A DNA stretch of 64,000 nt from Oceaniglobus roseus (GTDB lineage Bacteria; Pseudomonadota; Alphaproteobacteria; Rhodobacterales; Rhodobacteraceae), in contig NZ_PNOS01000001.1 of the NCBI RefSeq assembly GCF_002869745.1, positions 62,001 through 126,000 of the forward strand, given 5' to 3'. The notes under the pieces are model-generated. The model saw only the letters and a list, made by a program, of their open reading frames with translations. It had not been told where the DNA came from and did no database searches. Position 1 is the first letter of the stretch; every line of letters begins with the position of its first letter. Positions 1-64,000 of the stretch are shown here, piece after piece. A program made the translations under genes and the position numbers.

Positions 1-209
1 TGGCATTCCGAGTGGTAGCGGCGGTAGCCGTTGTAGACCGGGTAATCCACCGTCCCGTCCTCGGTCACGCGGAAGGTCGGGATGTCGTCGACGGTGAACC
101 AGCGGCCGCCTTCTTCATGGTCGGCCTTGATGTTCTCGGCATCCTGGGCCAGGGCCAGCCCGGCGCTGGCGATCAGGGCCGCTGCGGCGATGCCTGCAAT
201 CTTACTCAT
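1..209 (-). CDS. xoxG: methanol-oxidation c-type cytochrome, N-terminal part (XoxG / c-553i-like)
   Basis: Partial gene whose 3' part lies beyond the left edge. ATG at 209 opens a clear Sec signal peptide (about 21 residues, ending Ala-Leu-Ala), so the product is periplasmic. The mature part contains the stretch NGYRRYHSEC, which in the methanol-metabolism cytochromes (Paracoccus c-553i, XoxG) leads directly into the CxxCH haem motif; the window ends at that point, so the haem site itself is not seen. It lies downstream of xoxF on the same strand, where the electron acceptor of the dehydrogenase is normally encoded. Identification rests on context and the short N-terminal match. The two hairpins before it suggest that its level is set separately from xoxF. 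Confidence 0.75.
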   Translation of the reverse strand, partial: MSKIAGIAAAALIASAGLALAQDAENIKADHEEGGRWFTVDDIPTFRVTEDGTVDYPVYNGYRRYHSEC

Positions 210-251
210 GTTCTTCCCTACTCAGTGTTTTCATGGGCCACCGTGATGGCA

Positions 252-310
252 GGACCGGCACAAGCGCGCCTGTGCCGGTCCCTGGTGTCGGGCCCCTCCG
301 CGGGGGCCCG
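252..310 (-). other. two strong hairpins between xoxF and the cytochrome gene
   Basis: Perfect inverted repeat with 11-base arms GGACCGGCACA (252-262) and TGTGCCGGTCC (271-281), then a second one with 8-base arms CGGGCCCC (289-296) and GGGGCCCG (303-310). They fill the gap between the xoxF stop and the next start codon. Neither is followed by a T-run on the minus strand, so they look more like mRNA-protecting or attenuating structures inside an operon than a full terminator. Confidence 0.7.
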
Positions 311-317
311 AAGCCGA

Positions 318-2120
318 TCACTCGGGCAGAGCGAACACCGTCATCTGGCCGCCGAGCGCGGTATAGTCGCTGAGCGCGGCATAGCCGCCCACGGCGCCCA
401 GACCGTCGTTCGGGTTGGTCAGACCGGCCGCAAGGCCGATGCCCGCCCAGCCGCCGATGCCCGACAGGACCGCGACGTACTGCTTGCCGTCACGCTCGTA
501 GGTCATGACGTTGCCGATGATGCCCGAGGGGGTCTTGAACTTGTAGAGTTCGTCGCCCGTCTGCGCATCGACCGCCTTCAGGTAGCCTTCCAGCGTGCCG
601 TAGAACACGACGCCGCCGGCCGTTGCGAGGGCGCCCGACCACACCGAGAACTGCTCGGGGATCGACCACTTGATCTCGCCCTTCACGTTGTCCCAGGCGA
701 TGAAGTTGCCCATGCCGCCGTGGCTGTTCGGCGCCGGGTACATCGCGAGGGTCGCGCCGACATAGGGCTGACCGGCGGTGTAGGACACGCGGAACGGCTC
801 GTAGTCCATGCAGACGTGGTTGGTCGGGACATAGAACAGCTCGGTATCCGGCGAATAGGCCGCCGGCTGCTGGTCCTTGGACCCGAGCGCCGCCGGGCAG
901 ATGCCGGTCGAGTTCACGTCCTCGCCGTTCTGCTCGGTCGAGTACTGCGCCACCACCTGGGGACGGCCGTACTGGTCGCTCTCCTTGTCCATGACGACCT
1001 CGGTCGCCCAGTTGACGGCCGGATCGTATTTCTCGGCCACCAGCAGTTCGCCCGTCTCGCGGTCCAGCGTATAGCCGAAACCGTTGCGGTCGAAGTGGGT
1101 CAGGAGCTTGCGGGACTGCCCGTCGATCTCCTGTTCGGTCAGGATCATCTCGTTGATCCCGTCATAGTCCCACTCGTCGTGCGGGGTCATCTGGTAGACC
1201 CACTTGGCCATCCCGGTGTCCGCGTCGCGGGCCATGATGGTCATCGACCAGCGGTTGTCGCCCGGACGCTGCGCGGGGTTCCAGGTCGAGGGGTTGCCGG
1301 TCCCGTAGTAGATCAGGTTCAGATCGGGATCGTAGGAATACCAGCCCCAGGTGGTGCCGCCACCGATCTTCCACTGGTCGCCTTCCCAGGTGTTGGTGCC
1401 CGAATCCGCGCCAACCGGCTTGCCGAGGTGCGTGGTCTTCTCGGGATCCATCAGGATGTCGGAGTCGGGGCCCATGGAATAGGCGCGCCAGGCCTGGCTG
1501 CCGTCGGACATGTTGTAGGCCGTGACCGACCCGCGCACGCCGAACTCGCCGCCGGAGATGCCGACGATGACCTTGTCCTTCACCGGCAGCACGGTCGCCG
1601 TGTTGGTCTCGCCGATCGCCGGATCGCCGTTCTTCACGCTCCACTCGACGGCACCCGTGTCGGCGTTCAGCGCGACCAGCGTGGTGTCGGCCTGGTGGAG
1701 GAAGATCTTGCCGTCGGCATAGGCGACGCCGCGGTTGACGGTGTCGCAGCACATCACCGGGATGACGTCCGGATCCTGCTTCGGCTCGTACTTCCACTTG
1801 ATCTTGCCCTCGTTGGCCAGATCGAGCGCGTAGACGATGTTCGGGAACGGCGTGTGGACGTACATCGTGTCGCCGACGACGAGGGGCGAGCCTTCGTGGC
1901 CGCGCAGCACGCCGGTCGAGAAGGTCCAGGCGACCTGGAGATCCTTGACGTTGTCCTTGTTGATCTTGTCCAGCTTGGAATAACGCTGGTTCTTGTAGTC
2001 GCCGGTCTGGATCACCCACTGGCTGGGATCGTCCATCTTCGACATCAGGTCGTCGTTCGCGGATGCGAGGCCGGTCGTCGCCAGCAGCATCGCGGTTGTG
2101 AGTGTAAGTGTCTTTCTCAT
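318..2120 (-). CDS. xoxF: lanthanide-dependent methanol dehydrogenase XoxF (PQQ-dependent)
   Basis: Periplasmic PQQ dehydrogenase of 600 residues that oxidises methanol to formaldehyde. ATG at 2120 follows a GAGGTAAAG ribosome site and opens a signal peptide of about 22 residues. The fold is the eight-bladed quinoprotein propeller with repeated Trp-docking motifs. The vicinal cysteine pair C124-C125 that stacks on PQQ is present. The catalytic stretch reads WDYDG: Asp318 is the usual catalytic base, and the extra Asp320 two residues later is the marker of lanthanide (XoxF) enzymes, where calcium enzymes (MxaF) have Ala. No mxaF or mxaI is seen in the window. It sits downstream of adhI and cycI, so methanol oxidation, electron transfer and formaldehyde removal are encoded together. 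Confidence 0.97.
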
Positions 2121-2154
2121 CTTTACCTCCCTAAAGGTCTGATTTCGACAACTT

Positions 2155-2168
2155 GCCCGGAACCGGGC
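2155..2168 (-). other. small hairpin between cycI and xoxF
   Basis: Short inverted repeat GCCCGG-AA-CCGGGC lying between the cycI stop and the xoxF ribosome site. It has no T-run and is short. It could mark an mRNA processing or attenuation point that lets xoxF be expressed differently from adhI-cycI. Confidence 0.35.
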
Positions 2169-2242
2169 CTTACTTGGTCTTCGAATTTCCGTCCGCGGCC
2201 TCCTCCACCGGCGTCCGGAACACTGATTACGGTCGGGCCCTC

Positions 2243-2638
2243 CTATTCCGTGAACGTCGCGAGATAGGCGATGACGTCTGCACGCTCGCCATCCTTCTTG
2301 AGCCCCGGGAAGGCCATCTTGGTGCCGGGGACATAGTCCTTCGGGTTCGTCAGGAAGGCGTCGAGCGTCCCGGCATCCCAGACCAGTCCGCCCTCGCCCT
2401 TCTCCTGCATCGCCGGCGAATACTTGAAGTCCTCGACCGATGCCGCGGCGCGTCCCACCACGCCGTTCAACTCGGGGCCGACCTTGTTCTTCGCCCCCTC
2501 GCCGACGGCATGGCAGGCCATGCACTTGCGGAACACACGCTCGCCTTTCGCAGCGTCTCCCGATCCTCCGTGGGCTTCGGCAAGGGCCATCGTGCCGACC
2601 ATTGTCAGTCCAAGGGCAAGGGTCAGGGCATAGTGCAT
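2243..2638 (-). CDS. cycI: class I cytochrome c (isocytochrome c2-like)
   Basis: Soluble periplasmic cytochrome c of 131 residues. ATG at 2638 is preferred over an in-frame start 24 bases upstream, because AAAGGA lies just before it and the signal peptide then begins properly. The haem motif is CMACH, followed by the Lys-Val-Gly-Pro-Glu-Leu segment of class I cytochromes and a C-terminal TKMAFPG methionine-ligand loop. In Rhodobacter sphaeroides the gene directly downstream of adhI is cycI (isocytochrome c2), and this position is identical. It probably carries electrons from the dehydrogenase system to the oxidase. Whether it or the cytochrome at the left edge is the direct partner of XoxF cannot be told from sequence. 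Confidence 0.85.
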
Positions 2639-2671
2639 GGGCGTCCTTTCGGTGTGTTGCAATGGCAGTCT

Positions 2672-3784
2672 TCAGTATTCGACGACGGCGCGGATCGACT
2701 TGCCCTCGTGCATCAGTTCGAAGCCGTGGTTGATGTCCTCCAGCTTCAGCTTGTGGGTGATCATCGGGTCGATCTCGATCTTCCCGTCCATGTACCAGTC
2801 GACGATCTTCGGCACGTCCGTCCGCCCCGAGGCGCCGCCGAAGGCGGTGCCGCGCCAGGACCGGCCGGTGACCAGCTGGAACGGCCGGGTGGAAATCTCG
2901 GCCCCCGCGGGCGCCACGCCGATGATGATGCTCTCGCCCCAGCCCTTGTGCGCGCATTCCAGAGCCTGCCGCATCACCTTCACGTTGCCGGTGGCATCGA
3001 AGGTGTAGTCGGCGCCGCCCTTGGTCAGCTGCACGAGGTGCTGCACGATGTCGCCGTCGACCTTCGAGGGGTTCACGAAGTCGGTCATCCCGAAGTGGCG
3101 GCCCATCTTCTCCTTGTCGTCGTTCAGGTCGACGCCGACGATCTGGTCCGCGCCCGCCAGCCGCAGGCCCTGGATCACGTTCAGGCCGATGCCGCCCAGG
3201 CCGAACACCACGGCGCGGCTGCCGATCTCGACCTTCGCGGTGTTGATCACCGCGCCGATGCCGGTGGTCACGCCGCAGCCGATGTAGCAGATCTTGTCGA
3301 AGGGCGCATCCTTCCTGACTTTCGCCAGCGCGATCTCGGGCACCACGGTGTGGTTCGCGAAGGTCGAGCAGCCCATGTAGTGATGGATCGGCGTGCCATC
3401 GAGCATCGAGAACCGCGTCGTGCCGTCCGGCAGAAGCCCCTGGCCCTGGGTCGAGCGAATCGCCTGGCACAAGTTCGTCTTGGGATTGAGGCAGTATTCG
3501 CACTGGCGGCATTCGGGGGTATAGAGCGGGATGACGTGGTCGCCCACCTCAAGGCTGGTCACGCCCTCGCCCACCTCGATCACGACGCCGGCGCCCTCGT
3601 GGCCCAGGATCGCCGGGAAAATGCCTTCGGGATCATCGCCGGACCGGGTGAACTCGTCGGTGTGGCAAAGGCCGGTGGCCTTGATCTCGACCAGAACCTC
3701 GCCCTTGCGGGGCCCTTCGAGGTTCACTTCCATCACTTCCAGAGGTTTTCCTGCTGCAACTGCAACTGCGGCGCGTGTGCGCAT
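2672..3784 (-). CDS. adhI: S-(hydroxymethyl)glutathione dehydrogenase (class III alcohol dehydrogenase)
   Basis: Cytoplasmic zinc- and NAD-dependent enzyme of 370 residues that oxidises the formaldehyde-glutathione adduct; the same family reduces S-nitrosoglutathione. ATG at 3784 has AAGGACG upstream; the frame stays open further upstream but without family similarity. Visible motifs are the catalytic zinc site GLCHTDE near the N-terminus, GHEGAGVV, the structural zinc cysteines in [17 protein letters not shown], and the NAD-binding GLGGIGL. Length matches the family. It is the first gene of the minus-strand adhI-cycI-xoxF-cytochrome series. The upstream gap holds a perfect inverted repeat that is a likely regulator site. 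Known as flhA in Paracoccus and frmA in enterics. Confidence 0.96.
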
Positions 3785-3949
3785 TGCACGTCCTTCCCGT
3801 ATTTTGTCGTGGCCCTTGCGGCTGTTGAAGAAAAGGCTAGTGGCACGGGACCAAACCCGACAACTAAGACCTTGGTGTATGTCCACCGAGATGGACACGA
3901 CGGGACACCCCCGTAAAGTGCCTTGTGTCATGCTCTGGGAGGAGAATTG
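3785..3949. promoter_or_regulatory. divergent promoter region with inverted repeat TGTCCA-N6-TGGACA
   Basis: 165-base gap between adhI (leftward) and an exported unknown (rightward). It contains a perfect inverted repeat, TGTCCA at 3880-3885 and TGGACA at 3892-3897, separated by six bases. This is a good candidate operator for the LuxR-type regulator encoded at 11036-11761, because the related RfdRS and FlhRS systems of Rhodobacter and Paracoccus control adhI/flhA. A GGAGGAG ribosome site for the rightward gene lies at 3938-3944. No clear sigma-70 boxes could be assigned. Confidence 0.5.
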
Positions 3950-4576
3950 ATGCCGCGCCCGATGCAGTACGCCGCTGTCCTGCTGGCCCTGTCCCTTGCC
4001 GGACCGCTTCAGGCCGCCGACTATTCGGACCCCGAATGGCCCTGTCTCCAGCGCCGGGTGGACTCGCTTTCCCTCGGCGTGATGTGGCCGCGTCCGGTGC
4101 CCGAGCGCGACCTCGACCCCGCGCTTGCAGCGGCGGCCGGGGATCTGGTGGGGCGACTGGAGCTGCGCCGCATCCCGGTGGAGGAGACGCCGCAGCTGAT
4201 CGCGGATTTCGTCGCGGCCCATCCCGACCTGACCGGCGACGACATGAGCCTGGTCTTCGCGGATCTGTTCACCCGGATGAACCGCGACCGCTCGAAGCTC
4301 ATCAAGGGGATCACCCGCTACTCCCTGAGCCAGGCGAAGCTGGCGGAACGCATCGACGAGACCCGCGTCGCCATGGACGCGGCGATGGCCAAGGTCGGCA
4401 AGACCGACGCCGATTTCGACGCCATCGACAAGATGGAAGAGCAGATCGCCTGGGACGAACGCATCTACCAGGACCGCAAGCAGTCCCTGACCTACGTCTG
4501 CGAGACGCCGGTGCTGATCGAAAAGCGCCTGTTCGCCATCGCCCGCGAGATGGACGCGGCCATTCCGCCGGAATAG
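3950..4576 (+). CDS. exported protein of unknown function in the methanol cluster
   Basis: 208-residue protein that I do not recognise. ATG at 3950 follows a strong GGAGGAG site. A signal peptide of about 22 residues ends Leu-Gln-Ala-Ala, so the protein is probably periplasmic. One cysteine near the mature N-terminus (context [10 protein letters not shown]) and one near the C-terminus (TYVCETP) could form a disulfide. The middle is charged and helical, with heptad-like stretches around [17 protein letters not shown], so an extended helical or coiled-coil fold is likely. It is divergent from adhI and convergent with the zinc hydrolase, only three bases from its stop codon. Its position suggests a role in methanol or formaldehyde metabolism; no catalytic motif is visible. 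Confidence 0.85.
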
Positions 4577-4586
4577 GGTCTATTCC
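4570..4586. terminator. hairpin formed by two convergent stop codons
   Basis: GGAATAG (4570-4576), three-base loop, CTATTCC (4580-4586). The stem contains the TAG stop of the rightward gene and the TAG stop of the leftward gene. It may act as a minimal two-way transcription end; it lacks a T-run, so termination strength is uncertain. Confidence 0.4.
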
Positions 4587-5620
4587 CACTCGAGCTCGGT
4601 ATAGGCGACGGTGGCGTTGCGGGCGTTGAACAGCTCGAACAGCTCCCAGCGGCCGGCCTCTTCCTGCCCCACGCTGCGGATCGCCTCGCCCAGCGTGTCG
4701 CCCCGCGCGATGGCCTCGCGCGTGTCCTTCGCCAGCACCGAGAGGTAGCGGTCGAGGTCCGTCGCGCCGCCGGGCCAGTCCAGCACCGGCCCGCCGTGTC
4801 CCGGCACGACCCGTTCGAACGGCTCGCCCTCCAGCTTTTCCATCACGCCCTGCCAGCCGCGCAGCGATCCGTCGAGCGCCGGGGTGTGTTCGTGAAACAG
4901 GAGGTCGCCCGCGATCAGCGTCCCGGTCTTCCGGTCGACCACCGTCAGGTCCGTCCCGGTATGGGCCGGGGGCCAGGGGCGCAGATCCAGGACCCGGCCG
5001 CCGAGGTCCAGCGTCATCAGCGCCTCCACCGCGATGTCGGGGGGCAGGATGGTGGTGCCGAGGAAGGCGGGCAGGCCGATCCGCTCGCCGAAGTTGGTCA
5101 GGTAGGTTTCCGCCCGGTCCGCGAGAGCGCGCGCCAGCCCGGCGTGACCGATAACCTCGGCCCCGGCATCGGCGAAGACCGAGGCACCGAGGACATGGTC
5201 GGGGTGCATGTGGGTCAGGATGACATGGCGCACCGGCAGGTCCGTCCTTGCCCGGATCGCGCGGAAGATCGCCTCGCCCACCTGCCGCGCGCCGCCGGTG
5301 TCGATCACCGCCACCGCTTCCTCCCCGATCACGAAGACGGCGTTCGACACGTCGCCACCGTTCGCCGCATCGGCGTCCGCGATGATCCCGCGATGGGCGA
5401 AGACGCCGTCGGCCACCTCCTCGAACGCCGCAACCTCGCCCTGGTCCCGGCACTCCGGTGTGCCGCCCGACAGACCGTCCGGCACCGCGGGTGACGGCGG
5501 GCTGGCGGCGAGCAGTGCGGCGCAGGCCTCTGCCGAAGCCGCCTCGTATCCGGGCAGCAGCACTCGGCGGCAGGCTGCGGGATCGGCCAGCAGGCACAGG
5601 GCGAACACGGCTTCGAACAT
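4580..5620 (-). CDS. metallo-beta-lactamase-fold hydrolase, SoxH-like (quinoprotein relay system zinc metallohydrolase type)
   Basis: 346-residue MBL-fold protein. The zinc motif is T-H-M-H-P-D-H (His137, His139, Asp141, His142); further ligands lie in PPAHTGTD, AGDLLFHEHTP and VPGHGGP. The N-terminus is hydrophobic with several early cysteines, so export is likely. ATGATG at 5623/5620 leaves the start open by one codon; the second ATG has better spacing from GGAAGG. The family resembles SoxH of sulfur oxidation and recurs beside PQQ dehydrogenases, PQQ-linked cytochromes and a SoxYZ-like carrier, exactly as here (the carrier is the divergent neighbour). The substrate is not known; by analogy with SoxYZ/SoxH it might release a group bound to the carrier's cysteine. 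Confidence 0.88.
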   Translation of the reverse strand: MFEAVFALCLLADPAACRRVLLPGYEAASAEACAALLAASPPSPAVPDGLSGGTPECRDQGEVAAFEEVADGVFAHRGIIADADAANGGDVSNAVFVIGEEAVAVIDTGGARQVGEAIFRAIRARTDLPVRHVILTHMHPDHVLGASVFADAGAEVIGHAGLARALADRAETYLTNFGERIGLPAFLGTTILPPDIAVEALMTLDLGGRVLDLRPWPPAHTGTDLTVVDRKTGTLIAGDLLFHEHTPALDGSLRGWQGVMEKLEGEPFERVVPGHGGPVLDWPGGATDLDRYLSVLAKDTREAIARGDTLGEAIRSVGQEEAGRWELFELFNARNATVAYTELEWE

Positions 5621-5747
5621 CATTCCTTCCCGGACGGCACGGGGAAAGCATACCGCGCCGTCACGTTCCCGCGATGCATCCCAAAGGATCCGTACCGCCC
5701 GGGGCGCGGATGTGGTATGGGAAACCGGCACTGTTTGGGAGGACAGG

Positions 5748-6548
5748 ATGAAACTGCTCGTCTCTGCGGCCCTCGCCGCGCTCGTGGCCCAGGCGGCCCT
5801 GGCCCAGGACAATCCCCTCACCGACCAGGGCAGCTGGGCCGACCTGAAGGACTCCATCGTGGGCGATGCGGCACTTCAGGACGGCAGCGCGCTGTTCAGC
5901 GTCGACGCGCCCTATCGCGCCAACGACGCCGCGACGGTGCCGATCGAGATCGTGCAGACCGACGACGCCCCGATGATCGACAGTGCCATGGTGGTGATCG
6001 ACGAGAACCCGGCGCCCGTGGCTGCCGAGCTGACGTTCGGCCCCGCCATGCACCCCTTGAAGTTCGACCTGCGCGTGCGGGTCAACCAGTATTCGAACGT
6101 CCGCGTGATCGCAGAGACGGACCAGGGCAGCTTCATGAACGGCCGCTTCGTGAAGGCTTCGGGCGGCTGCTCGGCCCCTGCGTCCCGCGACCCGGAGCTG
6201 GCGCTGGCCTCCATGGGCGAGATGAAGCTCAGGAGCTTCGGCGAGACGCAGCCGCAGATGTCGACCCCCCGGCGCGAGGCGGCGATCATGATCCGCCACC
6301 CGAACTATTCCGGGCTCCAGCGGGACCAGGTGACGCAGCTCTTCATCGGCGCGCATTTCATCGACCACCTCGAGGTCTACCAGGGCGACGAGATGCTGTT
6401 CACCCTCGACGGCGGCATCTCGATCAGCGAGAACCCGGTGTTCCGCTTCACCTACACCGACAACGGCTCGCCCGACCTGCGCGTCCATGCCGAGGATACC
6501 GAGGGCAACGTGTTCGACCACACGCTGCCCAAGGACGCGGCAAGCTGA
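5748..6548 (+). CDS. quinoprotein dehydrogenase-associated SoxYZ-like carrier fusion
   Basis: 266-residue exported protein; ATG at 5748 has a GGGAGGACAGG site and a signal peptide of about 19 residues ending Ala-Leu-Ala-Gln. The first domain (about 20-145) is SoxY-like and ends in a Gly-Gly-Cys arm (Cys141, context SGGCSAPAS), equivalent to the swinging cysteine that holds sulfur intermediates in SoxYZ. The second domain (about 170-266) is a SoxZ-like immunoglobulin fold (MIRHPNYSGLQ, FRFTYTDNGSPDL). In thiosulfate oxidisers SoxY and SoxZ are separate chains; here they are fused, as in the family found beside PQQ dehydrogenases. It is divergent from the SoxH-like hydrolase. No SoxAX, SoxB or SoxCD is present, so the cargo is probably not thiosulfate sulfur; this is inference. 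Confidence 0.92.
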   Translation: MKLLVSAALAALVAQAALAQDNPLTDQGSWADLKDSIVGDAALQDGSALFSVDAPYRANDAATVPIEIVQTDDAPMIDSAMVVIDENPAPVAAELTFGPAMHPLKFDLRVRVNQYSNVRVIAETDQGSFMNGRFVKASGGCSAPASRDPELALASMGEMKLRSFGETQPQMSTPRREAAIMIRHPNYSGLQRDQVTQLFIGAHFIDHLEVYQGDEMLFTLDGGISISENPVFRFTYTDNGSPDLRVHAEDTEGNVFDHTLPKDAAS

Positions 6549-6551
6549 CCG

Positions 6552-6899
6552 TCACTCGAAACAGATGATCTCGGCCTCGGCCTGCGCCCGGCGCAGGTCG
6601 GCGACGAACTTCTTCGCGGGCGCGGCGGTCTGGAAGATCGACATCCGCTCGCCCCCGACAAGGCGAAGCGACAGCACGGTTTCCGCCTCGACATAGGCGT
6701 CGTAGGGCAGGATCGACGCGATCCGGTCGATCGAGCAGGAGCACTTCAGCAGCACGTCCCGCCCCTGCCCGTTCGCCGCCATGCAGCCGAAGACGTAATC
6801 GGCCCGCGCCTCGGTCGGGTAATCGTTCAGCCGCTCGGCCACCGACTGCGCCAGCGCGGGCAGCGGCAGCAGGCAGAGCGCGAAGGCCAGGCCCCTCAT
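6552..6899 (-). CDS. small exported cysteine-containing protein, unknown function
   Basis: 115 residues with a signal peptide of about 17 residues (ending Ala-Leu-Ala-Gln). The mature part has cysteines in FGCMAANGQ and KCSCSID and one near the C-terminus, which suggests disulfides or metal binding. I do not recognise the family. Its ATG overlaps the stop of the upstream gene by four bases (ATGA), so the two are translationally coupled and probably act together. It converges on the SoxYZ-like gene with a three-base gap. Confidence 0.85.
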   Translation of the reverse strand: MRGLAFALCLLPLPALAQSVAERLNDYPTEARADYVFGCMAANGQGRDVLLKCSCSIDRIASILPYDAYVEAETVLSLRLVGGERMSIFQTAAPAKKFVADLRRAQAEAEIICFE

Positions 6900-7549
6900 T
6901 TCCCGTCCTCCCCCGGCACCAGCTCCAGGTCATAGGAATAGGCCGCGCCGCCCTTGCCGTCCGGCGCTTCGGCGGCCAGCGAGGCGTACCAGCCCGGCAC
7001 GTCCTCGGACATGGTGAAGGTCAGCGCCAGGTCGCCGTAGGCACCCATCTTCTCGCGGTTCTTGTCGTTCTCGAACGGGCGCAGCACGATCCGCTTCGCC
7101 GCCACTTCCTTGCCGTCGTAGGGCACGGTCACGTCGGTGATCGGCACCGGCTGGACCAGCGCCTCCTTGATGCGGTTGCGGATGTAGAAGGGACTGCCGC
7201 CCGCCTCCTTCGCCACGTCACGCAGCACGGTCTCCACGAAATACATGATGACCGGGTTGCCGACCGTGGCCGGGAAGGCGCCGACGTTCGCGTGCTTGCC
7301 GTCCTTCAGGAAGGTCAGCCGCGCCATCTGCTCGGGCTCGAAGGTCAGGCGGATCTCGCCGGTGTTGCGGTCGGCATACTCGGCATCCTCGGGGATCGCG
7401 ATGTCGCGGTCATAGGTCAGCACCTCGGTCTCGGGGATGCCGTCGAGCGTCCCGGTCTTGAAGATCAGGTCATAGGTCTCGACCGCCCAGAGCGGCGAAG
7501 CCGTGGCCATGAGCGCGGCCAGAACGGCCGGAAACGTCTTGCGGATCAT
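6896..7549 (-). CDS. exported protein of unknown function, upstream partner of the 115-residue protein
   Basis: 217 residues; ATG at 7549 opens a signal peptide of about 22 residues ending Leu-Trp-Ala, giving a soluble periplasmic protein. The body is beta-rich with few hydrophobic stretches and no cysteine in the mature part. There is no catalytic motif I can name. It is the first gene of a coupled pair with the cysteine-containing small protein. Both lie between the SoxYZ-like carrier and the FIST/kinase/regulator operon, so a role in the quinoprotein system is likely by context only. Confidence 0.85.
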   Translation of the reverse strand: MIRKTFPAVLAALMATASPLWAVETYDLIFKTGTLDGIPETEVLTYDRDIAIPEDAEYADRNTGEIRLTFEPEQMARLTFLKDGKHANVGAFPATVGNPVIMYFVETVLRDVAKEAGGSPFYIRNRIKEALVQPVPITDVTVPYDGKEVAAKRIVLRPFENDKNREKMGAYGDLALTFTMSEDVPGWYASLAAEAPDGKGGAAYSYDLELVPGEDGK

Positions 7550-7621
7550 CGCATCCTCCCTTTTGCGGTCGAGCCTATCGCCGCGACCGGCAGCGTCAGC
7601 GCCGACTTTGGTATCGCACCC

Positions 7622-9862
7622 TCACTCCGCCGCCCGGGCGCGGCGCGTCTTCCAGTCGATCAGCGGGCGCAGCCGCGCCAGATTCACCGGCTTCATCAGG
7701 ACCGAGAAGTTGTGCCGCACCCGCGCCTCCTTCAGCGTGTCCTCGTGGTTGGCGGTGATCATGATCGCCGGAATGTCGATCCCCGTCCGCTCCCGCAGAG
7801 CCAGGATCGCGTCGATCCCCGTCTCGCCGTTGTCGAGCTGGTAGTCGGCCAGGATGATGTCGGGGGCCATGTCGATGTCGTCGAACAGCGCCAGCGCCTC
7901 GGCGGTCGAGGCGCAGGCCAGCACGCTCGCCCCCCAGCCCTCCAGCCGCTGGGTCATCGCGAACAGCACGCCGGGATCGTTTTCCACCAGCAGGACGATC
8001 AGGTCGAAATCCGTCTCGGCCGCCTCCGCCGCCTGCGCCTCGGGCCCCGCCTCGGACGGCGCGACGACCGGCAGCTCGATCGAGAACACGGACCCCACCC
8101 CGGGCTTGGAACGCACGCGCACCGGGTGGCCGAGATGCGCGCAGGCCCGCTGCACGATGGACAGCCCCAGCCCCATCCCGAATCCCGCCTTGGCCGAGGC
8201 GTTGACCCGCGTGAACTCCTGGAAGATCCGCGCCTGGTTGGCTTTCGAGATTCCGATGCCGGTGTCCCAGACCTCCAGCACCACGCGGTCGCCCCGGCGG
8301 CGGCAGCCGACCAGGATGCGCCCCGTCTCGGTGTACTGGATCGCGTTGTTGACGAGGTTCTGGACCGAGCGCACGAGGTAGCGCCGGTCACTCTTCACCC
8401 AGACCTTCGAGGGCACGACAGTCAGCCGCAACCCCTTCTCGGAGGCGAGCGGCCCCAGATCCTCGGCCACCGTCTGCAGCACGCCGTCCAGCGCGAAATC
8501 CGACGGCACCAGCTTGATGTCCGTCGATTCCAGCCGCGAGATGTCGAGAAGCGCGTGCAGGAGCGACTCCATCGAGTGGAACGAGCTGTCCAGCCGGGCT
8601 ACCAGTCGCGCCATGTCTGTGTCCTGCGCCATCTCGCTCAGCGACGAGATCAGCAGCTTGGCCGCGTTCATCGGTTGCAGCAGATCATGGCTCGCCGCGG
8701 CGAAGAAGCGGGTCTTCGACGACATCGCCGCCTCGACCTCGGCCTTGGCGACGCGCAGGTCCTCCTCGACCCGCGCCTGCTGCTCGTGCTGGCGCAGAAG
8801 GGCCGAGTTCACCTCGGTCAGCTCCTGCGTCCGCAGCCGTACCCGGTTTTCCAGCTGCTCGGTCGTCTGCGACTCCACCGTGGCATCCATGACGTTGACG
8901 ATGCAGCCGCCGTCGGGCAGCGGCCGGATGTCGATGTCCAGCACCGGCCCGTCGATGTGCCTTTCCCGCAACCGCAGGTTTCCCGCCCGGCGCAGGAACC
9001 GCATCAGCCCGTCGAAGCTCTCGTGCGGGAAGGCGCCGATCAGCACCCTCTCGTTCAGATGCTCGATGATCTGCCCGAAGGATGTGCCGACCTGGGTCAG
9101 CGTGAACGGCAGGCTCAGCAGGTTCTGGAACCGCGTGTTGCGGATCAGCAGCGTGCCGTCCTGCGAGAAGGTGCAGACGCCCTGCGGCATGTTGTCGAAG
9201 GCCGCCTTCAGGAAATGCTCCTGCGCGTCGATCAGGCGGTTCTTCTCCAGCCGGTTCGAGCGCACGATCGAGGTGATCTCGGTCTGGAGCACCACCGTGT
9301 TGTTGCTTCTGGTGCGCCGGTAGGAGATCACGAACCAGCGGTCGTTCCTCAGCGCGAAGACGAAGGGCGGCGGCGCGCTGCCCCCGGGACTCAGCAGCGC
9401 GCTGCTGAGCTTCTGCCGGTCGCCCTCGTTCTGGGGCACGATGTCGGGGCTGGCCGCGACGGCGCGGAAGTACTCGGCAAGGCTCAGCCCCGGCTGGATC
9501 AGCGGACCGACCCCGGGCACCAGCGACTTGAAGAAGTCGTTGAACACGCGAAGCTTCCCGGCCGTGAACAGGGCAAAACCGCCGTCCATCGACTCCAGCG
9601 CGTCGGTCAGGCTCTGCTGGCTCTGCGCCCGCTCGACCTCGGAGGTCTCCAGCCGGTAGGACGCGCGGCCCAGCGTCGTCAGCGCCCGCTCGAGATCGCG
9701 GGTCTTCTCCGAAACCTTGCCCTGCAGCGTGACCGCCGACTGGAACAGGGAATAGGCCGATCCGCCCAGTTCGTGGCGATGGTTGGCGCGCTCCATGAGC
9801 GCCTTGATGATCTTGGCCTGCTTCTCGACCTGCACGGTCAGGGGTTCGGAGGGGTCGATCAT
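7622..9862 (-). CDS. hybrid sensor histidine kinase (RfdS/FlhS-like candidate)
   Basis: 746-residue soluble kinase; no membrane segment is visible. Residues 1-110 are helical, then come one or two PAS-like regions (about 110-350), a coiled-coil linker, an H-box with ASHDLLQPMNAAKL, an HATPase domain (NLVNNAIQYTETG, WDTGIGIS, GMGLGLS) and a C-terminal receiver (LLVENDPGV, phosphoacceptor Asp in ILADYQLD, Lys in LMKPV). ATG at 9862 overlaps the FIST gene stop (ATGA), so the FIST protein probably supplies the input. With the LuxR-type gene this makes a three-gene signalling operon. In Rhodobacter and Paracoccus the RfdRS/FlhRS pair near adhI/flhA controls formaldehyde oxidation, and this pair is the obvious equivalent. 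Confidence 0.9.
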   Translation of the reverse strand: MIDPSEPLTVQVEKQAKIIKALMERANHRHELGGSAYSLFQSAVTLQGKVSEKTRDLERALTTLGRASYRLETSEVERAQSQQSLTDALESMDGGFALFTAGKLRVFNDFFKSLVPGVGPLIQPGLSLAEYFRAVAASPDIVPQNEGDRQKLSSALLSPGGSAPPPFVFALRNDRWFVISYRRTRSNNTVVLQTEITSIVRSNRLEKNRLIDAQEHFLKAAFDNMPQGVCTFSQDGTLLIRNTRFQNLLSLPFTLTQVGTSFGQIIEHLNERVLIGAFPHESFDGLMRFLRRAGNLRLRERHIDGPVLDIDIRPLPDGGCIVNVMDATVESQTTEQLENRVRLRTQELTEVNSALLRQHEQQARVEEDLRVAKAEVEAAMSSKTRFFAAASHDLLQPMNAAKLLISSLSEMAQDTDMARLVARLDSSFHSMESLLHALLDISRLESTDIKLVPSDFALDGVLQTVAEDLGPLASEKGLRLTVVPSKVWVKSDRRYLVRSVQNLVNNAIQYTETGRILVGCRRRGDRVVLEVWDTGIGISKANQARIFQEFTRVNASAKAGFGMGLGLSIVQRACAHLGHPVRVRSKPGVGSVFSIELPVVAPSEAGPEAQAAEAAETDFDLIVLLVENDPGVLFAMTQRLEGWGASVLACASTAEALALFDDIDMAPDIILADYQLDNGETGIDAILALRERTGIDIPAIMITANHEDTLKEARVRHNFSVLMKPVNLARLRPLIDWKTRRARAAE

Positions 9863-11028
9863 GCGAAAGCATCGCCCGGAGGCGGAAAGAAGGCGATGCC
9901 GACGAAGGTGTGGTTCATGTGCAGTCCGCCGTGCTGCTCGCCGTAGGTGTTGAAGCCGATCACCCGGCGGTCGCGCAGGATGCGTGAGGCCTCGCCCGCG
10001 CATCCGTTCTGCTCGATCTCGAGCCGCCGGAGCACGCAGTCGAAGCCCAGCACGATCTCGGGCGGCAGCCCGTACTGCCCCGTCACCGAAAGCTCGGCGT
10101 TCATGGTCTCGAGGATCTCCTTCCCCCGCCCCAGCGTCAGGATCAACCCGTTCTCGATCGCGGACAGGAAGGCCAGCCCGCCGCCCTCGGTCACCTGCTG
10201 GATCGCGCGGACGTGGTAGGAATCGAAGTTGCGCACCAGAAGCGGGTTCTCGGCGAAGACCCGCGGCGACAGGTCCTCCGGCGCCACGCCGATCAGCCGC
10301 GCGTATTCGGACGCCGCGGGCGAGCCGTTGATCTCGTGCACCAGCCGGTCCTCGGGGCTGGCATCGGTGACGACGATCTGCTGTTCGGTCGGCATGAAAT
10401 GGTCGAACTTCAGGCCCCGGAACTCCAGGTCCGTCTCGACGATCAGCAACAGCGCCGCGTTCTGGTGACACCCGCCGCCGTGCAGGACATGGGTGACGTC
10501 AAAGGACAGCCCGTGTCCCGCCGAGCCGCCGAACAGCGGCACGCCGTCCAGCCCGGCCTCGAGCGCGGCGATCAGGATGTCCTCCTGCTTCGACAGCCCG
10601 TCGGCGAAGACCAGCCCGAACCGCCGCCAGCCGTGCGTGGCCTTGAAGCCCTCTGACAGGTTGCGCGCGCGAAGCGCGGTCGCCTCGATCGACACCGGCT
10701 TCAGCGGGTCGAGCAGCATCGAGGCATAGCGGAAGTGCCGCCGCGGGAAGGCCGCGACGACGAGGGCGGTGTCGGAATATCCCTCCGGCGTGATCTGCCC
10801 CGCGCTGGTGCAGCCGAAGGCGGGAACCCCCGGCGCCACGGCGGCAAGCGCACGCGCGACTTCGCCGCAGATCAGCCGTTCGGGCACGAAGACCAGCAGG
10901 AAGCCGGTCGCCGACAGGTCGATGCCCGCCAGCGCCGCAGCCACGGCAACCCGCGCCGAGGGATCGGCCGAAACGCCGACGCGCACCGTCCGGGACACCC
11001 CCATGTCTGGCGGGGAAACCAGGTTCAT
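9859..11028 (-). CDS. FIST-domain sensor protein
   Basis: 389-residue cytoplasmic protein with FIST (about 30-230) and FIST_C (about 240-375) regions; typical features are GCTSAGQITPEGY, LFGGSAGHGL and the C-terminal GFNTYGEQHGG. FIST proteins are sensory partners of histidine kinases. The best-studied, NosP, binds haem and nitric oxide; others were proposed to bind small molecules such as amino acids. ATG at 11028 lies seven bases after the regulator stop and the gene overlaps the kinase by four bases, so all three are coupled. Proximity to glutathione-dependent formaldehyde dehydrogenase, which also reduces S-nitrosoglutathione, makes either a formaldehyde adduct or nitric oxide a reasonable signal. 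Ligand identity is inference. Confidence 0.93.
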   Translation of the reverse strand: MNLVSPPDMGVSRTVRVGVSADPSARVAVAAALAGIDLSATGFLLVFVPERLICGEVARALAAVAPGVPAFGCTSAGQITPEGYSDTALVVAAFPRRHFRYASMLLDPLKPVSIEATALRARNLSEGFKATHGWRRFGLVFADGLSKQEDILIAALEAGLDGVPLFGGSAGHGLSFDVTHVLHGGGCHQNAALLLIVETDLEFRGLKFDHFMPTEQQIVVTDASPEDRLVHEINGSPAASEYARLIGVAPEDLSPRVFAENPLLVRNFDSYHVRAIQQVTEGGGLAFLSAIENGLILTLGRGKEILETMNAELSVTGQYGLPPEIVLGFDCVLRRLEIEQNGCAGEASRILRDRRVIGFNTYGEQHGGLHMNHTFVGIAFFPPPGDAFA

Positions 11029-11035
11029 TCGGCGC

Positions 11036-11761
11036 TCACCCCGTCAGGGCGCGCGGCTCGGCCTCGGGCATCCGGATGTTGCGCTCCAGGCTGGCGCTGT
11101 TCACCAGGACCGCCGCCTGGGTCCGGTTCCGCACCCCGAGCCGCCGCAGCAGCGCGGTGATGTGGGCCTTCACCGTGGCCTCGGCCAGCGACAATTCGTA
11201 GGCGATCAGCTTGTTCGGCATCCCGGCGCAGATCAGCCCCATGATGCGGGCCTGCTGCGGCGTCAGCTCGCCGATGCGCCGCGCGATCTCGTCGGCGTCC
11301 ACCCCGTCCTTCGGCGCCGCACGCTTCTGCGGACAGTATCCCGCCGGCAGGAACTTGTCGCCGTTCTGCACCCGTTGCAGCGCCGTTGCGATCACGCTGC
11401 GCGAGGCGTCCTTGGGGATGAACCCGGCCGCCCCGGCCTCCATCAGCGTCTGGATCGTGGAGTCGCAGACATCGGCCGAGATCACCAGGAACGGCACGTC
11501 CGAAAGCCTTTCCTTCAGGTTGTAGAACCCGGTCAGCCCCACGACGTCGGGCAGCTTCAGGTCCAGCAGCACCAGATCGGGCTGAAGCCCCGCGTCGAGC
11601 GCCGCCATGGCCTCGCGCAGCGACAGCACCGAGCGCACGGCCGACGTGTGAAACAGCGCGCTCAGGGTCGACGACAGCGCGTCGCAATAGAGCGGATGGT
11701 CGTCGATGACCAGGATCGACCTGATCTTGAGCGGCCCGTCCCTTTTCGGCATGTCCAGCAT
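11036..11761 (-). CDS. LuxR/NarL-type response regulator (RfdR/FlhR-like candidate)
   Basis: 241 residues. The receiver domain is complete: acidic pair in VIDDHP, phosphoacceptor Asp in LLDLKLP, Ser in VISAD and Lys in GFIPKDAS. A LuxR helix-turn-helix follows at about 165-225 (ELTPQQARIMGLI, PNKLIAYELSLAEATVKAHI). ATG at 11761 is chosen because GGGAGGAAC precedes it; an in-frame start 30 bases upstream lacks this. It is the first gene of the regulator-FIST-kinase operon. The ribosome site can pair with upstream CCTCC, so translation may be damped. It probably activates the adhI/xoxF genes, as RfdR and FlhR do. Confidence 0.92.
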   Translation of the reverse strand: MLDMPKRDGPLKIRSILVIDDHPLYCDALSSTLSALFHTSAVRSVLSLREAMAALDAGLQPDLVLLDLKLPDVVGLTGFYNLKERLSDVPFLVISADVCDSTIQTLMEAGAAGFIPKDASRSVIATALQRVQNGDKFLPAGYCPQKRAAPKDGVDADEIARRIGELTPQQARIMGLICAGMPNKLIAYELSLAEATVKAHITALLRRLGVRNRTQAAVLVNSASLERNIRMPEAEPRALTG

Positions 11762-11768
11762 TTTTGTT

Positions 11769-11817
11769 CCTCCCTGAAAGGAGGTTAGCAAACCGCCCGC
11801 GCGCTAGGCAAGCGCGC
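11769..11817 (-). promoter_or_regulatory. leader of the regulator operon with two hairpins, one over the ribosome site
   Basis: CCTCC (11769-11773) can pair with GGAGG (11780-11784); on the minus strand the GGAGG partner is the Shine-Dalgarno of the regulator gene. Upstream is a second inverted repeat with 7-base arms GCGCGCT (11799-11805) and AGCGCGC (11811-11817). The second could end the preceding BatD-like operon or serve as an operator. Confidence 0.4.
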
Positions 11818-11863
11818 TGGACGGCACGGGCGGGGTGCCGCCAAAGACGGCGGTCCCGGTCTC

Positions 11864-13048
11864 TCATGGCCGCAGCGCAGCGACGAAGCGGCGGCGGAAA
11901 ACCCCCAGATCCGGAGCCTCCGGGGCCTTGCCGAACAGGCTTCGGTCGAGTTCATGCAGCACCGCAGCACGACCTGCGTTCGCGGGTGCCGCACGGTCGA
12001 GCTGCCGCGCCAGCGCCCGGACCGCCGCCGCATCACCCCGACGCGCGGCCCTTAACAGGCGGACGCGCAACCGATATTGCCGCAACTTCTCAATCGCAGG
12101 TTGCGCGCTTGCCTGGTGCGACCAGAGCGCCATGGCTACCCCCGCCAGCAGCGCGAGCGCCGCGATGGCCAGCAGACCGCGCGCCTGCAGCGCGACATAG
12201 GCGTGCGAACGGTCCTGCACCGCGGCGGGCGGCGGCGTCCCCTCCTCGAAGGCCACCCTTTGGGGCGAGATCACGACCTCGTGCTGCTGCCGGTCGCGGG
12301 TGTCGAAATAGCCGACGCGAATCGGCTCGAGAATCGCCGAGCGCGCGTTGGTCGGGGTGATCGTCCAGCGCCAGAACGCGATGGCTTCGGGGCCGTAGGG
12401 CGTGAGGTTGACCAGCCGCTTCTCGGGGTGGGCGAAGACCAGCCCCGAGGGCGATGTCAGCTCGGGCATCGGCGGCAGCATGTCGGGGCTGGCCCCGAGC
12501 GCCGCCACCCGGATCACCCGCAACACCCCCTCGCCGGGCTTCAGCTGGTCGGGCGGATTGGACCAGCTGTCGGAAATCTCCAGGTTCCTCACCGGGAACC
12601 ACCAGCCCTTCACCGCCGGAGGCTCGGCCACCTCGAAGGTCACGGGGGCCGAATGGATGCTGTACTCGAACCAGCGGTTCGCCTCGTCCAGCAGCGTCAG
12701 CCTGTGCTCGAACGCTCCGATCTCGAGCTTGCCGGCCCGGTCGGGGAAGACCGCGATGCGGCGGCGCATGTTCTTCACCGGGCGGCCGTCGATCATGCTC
12801 TCGTACCAGTGATCCTCGCCGAGCTGCATCCAGTTCATGCCGTCGAGCTTGGGCTGGATCAGCTTCTCGCGGGTGATGTGGCGCTTGTAGACGCCGTGGA
12901 TCGTCACCAGCACCATCTCGCCCACGAAGGGGGTCTGGGCCATCTCCTCGACCTGCACCTCCAGCGTCAGGTCGGCCGGGTCGACCGCCAGTGTCTGCGC
13001 CGTCGCGCCGGTGGCCAGCAAAAGGAGGCAAAGCATCAGGCGGATCAC
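11864..13048 (-). CDS. BatD-like membrane-anchored protein of the MoxR/VWA operon (possible MxaA equivalent)
   Basis: 394 residues. GTG at 13048 overlaps the upstream stop (GTGA) and gives a signal peptide of about 18 residues; an ATG four codons later is possible. A long periplasmic part with beta-sandwich character (about 20-290) resembles BatD 'oxygen tolerance' proteins. A membrane helix follows near 300-325 and then an arginine-rich cytoplasmic tail. It is the last gene of a seven-gene run starting at the MoxR ATPase. In methanol oxidisers the equivalent run (mxaRSACKL) is needed to put calcium into methanol dehydrogenase; in other bacteria such operons are called aerotolerance (Bat) genes. 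Context favours the former role. Confidence 0.85.
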   Translation of the reverse strand: MIRLMLCLLLLATGATAQTLAVDPADLTLEVQVEEMAQTPFVGEMVLVTIHGVYKRHITREKLIQPKLDGMNWMQLGEDHWYESMIDGRPVKNMRRRIAVFPDRAGKLEIGAFEHRLTLLDEANRWFEYSIHSAPVTFEVAEPPAVKGWWFPVRNLEISDSWSNPPDQLKPGEGVLRVIRVAALGASPDMLPPMPELTSPSGLVFAHPEKRLVNLTPYGPEAIAFWRWTITPTNARSAILEPIRVGYFDTRDRQQHEVVISPQRVAFEEGTPPPAAVQDRSHAYVALQARGLLAIAALALLAGVAMALWSHQASAQPAIEKLRQYRLRVRLLRAARRGDAAAVRALARQLDRAAPANAGRAAVLHELDRSLFGKAPEAPDLGVFRRRFVAALRP

Positions 13049-13731
13049 CACGGCTCCTCCTCCTGCGCCTGCCCGGTGCCGGAATCGCGGCGGCGGCGGT
13101 ATTCCTCGAGGATGCGCGCCCGCAGGAAGACGCCCGGCACATCCTCCAGCGTCGCCAGCCAGCGGGGGTTCGCCGCGATGAAGCTGTCGTCGAAGACCCG
13201 CCGCACGCCCAGCTGTTCGCCGCTTTGCAGGGACGGCAGGGCGATCGTCGCGCCCTTGTTCGTCACCTCGTCGCCCGACCCCGAGGCGCGGCCCGACCCC
13301 CGGCCGACCTCGGCCGCCTCCACCGGGCCGTCGGTCTTCTCCTTGAAATACGACACCGACGCCGCGTCGATCGCCCGCGCGCCATAGAAGGCGGCCACCA
13401 GGTCGAAGTTCGCCCGCGCCTCCACGTCCGGCCCAAGAGCCATGGCAAGGTCGTAGGCCTCCAGCGCCGCGGCGTAATTGGCGGCCAGCACCTCGGCCGT
13501 GCCGAGGTCGTAGGCCGCTTCCGGACCCGCCGCGCGGAATGCCTCGGCCGACTCTGCGAACCGCCCGGCGTCGAACAGCGCCACGCCGCGCCACGCGGGA
13601 TCCTCCAGCAGCGGCACAGCCAGCCCCGGCAGGTTCAGCGCCAGCGCCGCCCGGCCCAGCGGCGCGGTGCCGCCCAGGACCGCCGACAGCGCAAGGCAGA
13701 GGGCGCCGAGGGCAAGGGCGAGCCAGCGCAT
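13045..13731 (-). CDS. tetratricopeptide-like membrane protein of the MoxR/VWA operon (BatC/MxaK-like position)
   Basis: 228 residues. TGATG links it to the preceding gene (ATG at 13731; GTG one codon earlier also possible). The N-terminus is one hydrophobic helix. The following 100 residues form TPR-like helix pairs (GVALFDAGRFAESAEAF, YDLGTAEVLAANYAAALEAY). A low-complexity Gly/Ser segment sits around 145-155, and the C-terminus (ARILEEYRRRR) is basic. The protein is likely anchored with its repeats in the periplasm, holding partner proteins together. I assign no enzymatic role. Confidence 0.8.
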   Translation of the reverse strand: MRWLALALGALCLALSAVLGGTAPLGRAALALNLPGLAVPLLEDPAWRGVALFDAGRFAESAEAFRAAGPEAAYDLGTAEVLAANYAAALEAYDLAMALGPDVEARANFDLVAAFYGARAIDAASVSYFKEKTDGPVEAAEVGRGSGRASGSGDEVTNKGATIALPSLQSGEQLGVRRVFDDSFIAANPRWLATLEDVPGVFLRARILEEYRRRRDSGTGQAQEEEPW

Positions 13732-14654
13732 CACGCCGCCTCCCGCCGGAACAGGAGCGCCGCCGGGATCAGCGCCAGCAAGAGCAGGATCCGGCCGTAA
13801 CCCCGCAGGAACAGCAGCTTCAGATCCTGCCGCTCGAGCCGCGGATCGTCCTGGCGGCCGAAGTCCGCCATGATCCGCGCGGTGTCGTCGACGCCATAGA
13901 CGGCGCCCTGCCCCGCCTCCGCCAGCCGCGCCAGCGCCTGCGGGTCCACGGGCGCGCCATGGGGCGCGGTTTCGGCCCCGACGACCGACAGCCGCGCGCC
14001 GCGGCCCGCGATCCGCCCGGCCGCCGCCATCGCCTCGGGCCCCAGCCCCGCGCCGTCGGTGAACAGGATCACGTCGCCCGCCAGGATCCCGGCCCGCTCC
14101 AGCAGGTCCGCCGCCTGGTCCAGCGCTAGGGCGGGGCGGTTGCCGCGGTCGGGGATCGTCTCATCGTCGAGAAGCGAGATCGTCTGACCCATCTGCACCC
14201 GGTCCGTGGTCAGCGGCGAGGCGAGGTAGCTGTCGCCGGAATAGACGATCAGCGCCGCGGGCTTGGTGCCGAGCACGCTCAGCGCCGCGCGGGCCATGGT
14301 AACGGTCTTCGGCCAGGTCGCGTCGCGGGTCATCGAGGCCGACAGGTCCATCACGAAAACCACGCCGTCGAGGTTGCGGAAGGTCTGCGCGTCCCTCCGG
14401 GGCAGCGCGGGCCCGGTCAGCGCCAGCGCCACCAGCGCCGCCATGGCGAAGGGCGGCCAGCCGCCCAGCCGCGCGCCCGAGAGGTCCACCCGCCCCATGC
14501 CGCGCATCGCCGCCATCAGGTGCGGGTCGATCCGCGCCTGCCAGTCCCCCAGCCCCCCGGTACGGAGAAGCCGCACGACCGCCAGCGCCACCACCACCGG
14601 CACGGCCAGGAGCCACCAGGGCCGCAGCAGCACGATCTCCGCCAGCCCGCTCAT
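13731..14654 (-). CDS. VWA-domain membrane protein (BatB / MxaL-like)
   Basis: 307 residues. ATG at 14654 overlaps the upstream stop (ATGA). Two N-terminal membrane helices are followed by a von Willebrand A domain with the metal-ion site DLSASM and a second aspartate segment ILFTDGAG, then a C-terminal helix. VWA domains with this site bind Mg or Ca and mediate protein contacts. In the mxa cluster two VWA proteins (MxaC, MxaL) are required for metal loading of methanol dehydrogenase, matching the tandem pair seen here. It acts in the inner membrane facing the periplasm. Confidence 0.9.
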   Translation of the reverse strand: MSGLAEIVLLRPWWLLAVPVVVALAVVRLLRTGGLGDWQARIDPHLMAAMRGMGRVDLSGARLGGWPPFAMAALVALALTGPALPRRDAQTFRNLDGVVFVMDLSASMTRDATWPKTVTMARAALSVLGTKPAALIVYSGDSYLASPLTTDRVQMGQTISLLDDETIPDRGNRPALALDQAADLLERAGILAGDVILFTDGAGLGPEAMAAAGRIAGRGARLSVVGAETAPHGAPVDPQALARLAEAGQGAVYGVDDTARIMADFGRQDDPRLERQDLKLLFLRGYGRILLLLALIPAALLFRREAA

Positions 14655-15601
14655 CCCCGCCGCCACCCGAGCCAGAGGCCCAGCAGCCCGGCAAGCAGCG
14701 CGGGCCAGATCCAGAGTTCCCGGTAGGTCTCGGCCGCCAGACCGGCGCGCGCGGTCGGCTCCAGCCGGTCGAGGTCAGCCGCCACCGCCTCCAGGTCGTC
14801 CAGGGTCTTCCCCCGGAACATCTTCCCGCCGCTGATGTCCGCCACGGCCTGAAGCGTCGCGGCGTCGACCACGCCGCGCTCCTCCGGCGCCTCGGCCAGG
14901 GTCTTCGGCGCCATGGCGATGGTGTGGACCCTGACCCCCATCTCGCGCGCCAGCCGCGCCACGTCGCGCGGTATGGCGGAGCCCGCGTTGTTGGTGCCGT
15001 CCGACAGCAGGATCACCACCTTGGTCTGTGCGTCCGAAGCCTCCAGCCGCTTCAGCGCGAGGCCGAGCGCATCGGAGATGTTCGTCGCCCGCCCCGAGAT
15101 GCCGATGACGAGGTCGCGGATCGTGTCGGCCACGGCGCCGGTGTCGAATGTCGGCGCGGCGGCGGCATAGGCTTCGGAGCCGAAGACGATCAGCCCCAGC
15201 CGGTCCCCCGCCCGGTCCCGTGCAAACCGCTCGCCCACCCGCTTCAGCGCGTCGAAGCGGGTGATCGGCTTTCCGTCGAGGCTGAAGTCGTCCCTGACCA
15301 TCGACCCCGAGAGGTCGAACGCGAGGATCAGGTCGCGTCCCGTCATCGGCAGCGCCACGTTCGGCGCCAGCTGCCGCGGCCCGGCCAGGGCGATTACCAG
15401 CAGCACCCAGACAAGTCCGGGCAGCGCCATGCTGCGCCAGGGCATGCCCTTCACGCCCTCGGCCCCGGCCAGGATGTGACGCCCCACGCCCTCGGGCACG
15501 ATCAGCACGGCGCGCGACCGGGCGGCTGCGGGGGCGGCGAGATAGATCAGCACCGGGATAGCCAGCAGCAGGAAGGCGGCGGGATCGGCGAACTCAGGCA
15601 T
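14651..15601 (-). CDS. VWA-domain membrane protein (BatA / MxaC-like)
   Basis: 316 residues. ATG at 15601 overlaps the upstream gene by eight bases; a GTG two codons earlier is an alternative. Two membrane helices at 10-80 precede a VWA domain with an intact metal-ion motif DLSGSM near residue 100 and a downstream LLSDGTNN; a final helix ends in a basic tail. Clear paralogue of the next gene. Family members work with MoxR ATPases as chaperones or metal-insertion factors. Its place in a PQQ dehydrogenase neighbourhood supports a role in maturing the periplasmic enzyme. Confidence 0.9.
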   Translation of the reverse strand: MPEFADPAAFLLLAIPVLIYLAAPAAARSRAVLIVPEGVGRHILAGAEGVKGMPWRSMALPGLVWVLLVIALAGPRQLAPNVALPMTGRDLILAFDLSGSMVRDDFSLDGKPITRFDALKRVGERFARDRAGDRLGLIVFGSEAYAAAAPTFDTGAVADTIRDLVIGISGRATNISDALGLALKRLEASDAQTKVVILLSDGTNNAGSAIPRDVARLAREMGVRVHTIAMAPKTLAEAPEERGVVDAATLQAVADISGGKMFRGKTLDDLEAVAADLDRLEPTARAGLAAETYRELWIWPALLAGLLGLWLGWRRG

Positions 15602-15962
15602 CCGCACGCCTTTGCGTCAGGACCGCTTCCAGCTCGGCGCTGTCGGGGAAGCGGCCGGGCAGATAGAGGCGCGCCCGCAGCCGTTCGGCCTCCGTCGGCG
15701 CGGTGTCGCGCAGAAGGTGCAGCATCGCCACCGCGCGCTCCTCTTCCGGCAGGCCCCGCGCCGCCGCGATCCGCGCGGCAAGCAGGCTTCGCGCATCCCG
15801 CCGCGCCCGCCGCCGGGCGAAAAGCGGCAGCAGCAGTCCAAGCACACCGGCCAGCAGCAGTCCCAGCCCGAGCGCCACCAGCACGTCGGCCAGCCGCCCG
15901 CCCGCCGCGGCATCCGGCAGGCGGATGCCGTGGAGCGAGGCAAGCATCTCGTCCCGCGTCAT
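15594..15962 (-). CDS. small single-helix membrane protein of the MoxR/VWA operon (DUF4381-like)
   Basis: 122 residues. ATG at 15962 overlaps the DUF58 gene stop (ATGA). There is a short N-terminal periplasmic segment (SLHGIRLPDAAAG), one strong membrane helix at about 28-49, then an Arg-rich cytoplasmic tail. Size and layout match the DUF4381 proteins found between DUF58 and VWA genes in such operons. It probably scaffolds the VWA proteins. Confidence 0.75.
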   Translation of the reverse strand: MTRDEMLASLHGIRLPDAAAGGRLADVLVALGLGLLLAGVLGLLLPLFARRRARRDARSLLAARIAAARGLPEEERAVAMLHLLRDTAPTEAERLRARLYLPGRFPDSAELEAVLTQRRADA

Positions 15963-16852
15963 GGCCATGGGGCGGCCTGCCGCAGCGCCTCGGCCACGGG
16001 TTCGCCCGCGTCGATCCGCGCGACATCGTATCCGGCGAGAGAGGCCGCCGGGTCCGCAGCCGCCGTCCGGCCGCGGAACAGCGCCCGGAACCGCCCGCCG
16101 CCGGGGGCGGACAGCGGATAGTACCCGGCCGGCAGATCCTCGAGCGCGCCGTCCCCGATCAGCAGGAACTGCGGCGTTCGGTGCTGCGACAGCTCGCCGA
16201 GCGCCGTGTCGAACCCCGGCCCCCGCGCATCCAGCGCCGAGGCGATGATCACCGAGGCGCCGCGCGGCACGATCCGCCCGAGGTCCTCCAGCGCGCGGTC
16301 GAGCGGCGGATCGTCCTGCACCTGACCGCGCCCCGCGGCGGACAGCGCCGCGGCATGGGCGCGGACCATGCCGCCGATCACCGCCAGCATCCCCCGTGTC
16401 CGCGACTGGGTGCGCACGATCACCCGGCTTTCGCCGGTCAGCGCCATCAGGCCGACGCGCCCGCCCGCATCCACCGCCTGCCAGCCGAGCCAGGCCAGCG
16501 CCTCGGCCGCCGCGACCGAGCGCAGGGCCCTCTTCATCCCCCAGAGCATCGAGGGCCGGAAATCGGCGACAAGGAAGCTGACCCGGTCCCGCTCCTCGTG
16601 GAAGGTGCGCACGTGCAGCACGCCGGTCCGGGCCGTCGCGCCGCGGTCGAGGTGGCGCAGGTCGTCGCCGTGCACATAGGCGCGGTTGTCGGCGATCACC
16701 TGCCCCTGCCCGCGCTTCCTGAGTGCGAAACCGCCCGGCAGCGAACTGGGCCGGACCGGGCCGCGCCGCTGTTCCGCCACCGCCCCGCGCAGCGCGATCA
16801 GCTCGGCCGCGCCGAGGGTCACACCTGTCCCGGAGAGGCCGACTCCGCTCAC
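15959..16852 (-). CDS. DUF58 protein (MxaS-like)
   Basis: 297 residues. GTG at 16852 overlaps the MoxR stop (GTGA). The DUF58 core is visible as the segment RAYVHGDDLRHLDRGATART near residue 60, followed by a degenerate VWA-like fold (LVADFRPSM, ASVIIASALD). The protein is soluble and a usual partner of MoxR ATPases. In the mxa cluster mxaS directly follows mxaR, the same arrangement as here. Confidence 0.88.
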   Translation of the reverse strand: MSGVGLSGTGVTLGAAELIALRGAVAEQRRGPVRPSSLPGGFALRKRGQGQVIADNRAYVHGDDLRHLDRGATARTGVLHVRTFHEERDRVSFLVADFRPSMLWGMKRALRSVAAAEALAWLGWQAVDAGGRVGLMALTGESRVIVRTQSRTRGMLAVIGGMVRAHAAALSAAGRGQVQDDPPLDRALEDLGRIVPRGASVIIASALDARGPGFDTALGELSQHRTPQFLLIGDGALEDLPAGYYPLSAPGGGRFRALFRGRTAAADPAASLAGYDVARIDAGEPVAEALRQAAPWP

Positions 16853-17808
16853 AACGGCTCCGTCCTTTCCAGGATCTCGGCGACCAGCGCGCGGGGCGTG
16901 CGGCCCTCGGCCGTGGCCGACCAGGTCAGGATCATCCGGTGCGACAGGGCATCCGCCGCCATCGCCTCCACGTCCTCGGGCAGGGCATGGTCTCGGCCCA
17001 GCAGCCAGGCCCGCGCCCGAGCCGCTGCCGCCAGCGCCAGCGTGCCCCGCGGGGAAACGGCATGGGCGACCTCGGCGGCCACCGGCGCCTCCCGCGTCGC
17101 CACCACCAGCCGCACGATGTAGTCGCGCAGGGCGGGCGACAGGTGAACCTGCCGCACGGCGCCCCGCGCCTCGCGCACCGACTGGAGGCTGACCTCGGGC
17201 GGCGTGCCCGCACCGTCCCGCTGCTCGCCCTCCACGAGGTCGAGGATCCGCCGCTCGGTCGTCAGGTCCGGCAGGCCCAGCTGGATGTGCAGCAGGAACC
17301 GGTCCATCTGCGCCTCGGGGAGGGGGAACGTCCCCTCGTGCTCGATCGAGTTCTGCGTGGCGACGACCAGGAACGGATCGGGCAGCGCGTGGGTCGTGCC
17401 GCCGCTCGTCACCTGCTGCTCGGCCATCGCCTCCAGCAGGGCCGACTGCAACTTCGGGGGCGCGCGGTTGATCTCGTCCACCAGCACGAGGTTGTGGAAC
17501 ACGGGTCCCGGCGCGAAGGCGAACCGGCCGGTTTCGGGATTGAACACGTCGGTGCCTGTCAGGTCGCTTGGCAGCAGGTCGGGCGTGCACTGCACCCGCG
17601 CGAAATCGCCGTGGAGCGCCGAGGCGAGGAGCTTGGCCGCCCGCGTCTTCGCCAGCCCCGGCGCGCCCTCGACCAGGAGATGCCCGCCGGTCAGAAGCCC
17701 GATCAGCAGATGTTCGATCAGCGCCTCGCTGCCGATCAGCCCCTGCCCCAGCCAATCGCGCAGGGCCGCGATCCGCTCGTATGCCGCTTGTGACTTGGCG
17801 TCCAGCAC
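16849..17808 (-). CDS. MoxR-family AAA+ ATPase (MxaR-like)
   Basis: 319 residues. GTG at 17808 is preferred because GGGAGG lies five bases upstream; an in-frame ATG exists nine codons earlier at 17835 without such a site. Walker A reads EGAPGLAKT, Walker B LVDEINRAPP, sensor 1 VVATQNSIEHEG, then a MoxR lid domain. MoxR proteins act as ATP-driven chaperones with VWA partners; the founding member is needed for methanol dehydrogenase activity in methylotrophs. It heads the seven-gene run and may be transcribed together with pqqABCDE and the unknown gene upstream. Confidence 0.93.
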   Translation of the reverse strand: MLDAKSQAAYERIAALRDWLGQGLIGSEALIEHLLIGLLTGGHLLVEGAPGLAKTRAAKLLASALHGDFARVQCTPDLLPSDLTGTDVFNPETGRFAFAPGPVFHNLVLVDEINRAPPKLQSALLEAMAEQQVTSGGTTHALPDPFLVVATQNSIEHEGTFPLPEAQMDRFLLHIQLGLPDLTTERRILDLVEGEQRDGAGTPPEVSLQSVREARGAVRQVHLSPALRDYIVRLVVATREAPVAAEVAHAVSPRGTLALAAAARARAWLLGRDHALPEDVEAMAADALSHRMILTWSATAEGRTPRALVAEILERTEPL

Positions 17809-17889
17809 GTCGCCCTCCCGCTTTCTCGGGACCATACTGGAAGGCTTGCGGTCGACTGGCCATACAGCCCAAGGTCGGGGTCGGGGCGC

Positions 17890-18813
17890 TCAGTCCGGCA
17901 GGTCGGTGCAGCCGTCGTCAAGCAGCAGCGCGAACGCCGGGTCCTGCATCGTCTCGCGCGTGCTGGCGGCGATCCGGTCGAAATTGGCGTCGATGAAGGT
18001 CAGCAGCTGCTCCGAGTTGGTCGAGTCCAGCCGGGAGGCCGCCAGCGCGTGCAGCATGAACACGTCGAAACCGCAGAGCCCGGCGGGATTGCTGCCGAGA
18101 AGTCCGCGCATGAAGGCTTCGGAAGTCCAGGGCCGGTAGCGCAGGTTCACCGGCACCTCCTGGAGCTTCGACAGGAACGGCACGTCGCGGTCGAACTTCA
18201 GGATATCCGCGCCGAAGGAGACGACCTGGTACATCTCCTCGATCAGGATCGAGGTGTAGAACCGGGTCTGGAGCGGCGTCGGCTCGCCCGGCGCCTGGCT
18301 GATCATCAGGTGCGCCGTCGCGCCGTTGCGCCCGAAGAATCCGTTCGCCTCGGCCGGGGAAGCGACGGGCATGTGCCATCGCGGCGGAAAGCGGATGTCG
18401 AACTCGCGGTCCAGCACCTTCAGGTCGCCGTTGAACGCCGAGGAGGGCGGCGTTCCGGAATAGACGCGGATGTACATCCGCTGGTGCGGCGGGCAGGACT
18501 CGATCCCGTCGCCCGCGAAGGTCACGGGGGCGGTGCGGCCGTAGATGCGGCGGAGGAGGCCGGTGTAGGCGGTGACGACGCTGCGGGTCAGCGGCGTCGG
18601 TGTCTCGCCGAACAGGCAGATGTCGCCCAGCGCCACCTCGCGGCTGTCGAGCTTCGGCTCGACCGTGCCGGGCCGCCGCATACGCGCGGTGTCGAGGTCA
18701 TAGACCCAGCCGGTCTGCGCCAGTTTCAGGAAATCCGCGCGGCTCGGACCCGCGAGGGCGGGAAGTGCGACGAGGCAGAAGAACGCCGCCAGCATCGTTC
18801 CGACTGTCCGCAC
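17890..18813 (-). CDS. exported protein of unknown function between pqqE and the MoxR gene
   Basis: 307 residues. GTG at 18813 has AAGGGG six bases upstream and gives a signal peptide ending Leu-Pro-Ala-Leu-Ala; an ATG six codons later (18795) is possible. Cysteines occur in GDICLFGE, ESCPPHQR, GLCGFDV and near the C-terminus, enough for two disulfides. One segment, SILIEEMYQVVSFG, is compatible with a peptidase-like helix but has no complete zinc motif, so no function is claimed. It follows pqqE by 43 bases and precedes the MoxR gene by 81, so it is probably in the same transcript. Confidence 0.85.
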   Translation of the reverse strand: MRTVGTMLAAFFCLVALPALAGPSRADFLKLAQTGWVYDLDTARMRRPGTVEPKLDSREVALGDICLFGETPTPLTRSVVTAYTGLLRRIYGRTAPVTFAGDGIESCPPHQRMYIRVYSGTPPSSAFNGDLKVLDREFDIRFPPRWHMPVASPAEANGFFGRNGATAHLMISQAPGEPTPLQTRFYTSILIEEMYQVVSFGADILKFDRDVPFLSKLQEVPVNLRYRPWTSEAFMRGLLGSNPAGLCGFDVFMLHALAASRLDSTNSEQLLTFIDANFDRIAASTRETMQDPAFALLLDDGCTDLPD

Positions 18814-18856
18814 CCGACACCCCTTCACACTTCGGACACCCGACCGCGGCACCGCC

Positions 18857-19990
18857 TCAGGCCGGCTGCCCGCGATAGATCAGCTCGGCCGCGTCGTTGC
18901 CCGAGAACGCCTCGGCCCGCTTCTGCAGCTCACCGTGGAGCGGCGACTTGATGCACACCGGATCGGTCGCCGCCGGATCGCCCGCCAGCGCCATCGCCTG
19001 GCAGCGGCAGCCGCCGAAATCCTTCGTCTTGCGCTCGCAGGACCGACAGGGCTCCTGCATCCACTCGTAGCCGCGGTAGGCGTTGAAGGCCGATCCGTTG
19101 TACCAGATGTCCGCCAGCCCCCTGTCGCGCACGTTGTCGAAGGAAAGGCTCGGGATCGTCTGCGCGGCATGGCAGGGCAGCACCTCCCCGTCCGGCGCCA
19201 CGTTCAGCCCCGACGACCCCCAGCCGCCCATGCAGCGTTTCGGATAGTCCGAGTGATAGTCGGCCGGCACATAGTCCAGCACCAGCCGCCCCTTCAGCGC
19301 CGCCCGCGCCTCGGCGACGATGCGGCTCGCCTCCTGCGCCTGTTCCTTCGTCGGCATCAGCGCGTCGCGGTTCTGCATCGCCCAGCCGTGGAACTGGACG
19401 ATGGCGACCTCGATCCGCCGCGCCTCCATCTCCAGCGCCATCTCGATGGCGCGGGGCAGCTGGTGCAGGTTCCGCCGGTGGACGACAGCGTTCAGCGTCA
19501 GGGGGATGCCGCTGGCCTTGATCCACTCGGCCACCATCATCTTGCGTTTGAAGCCGCCCTTGTAGCCGCCGATGTTGTCCGCCATCTCGGCGTCCGTGCC
19601 CTGCAGCGACAGCTGGATGTGGTCCAGCCCCGCCTCGTCCAGCTCGGCCATCCGCCGCTCCGAAAGCCCGATGCCCGAGGTGATGAGGTTGGTGTAAAGC
19701 CCCGCCTCCCGCGCGGCCTTCACCAGCTCCACCAGATCCCGGCGCGAGGCAGGCTCGCCCCCGGAGAGGTGCAGTTGAAGCACGCCAAGCTCTGCGGCCT
19801 CGTGGAACACACGGATCCAGTCCTCGGTCGACAGCTCGCGCTCCTTCCGTGCCAGCTCCACCGGGTTCGAGCAGTAGGGGCAGGACAGCGGACAGCGGTG
19901 GGTCAGCTCGGCCAGCATGGCAATCGGCGCAGGGATCCCCCGCGCCCGCCCCTCGGCGTGCAGATCGGTGACTGTGCTTCCGTCCATCAT
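18857..19990 (-). CDS. pqqE: PQQ biosynthesis radical SAM enzyme PqqE
   Basis: 377 residues. It joins Glu and Tyr of the PqqA peptide by a carbon-carbon bond, the first step of PQQ formation. The radical SAM cluster motif is CPLSCPYC near residue 33, followed by SGGEPASR. The C-terminal SPASM region carries auxiliary cluster cysteines (PCRSCERKTKDFGGCRCQ). ATG at 19990 overlaps the pqqD stop (ATGA), matching the need for PqqD as peptide chaperone. Last of the five pqq genes. Confidence 0.98.
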   Translation of the reverse strand: MMDGSTVTDLHAEGRARGIPAPIAMLAELTHRCPLSCPYCSNPVELARKERELSTEDWIRVFHEAAELGVLQLHLSGGEPASRRDLVELVKAAREAGLYTNLITSGIGLSERRMAELDEAGLDHIQLSLQGTDAEMADNIGGYKGGFKRKMMVAEWIKASGIPLTLNAVVHRRNLHQLPRAIEMALEMEARRIEVAIVQFHGWAMQNRDALMPTKEQAQEASRIVAEARAALKGRLVLDYVPADYHSDYPKRCMGGWGSSGLNVAPDGEVLPCHAAQTIPSLSFDNVRDRGLADIWYNGSAFNAYRGYEWMQEPCRSCERKTKDFGGCRCQAMALAGDPAATDPVCIKSPLHGELQKRAEAFSGNDAAELIYRGQPA

Positions 19991-20259
19991 GCGACCTCCA
20001 GTATCCGGCGGTTCATCAGCCCCTCAATGAACTCCCCCGCGTCCTTGGCAATCTGCTCTTCCGGCGCGTTGTACTTCGCGGCCAGCCCCGCGGTGATCGC
20101 CCCGAAGCTGCGACTCCCGTCGATCTCGGACAGGATCGCGTGGCCGATCGGGTCGAGCCTTATGGCCCGCTCCGGCGCCAGCAGCACCCAGCTTCCGCGC
20201 ACGCGGTCCTCGTGCAGCCGCACGCCGCGGGGAATGACGGGGATGTCCTCCGGGCTCAT
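19987..20259 (-). CDS. pqqD: PQQ biosynthesis peptide chaperone PqqD
   Basis: 90 residues with the RiPP-recognition winged-helix fold; characteristic segments are PRGVRLHEDRVRG and the central DPIGHAILSEIDG. It binds PqqA and presents it to PqqE. The ATG at 20259 overlaps the pqqC stop by four bases; the open frame extends further upstream but without similarity. Length is normal for a separate PqqD. Confidence 0.97.
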   Translation of the reverse strand: MSPEDIPVIPRGVRLHEDRVRGSWVLLAPERAIRLDPIGHAILSEIDGSRSFGAITAGLAAKYNAPEEQIAKDAGEFIEGLMNRRILEVA

Positions 20260-21014
20260 GACGCCTTCGCCTGCGGCGTTTCCGTAAGATGCGTGCCCGG
20301 CTGCCAGGCCCCCGGCGGAATCCGCGCGGGCGCGACATAGGCCGAGTGCAGCGCGTCGAGCTGCGACCAAAGCACGTCGGTCTTAAACATCAGCGCCCTC
20401 GCCGCCGCGTCCTGCTTCTCGGCCGTGTCGGCGTGGTCCAGCACCCATTGCAGACCGAAGGCGACGTCCTTCGGCGCCTCCTTCAGGCGGTTCCTGAAGT
20501 ACGACAGGCTCGAATCGTCCGCGAAGGCATAGTTGGCCAGCAGCCCCTCGATCCGCTGCGCGTGGATGGCGGGCGCGAACAGCTCGGTCAGCGAGGCCGC
20601 GACGGCCTCCAGCAGCGTCTCGTCCCGCACGAAGCGCACATAGGCATCGACGGCGAACTTCGTCGCCGCCAGCACGCCATCGGTGCTGGCCACATAGTCA
20701 CGGTCGAGCCCCACCGCGTCGGCGAGGCGCAGCCAGCGCTGGATGCCGCCCTCGTTGTCGGCGGTGCCGTCGTGATCCTCGATCCGGCTCCGCCATGCCT
20801 TGCGCAGCGCCGGATCGGTGACGCGCGACATGAAGGCCGCGTCCTTCATCGGAATCCGCGACTGGTAGTAGTACCGGTTGATGACCCAGGCGCGCACCTG
20901 GTCCGGCGTGCAGCCGCCGGAGTGCAGAAGGTGATGGAACGGGTGCTTGTCGTGGTACCGCTCGGCGCCGATCTGGCGCAGGCGGGCTTCGAACTCGGAC
21001 TTGGTTGCGGTCAT
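20256..21014 (-). CDS. pqqC: pyrroloquinoline-quinone synthase PqqC
   Basis: 252 residues, cofactorless oxidase that closes the last ring and oxidises the intermediate to PQQ. Typical features include HPFHHLLHSG near residue 25, VINRYYYQSRIPMKDAAF and the RIEDHDG active-site helix. ATG at 21014 overlaps the pqqB stop (ATGA). Full length, no anomalies. Confidence 0.98.
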   Translation of the reverse strand: MTATKSEFEARLRQIGAERYHDKHPFHHLLHSGGCTPDQVRAWVINRYYYQSRIPMKDAAFMSRVTDPALRKAWRSRIEDHDGTADNEGGIQRWLRLADAVGLDRDYVASTDGVLAATKFAVDAYVRFVRDETLLEAVAASLTELFAPAIHAQRIEGLLANYAFADDSSLSYFRNRLKEAPKDVAFGLQWVLDHADTAEKQDAAARALMFKTDVLWSQLDALHSAYVAPARIPPGAWQPGTHLTETPQAKAS

Positions 21015-21907
21015 GGCGTCAACTCCATTCCATCGGCGGCGATGATCCAGCCCCGTGCCTCGGCCTCGGCCCGCTCGGCCGAATCCGGGCGCAGGACGGG
21101 GTTTGTGTTGTTCATGTGGACGAAGACCTTCCGTCCCACGGTAATCCCCTCGAACGCGGCCATCGAGCCGTCGTCGCCGGACATCGACATGTGCCCCATG
21201 CGCTTGCCCGTCTTCTGGCTCAGCCCCGCGCGGACCATCTCGTCATCCTGCCACAGGGTGCCGTCGAAGAACACCATGTCGGCCCCCTGAAGCCGACGCG
21301 CCAGGTTCAGCTTCATCACGGCGCAGCCGGGGATGTAGAAGACATTCTTGGAGCCGTCCGTCAGGTGCACGCCCACGGTCTGTTCGCCCTCCAGCTCGGT
21401 CTCGACCGTTTCGCCTTCGAGGTAGAGCGGCACCTTGCCGGGCACGGCGAACAGCGTCGCGGTGAGACGGGGCAGCAGTTCGACCGGCGCATCAAGGGCC
21501 ACGGTGCGGCGGATCACCAGGTCGGGGCGAAGGGCGGTGAAGATCGGGTTGGCCTCGATCACGCCGTGGATCTCGCGCGTGGCGAACAGCGTGAAGGGTT
21601 GTTGTTCACGCAGGGTCAGAAGACCGGCGACGTGGTCTATGTCGCCGTTGGTCAGCAGCACCGCCTTCAGCGGGCTTTCCCGCAGCCCCGTCGGGTGCAT
21701 GGACGGGATCCAGGCCATCTGGTCGCGGATGTCGGGAGAAGCGTTCAGGACCGCCCAGTCCGTTCCGTTGACGCTGAACGCCACCGAGGATTGGGACTGC
21801 GACGGGATCTCGCCCGCGCGGGCCAGGTTGCAGTTGAGGCAACCGCAGTTCCACTGCGGCAGGCCGCCCCCGGCAGCGGCCCCGAGGATGCACGCGCGCA
21901 GGCTCAT
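21011..21907 (-). CDS. pqqB: PQQ biosynthesis protein PqqB
   Basis: 298 residues of metallo-beta-lactamase fold; it hydroxylates the crosslinked Glu-Tyr intermediate. The opening ILGAAAGGGLPQWNCGCLNC is the PqqB signature, and NGDIDHVAGLL is the modified metal motif. ATG at 21907 lies 24 bases after the pqqA stop. Same strand and coupled with pqqC. Confidence 0.98.
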   Translation of the reverse strand: MSLRACILGAAAGGGLPQWNCGCLNCNLARAGEIPSQSQSSVAFSVNGTDWAVLNASPDIRDQMAWIPSMHPTGLRESPLKAVLLTNGDIDHVAGLLTLREQQPFTLFATREIHGVIEANPIFTALRPDLVIRRTVALDAPVELLPRLTATLFAVPGKVPLYLEGETVETELEGEQTVGVHLTDGSKNVFYIPGCAVMKLNLARRLQGADMVFFDGTLWQDDEMVRAGLSQKTGKRMGHMSMSGDDGSMAAFEGITVGRKVFVHMNNTNPVLRPDSAERAEAEARGWIIAADGMELTP

Positions 21908-21931
21908 CGCAATGTCCCGCGCGCGTCCGGA

Positions 21932-22033
21932 TCAGAACAGGTCGTCGCCGTCGCGCTCTTCGCCTTCCGGTCCGTACATGTTGATTTCCATGCCGCACTC
22001 GATTTCGCGCAGAACGGGTTTGCTCCAGGCCAT
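21932..22033 (-). CDS. pqqA: PQQ precursor peptide PqqA
   Basis: 33-residue precursor, too short for ordinary gene finding. ATG at 22033, stop at 21932. The crosslinked residues are Glu16 and Tyr20 in the conserved EINMY arrangement, preceded by the usual MAWSKP leader start. GGAGG lies upstream at a slightly long spacing. It opens the pqqABCDE operon. Confidence 0.97.
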   Translation of the reverse strand: MAWSKPVLREIECGMEINMYGPEGEERDGDDLF

Positions 22034-22125
22034 TGGTCATTCCTCCACAAGGGTTTCCGTACCGTGAATGTGGGCATCCGACCCCTCCGCGTCAAAACTT
22101 ATGTTCTAAGAGATACTTAAGTATC
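22034..22125 (-). promoter_or_regulatory. pqq operon promoter region with a 14-base perfect palindrome
   Basis: Locally AT-rich gap upstream of pqqA. The palindrome GATACTTAAGTATC occupies 22112-22125 and overlaps the end of the upstream regulator gene. Just inside it on the minus strand is a further dyad, CTTA-N5-TAAG, followed by a TTGACG that could be a -35 box; no convincing -10 is visible. The palindrome is a likely operator, possibly for the adjacent OmpR-type regulator. Confidence 0.45.
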
Positions 22126-22806
22126 ACCCGCCCGCGGCGCCGGGAACGGCGGGCCCAGGACGAAGCCGCGGTTGCGTATGGTCCTGATTTCCAACCGCGA
22201 CTCCTCGAGCGCGGCCAGTTTCCGGCGCAGGTATCCGATGTAGACGTCGACCACGTTCTCCGACGACGAGCCCTCCTTCGCCCAGAGCGAATCGAAGATC
22301 TCGCCCCGCGACAGGATCTCGCCCGCCCGGTCGTGCAGCATCTCGAACAGCTCGAACTCCCGCTCCGTCAGCTCCACCGCCTGCCCGCCGCGGCAGCGGA
22401 GACGGCGCGATGTCGGATCGACGCTCAGCGCGGGCACCGCCGCCCGCCGCTCCTGCACCTTCAGCCGCGCCACCAGTTCGTCGAAGGAGAAGGGCTTGAC
22501 GATATAGTCGTCCGCCCCGGCCTCCAGCCCCGCCGCGCGGTCCTCGACCTCCGCCAGGGCGGAGAGCATCAGAAGCGGCTTGGCGACGCCCGAGGCGCGC
22601 AGCGAACGCACCAGCGCGATGCCGCTGTCCGCACCGATCATCACGTCGATGATCGCGGCGGTCACCGCGGGATCGGCGATCTGGTCCGGCACCCCTGCCA
22701 CCGCCCGGGCGCAGCGGGTGTCATAGCCGTGCATCCGCAGCCCCCGCGACAGGGCATCGGTGATCTCAGGGTCGTCGTCGACGATCAGGATGGTCGGCAT
22801 GGTCAT
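22117..22806 (-). CDS. OmpR-family response regulator
   Basis: 229 residues: receiver domain (ILIVDDDPEI, phosphoacceptor Asp in IIDVMIG, Lys in YIVKPFSF) and a C-terminal winged helix (VELTEREFELFEMLHDRAGEI, VVDVYIGYLRRKL). Start is ATG 22806 or 22800; no ribosome site separates them. The stop TAA lies inside the palindrome upstream of pqqA. It is ten bases downstream of its kinase gene and probably coupled. Position suggests control of PQQ or methanol dehydrogenase genes (compare MxaYX-type pairs), but the target is inferred. Confidence 0.93.
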   Translation of the reverse strand: MTMPTILIVDDDPEITDALSRGLRMHGYDTRCARAVAGVPDQIADPAVTAAIIDVMIGADSGIALVRSLRASGVAKPLLMLSALAEVEDRAAGLEAGADDYIVKPFSFDELVARLKVQERRAAVPALSVDPTSRRLRCRGGQAVELTEREFELFEMLHDRAGEILSRGEIFDSLWAKEGSSSENVVDVYIGYLRRKLAALEESRLEIRTIRNRGFVLGPPFPAPRAGDT

Positions 22807-22816
22807 GGGCCAGACG

Positions 22817-24418
22817 CTAGCCTTCCGCCAGGGGCAGAGAAACCGTGACCAAAGTGCCGGTCGCCTCCCCGAGCCGCAGCGCCGCGGGCACCGGACTGTC
22901 GAGCGCGATCGAACCGCCCTGCTGGCCCACCACCCAGGATGCCAGCGCCAGCCCGATCCCGAACCCCTCGCGCCGGGTGTCGCCCGGTCCCTGCCCGAAC
23001 CGCTCCATCCCCCGGGCGCGGTCGGCGGGGGCGATGCCGGGGCCGTTGTCCACCACCCGCACCCGGCCCGCATCGCCCGTGCGGTCGCACAGCACCGCGA
23101 TCCGCCCGCCGTCGCGCGCATGGCGCAACCCGTTCTCGACCAGTCCGGCGATCACCTGCCGGGTCCAGTTCGGATCGCCCGTCACCGGCACCTCGCCCGC
23201 CGTCTCGACCTCCAGCGTCACCCCCGCGCTCGCCGCGGGCGCGCGCATGTCCTCCACCGCCTCGCGCACCGCGGTGCCGAGGTCGAAGCGCAGCGACTGG
23301 AGGCTCAGCGTTCCGCTGTCCGACCGCGCCACGCGCAGCAGGTCGTCGATCCGCCGGTTCAGACGCCGCGCCCGCGCCTCGATCACGCCGAAGGGGCCGT
23401 CCGGCGCCGCGCCGCCCTTCAGCGCCAGCTCCGTCTCCATCAGGATCACCGTCAGCGGTGTCCTGAGCTCGTGGCTCACGTCCGCGAAGAACCGCCGCCG
23501 GTCCTCGTCCGTCTTGGCCAGTGCCGCGTTGGCGCTGCGCAGGGCCTCGGTCTGTTCGGCAATGGTCTGGTTCAGCCGCGCCCATTCCGTCTCGACCTCG
23601 GCCTGCCGGGCCGCCAGAGCGCCGGCCATCCGGTTCGTCTCGCGGAACAGGCGGCCGATCTCGTCAAGCCCGGTCTCGGGGAGGGCGACGGCGAAGTCCG
23701 CCCGCCCGATGCGCCGCGCCGCCTCCTGCAGCCGGGCGAGGCGGTCCATCTGCGGCCGCACCAGCAGCAGGTGGAACCCGGCGGCCATCAGCAGCGCCAG
23801 CGCCCCCACCGCGTAGGCCACCCGCGTCAGCCACTCCCGAAGGTCCGCGATCCCGGCAATGGTCTGCTCCCGCGCGCGCCGTTCCTCGGTGATGACGCCG
23901 TTCAGCAGCGGATCGAACCCCAGCGAGAAGGCATTGAGCCGCCCCAGGAGCGCATCCGGATCGGCCGCGTTCTGCCCGGCGCCGAACTGGTTGGCCATGT
24001 CGCGGAACAGCGCCTCCATCCGCGCGATGGCGATGCTGCGCGAGGCCCGGCGCGAGCGTTCGTCGAACCCGGCGTCCTCGGCCTCAACCGTGCGGTCCAG
24101 GTCATCGCGGATCAGGGCGAAGGTGTCGCGGATGTCGCCCGCCAGCCCCTCCAGCCGGGCGGCGCCGTATTCCGAGGTCGCCCGGTCGCGGTCCTGTCCG
24201 GCCTCGTAGACGACGGCGAGGAAGGTGCTGACCTGGCTCGCCAGCCGCCCGTACCGTTGAATCCGCTGCTCGCTCGCCAGCGCCGAATCGACCCGCTGGG
24301 CCATCTGGGCCATGCCGAAGATCGCCAGCCAGACGGCCAGCGCGGCCACCAGCCCGATCGCGCCCGCCCCGAGACCGAGGCGGGCGCGCAGAGACAGGCC
24401 GGTAAGGGTGGGCGACAT
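22817..24418 (-). CDS. membrane sensor histidine kinase
   Basis: 533 residues. A membrane helix lies at about 16-36, then a periplasmic sensor domain (about 40-195) that is helical and without a recognised ligand motif, a second helix (about 200-222), HAMP, coiled coil, an H-box FFADVSHELRTPLTVI, and HATPase motifs GLVENGLRHA, VDNGPGIA and GIGLALA. ATG at 24418. It is co-transcribed with the OmpR-type regulator and lies between the pqq operon and the serine-cycle operon. The signal is unknown; a periplasmic C1 compound or metal would fit the neighbourhood. Confidence 0.93.
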   Translation of the reverse strand: MSPTLTGLSLRARLGLGAGAIGLVAALAVWLAIFGMAQMAQRVDSALASEQRIQRYGRLASQVSTFLAVVYEAGQDRDRATSEYGAARLEGLAGDIRDTFALIRDDLDRTVEAEDAGFDERSRRASRSIAIARMEALFRDMANQFGAGQNAADPDALLGRLNAFSLGFDPLLNGVITEERRAREQTIAGIADLREWLTRVAYAVGALALLMAAGFHLLLVRPQMDRLARLQEAARRIGRADFAVALPETGLDEIGRLFRETNRMAGALAARQAEVETEWARLNQTIAEQTEALRSANAALAKTDEDRRRFFADVSHELRTPLTVILMETELALKGGAAPDGPFGVIEARARRLNRRIDDLLRVARSDSGTLSLQSLRFDLGTAVREAVEDMRAPAASAGVTLEVETAGEVPVTGDPNWTRQVIAGLVENGLRHARDGGRIAVLCDRTGDAGRVRVVDNGPGIAPADRARGMERFGQGPGDTRREGFGIGLALASWVVGQQGGSIALDSPVPAALRLGEATGTLVTVSLPLAEG

Positions 24419-24499
24419 GGCGGGGTCCAGGCGTCGGGGCGGACCTCAGGATGTGCCGCCCGCGCACGCCTTGTCCAGCCTGCCCGTGAAGCGCCGCCG

Positions 24500-25795
24500 T
24501 CAGCCCATGCCGTAGATCGGGAACCGGTCGCAGAGCGCGATCGCCCGCTGGCGCACCTTCGCCTCGACCGCGCCGTTGCCCTCCTCGCCGTTCTTCGCAA
24601 GGCCATCGACCACCTCGACGATCATCTCGGCCACTTCCGCGAACTCCGGCTCGCTGAAGCCCCGCGTCGTGCCCGCGGGCGTGCCGAGGCGAATGCCGCT
24701 GGTGATCGTCGGCTTCTCGTCGTCGAAGGGGATGCCGTTCTTGTTGCAGGTGATGTGCGCGCGCCCCAGCGCCTTCTCGGTCGCGTTGCCCTTCACCCCC
24801 TTGGGGCGCAGGTCCACCAGCAGAAGATGGCTGTCCGTGCCCCGCGTCACGACGTCGAGCCCGCCTTCCATCAGCCGCGCGCTCAGCACCTTGGCGTTGG
24901 CGATGACCTGCGCGATGTAATCCTTGAACTCCGGCCGCAGCGCCTCGCCGAAGGCCACCGCCTTCGCAGCGATCACATGCATCAGCGGCCCGCCCTGGAT
25001 GCCCGGGAAGATGGCCGAGTTGACCTTCTTCGCGATGGCCTCGTCGTTGGTCAGGATCATGCCGCCGCGCGGGCCCCGCAGCGTCTTGTGCGTCGTCGTC
25101 GTGGCGACATGGGCGTGCGGGAACGGCGAGGGATAGGCCCCCGCGGCGATCAGCCCGGCGTAATGCGCCATGTCGACCAGCAGATAGGCCCCCACGCTGT
25201 CCGCGATCTCGCGGAACCGCCTGAAGTCGATGACCCGCGGAATGGCCGAGCCGCCGGCGATGATCATCTGCGGCTTGTGCTCGGCCGCAAGCGCGGCGAT
25301 CTGGTCATAGTCGATGTCCAGCGTGTCGCGCCGCACGCCATACTGCACGGCGTTGAACCATTTGCCCGACTGGTTCGGCTTCGCACCGTGGGTCAGATGG
25401 CCGCCGGCGTCGAGGCTCATGCCCAGGATCGTGTCGCCCGGCTTCAGCAGGGCCGTGAACACCCCCTGGTTGGCCTGCGAGCCGGAATTCGGCTGGACGT
25501 TCGCGAATTGGCAGCCGAACAGCTGGCAGGCGCGGTCGATGGCGACCTCCTCGGCGATGTCCACGAACTCGCAGCCGCCATAGTAGCGGCGGCCGGGATA
25601 GCCCTCGGCATACTTATTGGTCATAACCGATCCCTGCGCCTGCATCACGGCGCGGGAAACGATGTTCTCGGAGGCGATCAGCTCGATCTCCTTGCGCTGC
25701 CGGTTCAGCTCGTGCTGGATCGCGCCGAAGATCGCGGGGTCGGTGTCGGACAGGGCGCGGGTGAAGAACCCGTTGTCACGGTGCGGCTTGTTCAT
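24500..25795 (-). CDS. glyA: serine hydroxymethyltransferase
   Basis: 431 residues, PLP enzyme joining the methylene group of tetrahydrofolate to glycine to give serine. Signatures are [13 protein letters not shown] near the N-terminus, [20 protein letters not shown] and the PLP lysine in [17 protein letters not shown] at 25795 with AGGAGCAAGAC upstream. It is the last gene of the sgaA-mtkA-mtkB-hprA-glyA operon, so this copy is likely the serine-cycle enzyme; a housekeeping copy may exist elsewhere. Confidence 0.98.
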
Positions 25796-25816
25796 GTCTT
25801 GCTCCTGAAAGTCGGG

Positions 25817-26788
25817 TCAGATCAGGCGGTCGCGCGGCGACCGGCCCTCGAAGAAGTCGGTGAGGTTGTCGAGCACGCGAAAGCCCATGGCCTCGCGCGT
25901 TTCCCGCGTCGCGCTGCCGAGATGGGGCAGCATCACGAGGTTGTCGCACTCGGCGAGGTCGGGATGGATCCGCGGCTCCTCGGCATAGACGTCCAGCGCG
26001 GCGCCGCCGATGGTCTCGAACCACAGGGCCTGCGCCAGCGCCTGCTCGTCCACCACGTTGCCCCGGGCGGTGTTGATGAGGAAGGCATCCTTCTTCATCA
26101 GGCCCAGCCGCTCGGCATTCATCAGCTTCCGCGTCTCCTTGCCCCCCGGACAGTGCAGAGAGACGAAATCGCAAAGCGGCAGCATCGCCTCCAGGCTCTC
26201 GGCCTGGGTCGCACCGTAGCGCGCGAGCACCTCGGGATCGACGGTGGAACGGTTATATACAATAACCTTCATTCCGAACCCGTGATGCGCCCGCCGGGCC
26301 ATCTCGCGGCCGATCCGGCCGAAGCCGACAAGCCCGATCACCTTGCCCGAGACCTTGGTGCCCATCAGGTGCGTCGGCCGCCAGCCCGTCCACTGGCCGT
26401 ACTTCATCTCGCGCTCGCCTTCCGTGGTGCGGCGGGCGGCCATCATCAGCAGCGTCATCGCCAGGTCCGCCGTGCACTCCGACAGCACGTCGGGGGTGTT
26501 CGTCACGGTGATCCCGCGCGATTTCGCCGTCTCGAGGTCGATATGCTCGTGCCCCGCGCCGTAGTTCGCGATGATCCGCGCCCGCGCCTGCGGCACGTCC
26601 AGCGTCGCCGCCGACAGGTCGTCGGTGACGGTGGGCAGGAAGGCATCGAACCGGCCCAGCGCCTCGCGCAGCTCCTGGCGCGGCAGGGGCGTGTCGCTGC
26701 GGTTCAGCGTCACCTCGAAGTGCTCGGCCAGACGCGCCTCGACGGCATCCGGCCAGCGGCGGGTGAGGAAGATGGAGGGTTTGACCAT
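25817..26788 (-). CDS. hprA: hydroxypyruvate reductase / D-glycerate dehydrogenase
   Basis: 323 residues of the D-2-hydroxyacid dehydrogenase family. The NAD(P) motif is GLVGFGRIGREMA near residue 150; the catalytic Arg, Glu and His lie in INTARGNVVDE, DVYAEEP and LPHLGSAT. ATG at 26788 has AGGAGACAGAGAC upstream. Neighbours show its likely job: reducing hydroxypyruvate (from serine by SgaA) to glycerate in the serine cycle. The gene itself could also be annotated glyoxylate reductase. Confidence 0.93.
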   Translation of the reverse strand: MVKPSIFLTRRWPDAVEARLAEHFEVTLNRSDTPLPRQELREALGRFDAFLPTVTDDLSAATLDVPQARARIIANYGAGHEHIDLETAKSRGITVTNTPDVLSECTADLAMTLLMMAARRTTEGEREMKYGQWTGWRPTHLMGTKVSGKVIGLVGFGRIGREMARRAHHGFGMKVIVYNRSTVDPEVLARYGATQAESLEAMLPLCDFVSLHCPGGKETRKLMNAERLGLMKKDAFLINTARGNVVDEQALAQALWFETIGGAALDVYAEEPRIHPDLAECDNLVMLPHLGSATRETREAMGFRVLDNLTDFFEGRSPRDRLI

Positions 26789-26799
26789 GTCTCTGTCTC

Positions 26800-27681
26800 C
26801 TATTGCATGACCGAGGCGATGGTTTCGCCGATGTGGGCCGGGCTTTGCGCCACGGTCACGCCGGCGGCGCTCAGGATCTCGACCTTCTCGCTCGCGCTTT
26901 CCCCGAAGGCCGAGATGATGGCCCCCGCATGCCCCATGGTCCGCCCCTTCGGCGCGGTCAGACCAGCGACATAGGCGACCACGGGCTTTCTCACATGATC
27001 GCGGATGTACTCCGCCGCCTCGGCCTCCTGCGGGCCGCCGATCTCGCCGATCATGGCGATGACGTGGGTCTCGTCGTCGGCCTCGAACCGCTCGAGGATG
27101 TCCTTGAAGGACGACCCGTTGATCGGATCGCCGCCGATCCCGACCGAGGTCGATACGCCGATCCCCAGCTCCTTCAGCTGCGACGCGGCCTCGTAGCCCA
27201 GCGTACCGGACCGCCCCACGATCCCGACGTTGCCCTGGATGTAGATGTGGCCCGGCATGATCCCCAGCATCGCCTTGCCGGGGCTGATGGTGCCGGCGCA
27301 GTTCGGCCCGGTCAGCACCATCCGCCGCTCCTTGGGATAGCGCCACATGTACCGCTTCACGCGGATCATGTCCTGCGCGGGAATCCCGTCGGTGATGCAG
27401 ACGCAGTACCGGATCCCGGCATCCGCCGCCTCCATGATGCTGTCCGCCGCGAAGGGGGGCGGAACGAAGACCAGTGACGCCTCTGCGCCGGTCTCGGCCA
27501 CGGCTTCCTCGACGGTGTCGAAGACGGGCACGCCCTCCACCGTCTCGCCGCCCTTTCCGGGCACCACGCCGCCGACGACGTTTGTGCCGTAGGCCAGCAT
27601 GTCCTTGGTGTGGAACCGGGCCATCTTGCCGGTGATCCCCTGCACGATGACAGGGGTGCTGCGGTCGATCAGGATGCTCAT
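26800..27681 (-). CDS. mtkB: malate-CoA ligase alpha subunit
   Basis: 293 residues, homologous to the succinyl-CoA synthetase alpha chain. It carries the CoA-binding [12 protein letters not shown], the segment [14 protein letters not shown], and the phosphohistidine region [17 protein letters not shown] at 27681 overlaps the mtkA stop (ATGA). The placement between sgaA/mtkA and hprA/glyA, in a methylotroph, is why malate rather than succinate is proposed as substrate; sequence alone does not separate the two with certainty. Confidence 0.93.
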
Positions 27682-28877
27682 ACGACGGCCCTCACGCGGG
27701 TGGCTTGCGCCAGATCGTTCTTCCACGCGCCCACGGCACGCTCGGCGGCTTCGCTTAAGGTAGAGGCGCGGATGATCGGCAGCCCGCTCTGGGCCAGGAT
27801 CTTCTGTCCCGCCTCCACGTTGGTGCCCGCAAGGCGCACCACCACGGGAATGTCCACCTGCACCTCGCGCAGGGCGTGGACCACGCCCTCGGCCACCCAG
27901 TCGCAGCGGTTGATGCCCGCGAAGATGTTGACGAGGATCGCCTGCACGTTCTTGTCCGACAGCACGAGGCGGAACGCCTTCGCCACCCGCTCGGGCGTCG
28001 CGCCCCCGCCGATGTCGAGGAAGTTCGCAGGCTCGCCCCCCGCCATCTTGATCGTGTCCATCGTCGCCATGGCGAGCCCCGCGCCGTTGACGATGCAGCC
28101 GATGTTGCCGTCGAGGCCCACGTAGTTCAGCCCCCGGTCGGCGGCCCGGCTTTCGCGCGGGTCCTCCTGCGACTTGTCCCGCAGCTCGGAAATCTGCGGA
28201 TGGCGGAACATGGCGTTGTCGTCGAAGGTCATCTTCGCATCCAGCGCCAGAATCCGGTTGTCCCCGGTCACCACCAGCGGGTTGATCTCGACCATGGTCG
28301 CGTCGAGTTCGGTGAAGGCGCGGTAGCAGCCCTGGAGCGTCCGCACCATGTGCTGAACCAGGCCGGGCTCCATCCCCAGCTTGAAGGCGATCTGGCGGCA
28401 CTGGAAATCGCGCAGGCCCACGGCAGGCTCGACCGAGGTGCGGACGATCGACTCGGGCTTCGTCGCGGAAATCTCCTCGATCTCCATGCCGCCCTCGCCC
28501 GAGGCGACGATCATCACCCGCTGGCTGGTGCGGTCCAGCACGAAGCCGATGTAGATCTCCCGCGCGATGTTCACCGCCGTCTCGACATAGACGCGGTAGA
28601 TCCCCTTGCCCTCGGGCCCGGTCTGGTGCGTCACCAGCTTCTGGCCGAACATGCCCTCGGCCGCCGCGTGGATCTCGCTGTCGGAGGAGCAGAGCTTCAC
28701 GCCCCCCGCCTTGCCGCGGCCCCCGGCATGGACCTGCGCCTTGACGATCCACTTCTCGCCGCCCAGTTCGCGGGCGCGGTAGGCGGCCTGTTCCGGGCTG
28801 TAGGCCAGCGCGCCGTCCGGCACCGCCACCCCGAACCCGGCCAGGACCTCCTTGGCCTGGTATTCATGGATATCCAT
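27678..28877 (-). CDS. mtkA: malate-CoA ligase beta subunit
   Basis: 399 residues, ATP-grasp beta chain of the succinyl/malate-CoA ligase family: [12 protein letters not shown] start, ATP loop [33 protein letters not shown], and [14 protein letters not shown]. It makes malyl-CoA from malate, CoA and ATP. ATG at 28877 is 27 bases downstream of sgaA and has GGGAGGAGAG before it. Coupled to mtkB. Confidence 0.94.
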
Positions 28878-28904
28878 TGCTCTCTCCTCCCAGAGAAGGG
28901 CGAC

Positions 28905-30155
28905 CTATTCGGCCGCCATGGCCCTTCCGCCATAGTGACGGTCCAGAACCTGGTCGACCTTGGCCTGGTCGAAGTCGGCACCCATCTCGCGCAGGGCCGC
29001 GCCGAAGCGCTGGACGATATCCGAGATTGCGGCGGCGCTCAGCAGGTTCAGGATGCCGATGCGGACCTGCACCGGCTCCGAAAGCGTCGGCCAGATGCCG
29101 AAGTCCTGCGCGCGGCACGATTCCACCAGCTCCTTCTCGCGGCCTTTCAGCGCGCCCGGCAGGTTCAGCACGACGAGCGAGGGCATGTTCGACGTCACCT
29201 CGCAGCCCATGGCCGTGACCGCCTCCTTCAGCGCCGCCTCGTGGAAGACGTAATCCTTCGCCCGCTGCGCCACGGTGTGCTGCAGGGTGATCCGAAGGGC
29301 CTCGTGGAAGGCGGCGACGGCATAGGCGCTGTGGGTGCGGTGATAGGTGCCCTTCTCGACGTCCTTGCCGTCGATGATGCCCCAGTGCCGCGCCTCGAGG
29401 ATCGGATGGTGGTCGAAGGTCCGGCAGCCACGCGTCTTAAGTACGTCGATGTAGCGGTCGGTGAAGGACACCGGCGCATAGGTCAGCGGCAGGCAGCAGA
29501 TGCCCTTCTGCGGGCACGACGCCCAGGCGGCCACGCCCGGGTAATCGTCGATCCGGAAGTCGCCGACGCCCAGCGACGACACCGCGTCGACCAGCCCCAT
29601 CACGCCGTGCTTCCCGCAGGCGTCCGAGAAGCCGCGGATGTCGTTCACCCGGCCAGAACCGGTCTCGTAATGCGCCATGGCGGCCCACATCGGCTTGTGC
29701 TCGGCCAGCGCCTTTTCGACGATCTCGCCGGTCACCGACTGTCCGTGCGGCACGTTAACGATGGTGACGCTGGCGGGCTTCGGGTCCATCGGGTTCGCCG
29801 CCAGCTCCTCGGCCGTGGCGGCCTTCATCCGCACGGTCAGCCCGTCGATGCCCGAGAAGGTGCCGTTCACGAACATCACCACCTTGTCGCCCGGCATCAC
29901 CGCCGAGAACATGGTGTCGAGCCCGCTCCACCCCGTGCCCGCAACCCCGAAGGTATGGACGTTCTTCGTCCCCATCACGTCGCGCAGCATCCGCTTGCAC
30001 TCCTGCATCCCGCGCAGGACGGCGGGGTGCATGTGGTCGGCGATGCCCGCGGCGGCGAAGCGCGCAAGCACCCGGGAGTCGGTATTGCCGGGGCCGGGGC
30101 CCGCTGCGATGGTTTCGGGAATTTCGAGCTGCGCGAAAACGGTGGCTTCGGTCAT
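28905..30155 (-). CDS. sgaA: serine-glyoxylate aminotransferase
   Basis: 416 residues, class V PLP aminotransferase that converts serine and glyoxylate to hydroxypyruvate and glycine. The conserved start GPGPGNTDSRVL, the segment FGVAGTGWSGLDTM, the PLP aspartate in GLVDAVSSLG and the presumed lysine in CPQKGICCLP are visible. The cysteine-rich lysine loop and the somewhat longer chain differ from textbook members, so a related aminotransferase is a minor alternative. ATG at 30155 has GAGGAGGAG. It is the first gene of the five-gene serine-cycle operon. Confidence 0.92.
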   Translation of the reverse strand: MTEATVFAQLEIPETIAAGPGPGNTDSRVLARFAAAGIADHMHPAVLRGMQECKRMLRDVMGTKNVHTFGVAGTGWSGLDTMFSAVMPGDKVVMFVNGTFSGIDGLTVRMKAATAEELAANPMDPKPASVTIVNVPHGQSVTGEIVEKALAEHKPMWAAMAHYETGSGRVNDIRGFSDACGKHGVMGLVDAVSSLGVGDFRIDDYPGVAAWASCPQKGICCLPLTYAPVSFTDRYIDVLKTRGCRTFDHHPILEARHWGIIDGKDVEKGTYHRTHSAYAVAAFHEALRITLQHTVAQRAKDYVFHEAALKEAVTAMGCEVTSNMPSLVVLNLPGALKGREKELVESCRAQDFGIWPTLSEPVQVRIGILNLLSAAAISDIVQRFGAALREMGADFDQAKVDQVLDRHYGGRAMAAE

Positions 30156-30336
30156 GTCATCTCCTCCTCAGGCCCGGAGCGGATTCGGTCGATCCGCAGG
30201 GTATGAAGGAAAGGTGACAGCCCCCGACCTTTGGCGGAATAGGAGGAGGCACTGCTTTCGGGTAGCTATATGGGTAGGGAAAAACCCACCCGTTCGGGTA
30301 AGTGTCCCAGCGTATACCGTCACCACACCCATACAC
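30156..30336. promoter_or_regulatory. divergent promoter of the serine-cycle operon and its regulator, with GGGTAG repeats
   Basis: About 180 bases without a gene. GGGTAG occurs at 30260-30265 and 30272-30277, GGGTAA at 30296-30301, and GGGTAG again at 30339-30344. TGGGT (30271-30275) pairs with ACCCA (30284-30288), and ACCCAT (30327-30332) with ATGGGT (30337-30342). Spacings of 12 and 24 put the first three on one face of the helix. These look like sites for a NarL-type regulator, most simply the neighbouring gene. Promoter boxes could not be assigned. Confidence 0.5.
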
Positions 30337-31014
30337 ATGGGTAGTTTATCGGGAATACATGTCTTGAATCAAAGACCTGGCGAAAAACGCAAGCCGATCG
30401 ACATCATGCTGGCCGACGCCAATCCGCTCGTCCTTTCGGCCATGTCGGGGATCATCGACCAGGATCCGCGCTTTTCCCTCGTCGCCACCTCCGCCACGGC
30501 CGAGGGCTTTCTCGGGACCGTCATGCGGGTGCCGGTGCAGATCGGAATCATCGACTGGAACCTGCCCGTCCTCGGCGGTGCGCGGCTGATCGAGGTGCTG
30601 CGCGAACAGGCCAACGCCCCCCGGATCGTCGTCTATGCCGAGGATACGGGCGACCTGCCCCGCCGCGTCATGACCGCGGGCGCCGCCGCCTTCTCGCCCC
30701 GCTCGACCCAGGCCGAGGCGCTGCTGGAAACCTGCGTCGAGGTCGCGGCCGGCAAGATGGTCTTCCCCTTCCTCGACGTGCGCGAGCTGCAGAACGACCC
30801 GATCCACCAGCTCTCGCGCAAGGAGCGGGTGATGCTGGAGGCGCTGTCGAAGGGCCTGACCAACCGCGAGCTGTCGCGCGACCTGGAAATCTCCACCAAC
30901 ACGGTGAAGTTCCACCTGTCGAACCTCTACGACAAGCTTGGCGTCAAGAACCGCGCGCAGGCGATCGCCTTCTACTACTCCAGCCGCCTGCCGAAGGAGC
31001 GGCAGGGCGGCTGA
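30337..31014 (+). CDS. LuxR-type regulator with a degenerate receiver domain
   Basis: Up to 225 residues. The receiver keeps the phosphoacceptor aspartate (IIDWNLP), but the acidic pair reads LADANP (second Asp replaced by Ala), the conserved Thr/Ser is Tyr (VVYAED) and the Lys position is Pro (AAFSPRST). Phosphorylation is therefore doubtful. The C-terminal helix-turn-helix is normal (QLSRKERVMLEALSKG, TNRELSRDLEISTNTVKFHL). Start is uncertain: ATG 30337 lies inside an inverted repeat and lacks a ribosome site; TTG 30364 or ATG 30406 are alternatives. Divergent from sgaA, so it probably controls the serine-cycle genes. No partner kinase adjoins it. Confidence 0.85.
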   Translation: MGSLSGIHVLNQRPGEKRKPIDIMLADANPLVLSAMSGIIDQDPRFSLVATSATAEGFLGTVMRVPVQIGIIDWNLPVLGGARLIEVLREQANAPRIVVYAEDTGDLPRRVMTAGAAAFSPRSTQAEALLETCVEVAAGKMVFPFLDVRELQNDPIHQLSRKERVMLEALSKGLTNRELSRDLEISTNTVKFHLSNLYDKLGVKNRAQAIAFYYSSRLPKERQGG

Positions 31015-31036
31015 GCGTCACGAGTGCCTCCCGATC

Positions 31037-32014
31037 TCAGCGATCGGCGATCTGGCGAGCCTTCTGCACCAGAACCTCGGCCTGCCGGATCGAGGCATAG
31101 TCGATCAGCCGACCGTCCAGCGACACTGCGCCCTTGCCCTCCGCCTCGGCCACCTTCATCGCTTCCAGGATCCGCTTGGCCTTGGTGATCTCGGCCTCAG
31201 ACGGGCTCATCACCTCGTTGGCCAGCGCGATCTGCGAGGGATGGATCGCCCACTTCCCCTCGCATCCCAGCACCGCCGCGCGGTAGGCCGCCGCGCGATA
31301 GCCGTCGGGATCGCTGAAGTCGCCGAAGGGTCCGTCGATGGGGCGCAGCCCGTTCGCCCGCGCCGCGACGACCATCCGCGCCAGCGCATAGTGCCACATG
31401 TCGCCCCAGTGGGTCTGCCGCGCGCCGCCCTCGTCGGCATCGGTCAGCACGGAATAATGCGGGTTCACCCCGCCGATCACCGTGGTCCGCGCCCGGGTCG
31501 ACGCGGCATAGTCGGCCACACCGAAATGCAGGCTCTCGTTCCGCTTCGACGCCGCCGCGATCTCGGACACGTTCTGCATCCCCAGTGCCGTCTCGATGAT
31601 GTGCTCGAACCCGATCCGCTTCCTGAAGCCCTTCGCGTCCTCGATCTGCGTCACCAGCATGTCGACGGCATAGACATCCGCCGCCGTGCCGACCTTCGGC
31701 ACCATGATCAGGTCCAGTCGCTCGCCCGCCTGCTCCACGATGTCCACCACGTCGCGGTACATGTAATGGGTGTCGAGCCCGTTGATGCGAATCGACATCG
31801 ACTTCTTGCCCCAGTCGATCTCGTTCAGCGCCTTGATGATGTTCTTGCGCGCCTGCGGCTTGTCATCGGGCGCCACCGCGTCCTCGAGGTCCAGGAACAC
31901 CACGTCGACGTCGGATTGCGCCGCCTTTTCAAACATCTGCGGCTGGCTTCCCGGCACCGCCAGTTCCGAGCGGTTCAGTCGGGCGGGGGCTTGTTCGACG
32001 GCGTGGAACGACAT
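31037..32014 (-). CDS. mcl1: L-malyl-CoA / beta-methylmalyl-CoA lyase
   Basis: 325 residues of the CitE/HpcH family with the expected VFLDLEDAVAPDDKPQARK, the metal-binding glutamate region GFEHIIETALG and WAIHPSQIALANEV. It cleaves malyl-CoA to glyoxylate and acetyl-CoA, closing the serine cycle opened by the genes upstream; in Rhodobacter relatives the same enzyme also serves the ethylmalonyl-CoA pathway. ATG at 32014 with AAAGGACC upstream. Convergent with the regulator gene. Confidence 0.95.
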   Translation of the reverse strand: MSFHAVEQAPARLNRSELAVPGSQPQMFEKAAQSDVDVVFLDLEDAVAPDDKPQARKNIIKALNEIDWGKKSMSIRINGLDTHYMYRDVVDIVEQAGERLDLIMVPKVGTAADVYAVDMLVTQIEDAKGFRKRIGFEHIIETALGMQNVSEIAAASKRNESLHFGVADYAASTRARTTVIGGVNPHYSVLTDADEGGARQTHWGDMWHYALARMVVAARANGLRPIDGPFGDFSDPDGYRAAAYRAAVLGCEGKWAIHPSQIALANEVMSPSEAEITKAKRILEAMKVAEAEGKGAVSLDGRLIDYASIRQAEVLVQKARQIADR

Positions 32015-32098
32015 GGGAGGTCCTTTCGCGGGTGAAACATTCTTGCGCCAGAAGGCATCACCGGGAAAGGAAGCGTCAAGGCACCCGTTGGTCTATCC

Positions 32099-33733
32099 TC
32101 AGCCGAACGCGTTCGGCCGCTCCCCCGCCACGCCCAGCGCCGCCTCCAGCCGCGCGCCGACGCCGAGCAGCAGATCCTCCCGGAACAGCCCCGACCAGAG
32201 CGAGATGCCCGAGGGCACGCGGTGCAGCGGCCCGCCCTCCCCCGGCGGCAGCCCCGGACCCGAAGGCGGGCGGCTTGCCCGCATCTCGAACCCGGCGCGC
32301 AGGTGCAGGCAGGGGTGACCGGTGAAGTTCGACGCCACCAGCATCGGCCCCGCCGTGGCCGGACCGATCAGCACGTCGACCTCGCGGAACAGCGCGTCCA
32401 GCGCCTCCATCGTCAGATACCTGAGCTTGTCGAGCTGCACGTGGTCCACCGCCGACAGGAAGCGGGCGCGGCGGAAGGTGTTCGGCCAGGCCTCGTTCGT
32501 CTGCACCGCCAGCATGTCGTCGCGGCCGCTGAACGTCAGCTCCTCGAAGTTCGCCGCCGCCTCCGCCATCAGGGCATGGCGCAGGGAGGCATAGGGCAGG
32601 TCGGGCAGCGTCGCCTCCGTCACGGCCATGCCCAGCCCCCGCGCCACCTCCAGCGCGTGCCGATCCACAGCGCTCGCCCCGTCGAACGTCCCCGAAAGCA
32701 CCCCCAGCCGCAGCCCCGCAAGATCCCGGTCCGCCGGAACGTGCAGCGGCGCGGCGATGCAGGACCTGTCCCGTCCGTCCGGCCCGTGGATCGCCGCCAG
32801 CACCAGCCCGGTGTCGTCGACACCCCGGCAGATCGGCCCCGCCTTGTCGAGCGTCGCGCACAGCACCATGCCCCCCGTCCGCGGCACCCGCCCGAAGGTG
32901 GGGCGCAGCCCGGTCGTGCCGCACCGCTGCGAGGGCGAGACGATGGAGCCCAGCGTCTCGGTCCCGATGGAGAAGCCGCACAGCCCCGCCGCGGTGGCCG
33001 AGGCCGACCCGGCGCTCGACCCGCTCGACCCCTCGTCGGGGTTCCACGGGTTGTTCGTCCGCCCCCCGTACCACACGTCGTTGCGCGCGAGCGCCCCGAG
33101 CGAGGTCTTGCCCAGCAGCACCGCCCCCGCCGCCCGCAGCCGCGTGACGATCTCGGCATCCCGCTCCGGCATCCGGTCACGATAGGGCTCGGCCCCCCAG
33201 CCGGTAACGATGCCCTTGGTGTCGAACAGGTCCTTCAGCCCATAGGGAATCCCCAGCAGCGGCCCCGGCACGTCCCCGTTCGCCCGCCGCGCATCCGCCG
33301 TCGCGGCTTCCGCCAGCGCAAGCTCTTCGGTCACGGCGGCGAAGCAGCGAAGCACCGGGTTGAACCGGGCGATCCGGCCGAGATAGAGCCGTGTCAGCGC
33401 CACGCTGGTGATCGACCCGTCGGCGAGCCACCCCGCCAGCCGCACCAGCGGTGCGAAGGCGATGTCGGCCTCGTCGGCAGGCAGCGGCCCCGGATCGGGC
33501 GGCACGAGGTCCACCCGGTCGGGCACGTCCGGCATGACGAAGTCCGGCAGGCGCGGATCGAAGACGCAGGCCATGGGCACGCCGTTGCCGATCTGCGCCG
33601 CACGAAGCGCCCGGGTCAGCGCCAGCTGCTCGTCCATCAGGGCGGCGATCTGGTGCCGCTCGCCCTCGCCATAGCGCACCCCCATCACCGTTTCCGCGCC
33701 CTGAAGCGCGGTGTGGTCCAGGCATTCGTCCAT
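32099..33733 (-). CDS. amidase (amidase-signature family)
   Basis: 544 residues. The Ser-cisSer-Lys catalytic set is visible: Lys in GIPYGLKDLFDTKG, and the serines in DEGSSGSSAGSASA, followed by GTETLGSIVSPS. An N-terminal extension of about 70 residues precedes the fold. It hydrolyses a carboxamide bond; GatA-like, allophanate hydrolase-like or peptide-amidase roles cannot be separated by sight. ATG at 33733 comes three bases after the stop of the fused peptidase gene, so the two are almost certainly co-translated and may act in turn on the same imported compounds. Confidence 0.9.
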   Translation of the reverse strand: MDECLDHTALQGAETVMGVRYGEGERHQIAALMDEQLALTRALRAAQIGNGVPMACVFDPRLPDFVMPDVPDRVDLVPPDPGPLPADEADIAFAPLVRLAGWLADGSITSVALTRLYLGRIARFNPVLRCFAAVTEELALAEAATADARRANGDVPGPLLGIPYGLKDLFDTKGIVTGWGAEPYRDRMPERDAEIVTRLRAAGAVLLGKTSLGALARNDVWYGGRTNNPWNPDEGSSGSSAGSASATAAGLCGFSIGTETLGSIVSPSQRCGTTGLRPTFGRVPRTGGMVLCATLDKAGPICRGVDDTGLVLAAIHGPDGRDRSCIAAPLHVPADRDLAGLRLGVLSGTFDGASAVDRHALEVARGLGMAVTEATLPDLPYASLRHALMAEAAANFEELTFSGRDDMLAVQTNEAWPNTFRRARFLSAVDHVQLDKLRYLTMEALDALFREVDVLIGPATAGPMLVASNFTGHPCLHLRAGFEMRASRPPSGPGLPPGEGGPLHRVPSGISLWSGLFREDLLLGVGARLEAALGVAGERPNAFG

Positions 33734-33736
33734 GGC

Positions 33737-36484
33737 TCAGCCCCTAACCCGCGTCTCGATGAAGCGCATCATCGCGCCGAAGACCTTCTCGCGGTTCGGT
33801 AAGCGGGCAAAACCGTGGCCCTCGTGGTCGATCCGCACCAGCTCCACGTCGTGGCCAAGGCCGCGCAGGGCGGCGAAGACCAGCTCGCTTTCCGCGGGCG
33901 ACACGCGCGGATCGTCGCCGCCGTGGGCGATGAACAGCGGCGCCCGCACCTCGGCGATCTTCCGCAGCGGCGAGAAGCCGACCAGCATCTCGCGTCCCTC
34001 CGCCGTGTCGGGGTCGCCGTATTCCACCGCGCGCAGCTTGCGCCGCCAGGGCCCGGTCGCGGCCATCAGCATGTTGAAGTCGGCGATGCCGTAGAACTCG
34101 ACGGCGCAGGCCCAGTCCCGCGGATACTCGGTGATCGACGACAGCACCATGAACCCGCCATAGCTCTGCCCCGAGACCACCATCCGCCCCGCGTCCACGT
34201 CCCGGCGGCCCGCGATAGCGTCGCGTACCGCCTTCAGATCGCGCACCGAATCCATCCGCTTCTCCAGGTCGTCCGCCGCCTGCCAGGCCCGGCCGTACCC
34301 CGTCGAGCCGCGCACGTTCGGCGCGACCACCAGCCAGCCGCGCCGGACCAGGTACTGCACGTCGGACCGCCAGTGCGCCGCATATTGCGATTCCGGGCCG
34401 CCGTGGACGACGAAGAACACCGGATAGCCGGCCTCGGGCGCCGGATCGCGGGGGGTGAAGATCCAGGCGGGCACCTCGGCGCCGTCGAAGCTGGGGAAGG
34501 ACGCGAGCGTCGGTTCGACCGTATCGGCGTCCTTCAGCACCGGGGCGCCCGCCGCCAGCACCTCCACCGCGCCCGTCCCGATCGCGACCCTCACGATCTG
34601 CGAGGGGCCGCGGAACCCCGTGACGGCGAGGATCAGCGACTCCTGGTCCGGCGCGAAGAGCAGCGTCGTCACCCGGCCCGGAAACGGCATCGCCACCTCG
34701 GTCGCCTCGCCCGTGGCGCGTTCGAGCACCGCGAGGCGCGAGTATCCCTTGTCGTTCCAGGCATAGGCGATGCGCCCCTGGTCCTTCGTCAGCGCCATCG
34801 CCTCGACATCGCCCTCGGGCCGGGCCAGCCGGCTCAGCCCGCCCGCAAGGTCCAGCCGCTGGAGACAGTGGAAGTCGTGTCCACGATCGGTGACCAGCAG
34901 CAGCGCCGCGCCCTTCTCGATCCAGCGGGCCGCGTTGAAATGCGCTTTGGCCCCGCCCGCCAGCAGCACCTTCTCCTCGCCGTCGAGCGGCAGCAGGTGC
35001 AGCGCGGCGTCGTACATGCCGTCGCGGTCGTCCTCGATCAGCAGGGCCGTGCCGTCCGGTGTGAAGGCACGGGGCGTGCGGCACCCCGGCCCCTCCAGAA
35101 CGACACTGTCCTGCCCCGAGTCGAGGTCGCGGACATGGATCTGCGTGTGCTCGGGATGCCCCGCGTTGCTGGCATAGGCGATGCGCCTGCCGGCGGGATC
35201 GAAGCAGCCCCAGGTGTGCACCACGCCGGGCGCCGCCGTCAGGGCCTCGTGCGCCGTCGCGCCGTCGCGCAGGAGGTTCAGCTGGTGATGCTCGTCCCCG
35301 CCGCAATCGGTGGTGAACAGGATGTCCCGGCTGCCGGGGCGGAATGCGATGCTGCCCACCTTCTCGGTCAGCGCCGTCCGCTGCACCGGCGCCCCGTCCG
35401 GCAGGTCCCGCGACCAGAGCTGGTCGAACCCCGTCTCGTCCGAGATCCAGGCCAGCATTTCGCCGTCCTCGGACAGCGCGGGCGAATGGTGGGCCCGCGG
35501 CGCGAGGTAGGTCCCGATCGGCAGCGCCCCCGGTCCGTCGGCCAGCCGGTCCGACGCCGCGCGCAGCGCCGTGGACAGGTCCGGCGCCTCCAGCGTGGCG
35601 ACGTGGTTCGACAGTTCGACCAGCGTGAACCGCGCCTCGGGCCAGGCGCGGTGCAGGTCCCACGCGCTCTGCATCGGCGTCACCACGTCGTAGCGGCCCT
35701 GCACGATCTCGCAGGGCAGGTGGCGGATGCCGTCGATGTTGTCGAGAAGGTGGTTCTCGGGCTGGAAGAAGCCGTTGATGCAGTAGTGCGTGAACATCCG
35801 CGAGATTTCCAGCGCCGCCCGCGGCGTCGTCAGCGCCTTCACGTGGGCCGCGCTGTAAAGCAGCGTCTGCGTGCGCGAGGAGAAGCCGCGCAGCTGCACG
35901 GCCGCCGCCATCTGCACCTCGGGATCCGGGTCAACCAGCCGCCGGTGGTAGGCGGCCAGCAGGTCGTCCCGCTCGTCCGGGCCGACATGGGCCGCGAACG
36001 GCTCGAACGCATCAGGAAAGAGCTGGCCGATGCCGTGGAACCAGAACCGCACCTCGTGGGGACGGCCCAGGAACACCCCGTGCAACCGCAGGGCGCGGCA
36101 GCGGTCGGGATGGGCGATGGCATAGGCCAGCGTCAGGTAGCTGCCCCAGGAGCCGCCCGCGACCATCCAGGTGTCGATCCCCAGGTGTTCGCGCACCCGC
36201 TCGATGTCCGCGATCAGCGCATCCGTCGTGTTGCCGCCCAGTTCCGCCGAAGGCTCGGACTTGCCGCAGCCGCGCTGGTCGAACAGCACGATCCGGTAAC
36301 GGGCGGGATCGAAGGTGCGCCGTTGCGCCGGTTTCGTGCCTGCGCCGGGGCCGCCATGCAGGAACACCACAGGGATGCCGTCCGGGTTGCCGGATTCCTC
36401 GACATGGAGGACATGGGGCGCCTCCACCTCGAGGCGGTGCGTGGCATAGGGGTCGATCGGTGGATAAAGCGCCTCATTAAGCAT
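33737..36484 (-). CDS. natural fusion: proline iminopeptidase (S33) + S9 acylaminoacyl/prolyl-oligopeptidase
   Basis: One continuous frame of 915 residues. Residues 1-315 match a complete proline iminopeptidase: HGGPGAGTKPAQRRTFDP, oxyanion and nucleophile GGSWGS (Ser112), Asp266 in GRYDVVTP and His294. Residues about 330-660 are a TolB-like beta-propeller, and 670-915 an S9 catalytic domain with GQSYGGF (Ser774), Asp858 in HGGDDPRV and His890 in DHEGHGF. Both triads look intact and there is no signal peptide, so the enzyme is cytoplasmic. ATG at 36484 has AGGACAG. A separate stand-alone proline iminopeptidase is present at 49865-50836. It is divergent from a peptide importer, which suggests it trims imported peptides. 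Fusion of these two folds is unusual. Confidence 0.93.
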   Translation of the reverse strand: MLNEALYPPIDPYATHRLEVEAPHVLHVEESGNPDGIPVVFLHGGPGAGTKPAQRRTFDPARYRIVLFDQRGCGKSEPSAELGGNTTDALIADIERVREHLGIDTWMVAGGSWGSYLTLAYAIAHPDRCRALRLHGVFLGRPHEVRFWFHGIGQLFPDAFEPFAAHVGPDERDDLLAAYHRRLVDPDPEVQMAAAVQLRGFSSRTQTLLYSAAHVKALTTPRAALEISRMFTHYCINGFFQPENHLLDNIDGIRHLPCEIVQGRYDVVTPMQSAWDLHRAWPEARFTLVELSNHVATLEAPDLSTALRAASDRLADGPGALPIGTYLAPRAHHSPALSEDGEMLAWISDETGFDQLWSRDLPDGAPVQRTALTEKVGSIAFRPGSRDILFTTDCGGDEHHQLNLLRDGATAHEALTAAPGVVHTWGCFDPAGRRIAYASNAGHPEHTQIHVRDLDSGQDSVVLEGPGCRTPRAFTPDGTALLIEDDRDGMYDAALHLLPLDGEEKVLLAGGAKAHFNAARWIEKGAALLLVTDRGHDFHCLQRLDLAGGLSRLARPEGDVEAMALTKDQGRIAYAWNDKGYSRLAVLERATGEATEVAMPFPGRVTTLLFAPDQESLILAVTGFRGPSQIVRVAIGTGAVEVLAAGAPVLKDADTVEPTLASFPSFDGAEVPAWIFTPRDPAPEAGYPVFFVVHGGPESQYAAHWRSDVQYLVRRGWLVVAPNVRGSTGYGRAWQAADDLEKRMDSVRDLKAVRDAIAGRRDVDAGRMVVSGQSYGGFMVLSSITEYPRDWACAVEFYGIADFNMLMAATGPWRRKLRAVEYGDPDTAEGREMLVGFSPLRKIAEVRAPLFIAHGGDDPRVSPAESELVFAALRGLGHDVELVRIDHEGHGFARLPNREKVFGAMMRFIETRVRG

Positions 36485-36584
36485 CGTCTGTCCTGTCCCA
36501 TGGGCGCACGGGGCGGCATCCGGAACCGCTCTCCGAAGGCGCGCGAAATTTCTGCTGGCAATTCGCCCGGATTCGTTCAAGCAT

Positions 36585-36599
36585 GATCGTCATACAATC
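36585..36599. promoter_or_regulatory. GntR (FadR-class) operator candidate
   Basis: GATCGTCATACAATC is a perfect interrupted palindrome of the form GAT-N-GT-NNN-AC-N-ATC and matches the FadR-subfamily consensus TNGTNNNACNA at 36587-36597. It lies in the 197-base gap between the divergent fused-peptidase operon and the ABC importer operon. The GntR/FCD gene at 43338-44018 closes the importer operon and is the obvious ligand-responsive repressor. Confidence 0.6.
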
Positions 36600-36681
36600 T
36601 GCCGGATGCAAGGCAGGGACTCAGGAAACGCCCGATTGCCCGTCCTCCGGCGGGCCCGGGGTTCAGACAGGGAAACTCAAG

Positions 36682-38277
36682 ATGAAAATTTCAGCAAGGA
36701 CCGGACTGGCCGCCGCCGCCATCGTCGCCGCGACCGGCGCCTGGGCCGAAACACCGCCCGACACCATGGTGATGGCACGCAACATCGACGCCATCTCGAC
36801 CTTCGATCCGGCCCAGATCGGCGAGGTGGTGACGAACGAGATCATCCAGAACACCTGCGACAGCCTGGTGTCCACCGATCCCGCGGACGAGGCGGGCGTG
36901 GTCCCGGCGCTGGCGAAAAGCTGGAAGGTCTCCGACGACGGCCTGAAGATCACCTTCGACCTGGTGCAGGGCGCGACCTTCCCCTCGGGCAACCCGGTGA
37001 CGGCCGCGGACGTGGCCTGGTCGATGCAGCGTGTCCTGAAGCTCGGTTTCGGCAACGCCGCGACGCTGACCGAATACGGCTTCTCCGCCGACGGCGCGGA
37101 AGAGCAGTTCGTCGCCGTCGACGACCACACCTTCGAGATGAACCTGTCCCGCCCCTATCCCTCGGGACTGATCCTGCAGGCCATCGCGTCGAACCGGGTC
37201 GCCAACGTGCTGGACAAGGCGCTTCTGGAAGGCGAGGCGGTCGAGAACGACTATGGCAACAAGTACCTGACCACCCACACCGCCTGCGTCGGTCCCTACC
37301 AGCTTCGCCAGTGGAACGCGGGCGAGGTGGTGATCCTGGAAGCGAACGAGGGCTATTACGGCGACGCGCCGAAGATCAAGCGCTGGATCATCCGCCATGT
37401 GGCCGAGGCGCAGGCCCAGCGCCTGCTGCTGGAACAGGGCGACATCGACGTGGCGCGCGACCTCGGCGCCGAGGACCTGCGCGACCTGTCCGAGAACCCG
37501 GACATCAAGGTGGAATCGACCCCGCTGCACCAGCTCTACTACATGGGCTTCAACAGCGCCGAGCCCGAGTTCGAGGACGACCGCGTGCGCCTCGCCTTCA
37601 AGTATCTCGTGGACTACGACGGCCTTGCCGACACGGTGATGAAGTACCTCGGCGTGCCCCGCGCCAGCGTCGTGCCCATCGGAGCCTTCGGCGCCCTGAA
37701 CGAGGAGGAGGGCCAGCCCTTCAAGCTGGACCTCGACAAGGCGAAGGAGCTGATCACCGAGGCGGGCTATCCCGACGGCTTCACCGCCCGCCTGTTCGTC
37801 GGCACGCTTCCCTATGTCGCCCCCATCGCGCAGCATGTGCAGGAGAACGCGGCGAAGATCGGCATCACGCTCAACATCGAGCAGATGGCGAACGCACAGC
37901 TGTTCTCGGCCTTCCGCGGCCGTGACTTCGACACCATCATGCTCTCGTGGCAGACCTCGGTGCCGCACGCCCACGGGATGCTGTCGCGCCACGCGGTGAA
38001 CCCCGACAACTCGGCCGACTCCGGCCTGTCGATGTACCCGACCTGGCGTGCCTCCTGGTTCTCCGAGGACTTCAACAGGCGCGTCGACGAGGCGCTGTTC
38101 GAGAAGGACGAGGCGAAGCAGATCGAGATGTACCACCAGATCCAGAAGGACCACATGGAGCACGGGCCCTTCGCCTACATGTTCCAGCTTCTCGACACCG
38201 CGGCGATGCGCCAGAACGTCACGAACTGGCCCTGGAACGCCTTCCGCGTCTACTACGCCGACGTCGAGAAGGGCTGA
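36682..38277 (+). CDS. dipeptide/oligopeptide-type ABC importer, substrate-binding protein
   Basis: 531 residues, solute-binding family 5. ATG at 36682 with AGGGAA upstream and a signal peptide of about 22 residues ending Ala-Trp-Ala-Glu. Family marks include FDPAQIGEVVTNEIIQNTCDSL, VPALAKSWKVSDDGL, VTAADVAWSMQRVL and the HTACVGPYQL region. It acts in the periplasm and delivers peptides or similar compounds to the two permeases downstream. It is first of five importer genes followed by an M20 amidohydrolase and a GntR regulator. The exact ligand cannot be read from sequence. Confidence 0.95.
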   Translation: MKISARTGLAAAAIVAATGAWAETPPDTMVMARNIDAISTFDPAQIGEVVTNEIIQNTCDSLVSTDPADEAGVVPALAKSWKVSDDGLKITFDLVQGATFPSGNPVTAADVAWSMQRVLKLGFGNAATLTEYGFSADGAEEQFVAVDDHTFEMNLSRPYPSGLILQAIASNRVANVLDKALLEGEAVENDYGNKYLTTHTACVGPYQLRQWNAGEVVILEANEGYYGDAPKIKRWIIRHVAEAQAQRLLLEQGDIDVARDLGAEDLRDLSENPDIKVESTPLHQLYYMGFNSAEPEFEDDRVRLAFKYLVDYDGLADTVMKYLGVPRASVVPIGAFGALNEEEGQPFKLDLDKAKELITEAGYPDGFTARLFVGTLPYVAPIAQHVQENAAKIGITLNIEQMANAQLFSAFRGRDFDTIMLSWQTSVPHAHGMLSRHAVNPDNSADSGLSMYPTWRASWFSEDFNRRVDEALFEKDEAKQIEMYHQIQKDHMEHGPFAYMFQLLDTAAMRQNVTNWPWNAFRVYYADVEKG

Positions 38278-38280
38278 TCC

Positions 38281-39354
38281 GTGGCCGTGACGGACACCGC
38301 CGCACCGGACCGCGAGACCGACAGCGACACCGCCGCCCGGTGGGTGTCGCTGGCCGGGGTAGTGTTCCGCACGGTGCTGTCCGTCGCCGTCACGATCCTC
38401 GGCCTGCTGGCGCTGACCTTCTTCATCGGCCGCCTGCTGCCCCTCGACCCGGTGCTGGCGATCCTCGGGGACGACGCCAGCCAGGAGGCCTATGACCGGA
38501 TGTATGTCAGCCTGGGGCTGGACCAGCCGCTGTGGCGGCAGTTCCTGACCTACATCGTCAATTCCCTGACCTTCGACTTCGGCACCTCCCTGACCAGCGG
38601 CAGGCCCGTGACCGAGGACATCCTGCGCGTCTTCCCGGCAACGCTGGAGCTGGCGACGGTCGCCATGATCCTCGGCACCGGCCTCGGCATCCCGCTGGGG
38701 GTGACGGCCGCGGCGAACCGCGACACCTGGATCGACCAGACCGTGCGGGTGGTGTCGCTGATCGGCTATTCCGCCCCGATCTTCTGGCTGGGCCTCCTCG
38801 GCCTCACCGTCTTCTACGCCGGGCTCGGCTGGGTCGGCGCGCCGGGGCGGATCGACATCGTGTATCAGTACGACCTTCAGCCGGTGACGGGGCTCTACCT
38901 CGTCGATTCCCTGCTCGCGGGACGGTGGGACATCTTCCAGGACGTGTTCTCGCGCATCGTCCTGCCCGCCTCGATCCTCGCCTACGGCGCAATGGCCTAT
39001 ATCGCGCGGATGACCCGCAGCTTCATGCTGGAGCAGTTCGGGCAGGAATACATCACCGCCGCCCGCGCCAAGGGCGCGACCCGGCGTCAGGTGATCTGGA
39101 GCCATGCCTTCCCCAACATCGCCGTTCAGCTCGTCACGGTCGTCGCCCTGTCCTACGCCTTCCTGCTGGAAGGGGCGGTGCTGACGGAAACCGTCTTCGC
39201 CTGGCCGGGCTTCGGACGCTACCTCACCACCGCGCTGCTCCGGGCCGACATGAACGCGGTCCTTGGCTGCACCCTGATCGTCGGGCTGATCTTCATCGCC
39301 CTGAACCTTGCCTCCGACATCTTCTACCGCGTCTTCGACCCGAGGACGCGATGA
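38281..39354 (+). CDS. ABC importer permease (DppB-type)
   Basis: 357 residues, inner-membrane permease with six helices and the EAA loop (EYITAARAKGATRRQVIWSH). GTG at 38281 starts four bases after the binding-protein gene, with the ribosome site inside its end. A hydrophilic N-terminal tail of about 25 residues precedes the first helix. It overlaps the next permease gene (ATGA). Confidence 0.93.
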   Translation: MAVTDTAAPDRETDSDTAARWVSLAGVVFRTVLSVAVTILGLLALTFFIGRLLPLDPVLAILGDDASQEAYDRMYVSLGLDQPLWRQFLTYIVNSLTFDFGTSLTSGRPVTEDILRVFPATLELATVAMILGTGLGIPLGVTAAANRDTWIDQTVRVVSLIGYSAPIFWLGLLGLTVFYAGLGWVGAPGRIDIVYQYDLQPVTGLYLVDSLLAGRWDIFQDVFSRIVLPASILAYGAMAYIARMTRSFMLEQFGQEYITAARAKGATRRQVIWSHAFPNIAVQLVTVVALSYAFLLEGAVLTETVFAWPGFGRYLTTALLRADMNAVLGCTLIVGLIFIALNLASDIFYRVFDPRTR

Positions 39355-40274
39355 CCGACCTGCCCGGTTCCCCGCCCCAGTCCACGCTCCGAGGCTGGCT
39401 GGAAGCGCCAGGCGCCACCTCCCCGGGGCAGGCCCGGGCGCAGGCCGCCTGGCGCAGCTGGCAGCGGCTTGTGGCCAACAAGGCGGCGCTGGCGGGGCTG
39501 ATCGTGCTGCTGGCGCTGATCTTCCTCGCCGTCTTCGGCCCCGCGCTGACGCCCTACGACCCGATGGCGCAGAACCTGTCCGAACGCCTGCTGCCGCCCT
39601 CTGGCGCCCATCCCTTCGGCACCGATGACCTTGGCCGCGACATCATGACCCGCATCCTCTACGGCGCCCGCATCACCCTGATGATGGCCGCGCTGGTCGC
39701 CGTCATCGCGGGACCCATCGGCCTGATCGTGGGCGCGACCGCGGGTTATCTCGGCGGCTGGACCGACATCGTGGCCATGCGCGTCGTCGACATCTTCCTG
39801 TCCTTCCCCTCGCTGATCCTCGCCCTCGCCTTCGTCGCGGCCCTCGGTCCGGGGATCGAGAACGCCGTCATCGCCATCGCCCTCTCGGCCTGGCCCCCCA
39901 TCGCCCGCCTCGCGCGGGCCGAGGCGCTGACGGTGAGGAAATCCGACTACATCGCCGCCGCCCGCATCCAGGGAGCGAGCCGGTTCCGGCTGATCCTGCG
40001 CCACGTCATGCCCGTGTGCCTGCCCTCGGTGGTCATCCGCATCACGCTGAACATGGCCGGGATCATCCTGACCGCCGCCGGCCTCGGCTTCCTCGGCCTC
40101 GGCGCCCAGCCGCCGAGCCCGGAATGGGGCGCCATGCTCGCCTCGGGCCGGCAGTTCATGCTCACCTCCTGGTGGCTCGCCGCCATTCCCGGTGCCGCGA
40201 TCATGGTGGTCTCGCTGGCCTTCAACCTGCTCGGCGACGGGCTGCGCGACGTGCTGGATCCCCGCGATGACTGA
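39351..40274 (+). CDS. ABC importer permease (DppC-type)
   Basis: 307 residues. The N-terminal 40 residues are hydrophilic, then a membrane helix, the GTDDLGRDIMTRILYGAR segment typical of DppC and an EAA loop (DYIAAARIQGASRFRLILRH). ATG at 39351 overlaps the DppB-type stop, and its own 3' end overlaps the ATPase gene by eight bases. Forms the channel with the preceding protein. Confidence 0.94.
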   Translation: MTDLPGSPPQSTLRGWLEAPGATSPGQARAQAAWRSWQRLVANKAALAGLIVLLALIFLAVFGPALTPYDPMAQNLSERLLPPSGAHPFGTDDLGRDIMTRILYGARITLMMAALVAVIAGPIGLIVGATAGYLGGWTDIVAMRVVDIFLSFPSLILALAFVAALGPGIENAVIAIALSAWPPIARLARAEALTVRKSDYIAAARIQGASRFRLILRHVMPVCLPSVVIRITLNMAGIILTAAGLGFLGLGAQPPSPEWGAMLASGRQFMLTSWWLAAIPGAAIMVVSLAFNLLGDGLRDVLDPRDD

Positions 40275-41112
40275 CACCCTCCTCGAAATCGAGAACCTCC
40301 GCGTCGCATACCCCTCGGCCCACGGCTATACCGATGCGCTGCGCGGCATCTCCTTCTCCGTGGGCCGCGAGCGGCTCGGCATCGTCGGCGAATCCGGCTC
40401 GGGCAAGTCCACCGCCGGACGCGCCGCGATGCGCCTGCTGCCCCCGAAGGCCCGGGTCAGCGCCGACAGGCTGCAACTGCAGGAGATCGACCTCCTCGCC
40501 GCCTCCGAAAGGCAGATGCGCGAGATCCGCGGCGGCCGCCTTGCCATGGTGTTGCAGGACCCCCGCTATGCCCTGAACCCGATGAAGACGGTGATGGCGC
40601 AGATCACCGAATCCTGCCGCCTCCACACGAAATGCTCCCGCGCCGAGGCCCGCGATCAGGCTCTGGACATGCTCGAAGCCGTCCACATCCGCGATCCCCG
40701 CCGCGTCGCGCGCCTGTACCCGCACGAGCTTTCGGGCGGAATGGGCCAGCGGGTGATGATCGCCATGATGCTGATCGCCAAGCCGCAACTCGTCATCGCC
40801 GACGAGCCGACCTCGGCGCTGGATGTGACCGTGCGGGGCCAGATCCTCGATATCCTGAACGAGCGGGTCGAGGCCGAAGGCGCGGGCCTGATCCTGATCT
40901 CGCACGACCTGCCGCTGGTCGCCGACTTCTGCGACCGTGTCCTCGTCATGTACGGTGGTCAGATCATGGAGGAACTCGCCGCCCGCGACCTCTCCGCCGC
41001 CAGACACCCCTATACCGTGGCCCTGAACGAAAGCCTCCCCCCGCTCGACCGCAAGGTGGCGGAGCTGACCGTGCCCGAGCACGATCCGAAATGGCTGGAG
41101 CAGCGCCGATGA
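40267..41112 (+). CDS. ABC importer ATPase (DppD-type)
   Basis: 281 residues with Walker A GESGSGKST, Q-loop VLQDPRYALNP, signature LSGGMGQRV, Walker B LVIADEPTSALD and a switch His in ISHDLPLVAD. The C-terminal RHPYTVALNESLPPLD segment is the oligopeptide-type tail. ATG at 40267 overlaps the permease. Works as a heterodimer with the next gene. Confidence 0.95.
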   Translation: MTDTLLEIENLRVAYPSAHGYTDALRGISFSVGRERLGIVGESGSGKSTAGRAAMRLLPPKARVSADRLQLQEIDLLAASERQMREIRGGRLAMVLQDPRYALNPMKTVMAQITESCRLHTKCSRAEARDQALDMLEAVHIRDPRRVARLYPHELSGGMGQRVMIAMMLIAKPQLVIADEPTSALDVTVRGQILDILNERVEAEGAGLILISHDLPLVADFCDRVLVMYGGQIMEELAARDLSAARHPYTVALNESLPPLDRKVAELTVPEHDPKWLEQRR

Positions 41113-41867
41113 CCCCCGCCGTCGAGATCCGCGACCTCACCATCACCTTCGGACAGGGCCGCGCCCGCGTGAAGGCGGTGGACAGCGCCAGCTTCCGCGC
41201 CGCCCCGGGCGAGGCCTTCGGTATCATCGGCGAATCCGGCTCGGGCAAGTCCACGATCCTGCGGGCCATCACGGGCCTCAACGACGACTACACCGGCGAC
41301 GTCCTGATCGACGGCCAGCAGGCGCAGAAGCCCCGCACCAAGGCCTTCTTCAAGACCGTGCAGATGGTCTTCCAGGACCCCTACGGCTCGCTCCACCCCC
41401 GCCGGATGATCCGCGCCACGCTGGCCGAACCGCTGGAGATCCACCGCTTCGACAGGAAGGACGACCGCATCGCGCAGGTGCTGAACGACGTCGGCCTCGC
41501 CCCGGAATTCGCCTACCGCTACCCCCACCAGCTGTCCGGCGGGCAGCGCCAGCGCGTCGCCGTCGCCCGCGCACTGCTGCTGGAACCGCGCATCCTGCTG
41601 CTGGACGAACCCACCTCGGCCCTCGACGTCTCGGTGCAGGCCGGCGTCCTGAACCTGCTCGACAGGCTCCGCCGCGACCGGGGGCTGACCTACGTCATGG
41701 TCTCCCACGATCTGCGCGTGATCGCCCACATGTGCAGCCGCGTGGCGGTGATGACGCAAGGCAGGATCGTCGAGGAGCTGAGCGCCGACGCCCTGCGCGA
41801 CCAGCGTGCCGAAACCGAGTACACGCAACAACTGATCCGGGCGAGCCGGGGCACCGCCCACGCCTGA
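41109..41867 (+). CDS. ABC importer ATPase (DppF-type)
   Basis: 252 residues with Walker A GESGSGKST, Q-loop VFQDPYGSLHPR, signature LSGGQRQRV and Walker B ILLLDEPTSALD. It is slightly shorter than usual because the C-terminal peptide-importer tail is reduced. ATG at 41109 overlaps the preceding stop (ATGA). Completes the importer. Confidence 0.95.
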   Translation: MTPAVEIRDLTITFGQGRARVKAVDSASFRAAPGEAFGIIGESGSGKSTILRAITGLNDDYTGDVLIDGQQAQKPRTKAFFKTVQMVFQDPYGSLHPRRMIRATLAEPLEIHRFDRKDDRIAQVLNDVGLAPEFAYRYPHQLSGGQRQRVAVARALLLEPRILLLDEPTSALDVSVQAGVLNLLDRLRRDRGLTYVMVSHDLRVIAHMCSRVAVMTQGRIVEELSADALRDQRAETEYTQQLIRASRGTAHA

Positions 41868-41891
41868 CCCATCCCTGAAGGAGCCGACCCC

Positions 41892-43310
41892 ATGCAGAGC
41901 AACGAAAACCCGATCTGGCCCCAGGTCGACGCCAAGCGCGAGGCCTTCGTCGCCCTCGCCGACCGCGTCTTCGACATGCCCGAGATCGCCTATACCGAGG
42001 TCCGCTCCTGTGCCGAACACACCGCGATGCTGAAGGCCGAGGGCTTCCGCATCACCGAGAACGCCGCCGGCATCCCCACCGCCGTCGTCGGCGAGGCAGG
42101 GAATGGCGGCCCGGTCATCGCGATCCTCGGCGAATACGACGCGCTGCCGGGCCTGTCGCAGCAGCCGGGACTGGCAGAGCCGAAGATGATCTCCGACACC
42201 GGCTTCGGCCACGGCTGCGGCCACAACCTGCTCGGCTCCGCCGCCATGCTCGCCGCCACCGCCATCAAGGACTGGATCGAGGCGGAGGGGATCAAGGCCA
42301 CCATCCGCTATTACGGCTGCCCGGCCGAGGAAGGCGGCGCAGCCAAGACATACATGGTGCGCGAGGGGCTGTTCGAGGACGTCGACCTTGCCATCACCTG
42401 GCACCCGGCCAGCTTCAACGGCGTGGACGACGCGCATTCGCTGGCCAACACCCGCATCGACTTCACCTTCACCGGCAAGGCCGCCCATGCCGCCGGTGCG
42501 CCTGAACTGGGCCGCTCCGCGCTCGACGCGGTGGAACTCATGAACATCGGCGTCAACTACATGCGCGAGCACATGCCTGACGACGCCCGAGTCCATTACG
42601 CCTATCTCGACGCCGGCGGCATCGCGCCGAACGTGGTGCAGGCCAAGGCCACCGTGCGCCAGCTGATCCGCGCCCGTGACCTCGCCGGGCTGTCGGACCT
42701 CGTGGAGCGGGTAAGGAAGATCGCCGACGGCGCCGCCCTGATGACCGGCACGAAGGTCGAGTCCAGGGTCTTCTCCGCCGTCTCGAACCTGATCGGCAAC
42801 CGCCCCCTCGAAGAGGCCATGCAGGCGGAATTCGACGCGCTCGGCCCCGTGCCCTTCGACGAGGCCGACAAGATCTTCGCCGAACAGATCCGCAAGACCC
42901 TGACGAAAGAGGACATCGCCGACACCTTCCGCCGCCTCGACATGAAGCCCGACTACGACATGCCGCTCTGCACCTTCGTCGCCCCGCTCGACCGGCGCTT
43001 CGTCGGCGGCATGGGTTCGACCGACGTGGGCGATGTCAGCTGGGCCGTGCCCACCGTGCAGGCCCGCGTCGCGACCTGCGCCATGGGCACGCCGTTCCAC
43101 ACCTGGCAGCTGACCGCGCAGGGAAAGGAGCCGTTCGCCCACAAGGGCATGGTCCACGCCGCGAAGGTGATGGCCGCCACCGCCCGCGCCGCGATCCTGA
43201 ACGACGTGTTGCGCGCCAACGCCAGGAAGGCCCACGCCGAGCACCTGGCGGAATTTCCCTATGCCTGCCCGATCCCTGCCGATACAAGGCCGCCGGTCGC
43301 GGCAGAGTAG
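41892..43310 (+). CDS. M20 amidohydrolase (AbgB / aminoacylase-like)
   Basis: 472 residues, zinc-dependent amidohydrolase of peptidase family M20D. Visible features are the metal segments GEYDALPGLSQ and GHGCGHNLLGSAA, the glutamate pair in CPAEEGGAAK, and a dimerisation domain beginning near ANTRIDFTFTGKAAHAAG. ATG at 41892 with AAGGAG upstream. AbgB-type enzymes split aminoacyl-aromatic amides such as p-aminobenzoyl-glutamate; related enzymes remove acyl groups from amino acids. Coupled to a peptide importer and a GntR regulator, it likely hydrolyses the imported N-substituted amino acid or dipeptide. Confidence 0.94.
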   Translation: MQSNENPIWPQVDAKREAFVALADRVFDMPEIAYTEVRSCAEHTAMLKAEGFRITENAAGIPTAVVGEAGNGGPVIAILGEYDALPGLSQQPGLAEPKMISDTGFGHGCGHNLLGSAAMLAATAIKDWIEAEGIKATIRYYGCPAEEGGAAKTYMVREGLFEDVDLAITWHPASFNGVDDAHSLANTRIDFTFTGKAAHAAGAPELGRSALDAVELMNIGVNYMREHMPDDARVHYAYLDAGGIAPNVVQAKATVRQLIRARDLAGLSDLVERVRKIADGAALMTGTKVESRVFSAVSNLIGNRPLEEAMQAEFDALGPVPFDEADKIFAEQIRKTLTKEDIADTFRRLDMKPDYDMPLCTFVAPLDRRFVGGMGSTDVGDVSWAVPTVQARVATCAMGTPFHTWQLTAQGKEPFAHKGMVHAAKVMAATARAAILNDVLRANARKAHAEHLAEFPYACPIPADTRPPVAAE

Positions 43311-43337
43311 GCCGGGCCGCAGGGAGGTGAATCCAGC

Positions 43338-44018
43338 GTGTCAGAGCAGAGCGAAAGCGAAGAGGGTGGCCCGTTCCGGCTGGTGCGCGAGAAGGTGCTG
43401 CACGAAGTGCGCCGCGCCATCGCGCTTGGCACGCTGGAACCCGGCGCGCGCCTGACCGAACGCGCCTTGTGCGAAACCTATGGCATCTCGCGCACCGCGG
43501 CGCGCGAGGTGATCCGCCAGCTCGACGCCGAGAAGCTGGGCGAGGTGGTGCCGCACCAGGGTCTGCGCATCGCCCGGCTGACCCCGAAGGCGGTGCGCGA
43601 GATCTACGAGATCCGGGCCGAGATGGAGGTGCTGATCACCCGCGCCTTCATCGCGCTGGCCACGGAAGAGGAGGTCGCCGTTCTGAAGGGCCTGGTCGAT
43701 GCCCTGAACGACGCGACGGCGCGCGGCGACATCGAGGCGCTGGTCGCCCATTCCAGCCGCTACGTGAGCCACATGTACGAAACCGCGGACATGCAGATCG
43801 CGGGCGAGCTGATGCAGCACCTGAACGCCCGCATCACGCTGGTCCGGGTGCTGGCCATGCGCGAGCCGGGCCAGATCAGTGCCGGGATCGGACAGCTGGA
43901 ACGGATCCGCGCCCGCATCGCCGCCCGCGATCCCGACGGGGCCGAGGCCGAGATCCGCAAGTACATGCGCACCGCCCTGGCCTCGGCCCTGCACCAGCTG
44001 GGCGGCGACCCGGCCTGA
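43338..44018 (+). CDS. GntR/FCD transcriptional regulator
   Basis: 226 residues: winged helix (LVREKVLHEVRRAIALGTLEPG, RTAAREVIRQLDAEKLGE) and an all-helical FCD domain with metal-binding histidines and aspartates around EIRAEMEV and SSRYVSHMYE. GTG at 43338 follows GGGAGGTGA. Located at the end of the importer/amidohydrolase operon, before a strong terminator. It probably represses both this operon and the divergent peptidase-amidase operon through the site at 36585-36599, responding to an imported acid or amino acid. Confidence 0.93.
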   Translation: MSEQSESEEGGPFRLVREKVLHEVRRAIALGTLEPGARLTERALCETYGISRTAAREVIRQLDAEKLGEVVPHQGLRIARLTPKAVREIYEIRAEMEVLITRAFIALATEEEVAVLKGLVDALNDATARGDIEALVAHSSRYVSHMYETADMQIAGELMQHLNARITLVRVLAMREPGQISAGIGQLERIRARIAARDPDGAEAEIRKYMRTALASALHQLGGDPA

Positions 44019-44078
44019 GCGGCCAGGCAGGTTGCGGGGATGCATCCCCGTGCGAACCATACATGACCCTGGATACCA

Positions 44079-44107
44079 AACGCCCCGGCCAATCAGGCCG
44101 GGGCGTT
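44079..44107. terminator. bidirectional hairpin terminator
   Basis: Perfect 12-base stem AACGCCCCGGCC / GGCCGGGGCGTT with a five-base loop AATCA. It separates the convergent GntR gene and the second importer operon. The T-run is minimal, but stem strength is very high. Confidence 0.75.
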
Positions 44108-44158
44108 CCGAGGTACCGGCCGGGCGGCCGATGAAGCCGCCCGGGTCGGGATGTCAGA

Positions 44159-45703
44159 TCAGCTGAACCACCACCGCTCGGCCAGGCGCGAGCCGTCGAG
44201 CTGGAAGTTGTTGCCGATGTTCTCGCCATGGGCCAGCGCGGTCGAGGCCGCGTCGACATAGTTGGCGTACATCGGGATGACGGTGCTGCCGCGGGTCGAC
44301 AGGATCTCCTGCATCTCGTGGTAGATCGCGCGGCGCTTGTCCGAATCCAGCTCCTTCCGGCCCGCGTAGAGCAGTTCCTGGAAGCGCGGATCGTCCCAGT
44401 GGCTTTCGTTCCATGGCACCCCGGCCTCGTAGGCGGTCGAGAACATCCAGTCCTCCGTCGCCCGGCCCGAGTAGTACGAGGCGCACCAGGGCTGCTTAAG
44501 CCAGACGTTCGACCAGTAGCCGTCCGCCGGCTCCTGCACCACGTTGATGTTGATGCCCGCGCCCTTGGCCGTCGCCTGGAACAGCTGCGCGGTGTCGACC
44601 GCGCCGTTGAACGCCGCGTCCGAGACGTGCAGATCGACGTTCAGCGAGTCCATGCCCGCCTGCTTCAGGTGGTACTTGGCCTTGTCGAGGTCGAGCTCGA
44701 TCTGCGGCAGGTCCTTGGCATAGTACTGGTTCGCCGGACCGATCGGATGGTCGTTGCCGACGGCACCGTGGCCCTGCAGCACCTTGTTCACCAGTTCCTG
44801 ACGGTCGACGGCATGCTTGAGCGCCAGCCGCACGTCGAGGTTGTCGAACGGCGCCACGTCGGACAGCATCGGCAGCGTGTAGTGCTGGTTGCCCGTCACC
44901 TCGAAGATCATCGTCTTCGGGTTCGCCTTCAGCAGCGGCTCGGTCTTGAAGTCGATCCGGTTCACCACGTCCACCTGTCCGGTCAGCAGTGCGCTCATCC
45001 GGGCGGAGGTGTCGTTGACGGCGATGATCTCGAGCTCGTCGAACCAGCCGGCGCGGCCGTCCTTGTAGTGGCTGTCGACCCGCTTGCCCACGAAGCGCAC
45101 GCCGGGATCGAGGTTCACGTTCATGTAGAGGCCGGTGCCGATGCCCTTGGCGATCGCCTCCTCGATCTGGCCCGCCGGGTACATCAGGATGTGGTAGTCG
45201 GACAGCAGGAACGGGAAGTCGGCGTTGCCGTCCTTCAGCACCATCTGCACCTGGTGATCCCCGAGCTTCTTCATCTCGGCGATGTTGGCGACGATCGGCT
45301 GGGCGGCGGATTTTGCGCCCTCGGCCACGTGCATGTTCAGCGATTCGATCACGTCATCGGCGCCGAAGGCCTTGCCGTTGTGGAAGGTCACGCCTTGGCG
45401 CAGGTTGAACGTCCAAGTCTTGGCGTCCGGCGTCGCTTCCCAGCTTTCCGCCAGTTCGCCCACCAGCTCGCCCGTGGCCGAAACCTCGGTCAGGCAGTCG
45501 AAGACCGCGCCCTGGGCGCAGTTGATCATGAAGGCGTCCGAGTGGGTGCGCCCGTCCCAGCTGTCCGAGGTGTTGGCGCCGTTGATTGCCATGCGGAGCT
45601 TCCCGCCCCGCTTGGCCTGGGCCATCAGCGGGAAGCCGGTGGCGGCGAGCACGCCGGCAGCGGCACCCGACCGGAGCAATCCGCGTCTTGAAATCCGTGT
45701 CAT
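44159..45703 (-). CDS. second peptide-type ABC importer, substrate-binding protein (Tat-exported)
   Basis: 514 residues, solute-binding family 5. ATG at 45703 with GGGAGATCAAG. The signal peptide has the twin-arginine motif SRRGLLR, so it is exported folded by Tat, unlike the Sec-type binding protein of the first importer. Features include NGANTSDSWDGRTHSDAFM, AESWEATPDAKTWTFNLRQG and VRLALKHAVDRQELV. It is the last gene of a four-gene minus-strand operon (two permeases, fused ATPase, binding protein), ended by the 44079-44107 hairpin. Ligand unknown. Confidence 0.95.
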   Translation of the reverse strand: MTRISRRGLLRSGAAAGVLAATGFPLMAQAKRGGKLRMAINGANTSDSWDGRTHSDAFMINCAQGAVFDCLTEVSATGELVGELAESWEATPDAKTWTFNLRQGVTFHNGKAFGADDVIESLNMHVAEGAKSAAQPIVANIAEMKKLGDHQVQMVLKDGNADFPFLLSDYHILMYPAGQIEEAIAKGIGTGLYMNVNLDPGVRFVGKRVDSHYKDGRAGWFDELEIIAVNDTSARMSALLTGQVDVVNRIDFKTEPLLKANPKTMIFEVTGNQHYTLPMLSDVAPFDNLDVRLALKHAVDRQELVNKVLQGHGAVGNDHPIGPANQYYAKDLPQIELDLDKAKYHLKQAGMDSLNVDLHVSDAAFNGAVDTAQLFQATAKGAGININVVQEPADGYWSNVWLKQPWCASYYSGRATEDWMFSTAYEAGVPWNESHWDDPRFQELLYAGRKELDSDKRRAIYHEMQEILSTRGSTVIPMYANYVDAASTALAHGENIGNNFQLDGSRLAERWWFS

Positions 45704-45777
45704 CTTGATCTCCCTGTCTTTTCTGTTCGTTGTCTCGGTCTTGTTGATTGCGCGCCCGGGCGGGCAGGCCCGGCGGC

Positions 45778-47436
45778 TTACATCTTGTCCACCGCCGCGT
45801 CGCCGATGTTGTCGGCCCCCCGTTCGGCCAGCAGGTTCGACAGCCAGTCGGGATCCATCTCGGGCACCGAACTCAGCAGCAGGTCGGTGTAGGGATGGTG
45901 CGGCGGCGCGAACATCTCGGCCTTGGCCCCCTGCTCCACCACGCGGCCGTCCTTCATCACCACCACCTCGTCCGCGATGGCGCGCACCGTGGCAAGGTCG
46001 TGGGTGATGAACATGTAGGACAGGCCAAGGTCGTCTTGAAGCCGGGCCAGCAGTTTCAGGATGCCTTCGGCGACAAGTTGATCGAGCGCGCTCGTCACCT
46101 CGTCGCAGATGATGAACTTCGGATCCGCCGCCAGCGCGCGGGCGATGCCGACGCGCTGCTTCTGGCCGCCCGACAGCTCGGAGGGCAGGCGGTGATAGAA
46201 CTTCTTCGGCTCCAGCTCGATCTCGCGCAGCAGCTCCTCGACCCGCGCCCGCTTCTTCGCGCCCCTGAGCCCGCCGTAGAACTGGACCGGGCGCCCGATG
46301 ATCTCGCCGATGGACTTCTTCGGGTTCAGCGCCGTGTCGGCCATCTGGTAGATCATCTGGATCTGGCGCAGCTGGTCCTTCGTCCGCTTGCGGTAGTCGG
46401 CGGGAAGCTCCTGCCCGTCGAAGGCGATGGTGCCCTGGCGCGGCGGCAGCAGGCCGGTGATGCAGCGCGCGGTCGTCGACTTGCCGCTGCCCGATTCGCC
46501 GACGACGGCCACGGTGCGGCCCGCATGGATGTCGAAGCTGACATTGTGCAGGACCGTGACCTTGCCGTAGGCGGCGGTCACGTTGCGGATGCTGACGACG
46601 GGTGTCGCCTTGGGATCGGCGGGCGGCTTTTCCGGACGCACGAAGCTGCGCACCGCCCAGAGTGATCTGGTGTAGTCCTCGGTCGGGGCGGACAGCATGG
46701 TGCGGGTGTCGGCCTCTTCCACCTCGTCGCCCTTCAGCAGCACCTTGATGCGGTCCGCCATCTGCGCGACCACGGCAAGGTCGTGGGTGATGTAGATGGC
46801 GGCGGTGTCGAACTCCTCGACGATGTTGCGGATCGCGGCCAGCACCTCGATCTGGGTCGTCACGTCCAGCGCGGTGGTCGGTTCGTCGAAGATGATGAGG
46901 TCGGGGCGGCAGGACATGGCCATGGCCGTCATCGCCCGCTGAAGCTGCCCGCCGGACACCTGGTGGGGATAGCGGAAGCCGATCTCGTCGGGGTTCGGCA
47001 GGCGCAGCTTGGCATAGAGCTTCATCGCGTCGGCTTCGGAGTCCGACTTGCTCATCACGTCGTGGGTGACGGGGCCTTCGGTGTGCTGGTCGATGATCTT
47101 GTGCGCGGGGTTGAAGCTGGCCGCGGCGGACTGGGCGACATAGGCGATGCGCTTGCCGAGAAGGCCGCGCTTGGTGTCGGCGGAGGCATCGACCAGCTCG
47201 ATCCCGTCGAAGTTCACCGAGCCGTCCGAGATGCGGCAGCCGTCGCGGGTGAAGCCCATGGCGGCGAGGCCCACGGTCGACTTGCCCGCGCCGGATTCGC
47301 CGATCAGGCCCAGCACCTCGCCCCTGTGCAGGTCGAGGTCGATGCCGTTGACGATCGGCATCCAGGTCTCGTCGCTGCGGCCCTCGATCTTCAGGCCGCG
47401 GATGGTGAGAAGCTTGGGTTTGGCGGAGGTGGTCAT
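45778..47436 (-). CDS. second peptide-type ABC importer, fused double ATPase
   Basis: 552 residues holding both ATPase halves in one chain: N-half Walker A GESGAGKST, signature VSGGQLQRA, Walker B LIIFDEPTTALD; C-half Walker A GESGSGKST, signature LSGGQKQRV, Walker B FIICDEVTSALD. In the C-half the usual Glu-Pro after Asp is Glu-Val, and the Q-loop reads IYQMADTALNP, minor departures. This DppD-DppF fusion contrasts with the two separate ATPases of the first importer. The ATG at 47436 lies downstream of a cluster of hairpins. Confidence 0.95.
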   Translation of the reverse strand: MTTSAKPKLLTIRGLKIEGRSDETWMPIVNGIDLDLHRGEVLGLIGESGAGKSTVGLAAMGFTRDGCRISDGSVNFDGIELVDASADTKRGLLGKRIAYVAQSAAASFNPAHKIIDQHTEGPVTHDVMSKSDSEADAMKLYAKLRLPNPDEIGFRYPHQVSGGQLQRAMTAMAMSCRPDLIIFDEPTTALDVTTQIEVLAAIRNIVEEFDTAAIYITHDLAVVAQMADRIKVLLKGDEVEEADTRTMLSAPTEDYTRSLWAVRSFVRPEKPPADPKATPVVSIRNVTAAYGKVTVLHNVSFDIHAGRTVAVVGESGSGKSTTARCITGLLPPRQGTIAFDGQELPADYRKRTKDQLRQIQMIYQMADTALNPKKSIGEIIGRPVQFYGGLRGAKKRARVEELLREIELEPKKFYHRLPSELSGGQKQRVGIARALAADPKFIICDEVTSALDQLVAEGILKLLARLQDDLGLSYMFITHDLATVRAIADEVVVMKDGRVVEQGAKAEMFAPPHHPYTDLLLSSVPEMDPDWLSNLLAERGADNIGDAAVDKM

Positions 47437-47478
47437 TGAGAAGACCTCTGGACATCGGCGCCACGGCGGAGGTGCGCG

Positions 47479-47557
47479 GCCCGGCGTTTACGCCGGGCAT
47501 CCCCCGACCGCCCCCACGGGCGGGGGATACTCCCCCGCCCGCGGCCGGGGGATGCCC
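47479..47557 (-). other. cluster of strong nested hairpins inside an importer operon
   Basis: First hairpin GCCCGGCG (47479-47486), loop TTTA, CGCCGGGC (47491-47498). An outer pair GGGCATCCCCCG (47495-47506) and CGGGGGATGCCC (47546-47557) encloses an inner pair CGGGCGGGGGA (47517-47527) and TCCCCCGCCCG (47531-47541). The arms are perfect. It lies between the permease and ATPase genes and probably sets their relative mRNA levels, or is a REP-like repeat. Confidence 0.7.
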
Positions 47558-47599
47558 TCATTTCAGAGCGGGACGCTTGTTCAGAGCGGAGTGCAGAGG

Positions 47600-48766
47600 T
47601 CATTCCTTCAGCCCCGACGACTTGTGCAGCATCCAGTCCACGACGAAGTTCACCGCCACCGTCAGCAGCGCGATGGCCCCCGCCGCCATCAGCGGCAACG
47701 CGGCGGTCAGCGGCGAGAAGGCGGCGAAGTTGATGAACTGCGACAGGTCGCGCACCATGGTCCCCCAGTCGGCGAGCGGCGGCTGGATCCCGACGCCGAG
47801 GAAGGAGAGCGAGGCGATGGTCAGGAACACGAAGCAGAAGCGCAGCCCGAACTCGGCCAGCAGCGGCGCGGTGGCGTTCGGCAGGATCTCCTTGAAGATC
47901 AGGTAGCCGAGCCCCTCTCCCCGCAGCTTCGCCGCCTCGATGTAGTCCATGACGACGATGTTCGACCCCACCGCGCGGGCCAGGCGATAGACCCGGGTGG
48001 AATCGATCACCGCGATGATGATGACCATGTAGACGGTCAGGAGCTCCTTGTGCGACCCCGCCCAGGCGGACGCAATGGTCATCAGCAGCAGCGCGAAGAT
48101 AAGCGACGGAATCGCCATCAGCACGTCGACGATCCGGCTGAGCAGGTTGTCGAGCCAGCCGCCCAGAGTGGCGGCGAGAAACCCCATGGAGCCGCCCAGC
48201 AGGAAGGCCAGCAGGGTGGTGGCGAAGGCGATGCCCACCGTGTTCTGCGCGCCGTAGATCAGGCGGGACAGCAGATCGCGCCCGATCTGGTCGGTGCCGA
48301 GCGGGAAGGCCGGATCGCCCCCGACCGCCGGATCGCCGCCGGGCAGGACGTTCACCGTACCGAAGACCTCGGCCTGGCCATGGGGCGCGATGAGGCCCGC
48401 GAAGATGGCGAGGATGGCGTAGATCAGGATCGTGAGGATCCCGAAGCTCGCCGTCAGCGGCATGGCGCGGAACAGCTTGCGGGTGCTGTCGGGCCCGACG
48501 TGGCGACCGAGCAGGCGGAACAGGAATGCGGCGACGGCGGCAATGATGAAGCCCTGCACCGCCCAGCGGAAGAACACCGCGGTCTCCACGAGGAAATAGG
48601 TGTAGATCCCGGCCACCACCGCAACCAGCGCGACGGCATAGCCGAAGGCGGTGGACAGGTCCATGTCGCGGAAGGTGGCGTTGCCCGTGGTCCGCCCCGC
48701 CGCCCGGAACACCCAGCCGAGCGCGACAAGTGCGACGATGCCGCCGATGATCCAGAGCAGGGTCAT
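47600..48766 (-). CDS. second peptide-type ABC importer, permease (DppC-type) with extra N-terminal helices
   Basis: 388 residues, about 80 longer than a usual DppC. Residues 1-90 add three predicted membrane helices (LLWIIGGIVALVALGW, GYAVALVAVVAGIY, GFIIAAVAAFLF) before the normal start near FGILTILIYAI. The core has GTDQIGRDLLSRLIYGAQ and the EAA loop DYIEAAKLRGEGLGYLIFKE. ATG at 48766 overlaps the upstream permease stop (ATGA). Confidence 0.93.
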   Translation of the reverse strand: MTLLWIIGGIVALVALGWVFRAAGRTTGNATFRDMDLSTAFGYAVALVAVVAGIYTYFLVETAVFFRWAVQGFIIAAVAAFLFRLLGRHVGPDSTRKLFRAMPLTASFGILTILIYAILAIFAGLIAPHGQAEVFGTVNVLPGGDPAVGGDPAFPLGTDQIGRDLLSRLIYGAQNTVGIAFATTLLAFLLGGSMGFLAATLGGWLDNLLSRIVDVLMAIPSLIFALLLMTIASAWAGSHKELLTVYMVIIIAVIDSTRVYRLARAVGSNIVVMDYIEAAKLRGEGLGYLIFKEILPNATAPLLAEFGLRFCFVFLTIASLSFLGVGIQPPLADWGTMVRDLSQFINFAAFSPLTAALPLMAAGAIALLTVAVNFVVDWMLHKSSGLKE

Positions 48767-49761
48767 TTCGGATGCCTCAGCCGCGGGTTGCTGACGATGG
48801 ACAGGATGTCGGCCAGGAGGTTCAGCAGGATGTAGGCGGCCGCAAAGATCAGGCAGCAGGCCTGCACCATCGGGATGTCGCGGATCTTCACCGAATCGAC
48901 GAAAAGCTGGCCGATGCCCGGATAGACGAACACCACCTCGACCACGACGACCCCGGTGATGAGATAGGCGAGGTTCAGGGCGATCACGTTGATGATCGGC
49001 GCCAGCGCGTTCGGCAGCGCGTGGCGCACGATGACGCGCATCGGCGACAGGCCCTTCAGCCGCGCCATCTCGATGTAGGGAGACGCGAGGAGGTTGATGA
49101 TCGCCGCCCGGGTCATCCGCATCATGTGCGCGGTGACGACGAGGGTCAGCGTCAACGCCGGCAGCAGCGTCTTCTCCAGCCGCTCGCCGAAGCCCATCCC
49201 GGCATAGATGTTGCTGAGCGACGGCAGCCAGGGGTTCAGCACCGCGAGGAACAGGATCAGGATGTAGGCGAGGAAGAACTCGGGGGACGAGATCGAGGTG
49301 AGCGTGGTGATGTTGGCCAGCTTGTCGAAGACCGAGTTGCGATAGAGCGCGGCGAGGATGCCGAGGGTCAGCGACAGCGGCACGGCGATGGCGGCGGTCA
49401 CGCCGGCGAGGAACATGGTGTTGGCGAAGCGTGGCGCGATCTGGCTGGTGACGGAGGCAAGCTCGCTGACCGTGCCGGAGCCGACGAAATTGGCGAAGTT
49501 GGCCTGGGCGAAGCTGGTGCCGAGGTCGCCCTGCAGCGCGTCGCCCAGCCATTCGAGATACCGCTGCACCGGCGGCTGGTCGAGCCCGAGGTCGCGGCGA
49601 ATCGCGTTCACCGCTTCTTCGGTCGCCCCCTGCCCCAGGATCGCCTGGGCGAAGTCGCCGGGCAGCAGGTTCACGGCCGTGAAGATGACGATGGAGACCA
49701 CGAACAGGGTCAAGAGGCCCAGAGCCAGACGTTGCAGGACGATGCGCGTCACGCTCCCCAA
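48763..49761 (-). CDS. second peptide-type ABC importer, permease (DppB-type)
   Basis: 332 residues, six helices with the EAA loop (PYIEMARLKGLSPMRVIVRH). The start is unusual: TTG at 49761 has AAGGAAGGGAG at good spacing, whereas a GTG three codons later (49752) has its purine run too close. First gene of the operon; its promoter should lie in the 103-base gap upstream, where no clear boxes were found. Confidence 0.92.
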   Translation of the reverse strand: MGSVTRIVLQRLALGLLTLFVVSIVIFTAVNLLPGDFAQAILGQGATEEAVNAIRRDLGLDQPPVQRYLEWLGDALQGDLGTSFAQANFANFVGSGTVSELASVTSQIAPRFANTMFLAGVTAAIAVPLSLTLGILAALYRNSVFDKLANITTLTSISSPEFFLAYILILFLAVLNPWLPSLSNIYAGMGFGERLEKTLLPALTLTLVVTAHMMRMTRAAIINLLASPYIEMARLKGLSPMRVIVRHALPNALAPIINVIALNLAYLITGVVVVEVVFVYPGIGQLFVDSVKIRDIPMVQACCLIFAAAYILLNLLADILSIVSNPRLRHPK

Positions 49762-49864
49762 ACCGGTCTCCCTTCCTTGTTATTGACTGGCAGGTTAATG
49801 ATAGCGGTACCACCCTGTAAACCGTCCAGACGCTTGCCCTCGCAAGATTTTCCCCGGAACGCGC

Positions 49865-50836
49865 CTAACTGCCTCTCAGATGATCCATCGTCTGCACCAG
49901 CGCACGGCTGATCCCCGGCTCGGACAGCGCATGGCCCGCCCGCGGCACCATGACCATTTGCGAGCCCGGCCAGGCCCGGTGCAGCGTCCAGGCGGCGGCG
50001 GGCGGGCAGATCATGTCGTAGCGGCCCTGCACGATGGTGCCGGGCACATCCCTCAGCCGGCCGATGTTCTGCAGGATCTGGCCGTCGCGTTCGAGAAATC
50101 CCGCGTTGATGAAATAGTGGTTCTCGAGCCGGGCGAAGGCGCGGGCGTATTCCGCCGGGCTTTCGCCGCCGGGGCCGTCGTTCTCGATGCTGGCCAGGGT
50201 GTTTTCCCAGCTGGCCCAGGCGCGGGCGTGGCGCGTCTCCTGCATGATGTCGCCCGAGAACAGCCGCCGGTGATAGGCCTCGACCAGGTTCCCCTGTTCG
50301 TCTTCGGGAATCATGTCGGTGAACCGCTTCCAGACCTCGGGCCAGAACTTGCCCGCGCCGCCGCCATAGAACCAGTCGAGCTCGGCGGCGGTCATCAGGA
50401 AGACTCCGCGCAGCACCAGGTGGCGCACGCGATCGGGATGCGTCTCGCCGTAGATCAGGGCCAGCGTCGCGCCCCAGCTGCCGCCGAAGACGATCCACTG
50501 CTCTACGCCCAGGCTCTGCCGGATCCGCTCGATATCCGCGACGAGGTGCCAGGTGGTGTTCGCCTCGACGCTGGCATGGGGGCGGGAACGGCCGCAGCCG
50601 CGCTGGTCGAACAGCACGATGCGATAGACGGAAGGGTCGAAATAGCGGCGCATGGAGGGCGAACATCCACCGCCGGGCCCGCCGTGCAGCACGATCACCG
50701 GGATGCCGTCGGGCCTGCCGCACTGCTCGACATAGATCCGGTGGCCGTCGCCCACGTCGAGCATCCGCTGGTCGAACGGATCGATGGGGGGATACAGATA
50801 GTGGGCTGCGCCCTTTTGACCTGAAATCTTGTTCAT
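49865..50836 (-). CDS. pip: proline iminopeptidase
   Basis: 323 residues, cytoplasmic S33 peptidase releasing N-terminal proline. The start is LYPPIDPFDQRMLDVGDGH; nucleophile GGSWGAT, aspartate in GRYDMICPP and histidine in RAGHALSEPG complete the triad. This is the canonical stand-alone form and is clearly related to the N-terminal half of the fused peptidase at 33737-36484. ATG at 50836. It sits at the upstream side of the second peptide importer, in keeping with peptide use. Confidence 0.96.
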   Translation of the reverse strand: MNKISGQKGAAHYLYPPIDPFDQRMLDVGDGHRIYVEQCGRPDGIPVIVLHGGPGGGCSPSMRRYFDPSVYRIVLFDQRGCGRSRPHASVEANTTWHLVADIERIRQSLGVEQWIVFGGSWGATLALIYGETHPDRVRHLVLRGVFLMTAAELDWFYGGGAGKFWPEVWKRFTDMIPEDEQGNLVEAYHRRLFSGDIMQETRHARAWASWENTLASIENDGPGGESPAEYARAFARLENHYFINAGFLERDGQILQNIGRLRDVPGTIVQGRYDMICPPAAAWTLHRAWPGSQMVMVPRAGHALSEPGISRALVQTMDHLRGS

Positions 50837-50841
50837 GCCCG

Positions 50842-50854
50842 ATCTATATTAGAT
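50842..50854. promoter_or_regulatory. short AT-rich dyad between pip and ubiG
   Basis: ATCTA-TAT-TAGAT is a perfect inverted repeat in the 68-base divergent gap. In such GC-rich DNA it is likely part of the back-to-back promoters or an operator. No assignment to a regulator. Confidence 0.35.
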
Positions 50855-50904
50855 GAAAAGGCATCCTGCTACGCCGATCCACTGAACTCCAAGGATATTC
50901 TGCC

Positions 50905-51669
50905 ATGACCGCTCCCGCCCCGACCGCATCGGCGACCTCGACCATCGACACCGCCGAGGTCGCCAAGTTCGAGGCGATGGCGGCCGAGTGGTGGGATCCC
51001 GAGGGCAAGTTCAAGCCGCTGCACATGCTCAATCCCTGCCGGCTGGACTACATCACCCGGCAGATCGCGGCGGAGTTCGACCGCGACCTTGCGGCGCCCC
51101 GCCCGTTCGAGGGGCTCCGGATCCTCGACATCGGCTGCGGCGGCGGGCTCCTGTCCGAACCCATGGCGCGGCTCGGGGCAGACGTGGTCGGCGCCGACGC
51201 GGCCGCGCGCAACATCCCCGTGGCCGAGGTGCACGCGCGCCAGTCCGGCCTGACCATCGACTATCGCCACACCACGGCCGAGGCGCTGGCCCAGGCGGGC
51301 GAGCAATTCGATGCGGTACTGAACATGGAGGTGGTCGAACACGTCGCCGATCCCTTGGCCTACCTGACGGCCTGCCGCGAATTGTTGAATCCGGGCGGCG
51401 TCATGGTCTGCTCGACCTTGAACCGCAACCCGAAGAGCTTCGTGCAGGCCATCGTCGGCGCGGAATGGGTGATGCGCTGGCTGCCGAAAGGCACCCACGA
51501 CTGGCGCAAGTTCATCACCCCGGACGAGCTGTTCGACCTGCTGCACAAGGCCGGGCTGGAGCCGGTCGACCGCACCGGCTTCGTCTTCAACCCGGTCCGC
51601 TGGGATTGGAGCCTCTCGGACCGCGACCTCAGCTGCAACTACGTCACGACGAGCCTGAAGCCGCGGTGA
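50905..51669 (+). CDS. ubiG: ubiquinone biosynthesis O-methyltransferase UbiG
   Basis: 254 residues. SAM site [20 protein letters not shown] at about residue 72, preceded by the family segment [20 protein letters not shown] and followed by [11 protein letters not shown] and [10 protein letters not shown]. It carries out both O-methylations in ubiquinone synthesis. ATG at 50905. Transcribed away from pip. Confidence 0.97.
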
Positions 51670-51767
51670 TCCAGGCCGCACTTTGCGAGAAAGATCCCGC
51701 AAGTCTCACTTTACGTTCTGAAGACCACCCGTGCACACGACTCCGCAGATACGCTCCCGTCCTTCTC

Positions 51768-51821
51768 ATCTTTGCTTCTTAAATATCCCCGCCGGAGGCA
51801 TCAAATCGCCGCGCAGCGGCT
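51768..51821. repeat. intergenic Rhodobacterales-type motif and small hairpin
   Basis: CATCTTTGCTTCTTAAATAT is followed directly by CCCCGCCGGAGGC, an AT-rich run next to a GC-rich dyad. From general familiarity this pattern recurs after genes in Rhodobacterales genomes. A further hairpin GCCGC-GCA-GCGGC follows at 51809-51821. Both lie in the 160-base gap between convergent ubiG and the MarR gene and probably serve as transcription ends. Confidence 0.4.
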
Positions 51822-51829
51822 CCCGCGCC

Positions 51830-52306
51830 CTACACCTGGTCCAGCCGCCCGCGCACCTCGCGCAACAGGGGGAGCGCGGCGCGGACCTGATCGCGGCCCA
51901 TGCCCTCGATCATCTCCTGAAGCACCGGCAGCAGCGCCGACAGCGCGTGATCGCGGGCGGCGCGGCCGGCGGGGCTGATGCTGACGATCTTGCGACGCGC
52001 GTCGTCCCAGTCGGGGCGGATGTGGACGAGTCCGGAGCGGTCGAGCTTGGCGAGCGTGTTGGTCATCGCGCCGCGGGTCACGTTGAAGGTCTCGGCGAGT
52101 TGCGCCGGGCTGCGGTCGCGGGAGGTGTGGGCGAGGTGGTTCAGGACCGAGAAATGGCTCAGCTCCATGCCCTTCGGGAGGGCGCGGGACAGGCGGCCGC
52201 GGGCCAGCTGTCCGGCCATGAAGATTTCCGAGAACAGGGCGATGGCCAGCGGATCGCCCGCCGCCTCGCCCGTCCGGTCGCTGCGCTGCTCCGCCTCAGG
52301 CGGCAA
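51830..52306 (-). CDS. MarR-family transcriptional regulator
   Basis: 158 residues with the MarR winged helix: SHFSVLNHLAHT, PAQLAETFNVTRGAMTNTLAKLDRSGLVH, and the DDARRKIVSISPAG wing. TTG at 52306 is the only plausible start before the conserved part and overlaps the end of grxC by 11 bases; the ribosome site is weak, so low or coupled translation is likely. The target is unknown, possibly its own grxC operon. Confidence 0.88.
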   Translation of the reverse strand: MPPEAEQRSDRTGEAAGDPLAIALFSEIFMAGQLARGRLSRALPKGMELSHFSVLNHLAHTSRDRSPAQLAETFNVTRGAMTNTLAKLDRSGLVHIRPDWDDARRKIVSISPAGRAARDHALSALLPVLQEMIEGMGRDQVRAALPLLREVRGRLDQV

Positions 52307-52553
52307 GCAGGGGGTCGAGCTTGCCTGCCCGCTCCAGCGCGTAGAGGTCGTCGCAGCCGCCGACGTGCTTTCCGTCGATGAAGATCTGCGGCACCGTGTG
52401 GCGGCCGTTGGCGCGGGCCTTCATCTTCTGGCGCTGGTTGGCATCGCGCGAAACGTCGATCTCGGCGAAGCCCGCGCCCTTCTCGGTCAGAAGCCGCTTG
52501 GCGGCATGGCAGAACCCGCAGAGCGGCGTGGTGTAGATTTCGATGGTCGCCAT
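52296..52553 (-). CDS. grxC: glutaredoxin 3
   Basis: 85 residues, thioredoxin fold. The active site is CGFC instead of the common CPYC, followed by the glutathione-binding TVPQIFIDGKHVGGCDDL. The Pro-to-Gly change in the active site should raise flexibility and alter redox potential. ATG at 52553. Next to comF and overlapping the MarR gene. Confidence 0.95.
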   Translation of the reverse strand: MATIEIYTTPLCGFCHAAKRLLTEKGAGFAEIDVSRDANQRQKMKARANGRHTVPQIFIDGKHVGGCDDLYALERAGKLDPLLAA

Positions 52554-52589
52554 GGCGGCACACTCCGGTCAGTGGGGGATGCCGTGAAT

Positions 52590-53315
52590 CTAGGGTGTCT
52601 TGACCACCCGCGCCAGTGCAAGGACGCGCACCTCCTGCGCGCCGGCGGCAAGACAGGCCTCGGCGCAGGCGGCGAGGGTGGCGCCGGTGGTCATCACGTC
52701 GTCCACCAGCAGCACCGGGCGGCCCTTCAGCAGCGCGCCATGGCGGGGATGCGGGCGGATCGCGCGGGCGAGATTGGCGAATCGCGCCTCGAGCGACAGG
52801 CCGTCCTGCACGGGCGTGCGGCGGGGCCGCTGCAGGGCGCGGGGGCTGGCCTGCAGGCCGGTGACGCGGGCCAGAGCGAGGGACAGGACCGCGGCCTGGT
52901 TGTAGCGGCGTTTCAGCAGGCGCAGCCAGTGCGAGGGCACCGGCACGATCAGCTGGCCCGGCCGCAGCAGCGGTGCGGCGGCGCGGGCCATCCAGGCGGC
53001 GGCGGGCGGCGCGATGTCCAGACGGTCGCCGTGCTTCAGCGCCAGCACGAGGCGGCGTGCGCCGTCGCGGTAGTCCAGCGCGGCGCGGCCCTGCACCCAG
53101 GGGCGGGCGATGGTCATGCAGTCGTCGCAGTGTTCGGCGCGCCCCGTCTCCTCCCCCATCAGGGGCGTGCCGCAGAGGTCGCAGACAAGACCCGAGAGGA
53201 AGGGCGTGTCGCGCCAGCAGGCACCGCAGAGGCCATGCTCCTGCTCGACCAGCGTGTCGCAGAGGACGCACTGGTGCGGATAGATCAGGGTCATCGCGGA
53301 TTGCATTGCCGACAC
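52590..53315 (-). CDS. comF: ComF-family phosphoribosyltransferase-like protein
   Basis: 241 residues: an N-terminal zinc-ribbon with CVLC, CGAC, CDLC and CDDC pairs, then the phosphoribosyltransferase region with RRYNQAAVL and the PRPP loop VLLVDDVMTTGATL. GTG at 53315 has AGG upstream; ATGs at 53306 and 53294 are alternatives. Linked to DNA uptake in naturally competent bacteria, but also present widely without competence. Confidence 0.92.
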   Translation of the reverse strand: MSAMQSAMTLIYPHQCVLCDTLVEQEHGLCGACWRDTPFLSGLVCDLCGTPLMGEETGRAEHCDDCMTIARPWVQGRAALDYRDGARRLVLALKHGDRLDIAPPAAAWMARAAAPLLRPGQLIVPVPSHWLRLLKRRYNQAAVLSLALARVTGLQASPRALQRPRRTPVQDGLSLEARFANLARAIRPHPRHGALLKGRPVLLVDDVMTTGATLAACAEACLAAGAQEVRVLALARVVKTP

Positions 53316-53334
53316 TGCTGCCTACCTTCCCTCC

Positions 53335-54171
53335 ATGGCTCCCGAAACTCCTCCGCTTCTGACCGACCGCGCCGCGCTGGCGCGGCAACGCGCCCGCGCC
53401 GACCTTGCCGCCGCATCCTTCCTGCACGACGAGGCCGCGGCGCAGGTTCAGGAGAGACTGGAAGAGGTTAACAGAACGTTTACCGCACCGGCGATCGTGA
53501 CCGGGCATCCCGCGCTCTGGGCGCCGCTTCTGCCCGGCGCCAAGGTGGTTGCGGACGAGGCCGTGCTGGATCTGGCTCCGGGCGCGCACGACCTGGTGGT
53601 GCACGCCATGGCACTGCACTGGGCCGACGACCCGGTGGGCCAGCTGGTGCAGGCGCGCCGGGCGCTGAGGCCCGACGGGCTGTTCCTGGCGGTCTTCCCC
53701 GCGGGCCAGACCCTGCACGAGCTGCGCGCGGTGCTGGCCGCGGCCGAGGCGGAGGTCAGCGGCGGGCTGTCGCCGCGGGTGGTGCCGACGGGGGACATCC
53801 GCGACCTCGGCGGGCTGTTGCAGCGGGCGGGCTTCGCGCTGCCGGTGGCGGACGTGGCGCCGCTGGCCGTGACCTATGCCGATGCGCTGGCCCTGATGCG
53901 CGACCTGCGCGCCATGGGCGAGACCAACGCCATGGCGGCACGGCGGCGCAACTTCACCCGCCGGGCCCTCGTGGCGCGGGCGTCAACCCTTTATGCCGAG
54001 GCGTTTCCGGCCGACGGCGGGCGGATCCGCGCGACCTTCGAGCTGGTGTTCCTCACCGGCTGGGCGCCCGACGAAAGCCAGCAGAAGCCGCTGCGCCCCG
54101 GTTCGGCCAGGGCGCGGCTGGCCGAGGCGCTGGGGGTGCCGGAGCGGCCCGTGGCACCGCGCCGCGATTGA
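53335..54171 (+). CDS. SAM-dependent methyltransferase (BioC / NDUFAF5-like)
   Basis: 278 residues. The glycine-rich SAM loop is replaced by a weak form (ADEAVLDLAPGAHDLVV), but VVHAMALHWADDPVGQLVQA and LFLAVFPAGQTLHELR are typical of the BioC/NDUFAF5 group. ATG at 53335 lacks a ribosome site and lies only 19 bases from the divergent comF start, so the mRNA may be nearly leaderless. A function in complex I assembly is known for the eukaryotic relative; in bacteria it is not proven. Confidence 0.85.
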   Translation: MAPETPPLLTDRAALARQRARADLAAASFLHDEAAAQVQERLEEVNRTFTAPAIVTGHPALWAPLLPGAKVVADEAVLDLAPGAHDLVVHAMALHWADDPVGQLVQARRALRPDGLFLAVFPAGQTLHELRAVLAAAEAEVSGGLSPRVVPTGDIRDLGGLLQRAGFALPVADVAPLAVTYADALALMRDLRAMGETNAMAARRRNFTRRALVARASTLYAEAFPADGGRIRATFELVFLTGWAPDESQQKPLRPGSARARLAEALGVPERPVAPRRD

Positions 54172-54234
54172 CGGCAGGACAAAAGCGTTTATTTCCCTCC
54201 CATCACGCAATTCAAGAAATCGGGATGACGACCC

Positions 54235-55326
54235 ATGCTGGATGCCAAATCCCCGGACGGCACGCCCATGTTCACGGCCGAAAAGGCGGTTTGCCCCGTT
54301 CACGCTCCGAAGGATCACCCGAAGATCCCGCCGGCCAAGGTCGGCATCCTGCTGGCCAACCTCGGCACGCCCGACGGTTACGACTACTGGTCGATGCGCC
54401 GGTATCTGAACGAGTTCCTGTCGGACCGCCGCGTCATCGACTACTCGCCCTGGATCTGGCAGCCGCTGTTGCAGCTTGTGATCCTGACCAAGCGGCCGTT
54501 CTCGTCCGGCGCGAACTACAAGTCGATCTGGAATCACGAGCTGAACGAAAGCCCGCTGGCCACGATCACGAAAAGCCAGACGGCGAAGATCGCCGAGACG
54601 ATGAAGGCGCGTTATGGCGACGACGTGGTGGTCGACTACTGCATGCGCTACGGCAATCCCTCGACCAGGGCGAAGGTGCGGGCGCTGATCGAGGCGGGGT
54701 GCCAGAAGATCCTGTTCTTCCCGCTCTACCCGCAATACGCCGGCGCCACCTCGGCCACGGCCTGCGACCAGTTCTTCCGGGTGCTGACCGAGGAGAAGTG
54801 GCAGCCGCCGGTCCGCACCGTCCCCGCCTATTTCGACGATCCGGTCTATATCGACGCGCTGGCGCAGTCGGTCGAGCGGGCCTATGCCGGGCTCGACCAC
54901 GAACCCGATCTTCTGATCACCTCCTACCACGGCGTGCCGCAGCGCTATCTGATGGAGGGCGACCCGTACCACTGCCAGTGCCAGAAGACGACGCGGCTCC
55001 TGAAGGAGCGGCTGGGCTGGGCGGACGACAGGATCATGACCACTTTCCAGTCGCGCTTCGGTCCCGAGGAGTGGTTGCAGCCCTATACCGTGGAAGAGGT
55101 GAAGCGGCAGGCGGAGGCCGGGAAAAAGAAGATCGCGGTGATCGCGCCCGCCTTCTCGGCCGACTGCATCGAGACCCTCGAGGAGATCAACGAGGAGATT
55201 CGCGAGAGCTTCGAGGAAGGCGGCGGCGAGCGGTTCACCTACATCCCCTGCCTGAACGACGACGACGCCCATATCGCGGCGCTGAGCCGGGTGATCGAGC
55301 GGAACCTGAAGGGCTGGCTGGACTGA
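54235..55326 (+). CDS. hemH: ferrochelatase
   Basis: 363 residues; inserts iron into protoporphyrin IX, the last step of haem synthesis. VGILLANLGTPDGYDYWSMRRYL begins the fold (about residue 36); the metal-site histidine is in TSYHGVPQRY and the acidic face in FSADCIETLEE. An N-terminal extension of about 30 residues is present. The HCQCQKT segment holds two cysteines, and with others could bind an iron-sulfur cluster as in some bacterial ferrochelatases; that is inference. Supplies haem for the c-type cytochromes. Confidence 0.97.
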   Translation: MLDAKSPDGTPMFTAEKAVCPVHAPKDHPKIPPAKVGILLANLGTPDGYDYWSMRRYLNEFLSDRRVIDYSPWIWQPLLQLVILTKRPFSSGANYKSIWNHELNESPLATITKSQTAKIAETMKARYGDDVVVDYCMRYGNPSTRAKVRALIEAGCQKILFFPLYPQYAGATSATACDQFFRVLTEEKWQPPVRTVPAYFDDPVYIDALAQSVERAYAGLDHEPDLLITSYHGVPQRYLMEGDPYHCQCQKTTRLLKERLGWADDRIMTTFQSRFGPEEWLQPYTVEEVKRQAEAGKKKIAVIAPAFSADCIETLEEINEEIRESFEEGGGERFTYIPCLNDDDAHIAALSRVIERNLKGWLD

Positions 55327-55412
55327 GGTGCCGTCCGGCGGCGCAGGCGCCGTCGCCGGAAAAGGCCTTGGACCGGGACGACACACCGCACGCGGCGGGG
55401 CCTGCAAAAGGT

Positions 55413-55442
55413 GAAGGCGGCAGGATCGCTCCCGCCGCCTTC
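55413..55442. terminator. hairpin between hemH and a small convergent gene
   Basis: GAAGGCGGC (55413-55421) pairs with GCCGCCTTC (55434-55442), with two further GG/CC pairs after a mismatch. Likely two-way terminator; no T-run. Confidence 0.6.
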
Positions 55443-55469
55443 CGTGTCAGCTGAACTGCAATGCAGTGA

Positions 55470-55652
55470 TCAGTCGGCGGCGATGGCCGCAACGACGACC
55501 GCCAGGATCAGCAGCGGAATGATGATCCCGCCGGACGAACCGGGGGTCTCTTCCACGATGACCGCCGGCTCCATGATGGGCTCGGCCAGGCCGCCGGCGA
55601 TGGCGCCGGTGGCAGCGACCGACAGAGCGGCTGCGAGTGCGAGTTTCTTCAT
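55470..55652 (-). CDS. small exported or membrane peptide, unknown function
   Basis: 60 residues. ATG at 55652 has TGGAGGATTACT upstream. A signal-like N-terminus (KLALAAALSVAATGAIAGG), a short acidic middle and a strong hydrophobic C-terminal helix (GGIIIPLLILAVVVAAIAAD) make a tiny two-helix protein. I do not know a function. Short proteins of this layout beside hemH occur in related genomes to my memory. Confidence 0.75.
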   Translation of the reverse strand: MKKLALAAALSVAATGAIAGGLAEPIMEPAVIVEETPGSSGGIIIPLLILAVVVAAIAAD

Positions 55653-55801
55653 AGTAATCCTCCAGTATCGCCTACCGCCGGGGGTTATTGAGGACGGCAA
55701 TAGGCACCCAAGACTGTACCTCGTGCTTTCGTTTAAGCAGCAAAGGGGCGGCGATGCAAACGCCAGATTGGCGCCTAATGCCCCGTTGCCGCGCGATTTC
55801 G

Positions 55802-56407
55802 TCAAATAAGCAACACTTGGGTGCCGACGCTGGTGAGCGAGAACAGCTCGGCGATGTGCTGGTTGTAGAGACCGATGCAGCCGTTGGAGGAACGGCGGCC
55901 GATCTTGCGTGTGTCGTGGGTCCCGTGGATTCGATAATAGGTCCAGCTGAGATAGAGAGCGTGGGTGCCCAGCGGGTTGTCCGGGCCGGGGCCGACGACA
56001 TCGGGCCACTCGGGATTGCGCTCCTTCATCGAGGGGGTCGGCCGCCAGGTCGGGCCGACGACCTTCTGCACAACTTCGGTGCGGCCGCGCCGGGTCAGGT
56101 CCTCGGTCAGCGGCACCGAGGTCGGGTACAGGCGATAGACCGATTCGTCGGCGCTCCAGAAGTGCAGCGCGCGGGAATCGATGTCGACCAGGACCGCGCC
56201 GTTGTTCAGGTTCGAGAAATAGGGCCGCCACTCCAGGGTGCGGAAGCTGGAGGAATTGCGGCGGATGGTGCTGCCTGCCTCGGGCAGGTATTCGGTCGTG
56301 TCGTCCTGCTGGGCGAAGGCCGGGGCGGCGACCAGGCCCGCGGCCGATGCGGCGGCGGTACCGAGGAAGCGGCGACGGTCGAAGGGACGGCTGGTGCGGT
56401 CGGACAT
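55802..56407 (-). CDS. L,D-transpeptidase (YkuD family), Tat-exported
   Basis: 201 residues. ATG at 56407 with GAGG seven bases upstream; the signal peptide carries a twin-arginine motif (RRRFLG). The catalytic part reads YRIHGTHDTRKIGRRSSNGC, with the nucleophile Cys followed by IGLYNQHI. It crosslinks peptidoglycan or attaches proteins to it in the periplasm. Confidence 0.94.
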   Translation of the reverse strand: MSDRTSRPFDRRRFLGTAAASAAGLVAAPAFAQQDDTTEYLPEAGSTIRRNSSSFRTLEWRPYFSNLNNGAVLVDIDSRALHFWSADESVYRLYPTSVPLTEDLTRRGRTEVVQKVVGPTWRPTPSMKERNPEWPDVVGPGPDNPLGTHALYLSWTYYRIHGTHDTRKIGRRSSNGCIGLYNQHIAELFSLTSVGTQVLLI

Positions 56408-56578
56408 TGGCAAACCTCGTTCTCTGGACTGCACGATTTTCGTCCGGTTTACGCTTGCGGCACCGGGGAGGCAATTCAATCAGGCGTTAACACGCCGGCG
56501 TGACCCCGTGAGGATTTGAACCGGCGGGCGATTGCCTATAAGGCAGCGACGCAAAAGTACCTTGAGGTGGTTTCCGTG

Positions 56579-57094
56579 ATGACCCGTCGTTCCGCCATTC
56601 TCCTGTCCACCGCGATGTTCCTGGCGGCCTGCGCCACCGCCGCGCCGCCGGTCCGCCTCGGCAGCGACGGCAAGCCGCTGGCGCAGGTCTATCGGATCTC
56701 TGCCGCGGACACCGCCGCGATCCAGTTCCGCACGCTCGACGGGGTGAACGCTTTGCGCCAGGCGGCGGGGGCGCCGCCCCTGCAGCTGAACGCCCAGCTG
56801 AACGCCGCCGCCGCGACCCATTCCCGCGACATGCACGTGCAGAACCGCCCTTGGCACTTCGGCTCGGACGGCTCCTCTCCGATCGACCGGGTAAGGCGGG
56901 TGGGCTACACCGGGCGGCTTCTGGGCGAGAACATCTCGGAGACCTTCGAGACCGAGCTGGAGACGCTGGCGGCCTGGGCGGCCGACAAGAAGACCCGCGC
57001 GGTGATGGTCGACCCGGAAGCGCGACAAATGGGATTCGCCTGGTTCCAGGAACCGTCGGGCAAGATCTGGTGGACGCTGGTGACGGGCACCTGA
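56579..57094 (+). CDS. CAP-domain (SCP-like) lipoprotein
   Basis: 171 residues. ATG at 56579 after GAGGTGG; a GTG one codon earlier is possible. The lipobox is LAAC near residue 18, so it is lipid-anchored. The CAP fold is seen in NALRQAAGAPPLQLNAQLNAA, ATHSRDM, LLGENISETFE and MGFAWFQEPSGKIWW. Placed between two L,D-transpeptidases, so a cell-wall role is plausible. Confidence 0.9.
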   Translation: MTRRSAILLSTAMFLAACATAAPPVRLGSDGKPLAQVYRISAADTAAIQFRTLDGVNALRQAAGAPPLQLNAQLNAAAATHSRDMHVQNRPWHFGSDGSSPIDRVRRVGYTGRLLGENISETFETELETLAAWAADKKTRAVMVDPEARQMGFAWFQEPSGKIWWTLVTGT

Positions 57095-57109
57095 TCCTTT
57101 CGGATCAGG
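57090..57109. terminator. hairpin containing both convergent stop codons
   Basis: CCTGATCC (57090-57097), loop TTTC, GGATCAGG (57102-57109). The TGA of the CAP gene and the TGA of the lipoprotein transpeptidase are both inside the stem. Confidence 0.6.
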
Positions 57110-57611
57110 GCGTTATCACGATCCGCGTGCCGGTTCGGATCATCGAGTAGATTTCCTCGATCTCATCGTCCGAGACCGAGATGCAGCCCCAGGTCCAGTC
57201 CGGCCTGCGGTTCTTCATGTTGGCATAGAGCGGGCCCTGCCCGTGGATGAAGATGTCGCCCCCCGGCTTCTTGCCCTGGGAGAGCGCATAGGCGACATCC
57301 GCCTCGTTCGGATAGGAAATGCCCAGCGACAGGTGATACTTGCTGTCGGGATTGCGCCGGTCGATGAAATACACGCCCTCGGGCGTCTTGCCGTCGCCTT
57401 CGAATTCCTTGTGCCCCACCGGCGCGAAGCCAAGGTCGAAGCGGTAGGTCTTCAGCACCTTGTCGTTGTGCAGGAGGCGCATGATGCGCTGCCCCTTGTC
57501 CACGTGGACCATCGTCACTTCCGGCCCGCGGTAGGTGCGGAACTTGGAACTGCCGCAGCCGCTGAGAATGGCGAGAATCGCCAATGCGGCGAAGACTTTG
57601 AAGAATCGCAT
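57105..57611 (-). CDS. L,D-transpeptidase lipoprotein (YkuD family)
   Basis: 168 residues. The lipobox LSGC lies at about residue 19. YkuD motif: IFIHGQGP and the nucleophile in WTWGCISVSDDE. It is smaller than and distinct from the Tat-exported paralogue 700 bases away. ATG at 57611. Confidence 0.93.
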   Translation of the reverse strand: MRFFKVFAALAILAILSGCGSSKFRTYRGPEVTMVHVDKGQRIMRLLHNDKVLKTYRFDLGFAPVGHKEFEGDGKTPEGVYFIDRRNPDSKYHLSLGISYPNEADVAYALSQGKKPGGDIFIHGQGPLYANMKNRRPDWTWGCISVSDDEIEEIYSMIRTGTRIVITP

Positions 57612-57694
57612 GGTGGTGTCCGCTGCCCCGGTATTTTTTTCGTGTTTATAGCGAAAACAGGGCCGACCCGGAACCGCAATTCACGAGGACGCGA

Positions 57695-58486
57695 TCACGG
57701 TTCCGCGTCCCTGTGGCGACTCTGCTCCAGCCTCCGCTCGATGGCGGCGAGGCGGGCAAGCACCTCGTCGCGGTAGGTGCCTGTGACGGCGTCCGATTCG
57801 GAATTGTGGGCGTCCTGCATCGAGTTGACGATCAGGCCGACCAGCAGGTTGACCACCGCGAAGGTCGTGACGACGATGAACGGCACGAAGAACGCCCAGG
57901 CATAGGGATAGACCTCCATCACCGGCCGGACGATGCCCATGGACCAGGATTCGAGCGTCATGATCTGGAACAGCGAATAGGCCGAGCGCCCGAGATCGCC
58001 GAACCATTCGGGGAAGGACTGGGCGAAGAGCGTCGTCGCCATGACCGCGCCGATGTAGAAGATCAGCGCCATCAGCACGAAGACCGAGGCCATGCCGGGC
58101 AGCGCGGTGATGAACCCCTCGACCACCCGGCGCAGCGACGGCGCGACCGAGAGCACGCGGAACAGCCGCAGGATGCGCAGGGCACGCAGCACGCTGAGGG
58201 TCTGCGCACCGGGGACGAGCGAGACGCCGACGATCACCGAATCGAACAGGTTCCAGCCGTTGCGGAAGAACCGCGCCCCTTGCGCGAAGAGCTTCAGCGC
58301 CAGTTCGATCACGAAGATCACGAGACAGAGCGAATCGAGTACCGGGATCAGCGGTCCGGTCCGGTCCATCACCACGTCCGAAGTCTCGAGCCCCAGCAGG
58401 GCGGCGTTCAGCAGGATCACGGCGAGGATCGTGTTGGTGAAGGCGGGGCCTTCGATCCAGCGGGCAAGCCGTTGGCGCAGGGTCAT
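57695..58486 (-). CDS. NaChBac-type voltage-gated sodium channel
   Basis: 263 residues, single-domain six-helix channel. S4 voltage sensor: LRALRILRLFRVL, with arginines every third residue. The selectivity filter TLESWSM (Glu179 key residue) is the bacterial sodium-channel hallmark, followed by GIVRP. The C-terminal ARLAAIERRLEQS coiled coil fits tetramer formation. ATG at 58486 is chosen because it starts directly before S1; the frame continues upstream without homology. A sodium channel suggests a marine or saline habitat. Confidence 0.95.
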   Translation of the reverse strand: MTLRQRLARWIEGPAFTNTILAVILLNAALLGLETSDVVMDRTGPLIPVLDSLCLVIFVIELALKLFAQGARFFRNGWNLFDSVIVGVSLVPGAQTLSVLRALRILRLFRVLSVAPSLRRVVEGFITALPGMASVFVLMALIFYIGAVMATTLFAQSFPEWFGDLGRSAYSLFQIMTLESWSMGIVRPVMEVYPYAWAFFVPFIVVTTFAVVNLLVGLIVNSMQDAHNSESDAVTGTYRDEVLARLAAIERRLEQSRHRDAEP

Positions 58487-58499
58487 GTCGTCTCCATCG

Positions 58500-59729
58500 T
58501 TACCGCTGCGGCATATGGGCAAGCCGGAAGGCGGCCACAAGCTCCACGTGGGGCGACCAGCGGAACTGGTCGACGACGGTGACGGGGCCGAGGGTGTACC
58601 CGGCCGCCAGCAGGATCCGCGCATCGCGGGCGAAGGTCACGGGATTGCAGGAGACGGCGGCGATGGTGGGGACAGCGGCGCGGGCCAGCTCCTGCACCTG
58701 CGCCTCGGCCCCGGCGCGGGGCGGGTCGATCACGGCGGCGGCGAAGCGGGACAGCTCGTCGGGCAGGAGGGGACGGCGGAACAGGTCGCGCGGCTCGGTC
58801 GTGACGGATTTCAGGCCGGTGGCGGTGCGCCAGCCGCGATCCAGCGCGTCCAGCATGGCTCGGTCGCCCTCGACGGCATGGACCTCGGCCGATTCGGCGA
58901 GGGGCAGTGCGAAGGTGCCGGAGCCCGCGAAGAGGTCGATCACGGTCTTCGCCGGGCCGACCATCCGGCGCACGGCGTCGGTCAGAGCCGCCTGCCCCTC
59001 CGCCGTCGCCTGCAGGAAGGCGCCGGGCGGCGGGGCGACGCGGGCGACGCCGAAGCCTTGCACCGGCGGACGGGCCCCGGCGATCAGCTCGCCCTCCCAG
59101 CTCAGGCGGGCCAGGTCGTGCTGTCCCGCGATCTGCGCCAGTTCCATCCGCATCTGGGCGTCCAGCGGCTTGCCCCCGGTGACGGCGACGTCCAGCCCGG
59201 TGTCCGAGCGGGTGAGCGTCAGCGCCATCTCGCCCTTGCGCGAGGCCCCGGCGAGGGTCAGCGCATGGCAGGCGGGAAGCCCAGCCAGCAGGTCGGGGTG
59301 CAGCAGCGTGCAGCCCGGAATCTCGGTGATCGTGCCCGAGGCGCGGCCGTGGAAGCCGACGAGCGTGCCCTTCTTCGTCCGCCGACCCGACAGCGTGGCG
59401 CGGCGGCGGCTGTTCCGGGTCGAGGTCAGCGGCGCGCCGACCTCCGCCTCGATTCCTTGCGCGGCCAGTGCCGTCTGCACCACCTCGCGCTTCCATCCTG
59501 CCACGAAGGCGTCGGAGGCGTGTTGCAGCGCGCAGCCGCCGCAGGCGCCGTAATGGCGGCAGGGCGGCGCGACCCGCTCGGGCGAGGGCGTGAGGATCCG
59601 GGGCGCGGCGATGCGCCCTTTGGCCACCTCGCCCTCGATCACCTCGCCCGGCAGGGTGCGGGCGGCGTAGACGGGGCCCGGCGCGATGCCGTCGCCAAGG
59701 TGGCCGAGACGTTCGATGGTATGGGTCAT
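58500..59729 (-). CDS. class I SAM-dependent RNA uracil-5-methyltransferase (RlmD/TrmA-like)
   Basis: 409 residues. TRAM-like N-terminus, iron-sulfur cysteines in CRHYGACGGCALQH and PGCTLLH, SAM loop VIDLFAGSGTFALPLA, and the catalytic IDPPRAGAEAQ with SCNPVTFARD. It methylates uracil in rRNA or tRNA; the exact target cannot be read by eye. ATG at 59729. Confidence 0.93.
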   Translation of the reverse strand: MTHTIERLGHLGDGIAPGPVYAARTLPGEVIEGEVAKGRIAAPRILTPSPERVAPPCRHYGACGGCALQHASDAFVAGWKREVVQTALAAQGIEAEVGAPLTSTRNSRRRATLSGRRTKKGTLVGFHGRASGTITEIPGCTLLHPDLLAGLPACHALTLAGASRKGEMALTLTRSDTGLDVAVTGGKPLDAQMRMELAQIAGQHDLARLSWEGELIAGARPPVQGFGVARVAPPPGAFLQATAEGQAALTDAVRRMVGPAKTVIDLFAGSGTFALPLAESAEVHAVEGDRAMLDALDRGWRTATGLKSVTTEPRDLFRRPLLPDELSRFAAAVIDPPRAGAEAQVQELARAAVPTIAAVSCNPVTFARDARILLAAGYTLGPVTVVDQFRWSPHVELVAAFRLAHMPQR

Positions 59730-59776
59730 GGCGGCGGATTAGGGCCTGTCGCAGCCGGGAGCAATGGGGCGCGCGC

Positions 59777-61609
<1,833 letters not shown>

Positions 61610-61735
61610 TGCGGCACTCACTCTGCGGTGTCTGTCGTCGGGATCCCGCCGGGTGGGCGCGTCCGGACCGCGGCCTTGCGCGGTCCTCTTGTCGTACGAT
61701 CTAAGCGCGGTTTTCCGTCCGGCAACAGGCTGGAT

Positions 61736-63574
61736 CTATTCCGCCGCCTCGGTGCCGATGAAGCCGCCCGACTGGCGCGCCCAGAAGCCCGCGTAAAGGC
61801 CGTTCTTCGCCAGCAGCATCTCGTGGCTGCCCTGTTCGGCGATGCGGCCGTCGTCGATGACGATGATCCGGTCCATGTGGGCGATGGTGGACAGGCGGTG
61901 CGCGATGGCGATCACCGTCTTGCCCTCCATCATGTCGTAAAGCGTATCCTGGATCGCCGCCTCGACTTCCGAGTCGAGCGCCGAGGTCGCCTCGTCCAGC
62001 ACGAGGATCGGGGCGTCCTTCAGGATCACCCGGGCCAGCGCCACCCGCTGCCGCTGCCCGCCCGACAGCTTCACGCCCCGTTCGCCCACCTGCGCGTCGA
62101 AGCCGCGGCGTCCCTCGGGATCCTCGAGGTCGAGGATGAAGTCGTGGGCGTGGGCCTTTTCGGTCGCGGCCAGCATCTGCGCCTCGGTGGCGCCGGGGTT
62201 GCCGTAGAGGATGTTCTCGCGCACCGAGCGGTGGAGAAGCGAGCTGTCCTGCTGGACCATGCCGATCACGCGGCGCAGGGAATCCTGGCTGACCTTCGTG
62301 ATGTCCTGCCCGTCGATCAGGATCTGCCCGCCGTCGGGATCGTAGAAGCGCAGCAGCAGCTTCACCAGCGTCGACTTGCCGGCGCCCGACCGCCCGACGA
62401 TGCCGAGCTTCTCGCCCGACCGGATCGTGAGGTTCAGGTTCTCCAGCCCACCGGCCTCGCGGCCGTAATGGTGGGTCAGGCCCTTCAGCTCGATCCGGCC
62501 CTCGGTCAGCGTCAGGGGCTTCGCGCCGGGGCTGTCGGTGAGGGTGACGGGCTGGGCGATTGTCTGCATCCCTTCGGCGACGATGCCGAGGTTGCGGAAG
62601 AAGGTGGTCAGCGCCCACATGATCCAGCCGGTCATGGCGTTGAGCCGCAGCGCCAGCGCCGTGGCGGCGGCGACGACCCCGACCGAGGCGGTTCCGGCGG
62701 CCCAGAGCCACATTGCCCAGCCGACGACGCCGATGATGAGCAGCCCGTTCAGCGCGACGAGCGAGGCGTCCATCACGGTGAAGATGCGCATCTCGCGGCT
62801 GAAGGTCTGCCGCGCGTGTTCGATCGAGTCGCGGGCATAGCTCACCTCGGTATCGTTCTGGGCGAAGAGCTTGACCGAGTGAATGTTGGTGTAGCTGTCC
62901 ACCACCCGCCCCGTCACCGCGCTGCGCGCGTCCGAGGCGGCCTGGCTGGCGGGGCCGACGCGCAGGATCGTCCAGCGCATCAGGACGGCGTAGAGGCAGA
63001 ACCAGATGACCAGCGGCAGCACCAGACGCGGATCGGCGTCGGTCAGCAGCACCGCGGCGCCGACGAGGTAGGCCAGCGCGAAGGTGATGGCGTCGAAGGC
63101 CTGGAACACCACCTCGCCCGCCGCGGGGGGCGCCTGCATCACGCGGTTGGCGATGCGGCCCGCGAAGTCGTTCTCGAACCAGCCGACCGACTGGCGCAGG
63201 ACGTGGCGGTGCGCCCGCCAGCGATAGACAGTGGTGTAGTTCGGCAGGATCGCGTTGTTCAAAAGCGAGATGTTCAGGAATTGCAGCGCGGGGCGGATCA
63301 GCAGGATGAACAGGGCGACGAGGATGAACTCGGTGCCGTGGGAGGTCCATACCTCGGCCGGGCTTCCGGTCAGAAGGTCGACGACGCGGCCCATGTAGGC
63401 GATCAGCCCGATCTCGACCGTGGCGACGACGACGGACGTGACGGCGGTCACGGCGAAGAGGCGGCGGAAGGGCTGCGAATACGACCGGATGAACGGCCAG
63501 AGCCGGGTCGGCGGGGCGTCGGTTTCCTCATACGGCGTATAAGGATCGACCAGGTTTTCGAAGAAGCGGAACAT
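61736..63574 (-). CDS. ABC exporter half-transporter 2 (membrane + ATPase)
   Basis: 612 residues with the same layout as the next gene: Walker A GRSGAGKST, signature LSGGQRQRV, Walker B ILVLDEATSALD. ATG at 63574 with AGGAAGG. The tandem duplication and the preserved ATPase sites in both chains indicate a symmetric-activity heterodimer. Substrate unknown. Confidence 0.93.
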   Translation of the reverse strand: MFRFFENLVDPYTPYEETDAPPTRLWPFIRSYSQPFRRLFAVTAVTSVVVATVEIGLIAYMGRVVDLLTGSPAEVWTSHGTEFILVALFILLIRPALQFLNISLLNNAILPNYTTVYRWRAHRHVLRQSVGWFENDFAGRIANRVMQAPPAAGEVVFQAFDAITFALAYLVGAAVLLTDADPRLVLPLVIWFCLYAVLMRWTILRVGPASQAASDARSAVTGRVVDSYTNIHSVKLFAQNDTEVSYARDSIEHARQTFSREMRIFTVMDASLVALNGLLIIGVVGWAMWLWAAGTASVGVVAAATALALRLNAMTGWIMWALTTFFRNLGIVAEGMQTIAQPVTLTDSPGAKPLTLTEGRIELKGLTHHYGREAGGLENLNLTIRSGEKLGIVGRSGAGKSTLVKLLLRFYDPDGGQILIDGQDITKVSQDSLRRVIGMVQQDSSLLHRSVRENILYGNPGATEAQMLAATEKAHAHDFILDLEDPEGRRGFDAQVGERGVKLSGGQRQRVALARVILKDAPILVLDEATSALDSEVEAAIQDTLYDMMEGKTVIAIAHRLSTIAHMDRIIVIDDGRIAEQGSHEMLLAKNGLYAGFWARQSGGFIGTEAAE

Positions 63575-63636
63575 CGGAGGGCGCCTTCCTGAGAGCCGGA
63601 TATATGCCGGGTGTGGCAGGTTGGCAAACCTTGGTG

Positions 63637-64000
63637 TCAGTTCAGCAACTCGTCGCGACCCAGGCGGAAACCGGAGGCGATCCAGCGGGCCTCGAGGGTG
63701 CGGAGGCGGTCGCCGAGCGCCTTGCCCTGGTAGGCGGGCATCAGATCCTGTGCCTTGACCGGAAAGGTGGCGGCGGCGCCGGTGGCGATGTCGGTGTCGA
63801 GTCCTTCCGGCAGCGGTTGCTCCAGAAGGGCCGCACGCAGGAGGGCCGCGTCGCGCGCGGTGTCCGCGCCATGGCGCCACGCCATTTCCGCCGCGCTAGT
63901 CACGTTCCCGGCGAGGTCGCACAGCAGCGCCAGCCGCGTCGTCTGCTGGCGGGAGAGGCGCAGGCGCTCGGGTGCGTCGCCGCCACCCAGCGCCGCGAGA
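63637..64000 (-). CDS. cca: CCA-adding tRNA nucleotidyltransferase, C-terminal part
   Basis: C-terminal 120 residues of a gene starting beyond the right edge. The frame is open through the end, with RLSRQQTTRLALL and GADTARDAALLRAALL typical of the helical tail domain and the ending LMPAYQGKALGDRLRTLEA characteristic of bacterial CCA enzymes. A start codon inside the window would give an 88-residue piece, which is rejected as a gene of its own. Confidence 0.85.
   Translation of the reverse strand, partial: LAALGGGDAPERLRLSRQQTTRLALLCDLAGNVTSAAEMAWRHGADTARDAALLRAALLEQPLPEGLDTDIATGAAATFPVKAQDLMPAYQGKALGDRLRTLEARWIASGFRLGRDELLN

Follow-up and report, generated by a model that had tools for sequence, protein, structure and literature searches.

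This locus raises the question of whether a gene that encodes an S33 and an S9 serine peptidase in one chain is genuine and, if so, on what kind of compound its two active sites might act. In the window (the whole stretch of 64,000 nucleotides of Oceaniglobus roseus that was analysed), the minus-strand frame 36484..33737 consists of 915 codons with a terminal stop and no internal stops, in agreement with the in-frame fusion described in an initial annotation of this DNA, which was silent on the strand. A long overlapping plus-strand frame (33815-36586) was set aside because the families and the relatives fit the minus-strand protein. Pfam assigns Abhydrolase_1 to residues 38-301 (139.9 bits), PD40 to residues 332-357 and Peptidase_S9 to residues 706-910 (133.1 bits), and the NCBIfam model for prolyl aminopeptidase, TIGR01249, matches residues 11-312 with 319.8 bits, above its cut-off of 259.75. 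The PDB matches are the proline iminopeptidases 1azw (residues 5-311), the Xanthomonas enzyme, and 1qtr (residues 5-315), followed by the amino acyl peptidase 5l8s (residues 336-911). Both catalytic triads named in the initial annotation are present: Ser112, Asp266 and His294 align with Ser113, Asp268 and His296 of 1qtr, and Ser774, Asp858 and His890 are invariant across 16 aligned S9 sequences. The second half has the layout of the S9 prolyl oligopeptidase family, an N-terminal propeller followed by a C-terminal alpha/beta-hydrolase with its triad, as judged from Pfam, alignment, structure model and Foldseek, so its earlier description as an S9 propeller peptidase stands; the propeller may restrict access, as that annotation supposed. 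The fusion belongs to known families and is not a new kind of system. It is presumed to be cytoplasmic because inspection by eye reveals no signal peptide at the start of the chain (MLNEALYPPIDPY...).

Table 1. Features of the fused gene, its neighbours and a comparison gene in the window.
Feature	Position	Strand	Basis or remark
Fused S33-S9 serine peptidase, 915 aa	33737..36484	-	Stop-free frame; Pfam, NCBIfam and PDB matches; six other distinct loci
S33 domain, residues 1-316; triad Ser112/Asp266/His294; Ser202 and Phe231 at PAP Glu204/Glu232	35537..36484	-	TIGR01249, PDB, alignment, tree rows
Short inter-domain linker, about residues 317-322	35519..35536	-	Sequence; no in-frame ATG/GTG/TTG across residues 301 to 342
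S9 beta-propeller part, about residues 323-680	34445..35518	-	Strand-rich structure model, mostly high confidence; aligns with 5l8s
S9 alpha/beta-hydrolase part, about residues 681-915; triad Ser774/Asp858/His890	33740..34444	-	Pfam, alignment
Amidase (PF01425)	32099..33733	-	Starts 3 bases past the fusion stop codon
Substrate-binding protein of Dpp/Opp/Gsi-like ABC importer, divergent; true start probably further in	36583..38277	+	NCBIfam matches below equivalog cut-offs; orthologues at L035, L036, L037, L038, L050
ABC permease 1 (DppB-like, under equivalog cut-off)	38281..39354	+	NCBIfam, orthologues
ABC permease 2	39351..40274	+	Named from place and conservation alone
ABC ATPase 1, open frame; true start probably near 40276	40192..41112	+	Family matches, orthologues
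Open frame with ABC ATPase 2; true start probably near 41109	40632..41867	+	Family matches, orthologues
M20 amidohydrolase	41892..43310	+	TIGR01891, 252.7 bits against cut-off 153.75
GntR/FCD regulator	43338..44018	+	Family match, orthologues
Separate housekeeping prolyl aminopeptidase, both recognition glutamates kept (row L002)	49865..50836	-	Comparison, outside the system

The fusion is genuine and conserved. A search for the same S33 plus S9 architecture in other genomes yielded full-length fusions at six further distinct loci with 63-75% identity, and the seven loci including the window (the others being L035, L036, L037, L038, L050 and L051) all have an open frame. The initial annotation had allowed that resequencing might reveal a stop or frameshift between the domains; neither is found in the window gene. 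A sequencing or assembly error that joined two genes might be suspected, since the separate neighbours in other genomes are the same two genes, but the same open fusion at seven distinct loci makes such an error vanishingly improbable, and a frameshift or assembly artefact was ruled out on this ground. A scan of genome contigs gave 18 pattern matches. Five of them code for relatives, of which the one from Salipiger mangrovisoli has S9 only and the other four are full fusions, from Oceaniovalibus sp. ACAM 378, Stappia stellulata SN27-3, Pseudoruegeria sp. HB172150 and a Rhodobacteraceae MAG. The Oceaniovalibus locus L035 has the same contig place and protein as locus L006 of genome G002 and was counted once.

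The fusion is sparse and rare in the samples searched. Full fusions occur in 2 of 61 genomes of relatives, 3 of 394 of the family, 1 of 385 of the class, 2 of 390 of the order and 1 of 378 of the phylum, counts that each include the window's own genome, come from samples that overlap in part, and were made at cut-offs (1e-30 for relatives, 1e-150 for family, 1e-110 for class and order, 1e-105 for phylum) that distant fusions could escape. Among the six genomes labelled with the window's genus in the search of relatives, two carry the fusion, and one of the four without it is only 75% complete. Neither residues 301 to 342 of the window gene nor the scanned stretch of L035 contain a start-like codon in frame. 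TTG, GTG or ATG codons lie within or just past the linker in L036, L037 and L040, and a single ATG lies farther on in L038 and L041; at some fusion loci an internal restart might still yield a free S9 protein. A literature search by title and abstract opening found no description of an S33 plus S9 fusion; most subscription papers lie outside that search, and its result is not proof of absence.

The origin of the fusion can be approached through genomes that keep the two halves apart. Separate neighbouring S33 and S9 genes occur once in genome G866 and twice in G798, with genes for an M20 protein, a substrate-binding protein, two permeases and two ATPases downstream. One of the G798 places matches plasmid p296221 of Paracoccus aestuarii, on which the coding sequence 'pip' (8968-9945 of L087) shares 14 bases with that of the 'S9 family peptidase' (9932-11725); an amidohydrolase, a substrate-binding protein, a pair of permeases and a pair of ATPases come after them. 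The gene order recurs in three Neorhizobium galegae records, where S33 and S9 do not share a frame. By its open-frame boundary, the S9 frame opens ahead of the S33 stop in L090 and L091, and in CP090555 the S9, M20 and one ATPase gene have frame changes. The S9 gene is found beside M20 and importer genes, without S33 nearby, in Ketogulonicigenium vulgare, Bartonella sp. HY328 and genome G924, and in Salipiger it adjoins a substrate-binding protein, with ATPases and permeases farther on and no M20 match.

Since Paracoccus and Neorhizobium keep the halves as two genes side by side in a related operon, the fusion can be regarded as a merged pair of neighbours, and a single merger would explain the fused rows of both trees. 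The S33 tree places fused and split rows in one group (98/89) with the fused rows as a group inside it (100/97). The S9 tree has the fused rows in one group (100/100) and the split rows in another (96/97) that sits with the S9-only rows; forcing fused and split rows together cost 19.2 log-likelihood units (p-AU 0.065), a constraint that is not clearly rejected. It is a clear example of neighbouring operon genes that have joined to encode a single hydrolase with two sites, and the fused, adjacent-overlapping and S9-alone forms are all extant.

The split pairs of P. aestuarii p296221 and N. galegae share with the window the two families, their order, a related M20 protein and ABC importer, and the S33 residue replacements described below, but in them each family has a reading frame of its own, and their operon holds beta-lactamase-family and MmgE/PrpD genes that were not seen at fused loci. 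With a cut-off of 1e-8, relatives of MmgE/PrpD are present at 10 of 11 split or S9-only loci (L039, L056-L059, L086-L088, L090 and L091, but not L089) and beta-lactamase-family relatives at nine of the 11 (not L056 or L089), whereas neither was found at the seven fused loci, a comparison between loci of unequal length in which the sequences of L038 and L089 stop close by. As operons, the fused loci form a separate type, and the pathways may therefore differ.

The most interesting aspect of the gene is not the fusion, as first noted, but an S33 half that belongs to a clade without the proline-recognition glutamates. According to a review (PMC9147577), Glu204 and Glu232 of the Serratia prolyl aminopeptidase (PAP), together with Phe139, Tyr149 and Phe236, recognise N-terminal proline. 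The alignment places Ser202, Phe231, Phe138, Trp148 and Cys235 of the fusion at these positions. The S33 half can be aligned over its full length with prolyl aminopeptidases of type S33.001 (Serratia 1qtr, and 1azw) and shares their Ser-Asp-His triad and their HGGPG and GGSWGS motifs, but the seven fused rows differ from them by Glu204 to Ser, Glu232 to Phe, Tyr/Phe149 to Trp, Phe236 to Cys and Arg136 to His, and the domain lies in a separate clade and is joined to an S9 enzyme.

For the alignment, 45 S33 entries were gathered, several of them duplicates of one place, and the S33 tree was built from 59 rows after removal of repeats. Ser at 204 and Phe at 232 are found in all seven fused and all four split rows. 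Throughout the clade that holds the fusion (20 of 20 rows), Ser204, Trp149, Thr271 and an intact triad are kept, with Phe (18 rows) or Trp (two rows) at 232, and the branch that parts this clade from the other rows has a support of 100/99, the counted residues being among the columns from which the tree was built. Outside the clade both glutamates are kept in 37 of 39 rows, that of Serratia PAP among them; the two exceptions have Gly (L015) or Asp (L079_10951) at 204. L091 and the frame-broken L086 were left out of the trees, and both carry the same residues as the clade. Nine rows of the clade are stand-alone members from G452, G573, G668 and G671. These genomes have many PAP-like genes (eight S33 matches in G668), and in them residues were read for 16 of 21 S33 matches. 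Around the stand-alone members at L075, L076, L078, L083, L084 and L085, no S9 or M20 relative was found at 1e-8, only weak matches to substrate-binding proteins or amidases; the stand-alone members looked at are mostly outside this operon.

Because Ser and Phe or Trp take the places of Glu204 and Glu232, the S33 half is probably not a proline iminopeptidase, despite the name of the NCBI equivalog model, and on this point the initial annotation, which had called it one, is not supported. Fixed replacements next to a preserved triad look like a change of specificity rather than decay. The separate proline iminopeptidase that had also been noted in the window is indeed there and keeps both glutamates (Table 1). 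As one fixed set of other residues occupies the specificity positions, the automatic name 'prolyl aminopeptidase' is probably wrong for members of the clade, of which the window protein passes the equivalog model and RefSeq WP_119885628.1 bears the name yet has Ser and Phe at the 204 and 232 places. Nothing relevant on PAP-like enzymes without the recognition glutamates appeared in the literature by title and abstract opening.

By sequence and by modelled fold, the S9 half is nearest to acylaminoacyl peptidases rather than to a proline-specific S9 enzyme. The structure 5l8s is its first match by sequence, over nearly the whole length of 5l8s, and the first by fold among the Foldseek matches listed (TM 0.81 by target length), with 23% identity in the structure alignment. 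Such acylaminoacyl peptidases are of the S9C type, another being 1ve6, the Aeropyrum enzyme. The Sporosarcina enzyme SpAAP (5l8s) shares with the fusion the order of propeller and catalytic domain, the HGGP and GxSYGG motifs and the triad, but where SpAAP has a bridging alpha1-helix at the N-terminus (PMC3574126), the fusion has a whole S33 enzyme. Because 5l8s is distant and the puromycin hydrolases 3azo and 7c72 and the carboxypeptidase 8wt1 are also near, the specificity of the S9 half cannot be read from its relatives. The model of the fusion, made from seven sequences, has a mean pLDDT of 76 and a pTM of 0.69, with low confidence at the S33 cap and both active sites, and no conclusion was based on how this middling model places the domains with respect to each other. 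The best 50 Foldseek rows are all S9 enzymes, and for this reason the S33 fold is assigned from sequence.

The importer genes of the window fall below every equivalog cut-off among the NCBIfam matches listed, and their best matches are of the peptide/glutathione/nickel type (Dpp/Opp/Gsi/Nik). A stretch resembling a signal peptide can be seen by eye in the open frame of the substrate-binding protein, the true start of which is probably ahead of that stretch. The model TIGR01891, which the M20 protein matches, describes a broad subfamily, and the protein is far under the cut-offs of the three equivalog models listed. Orthologues of the importer and M20 genes adjoin the fusion at six of the seven loci (window, L035, L036, L037, L038 and L050, not L051), and the GntR gene at five of seven; of the other two, the L038 contig ends nearby. 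The amidase adjoins the fusion at four of the six loci with enough sequence (window, L035, L036 and L050) and was not found in L037 or L051. Within about 8 kb on either side of the fusion at L051, in genome G112, no importer is present; the fusion adjoins a different M20 protein and hydantoinase/oxoprolinase A and B genes. Enzymes of the latter kind act on cyclic amides, and at this one locus they would fit a pyroglutamyl substrate. Translations from L051 also include, by eye, a likely TRAP transporter.

The preferred reading, to which a probability of roughly 0.4 is given on the basis of sequence and gene context, is that the gene arose by merger of two neighbours in an import-and-hydrolysis operon and that its product serves the salvage of N-blocked peptides. 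A Dpp-like ABC importer would carry a peptide-like compound into the cytoplasm, where the fusion would attack it by two serine hydrolase sites in one chain. The S9 site, of acylaminoacyl-peptidase type, would accept N-blocked (acyl- or pyroglutamyl-like) peptides, and the S33 site, descended from a prolyl aminopeptidase, would no longer recognise a free N-terminal proline. The M20 amidohydrolase, with the amidase where present, would then open the remaining amide, for example that of an N-acyl amino acid. Both sites would have to be active, the substrate would lack a free N-terminal amino group, and the order of the steps and the role of the M20 protein would be as given here. Without the two glutamates the pocket would lose its preference for a charged N-terminus, which points to a blocked one instead; this pocket, an S9 enzyme resembling a remover of N-acyl amino acids, and an M20 amidohydrolase together suggest the salvage of N-blocked peptides. 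The route from acylpeptide hydrolase to aminoacylase has a similar logic. The substrate, if found, would define a new alphaproteobacterial pathway of import and hydrolysis. A literature search for bacterial acylpeptide hydrolase and aminoacylase with an ABC transporter gave nothing relevant by title and abstract opening. A more far-reaching proposal is doubtful: the Ser204/Phe232 clade may be an unrecognised, misnamed PAP-derived subfamily for N-blocked proline-like residues (pyroglutamyl, N-acyl-prolyl), with the fusion passing imported peptides through both of its sites, S33 and S9, and on to an aminoacylase of the M20 family. If this is true, the arrangement would be a bacterial counterpart of the route from acylpeptide hydrolase to aminoacylase.

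Other explanations fit part of the same evidence. The fusion may be an esterase, lactonase or amidase that acts on a non-peptide or xenobiotic compound, such as an aminonucleoside or an antibiotic-like amide; puromycin hydrolases are among the fold neighbours of the S9 half, an amidase lies downstream of the fusion in the window, and beta-lactamase-family hydrolases and MmgE/PrpD accompany the split and most S9-only operons. The Dpp/Opp/Gsi/Nik type of the importer's best matches speaks against a non-peptide substrate, which is considered rather unlikely, although importers of this type also carry other solutes. The initial annotation had proposed that a proline iminopeptidase and an S9 peptidase process proline-containing peptides in succession, which is consistent with a TIGR01249 match above the equivalog cut-off, with 1azw and 1qtr as the best PDB matches and with the intact S33 triad. 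Such processing is now improbable, as it loses its main support through the absence of both recognition glutamates, with the same replacements in the seven fused and four split rows; the same genome holds a PAP that keeps both, and the S9 half is nearer to an acylaminoacyl peptidase.

It is comparably hard to credit that the S33 domain is catalytically silent or structural and that the S9 half works alone. Salipiger, Ketogulonicigenium, Bartonella and G924 have S9 genes with no S33 close by, and the S33 part is therefore dispensable there, but the triad is invariant in all 20 rows of the clade and the S33 domain of the fused loci is under constraint. Over 21 pairs of fused loci, pN/pS, which is uncorrected and partly saturated because synonymous differences are 0.37-0.68, is below 1 in every pair for S33, propeller and S9 catalytic part, ranging from 0.13 to 0.56 for S33 and from 0.11 to 0.43 for the S9 catalytic part, and the S33 value is lower than that of the propeller in each of the 21 pairs.

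An apparent second fusion of PAP and S9 was seen in genome G051, where a match extends to residue 419 with one TAG. It was rejected, as the PAP of this locus (L007, 4245 bases) ends at the TAG and no S9 match was found in those bases at 1e-3. By eye, the sequence after the TAG resembles a response regulator.

The gene neighbourhoods of the S33-S9 fusion and of its unfused relatives differ in content. At a cut-off of 1e-8, the seven fused loci showed neither an MmgE/PrpD protein nor a beta-lactamase-family hydrolase; MmgE/PrpD recurs in the operons with split S33 and S9 genes or S9 only (L039, L056, L057, L058, L059, L086, L087, L088, L090 and L091), and the hydrolase is present in the same loci except L056. 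The CitE/malyl-CoA-lyase-like and aminotransferase-like genes beyond the window amidase had no matches at 1e-10 among the 15 related loci compared. Around the fusion of genome G112, no ABC importer was found in approximately 8 kb on either side, and the neighbours of this fusion are genes for hydantoinase/oxoprolinase A and B and for an M20 protein.

Features of the window and of related loci
Feature	Locus	Position	Strand	Remark
CitE/malyl-CoA-lyase-like gene	window	31037-32014	minus	after amidase
Aminotransferase-like gene	window	28905-30155	minus	after amidase
'Prolyl aminopeptidase' WP_119885628.1	L087	8968-9945		Paracoccus aestuarii record
Beta-lactamase-family hydrolase and MmgE/PrpD protein	L057	17328-19412		
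Same pair	L087	18465-20570		
Same pair	L088	17701-19778		
Fusion surroundings in G112	L051	11321-16510		
S9, M20 and ATPase genes with frame changes	L086	9965-18536		Neorhizobium galegae CP090555.1

Four genomes of the same class as the window organism, from other families (G668, G573, G452 and G671; loci L064-L085), each possess up to eight prolyl-aminopeptidase-like genes, some of them in tandem. Among the 16 of 21 matches for which residues were read, nine are of the Ser204/Phe-or-Trp232 type (Serratia numbering) and seven retain Glu232. Both proline-recognition glutamates are absent from the P. aestuarii protein, the name of which is probably a misnaming. In the other two N. galegae records, the S9, M20 and importer genes each match as a single piece.
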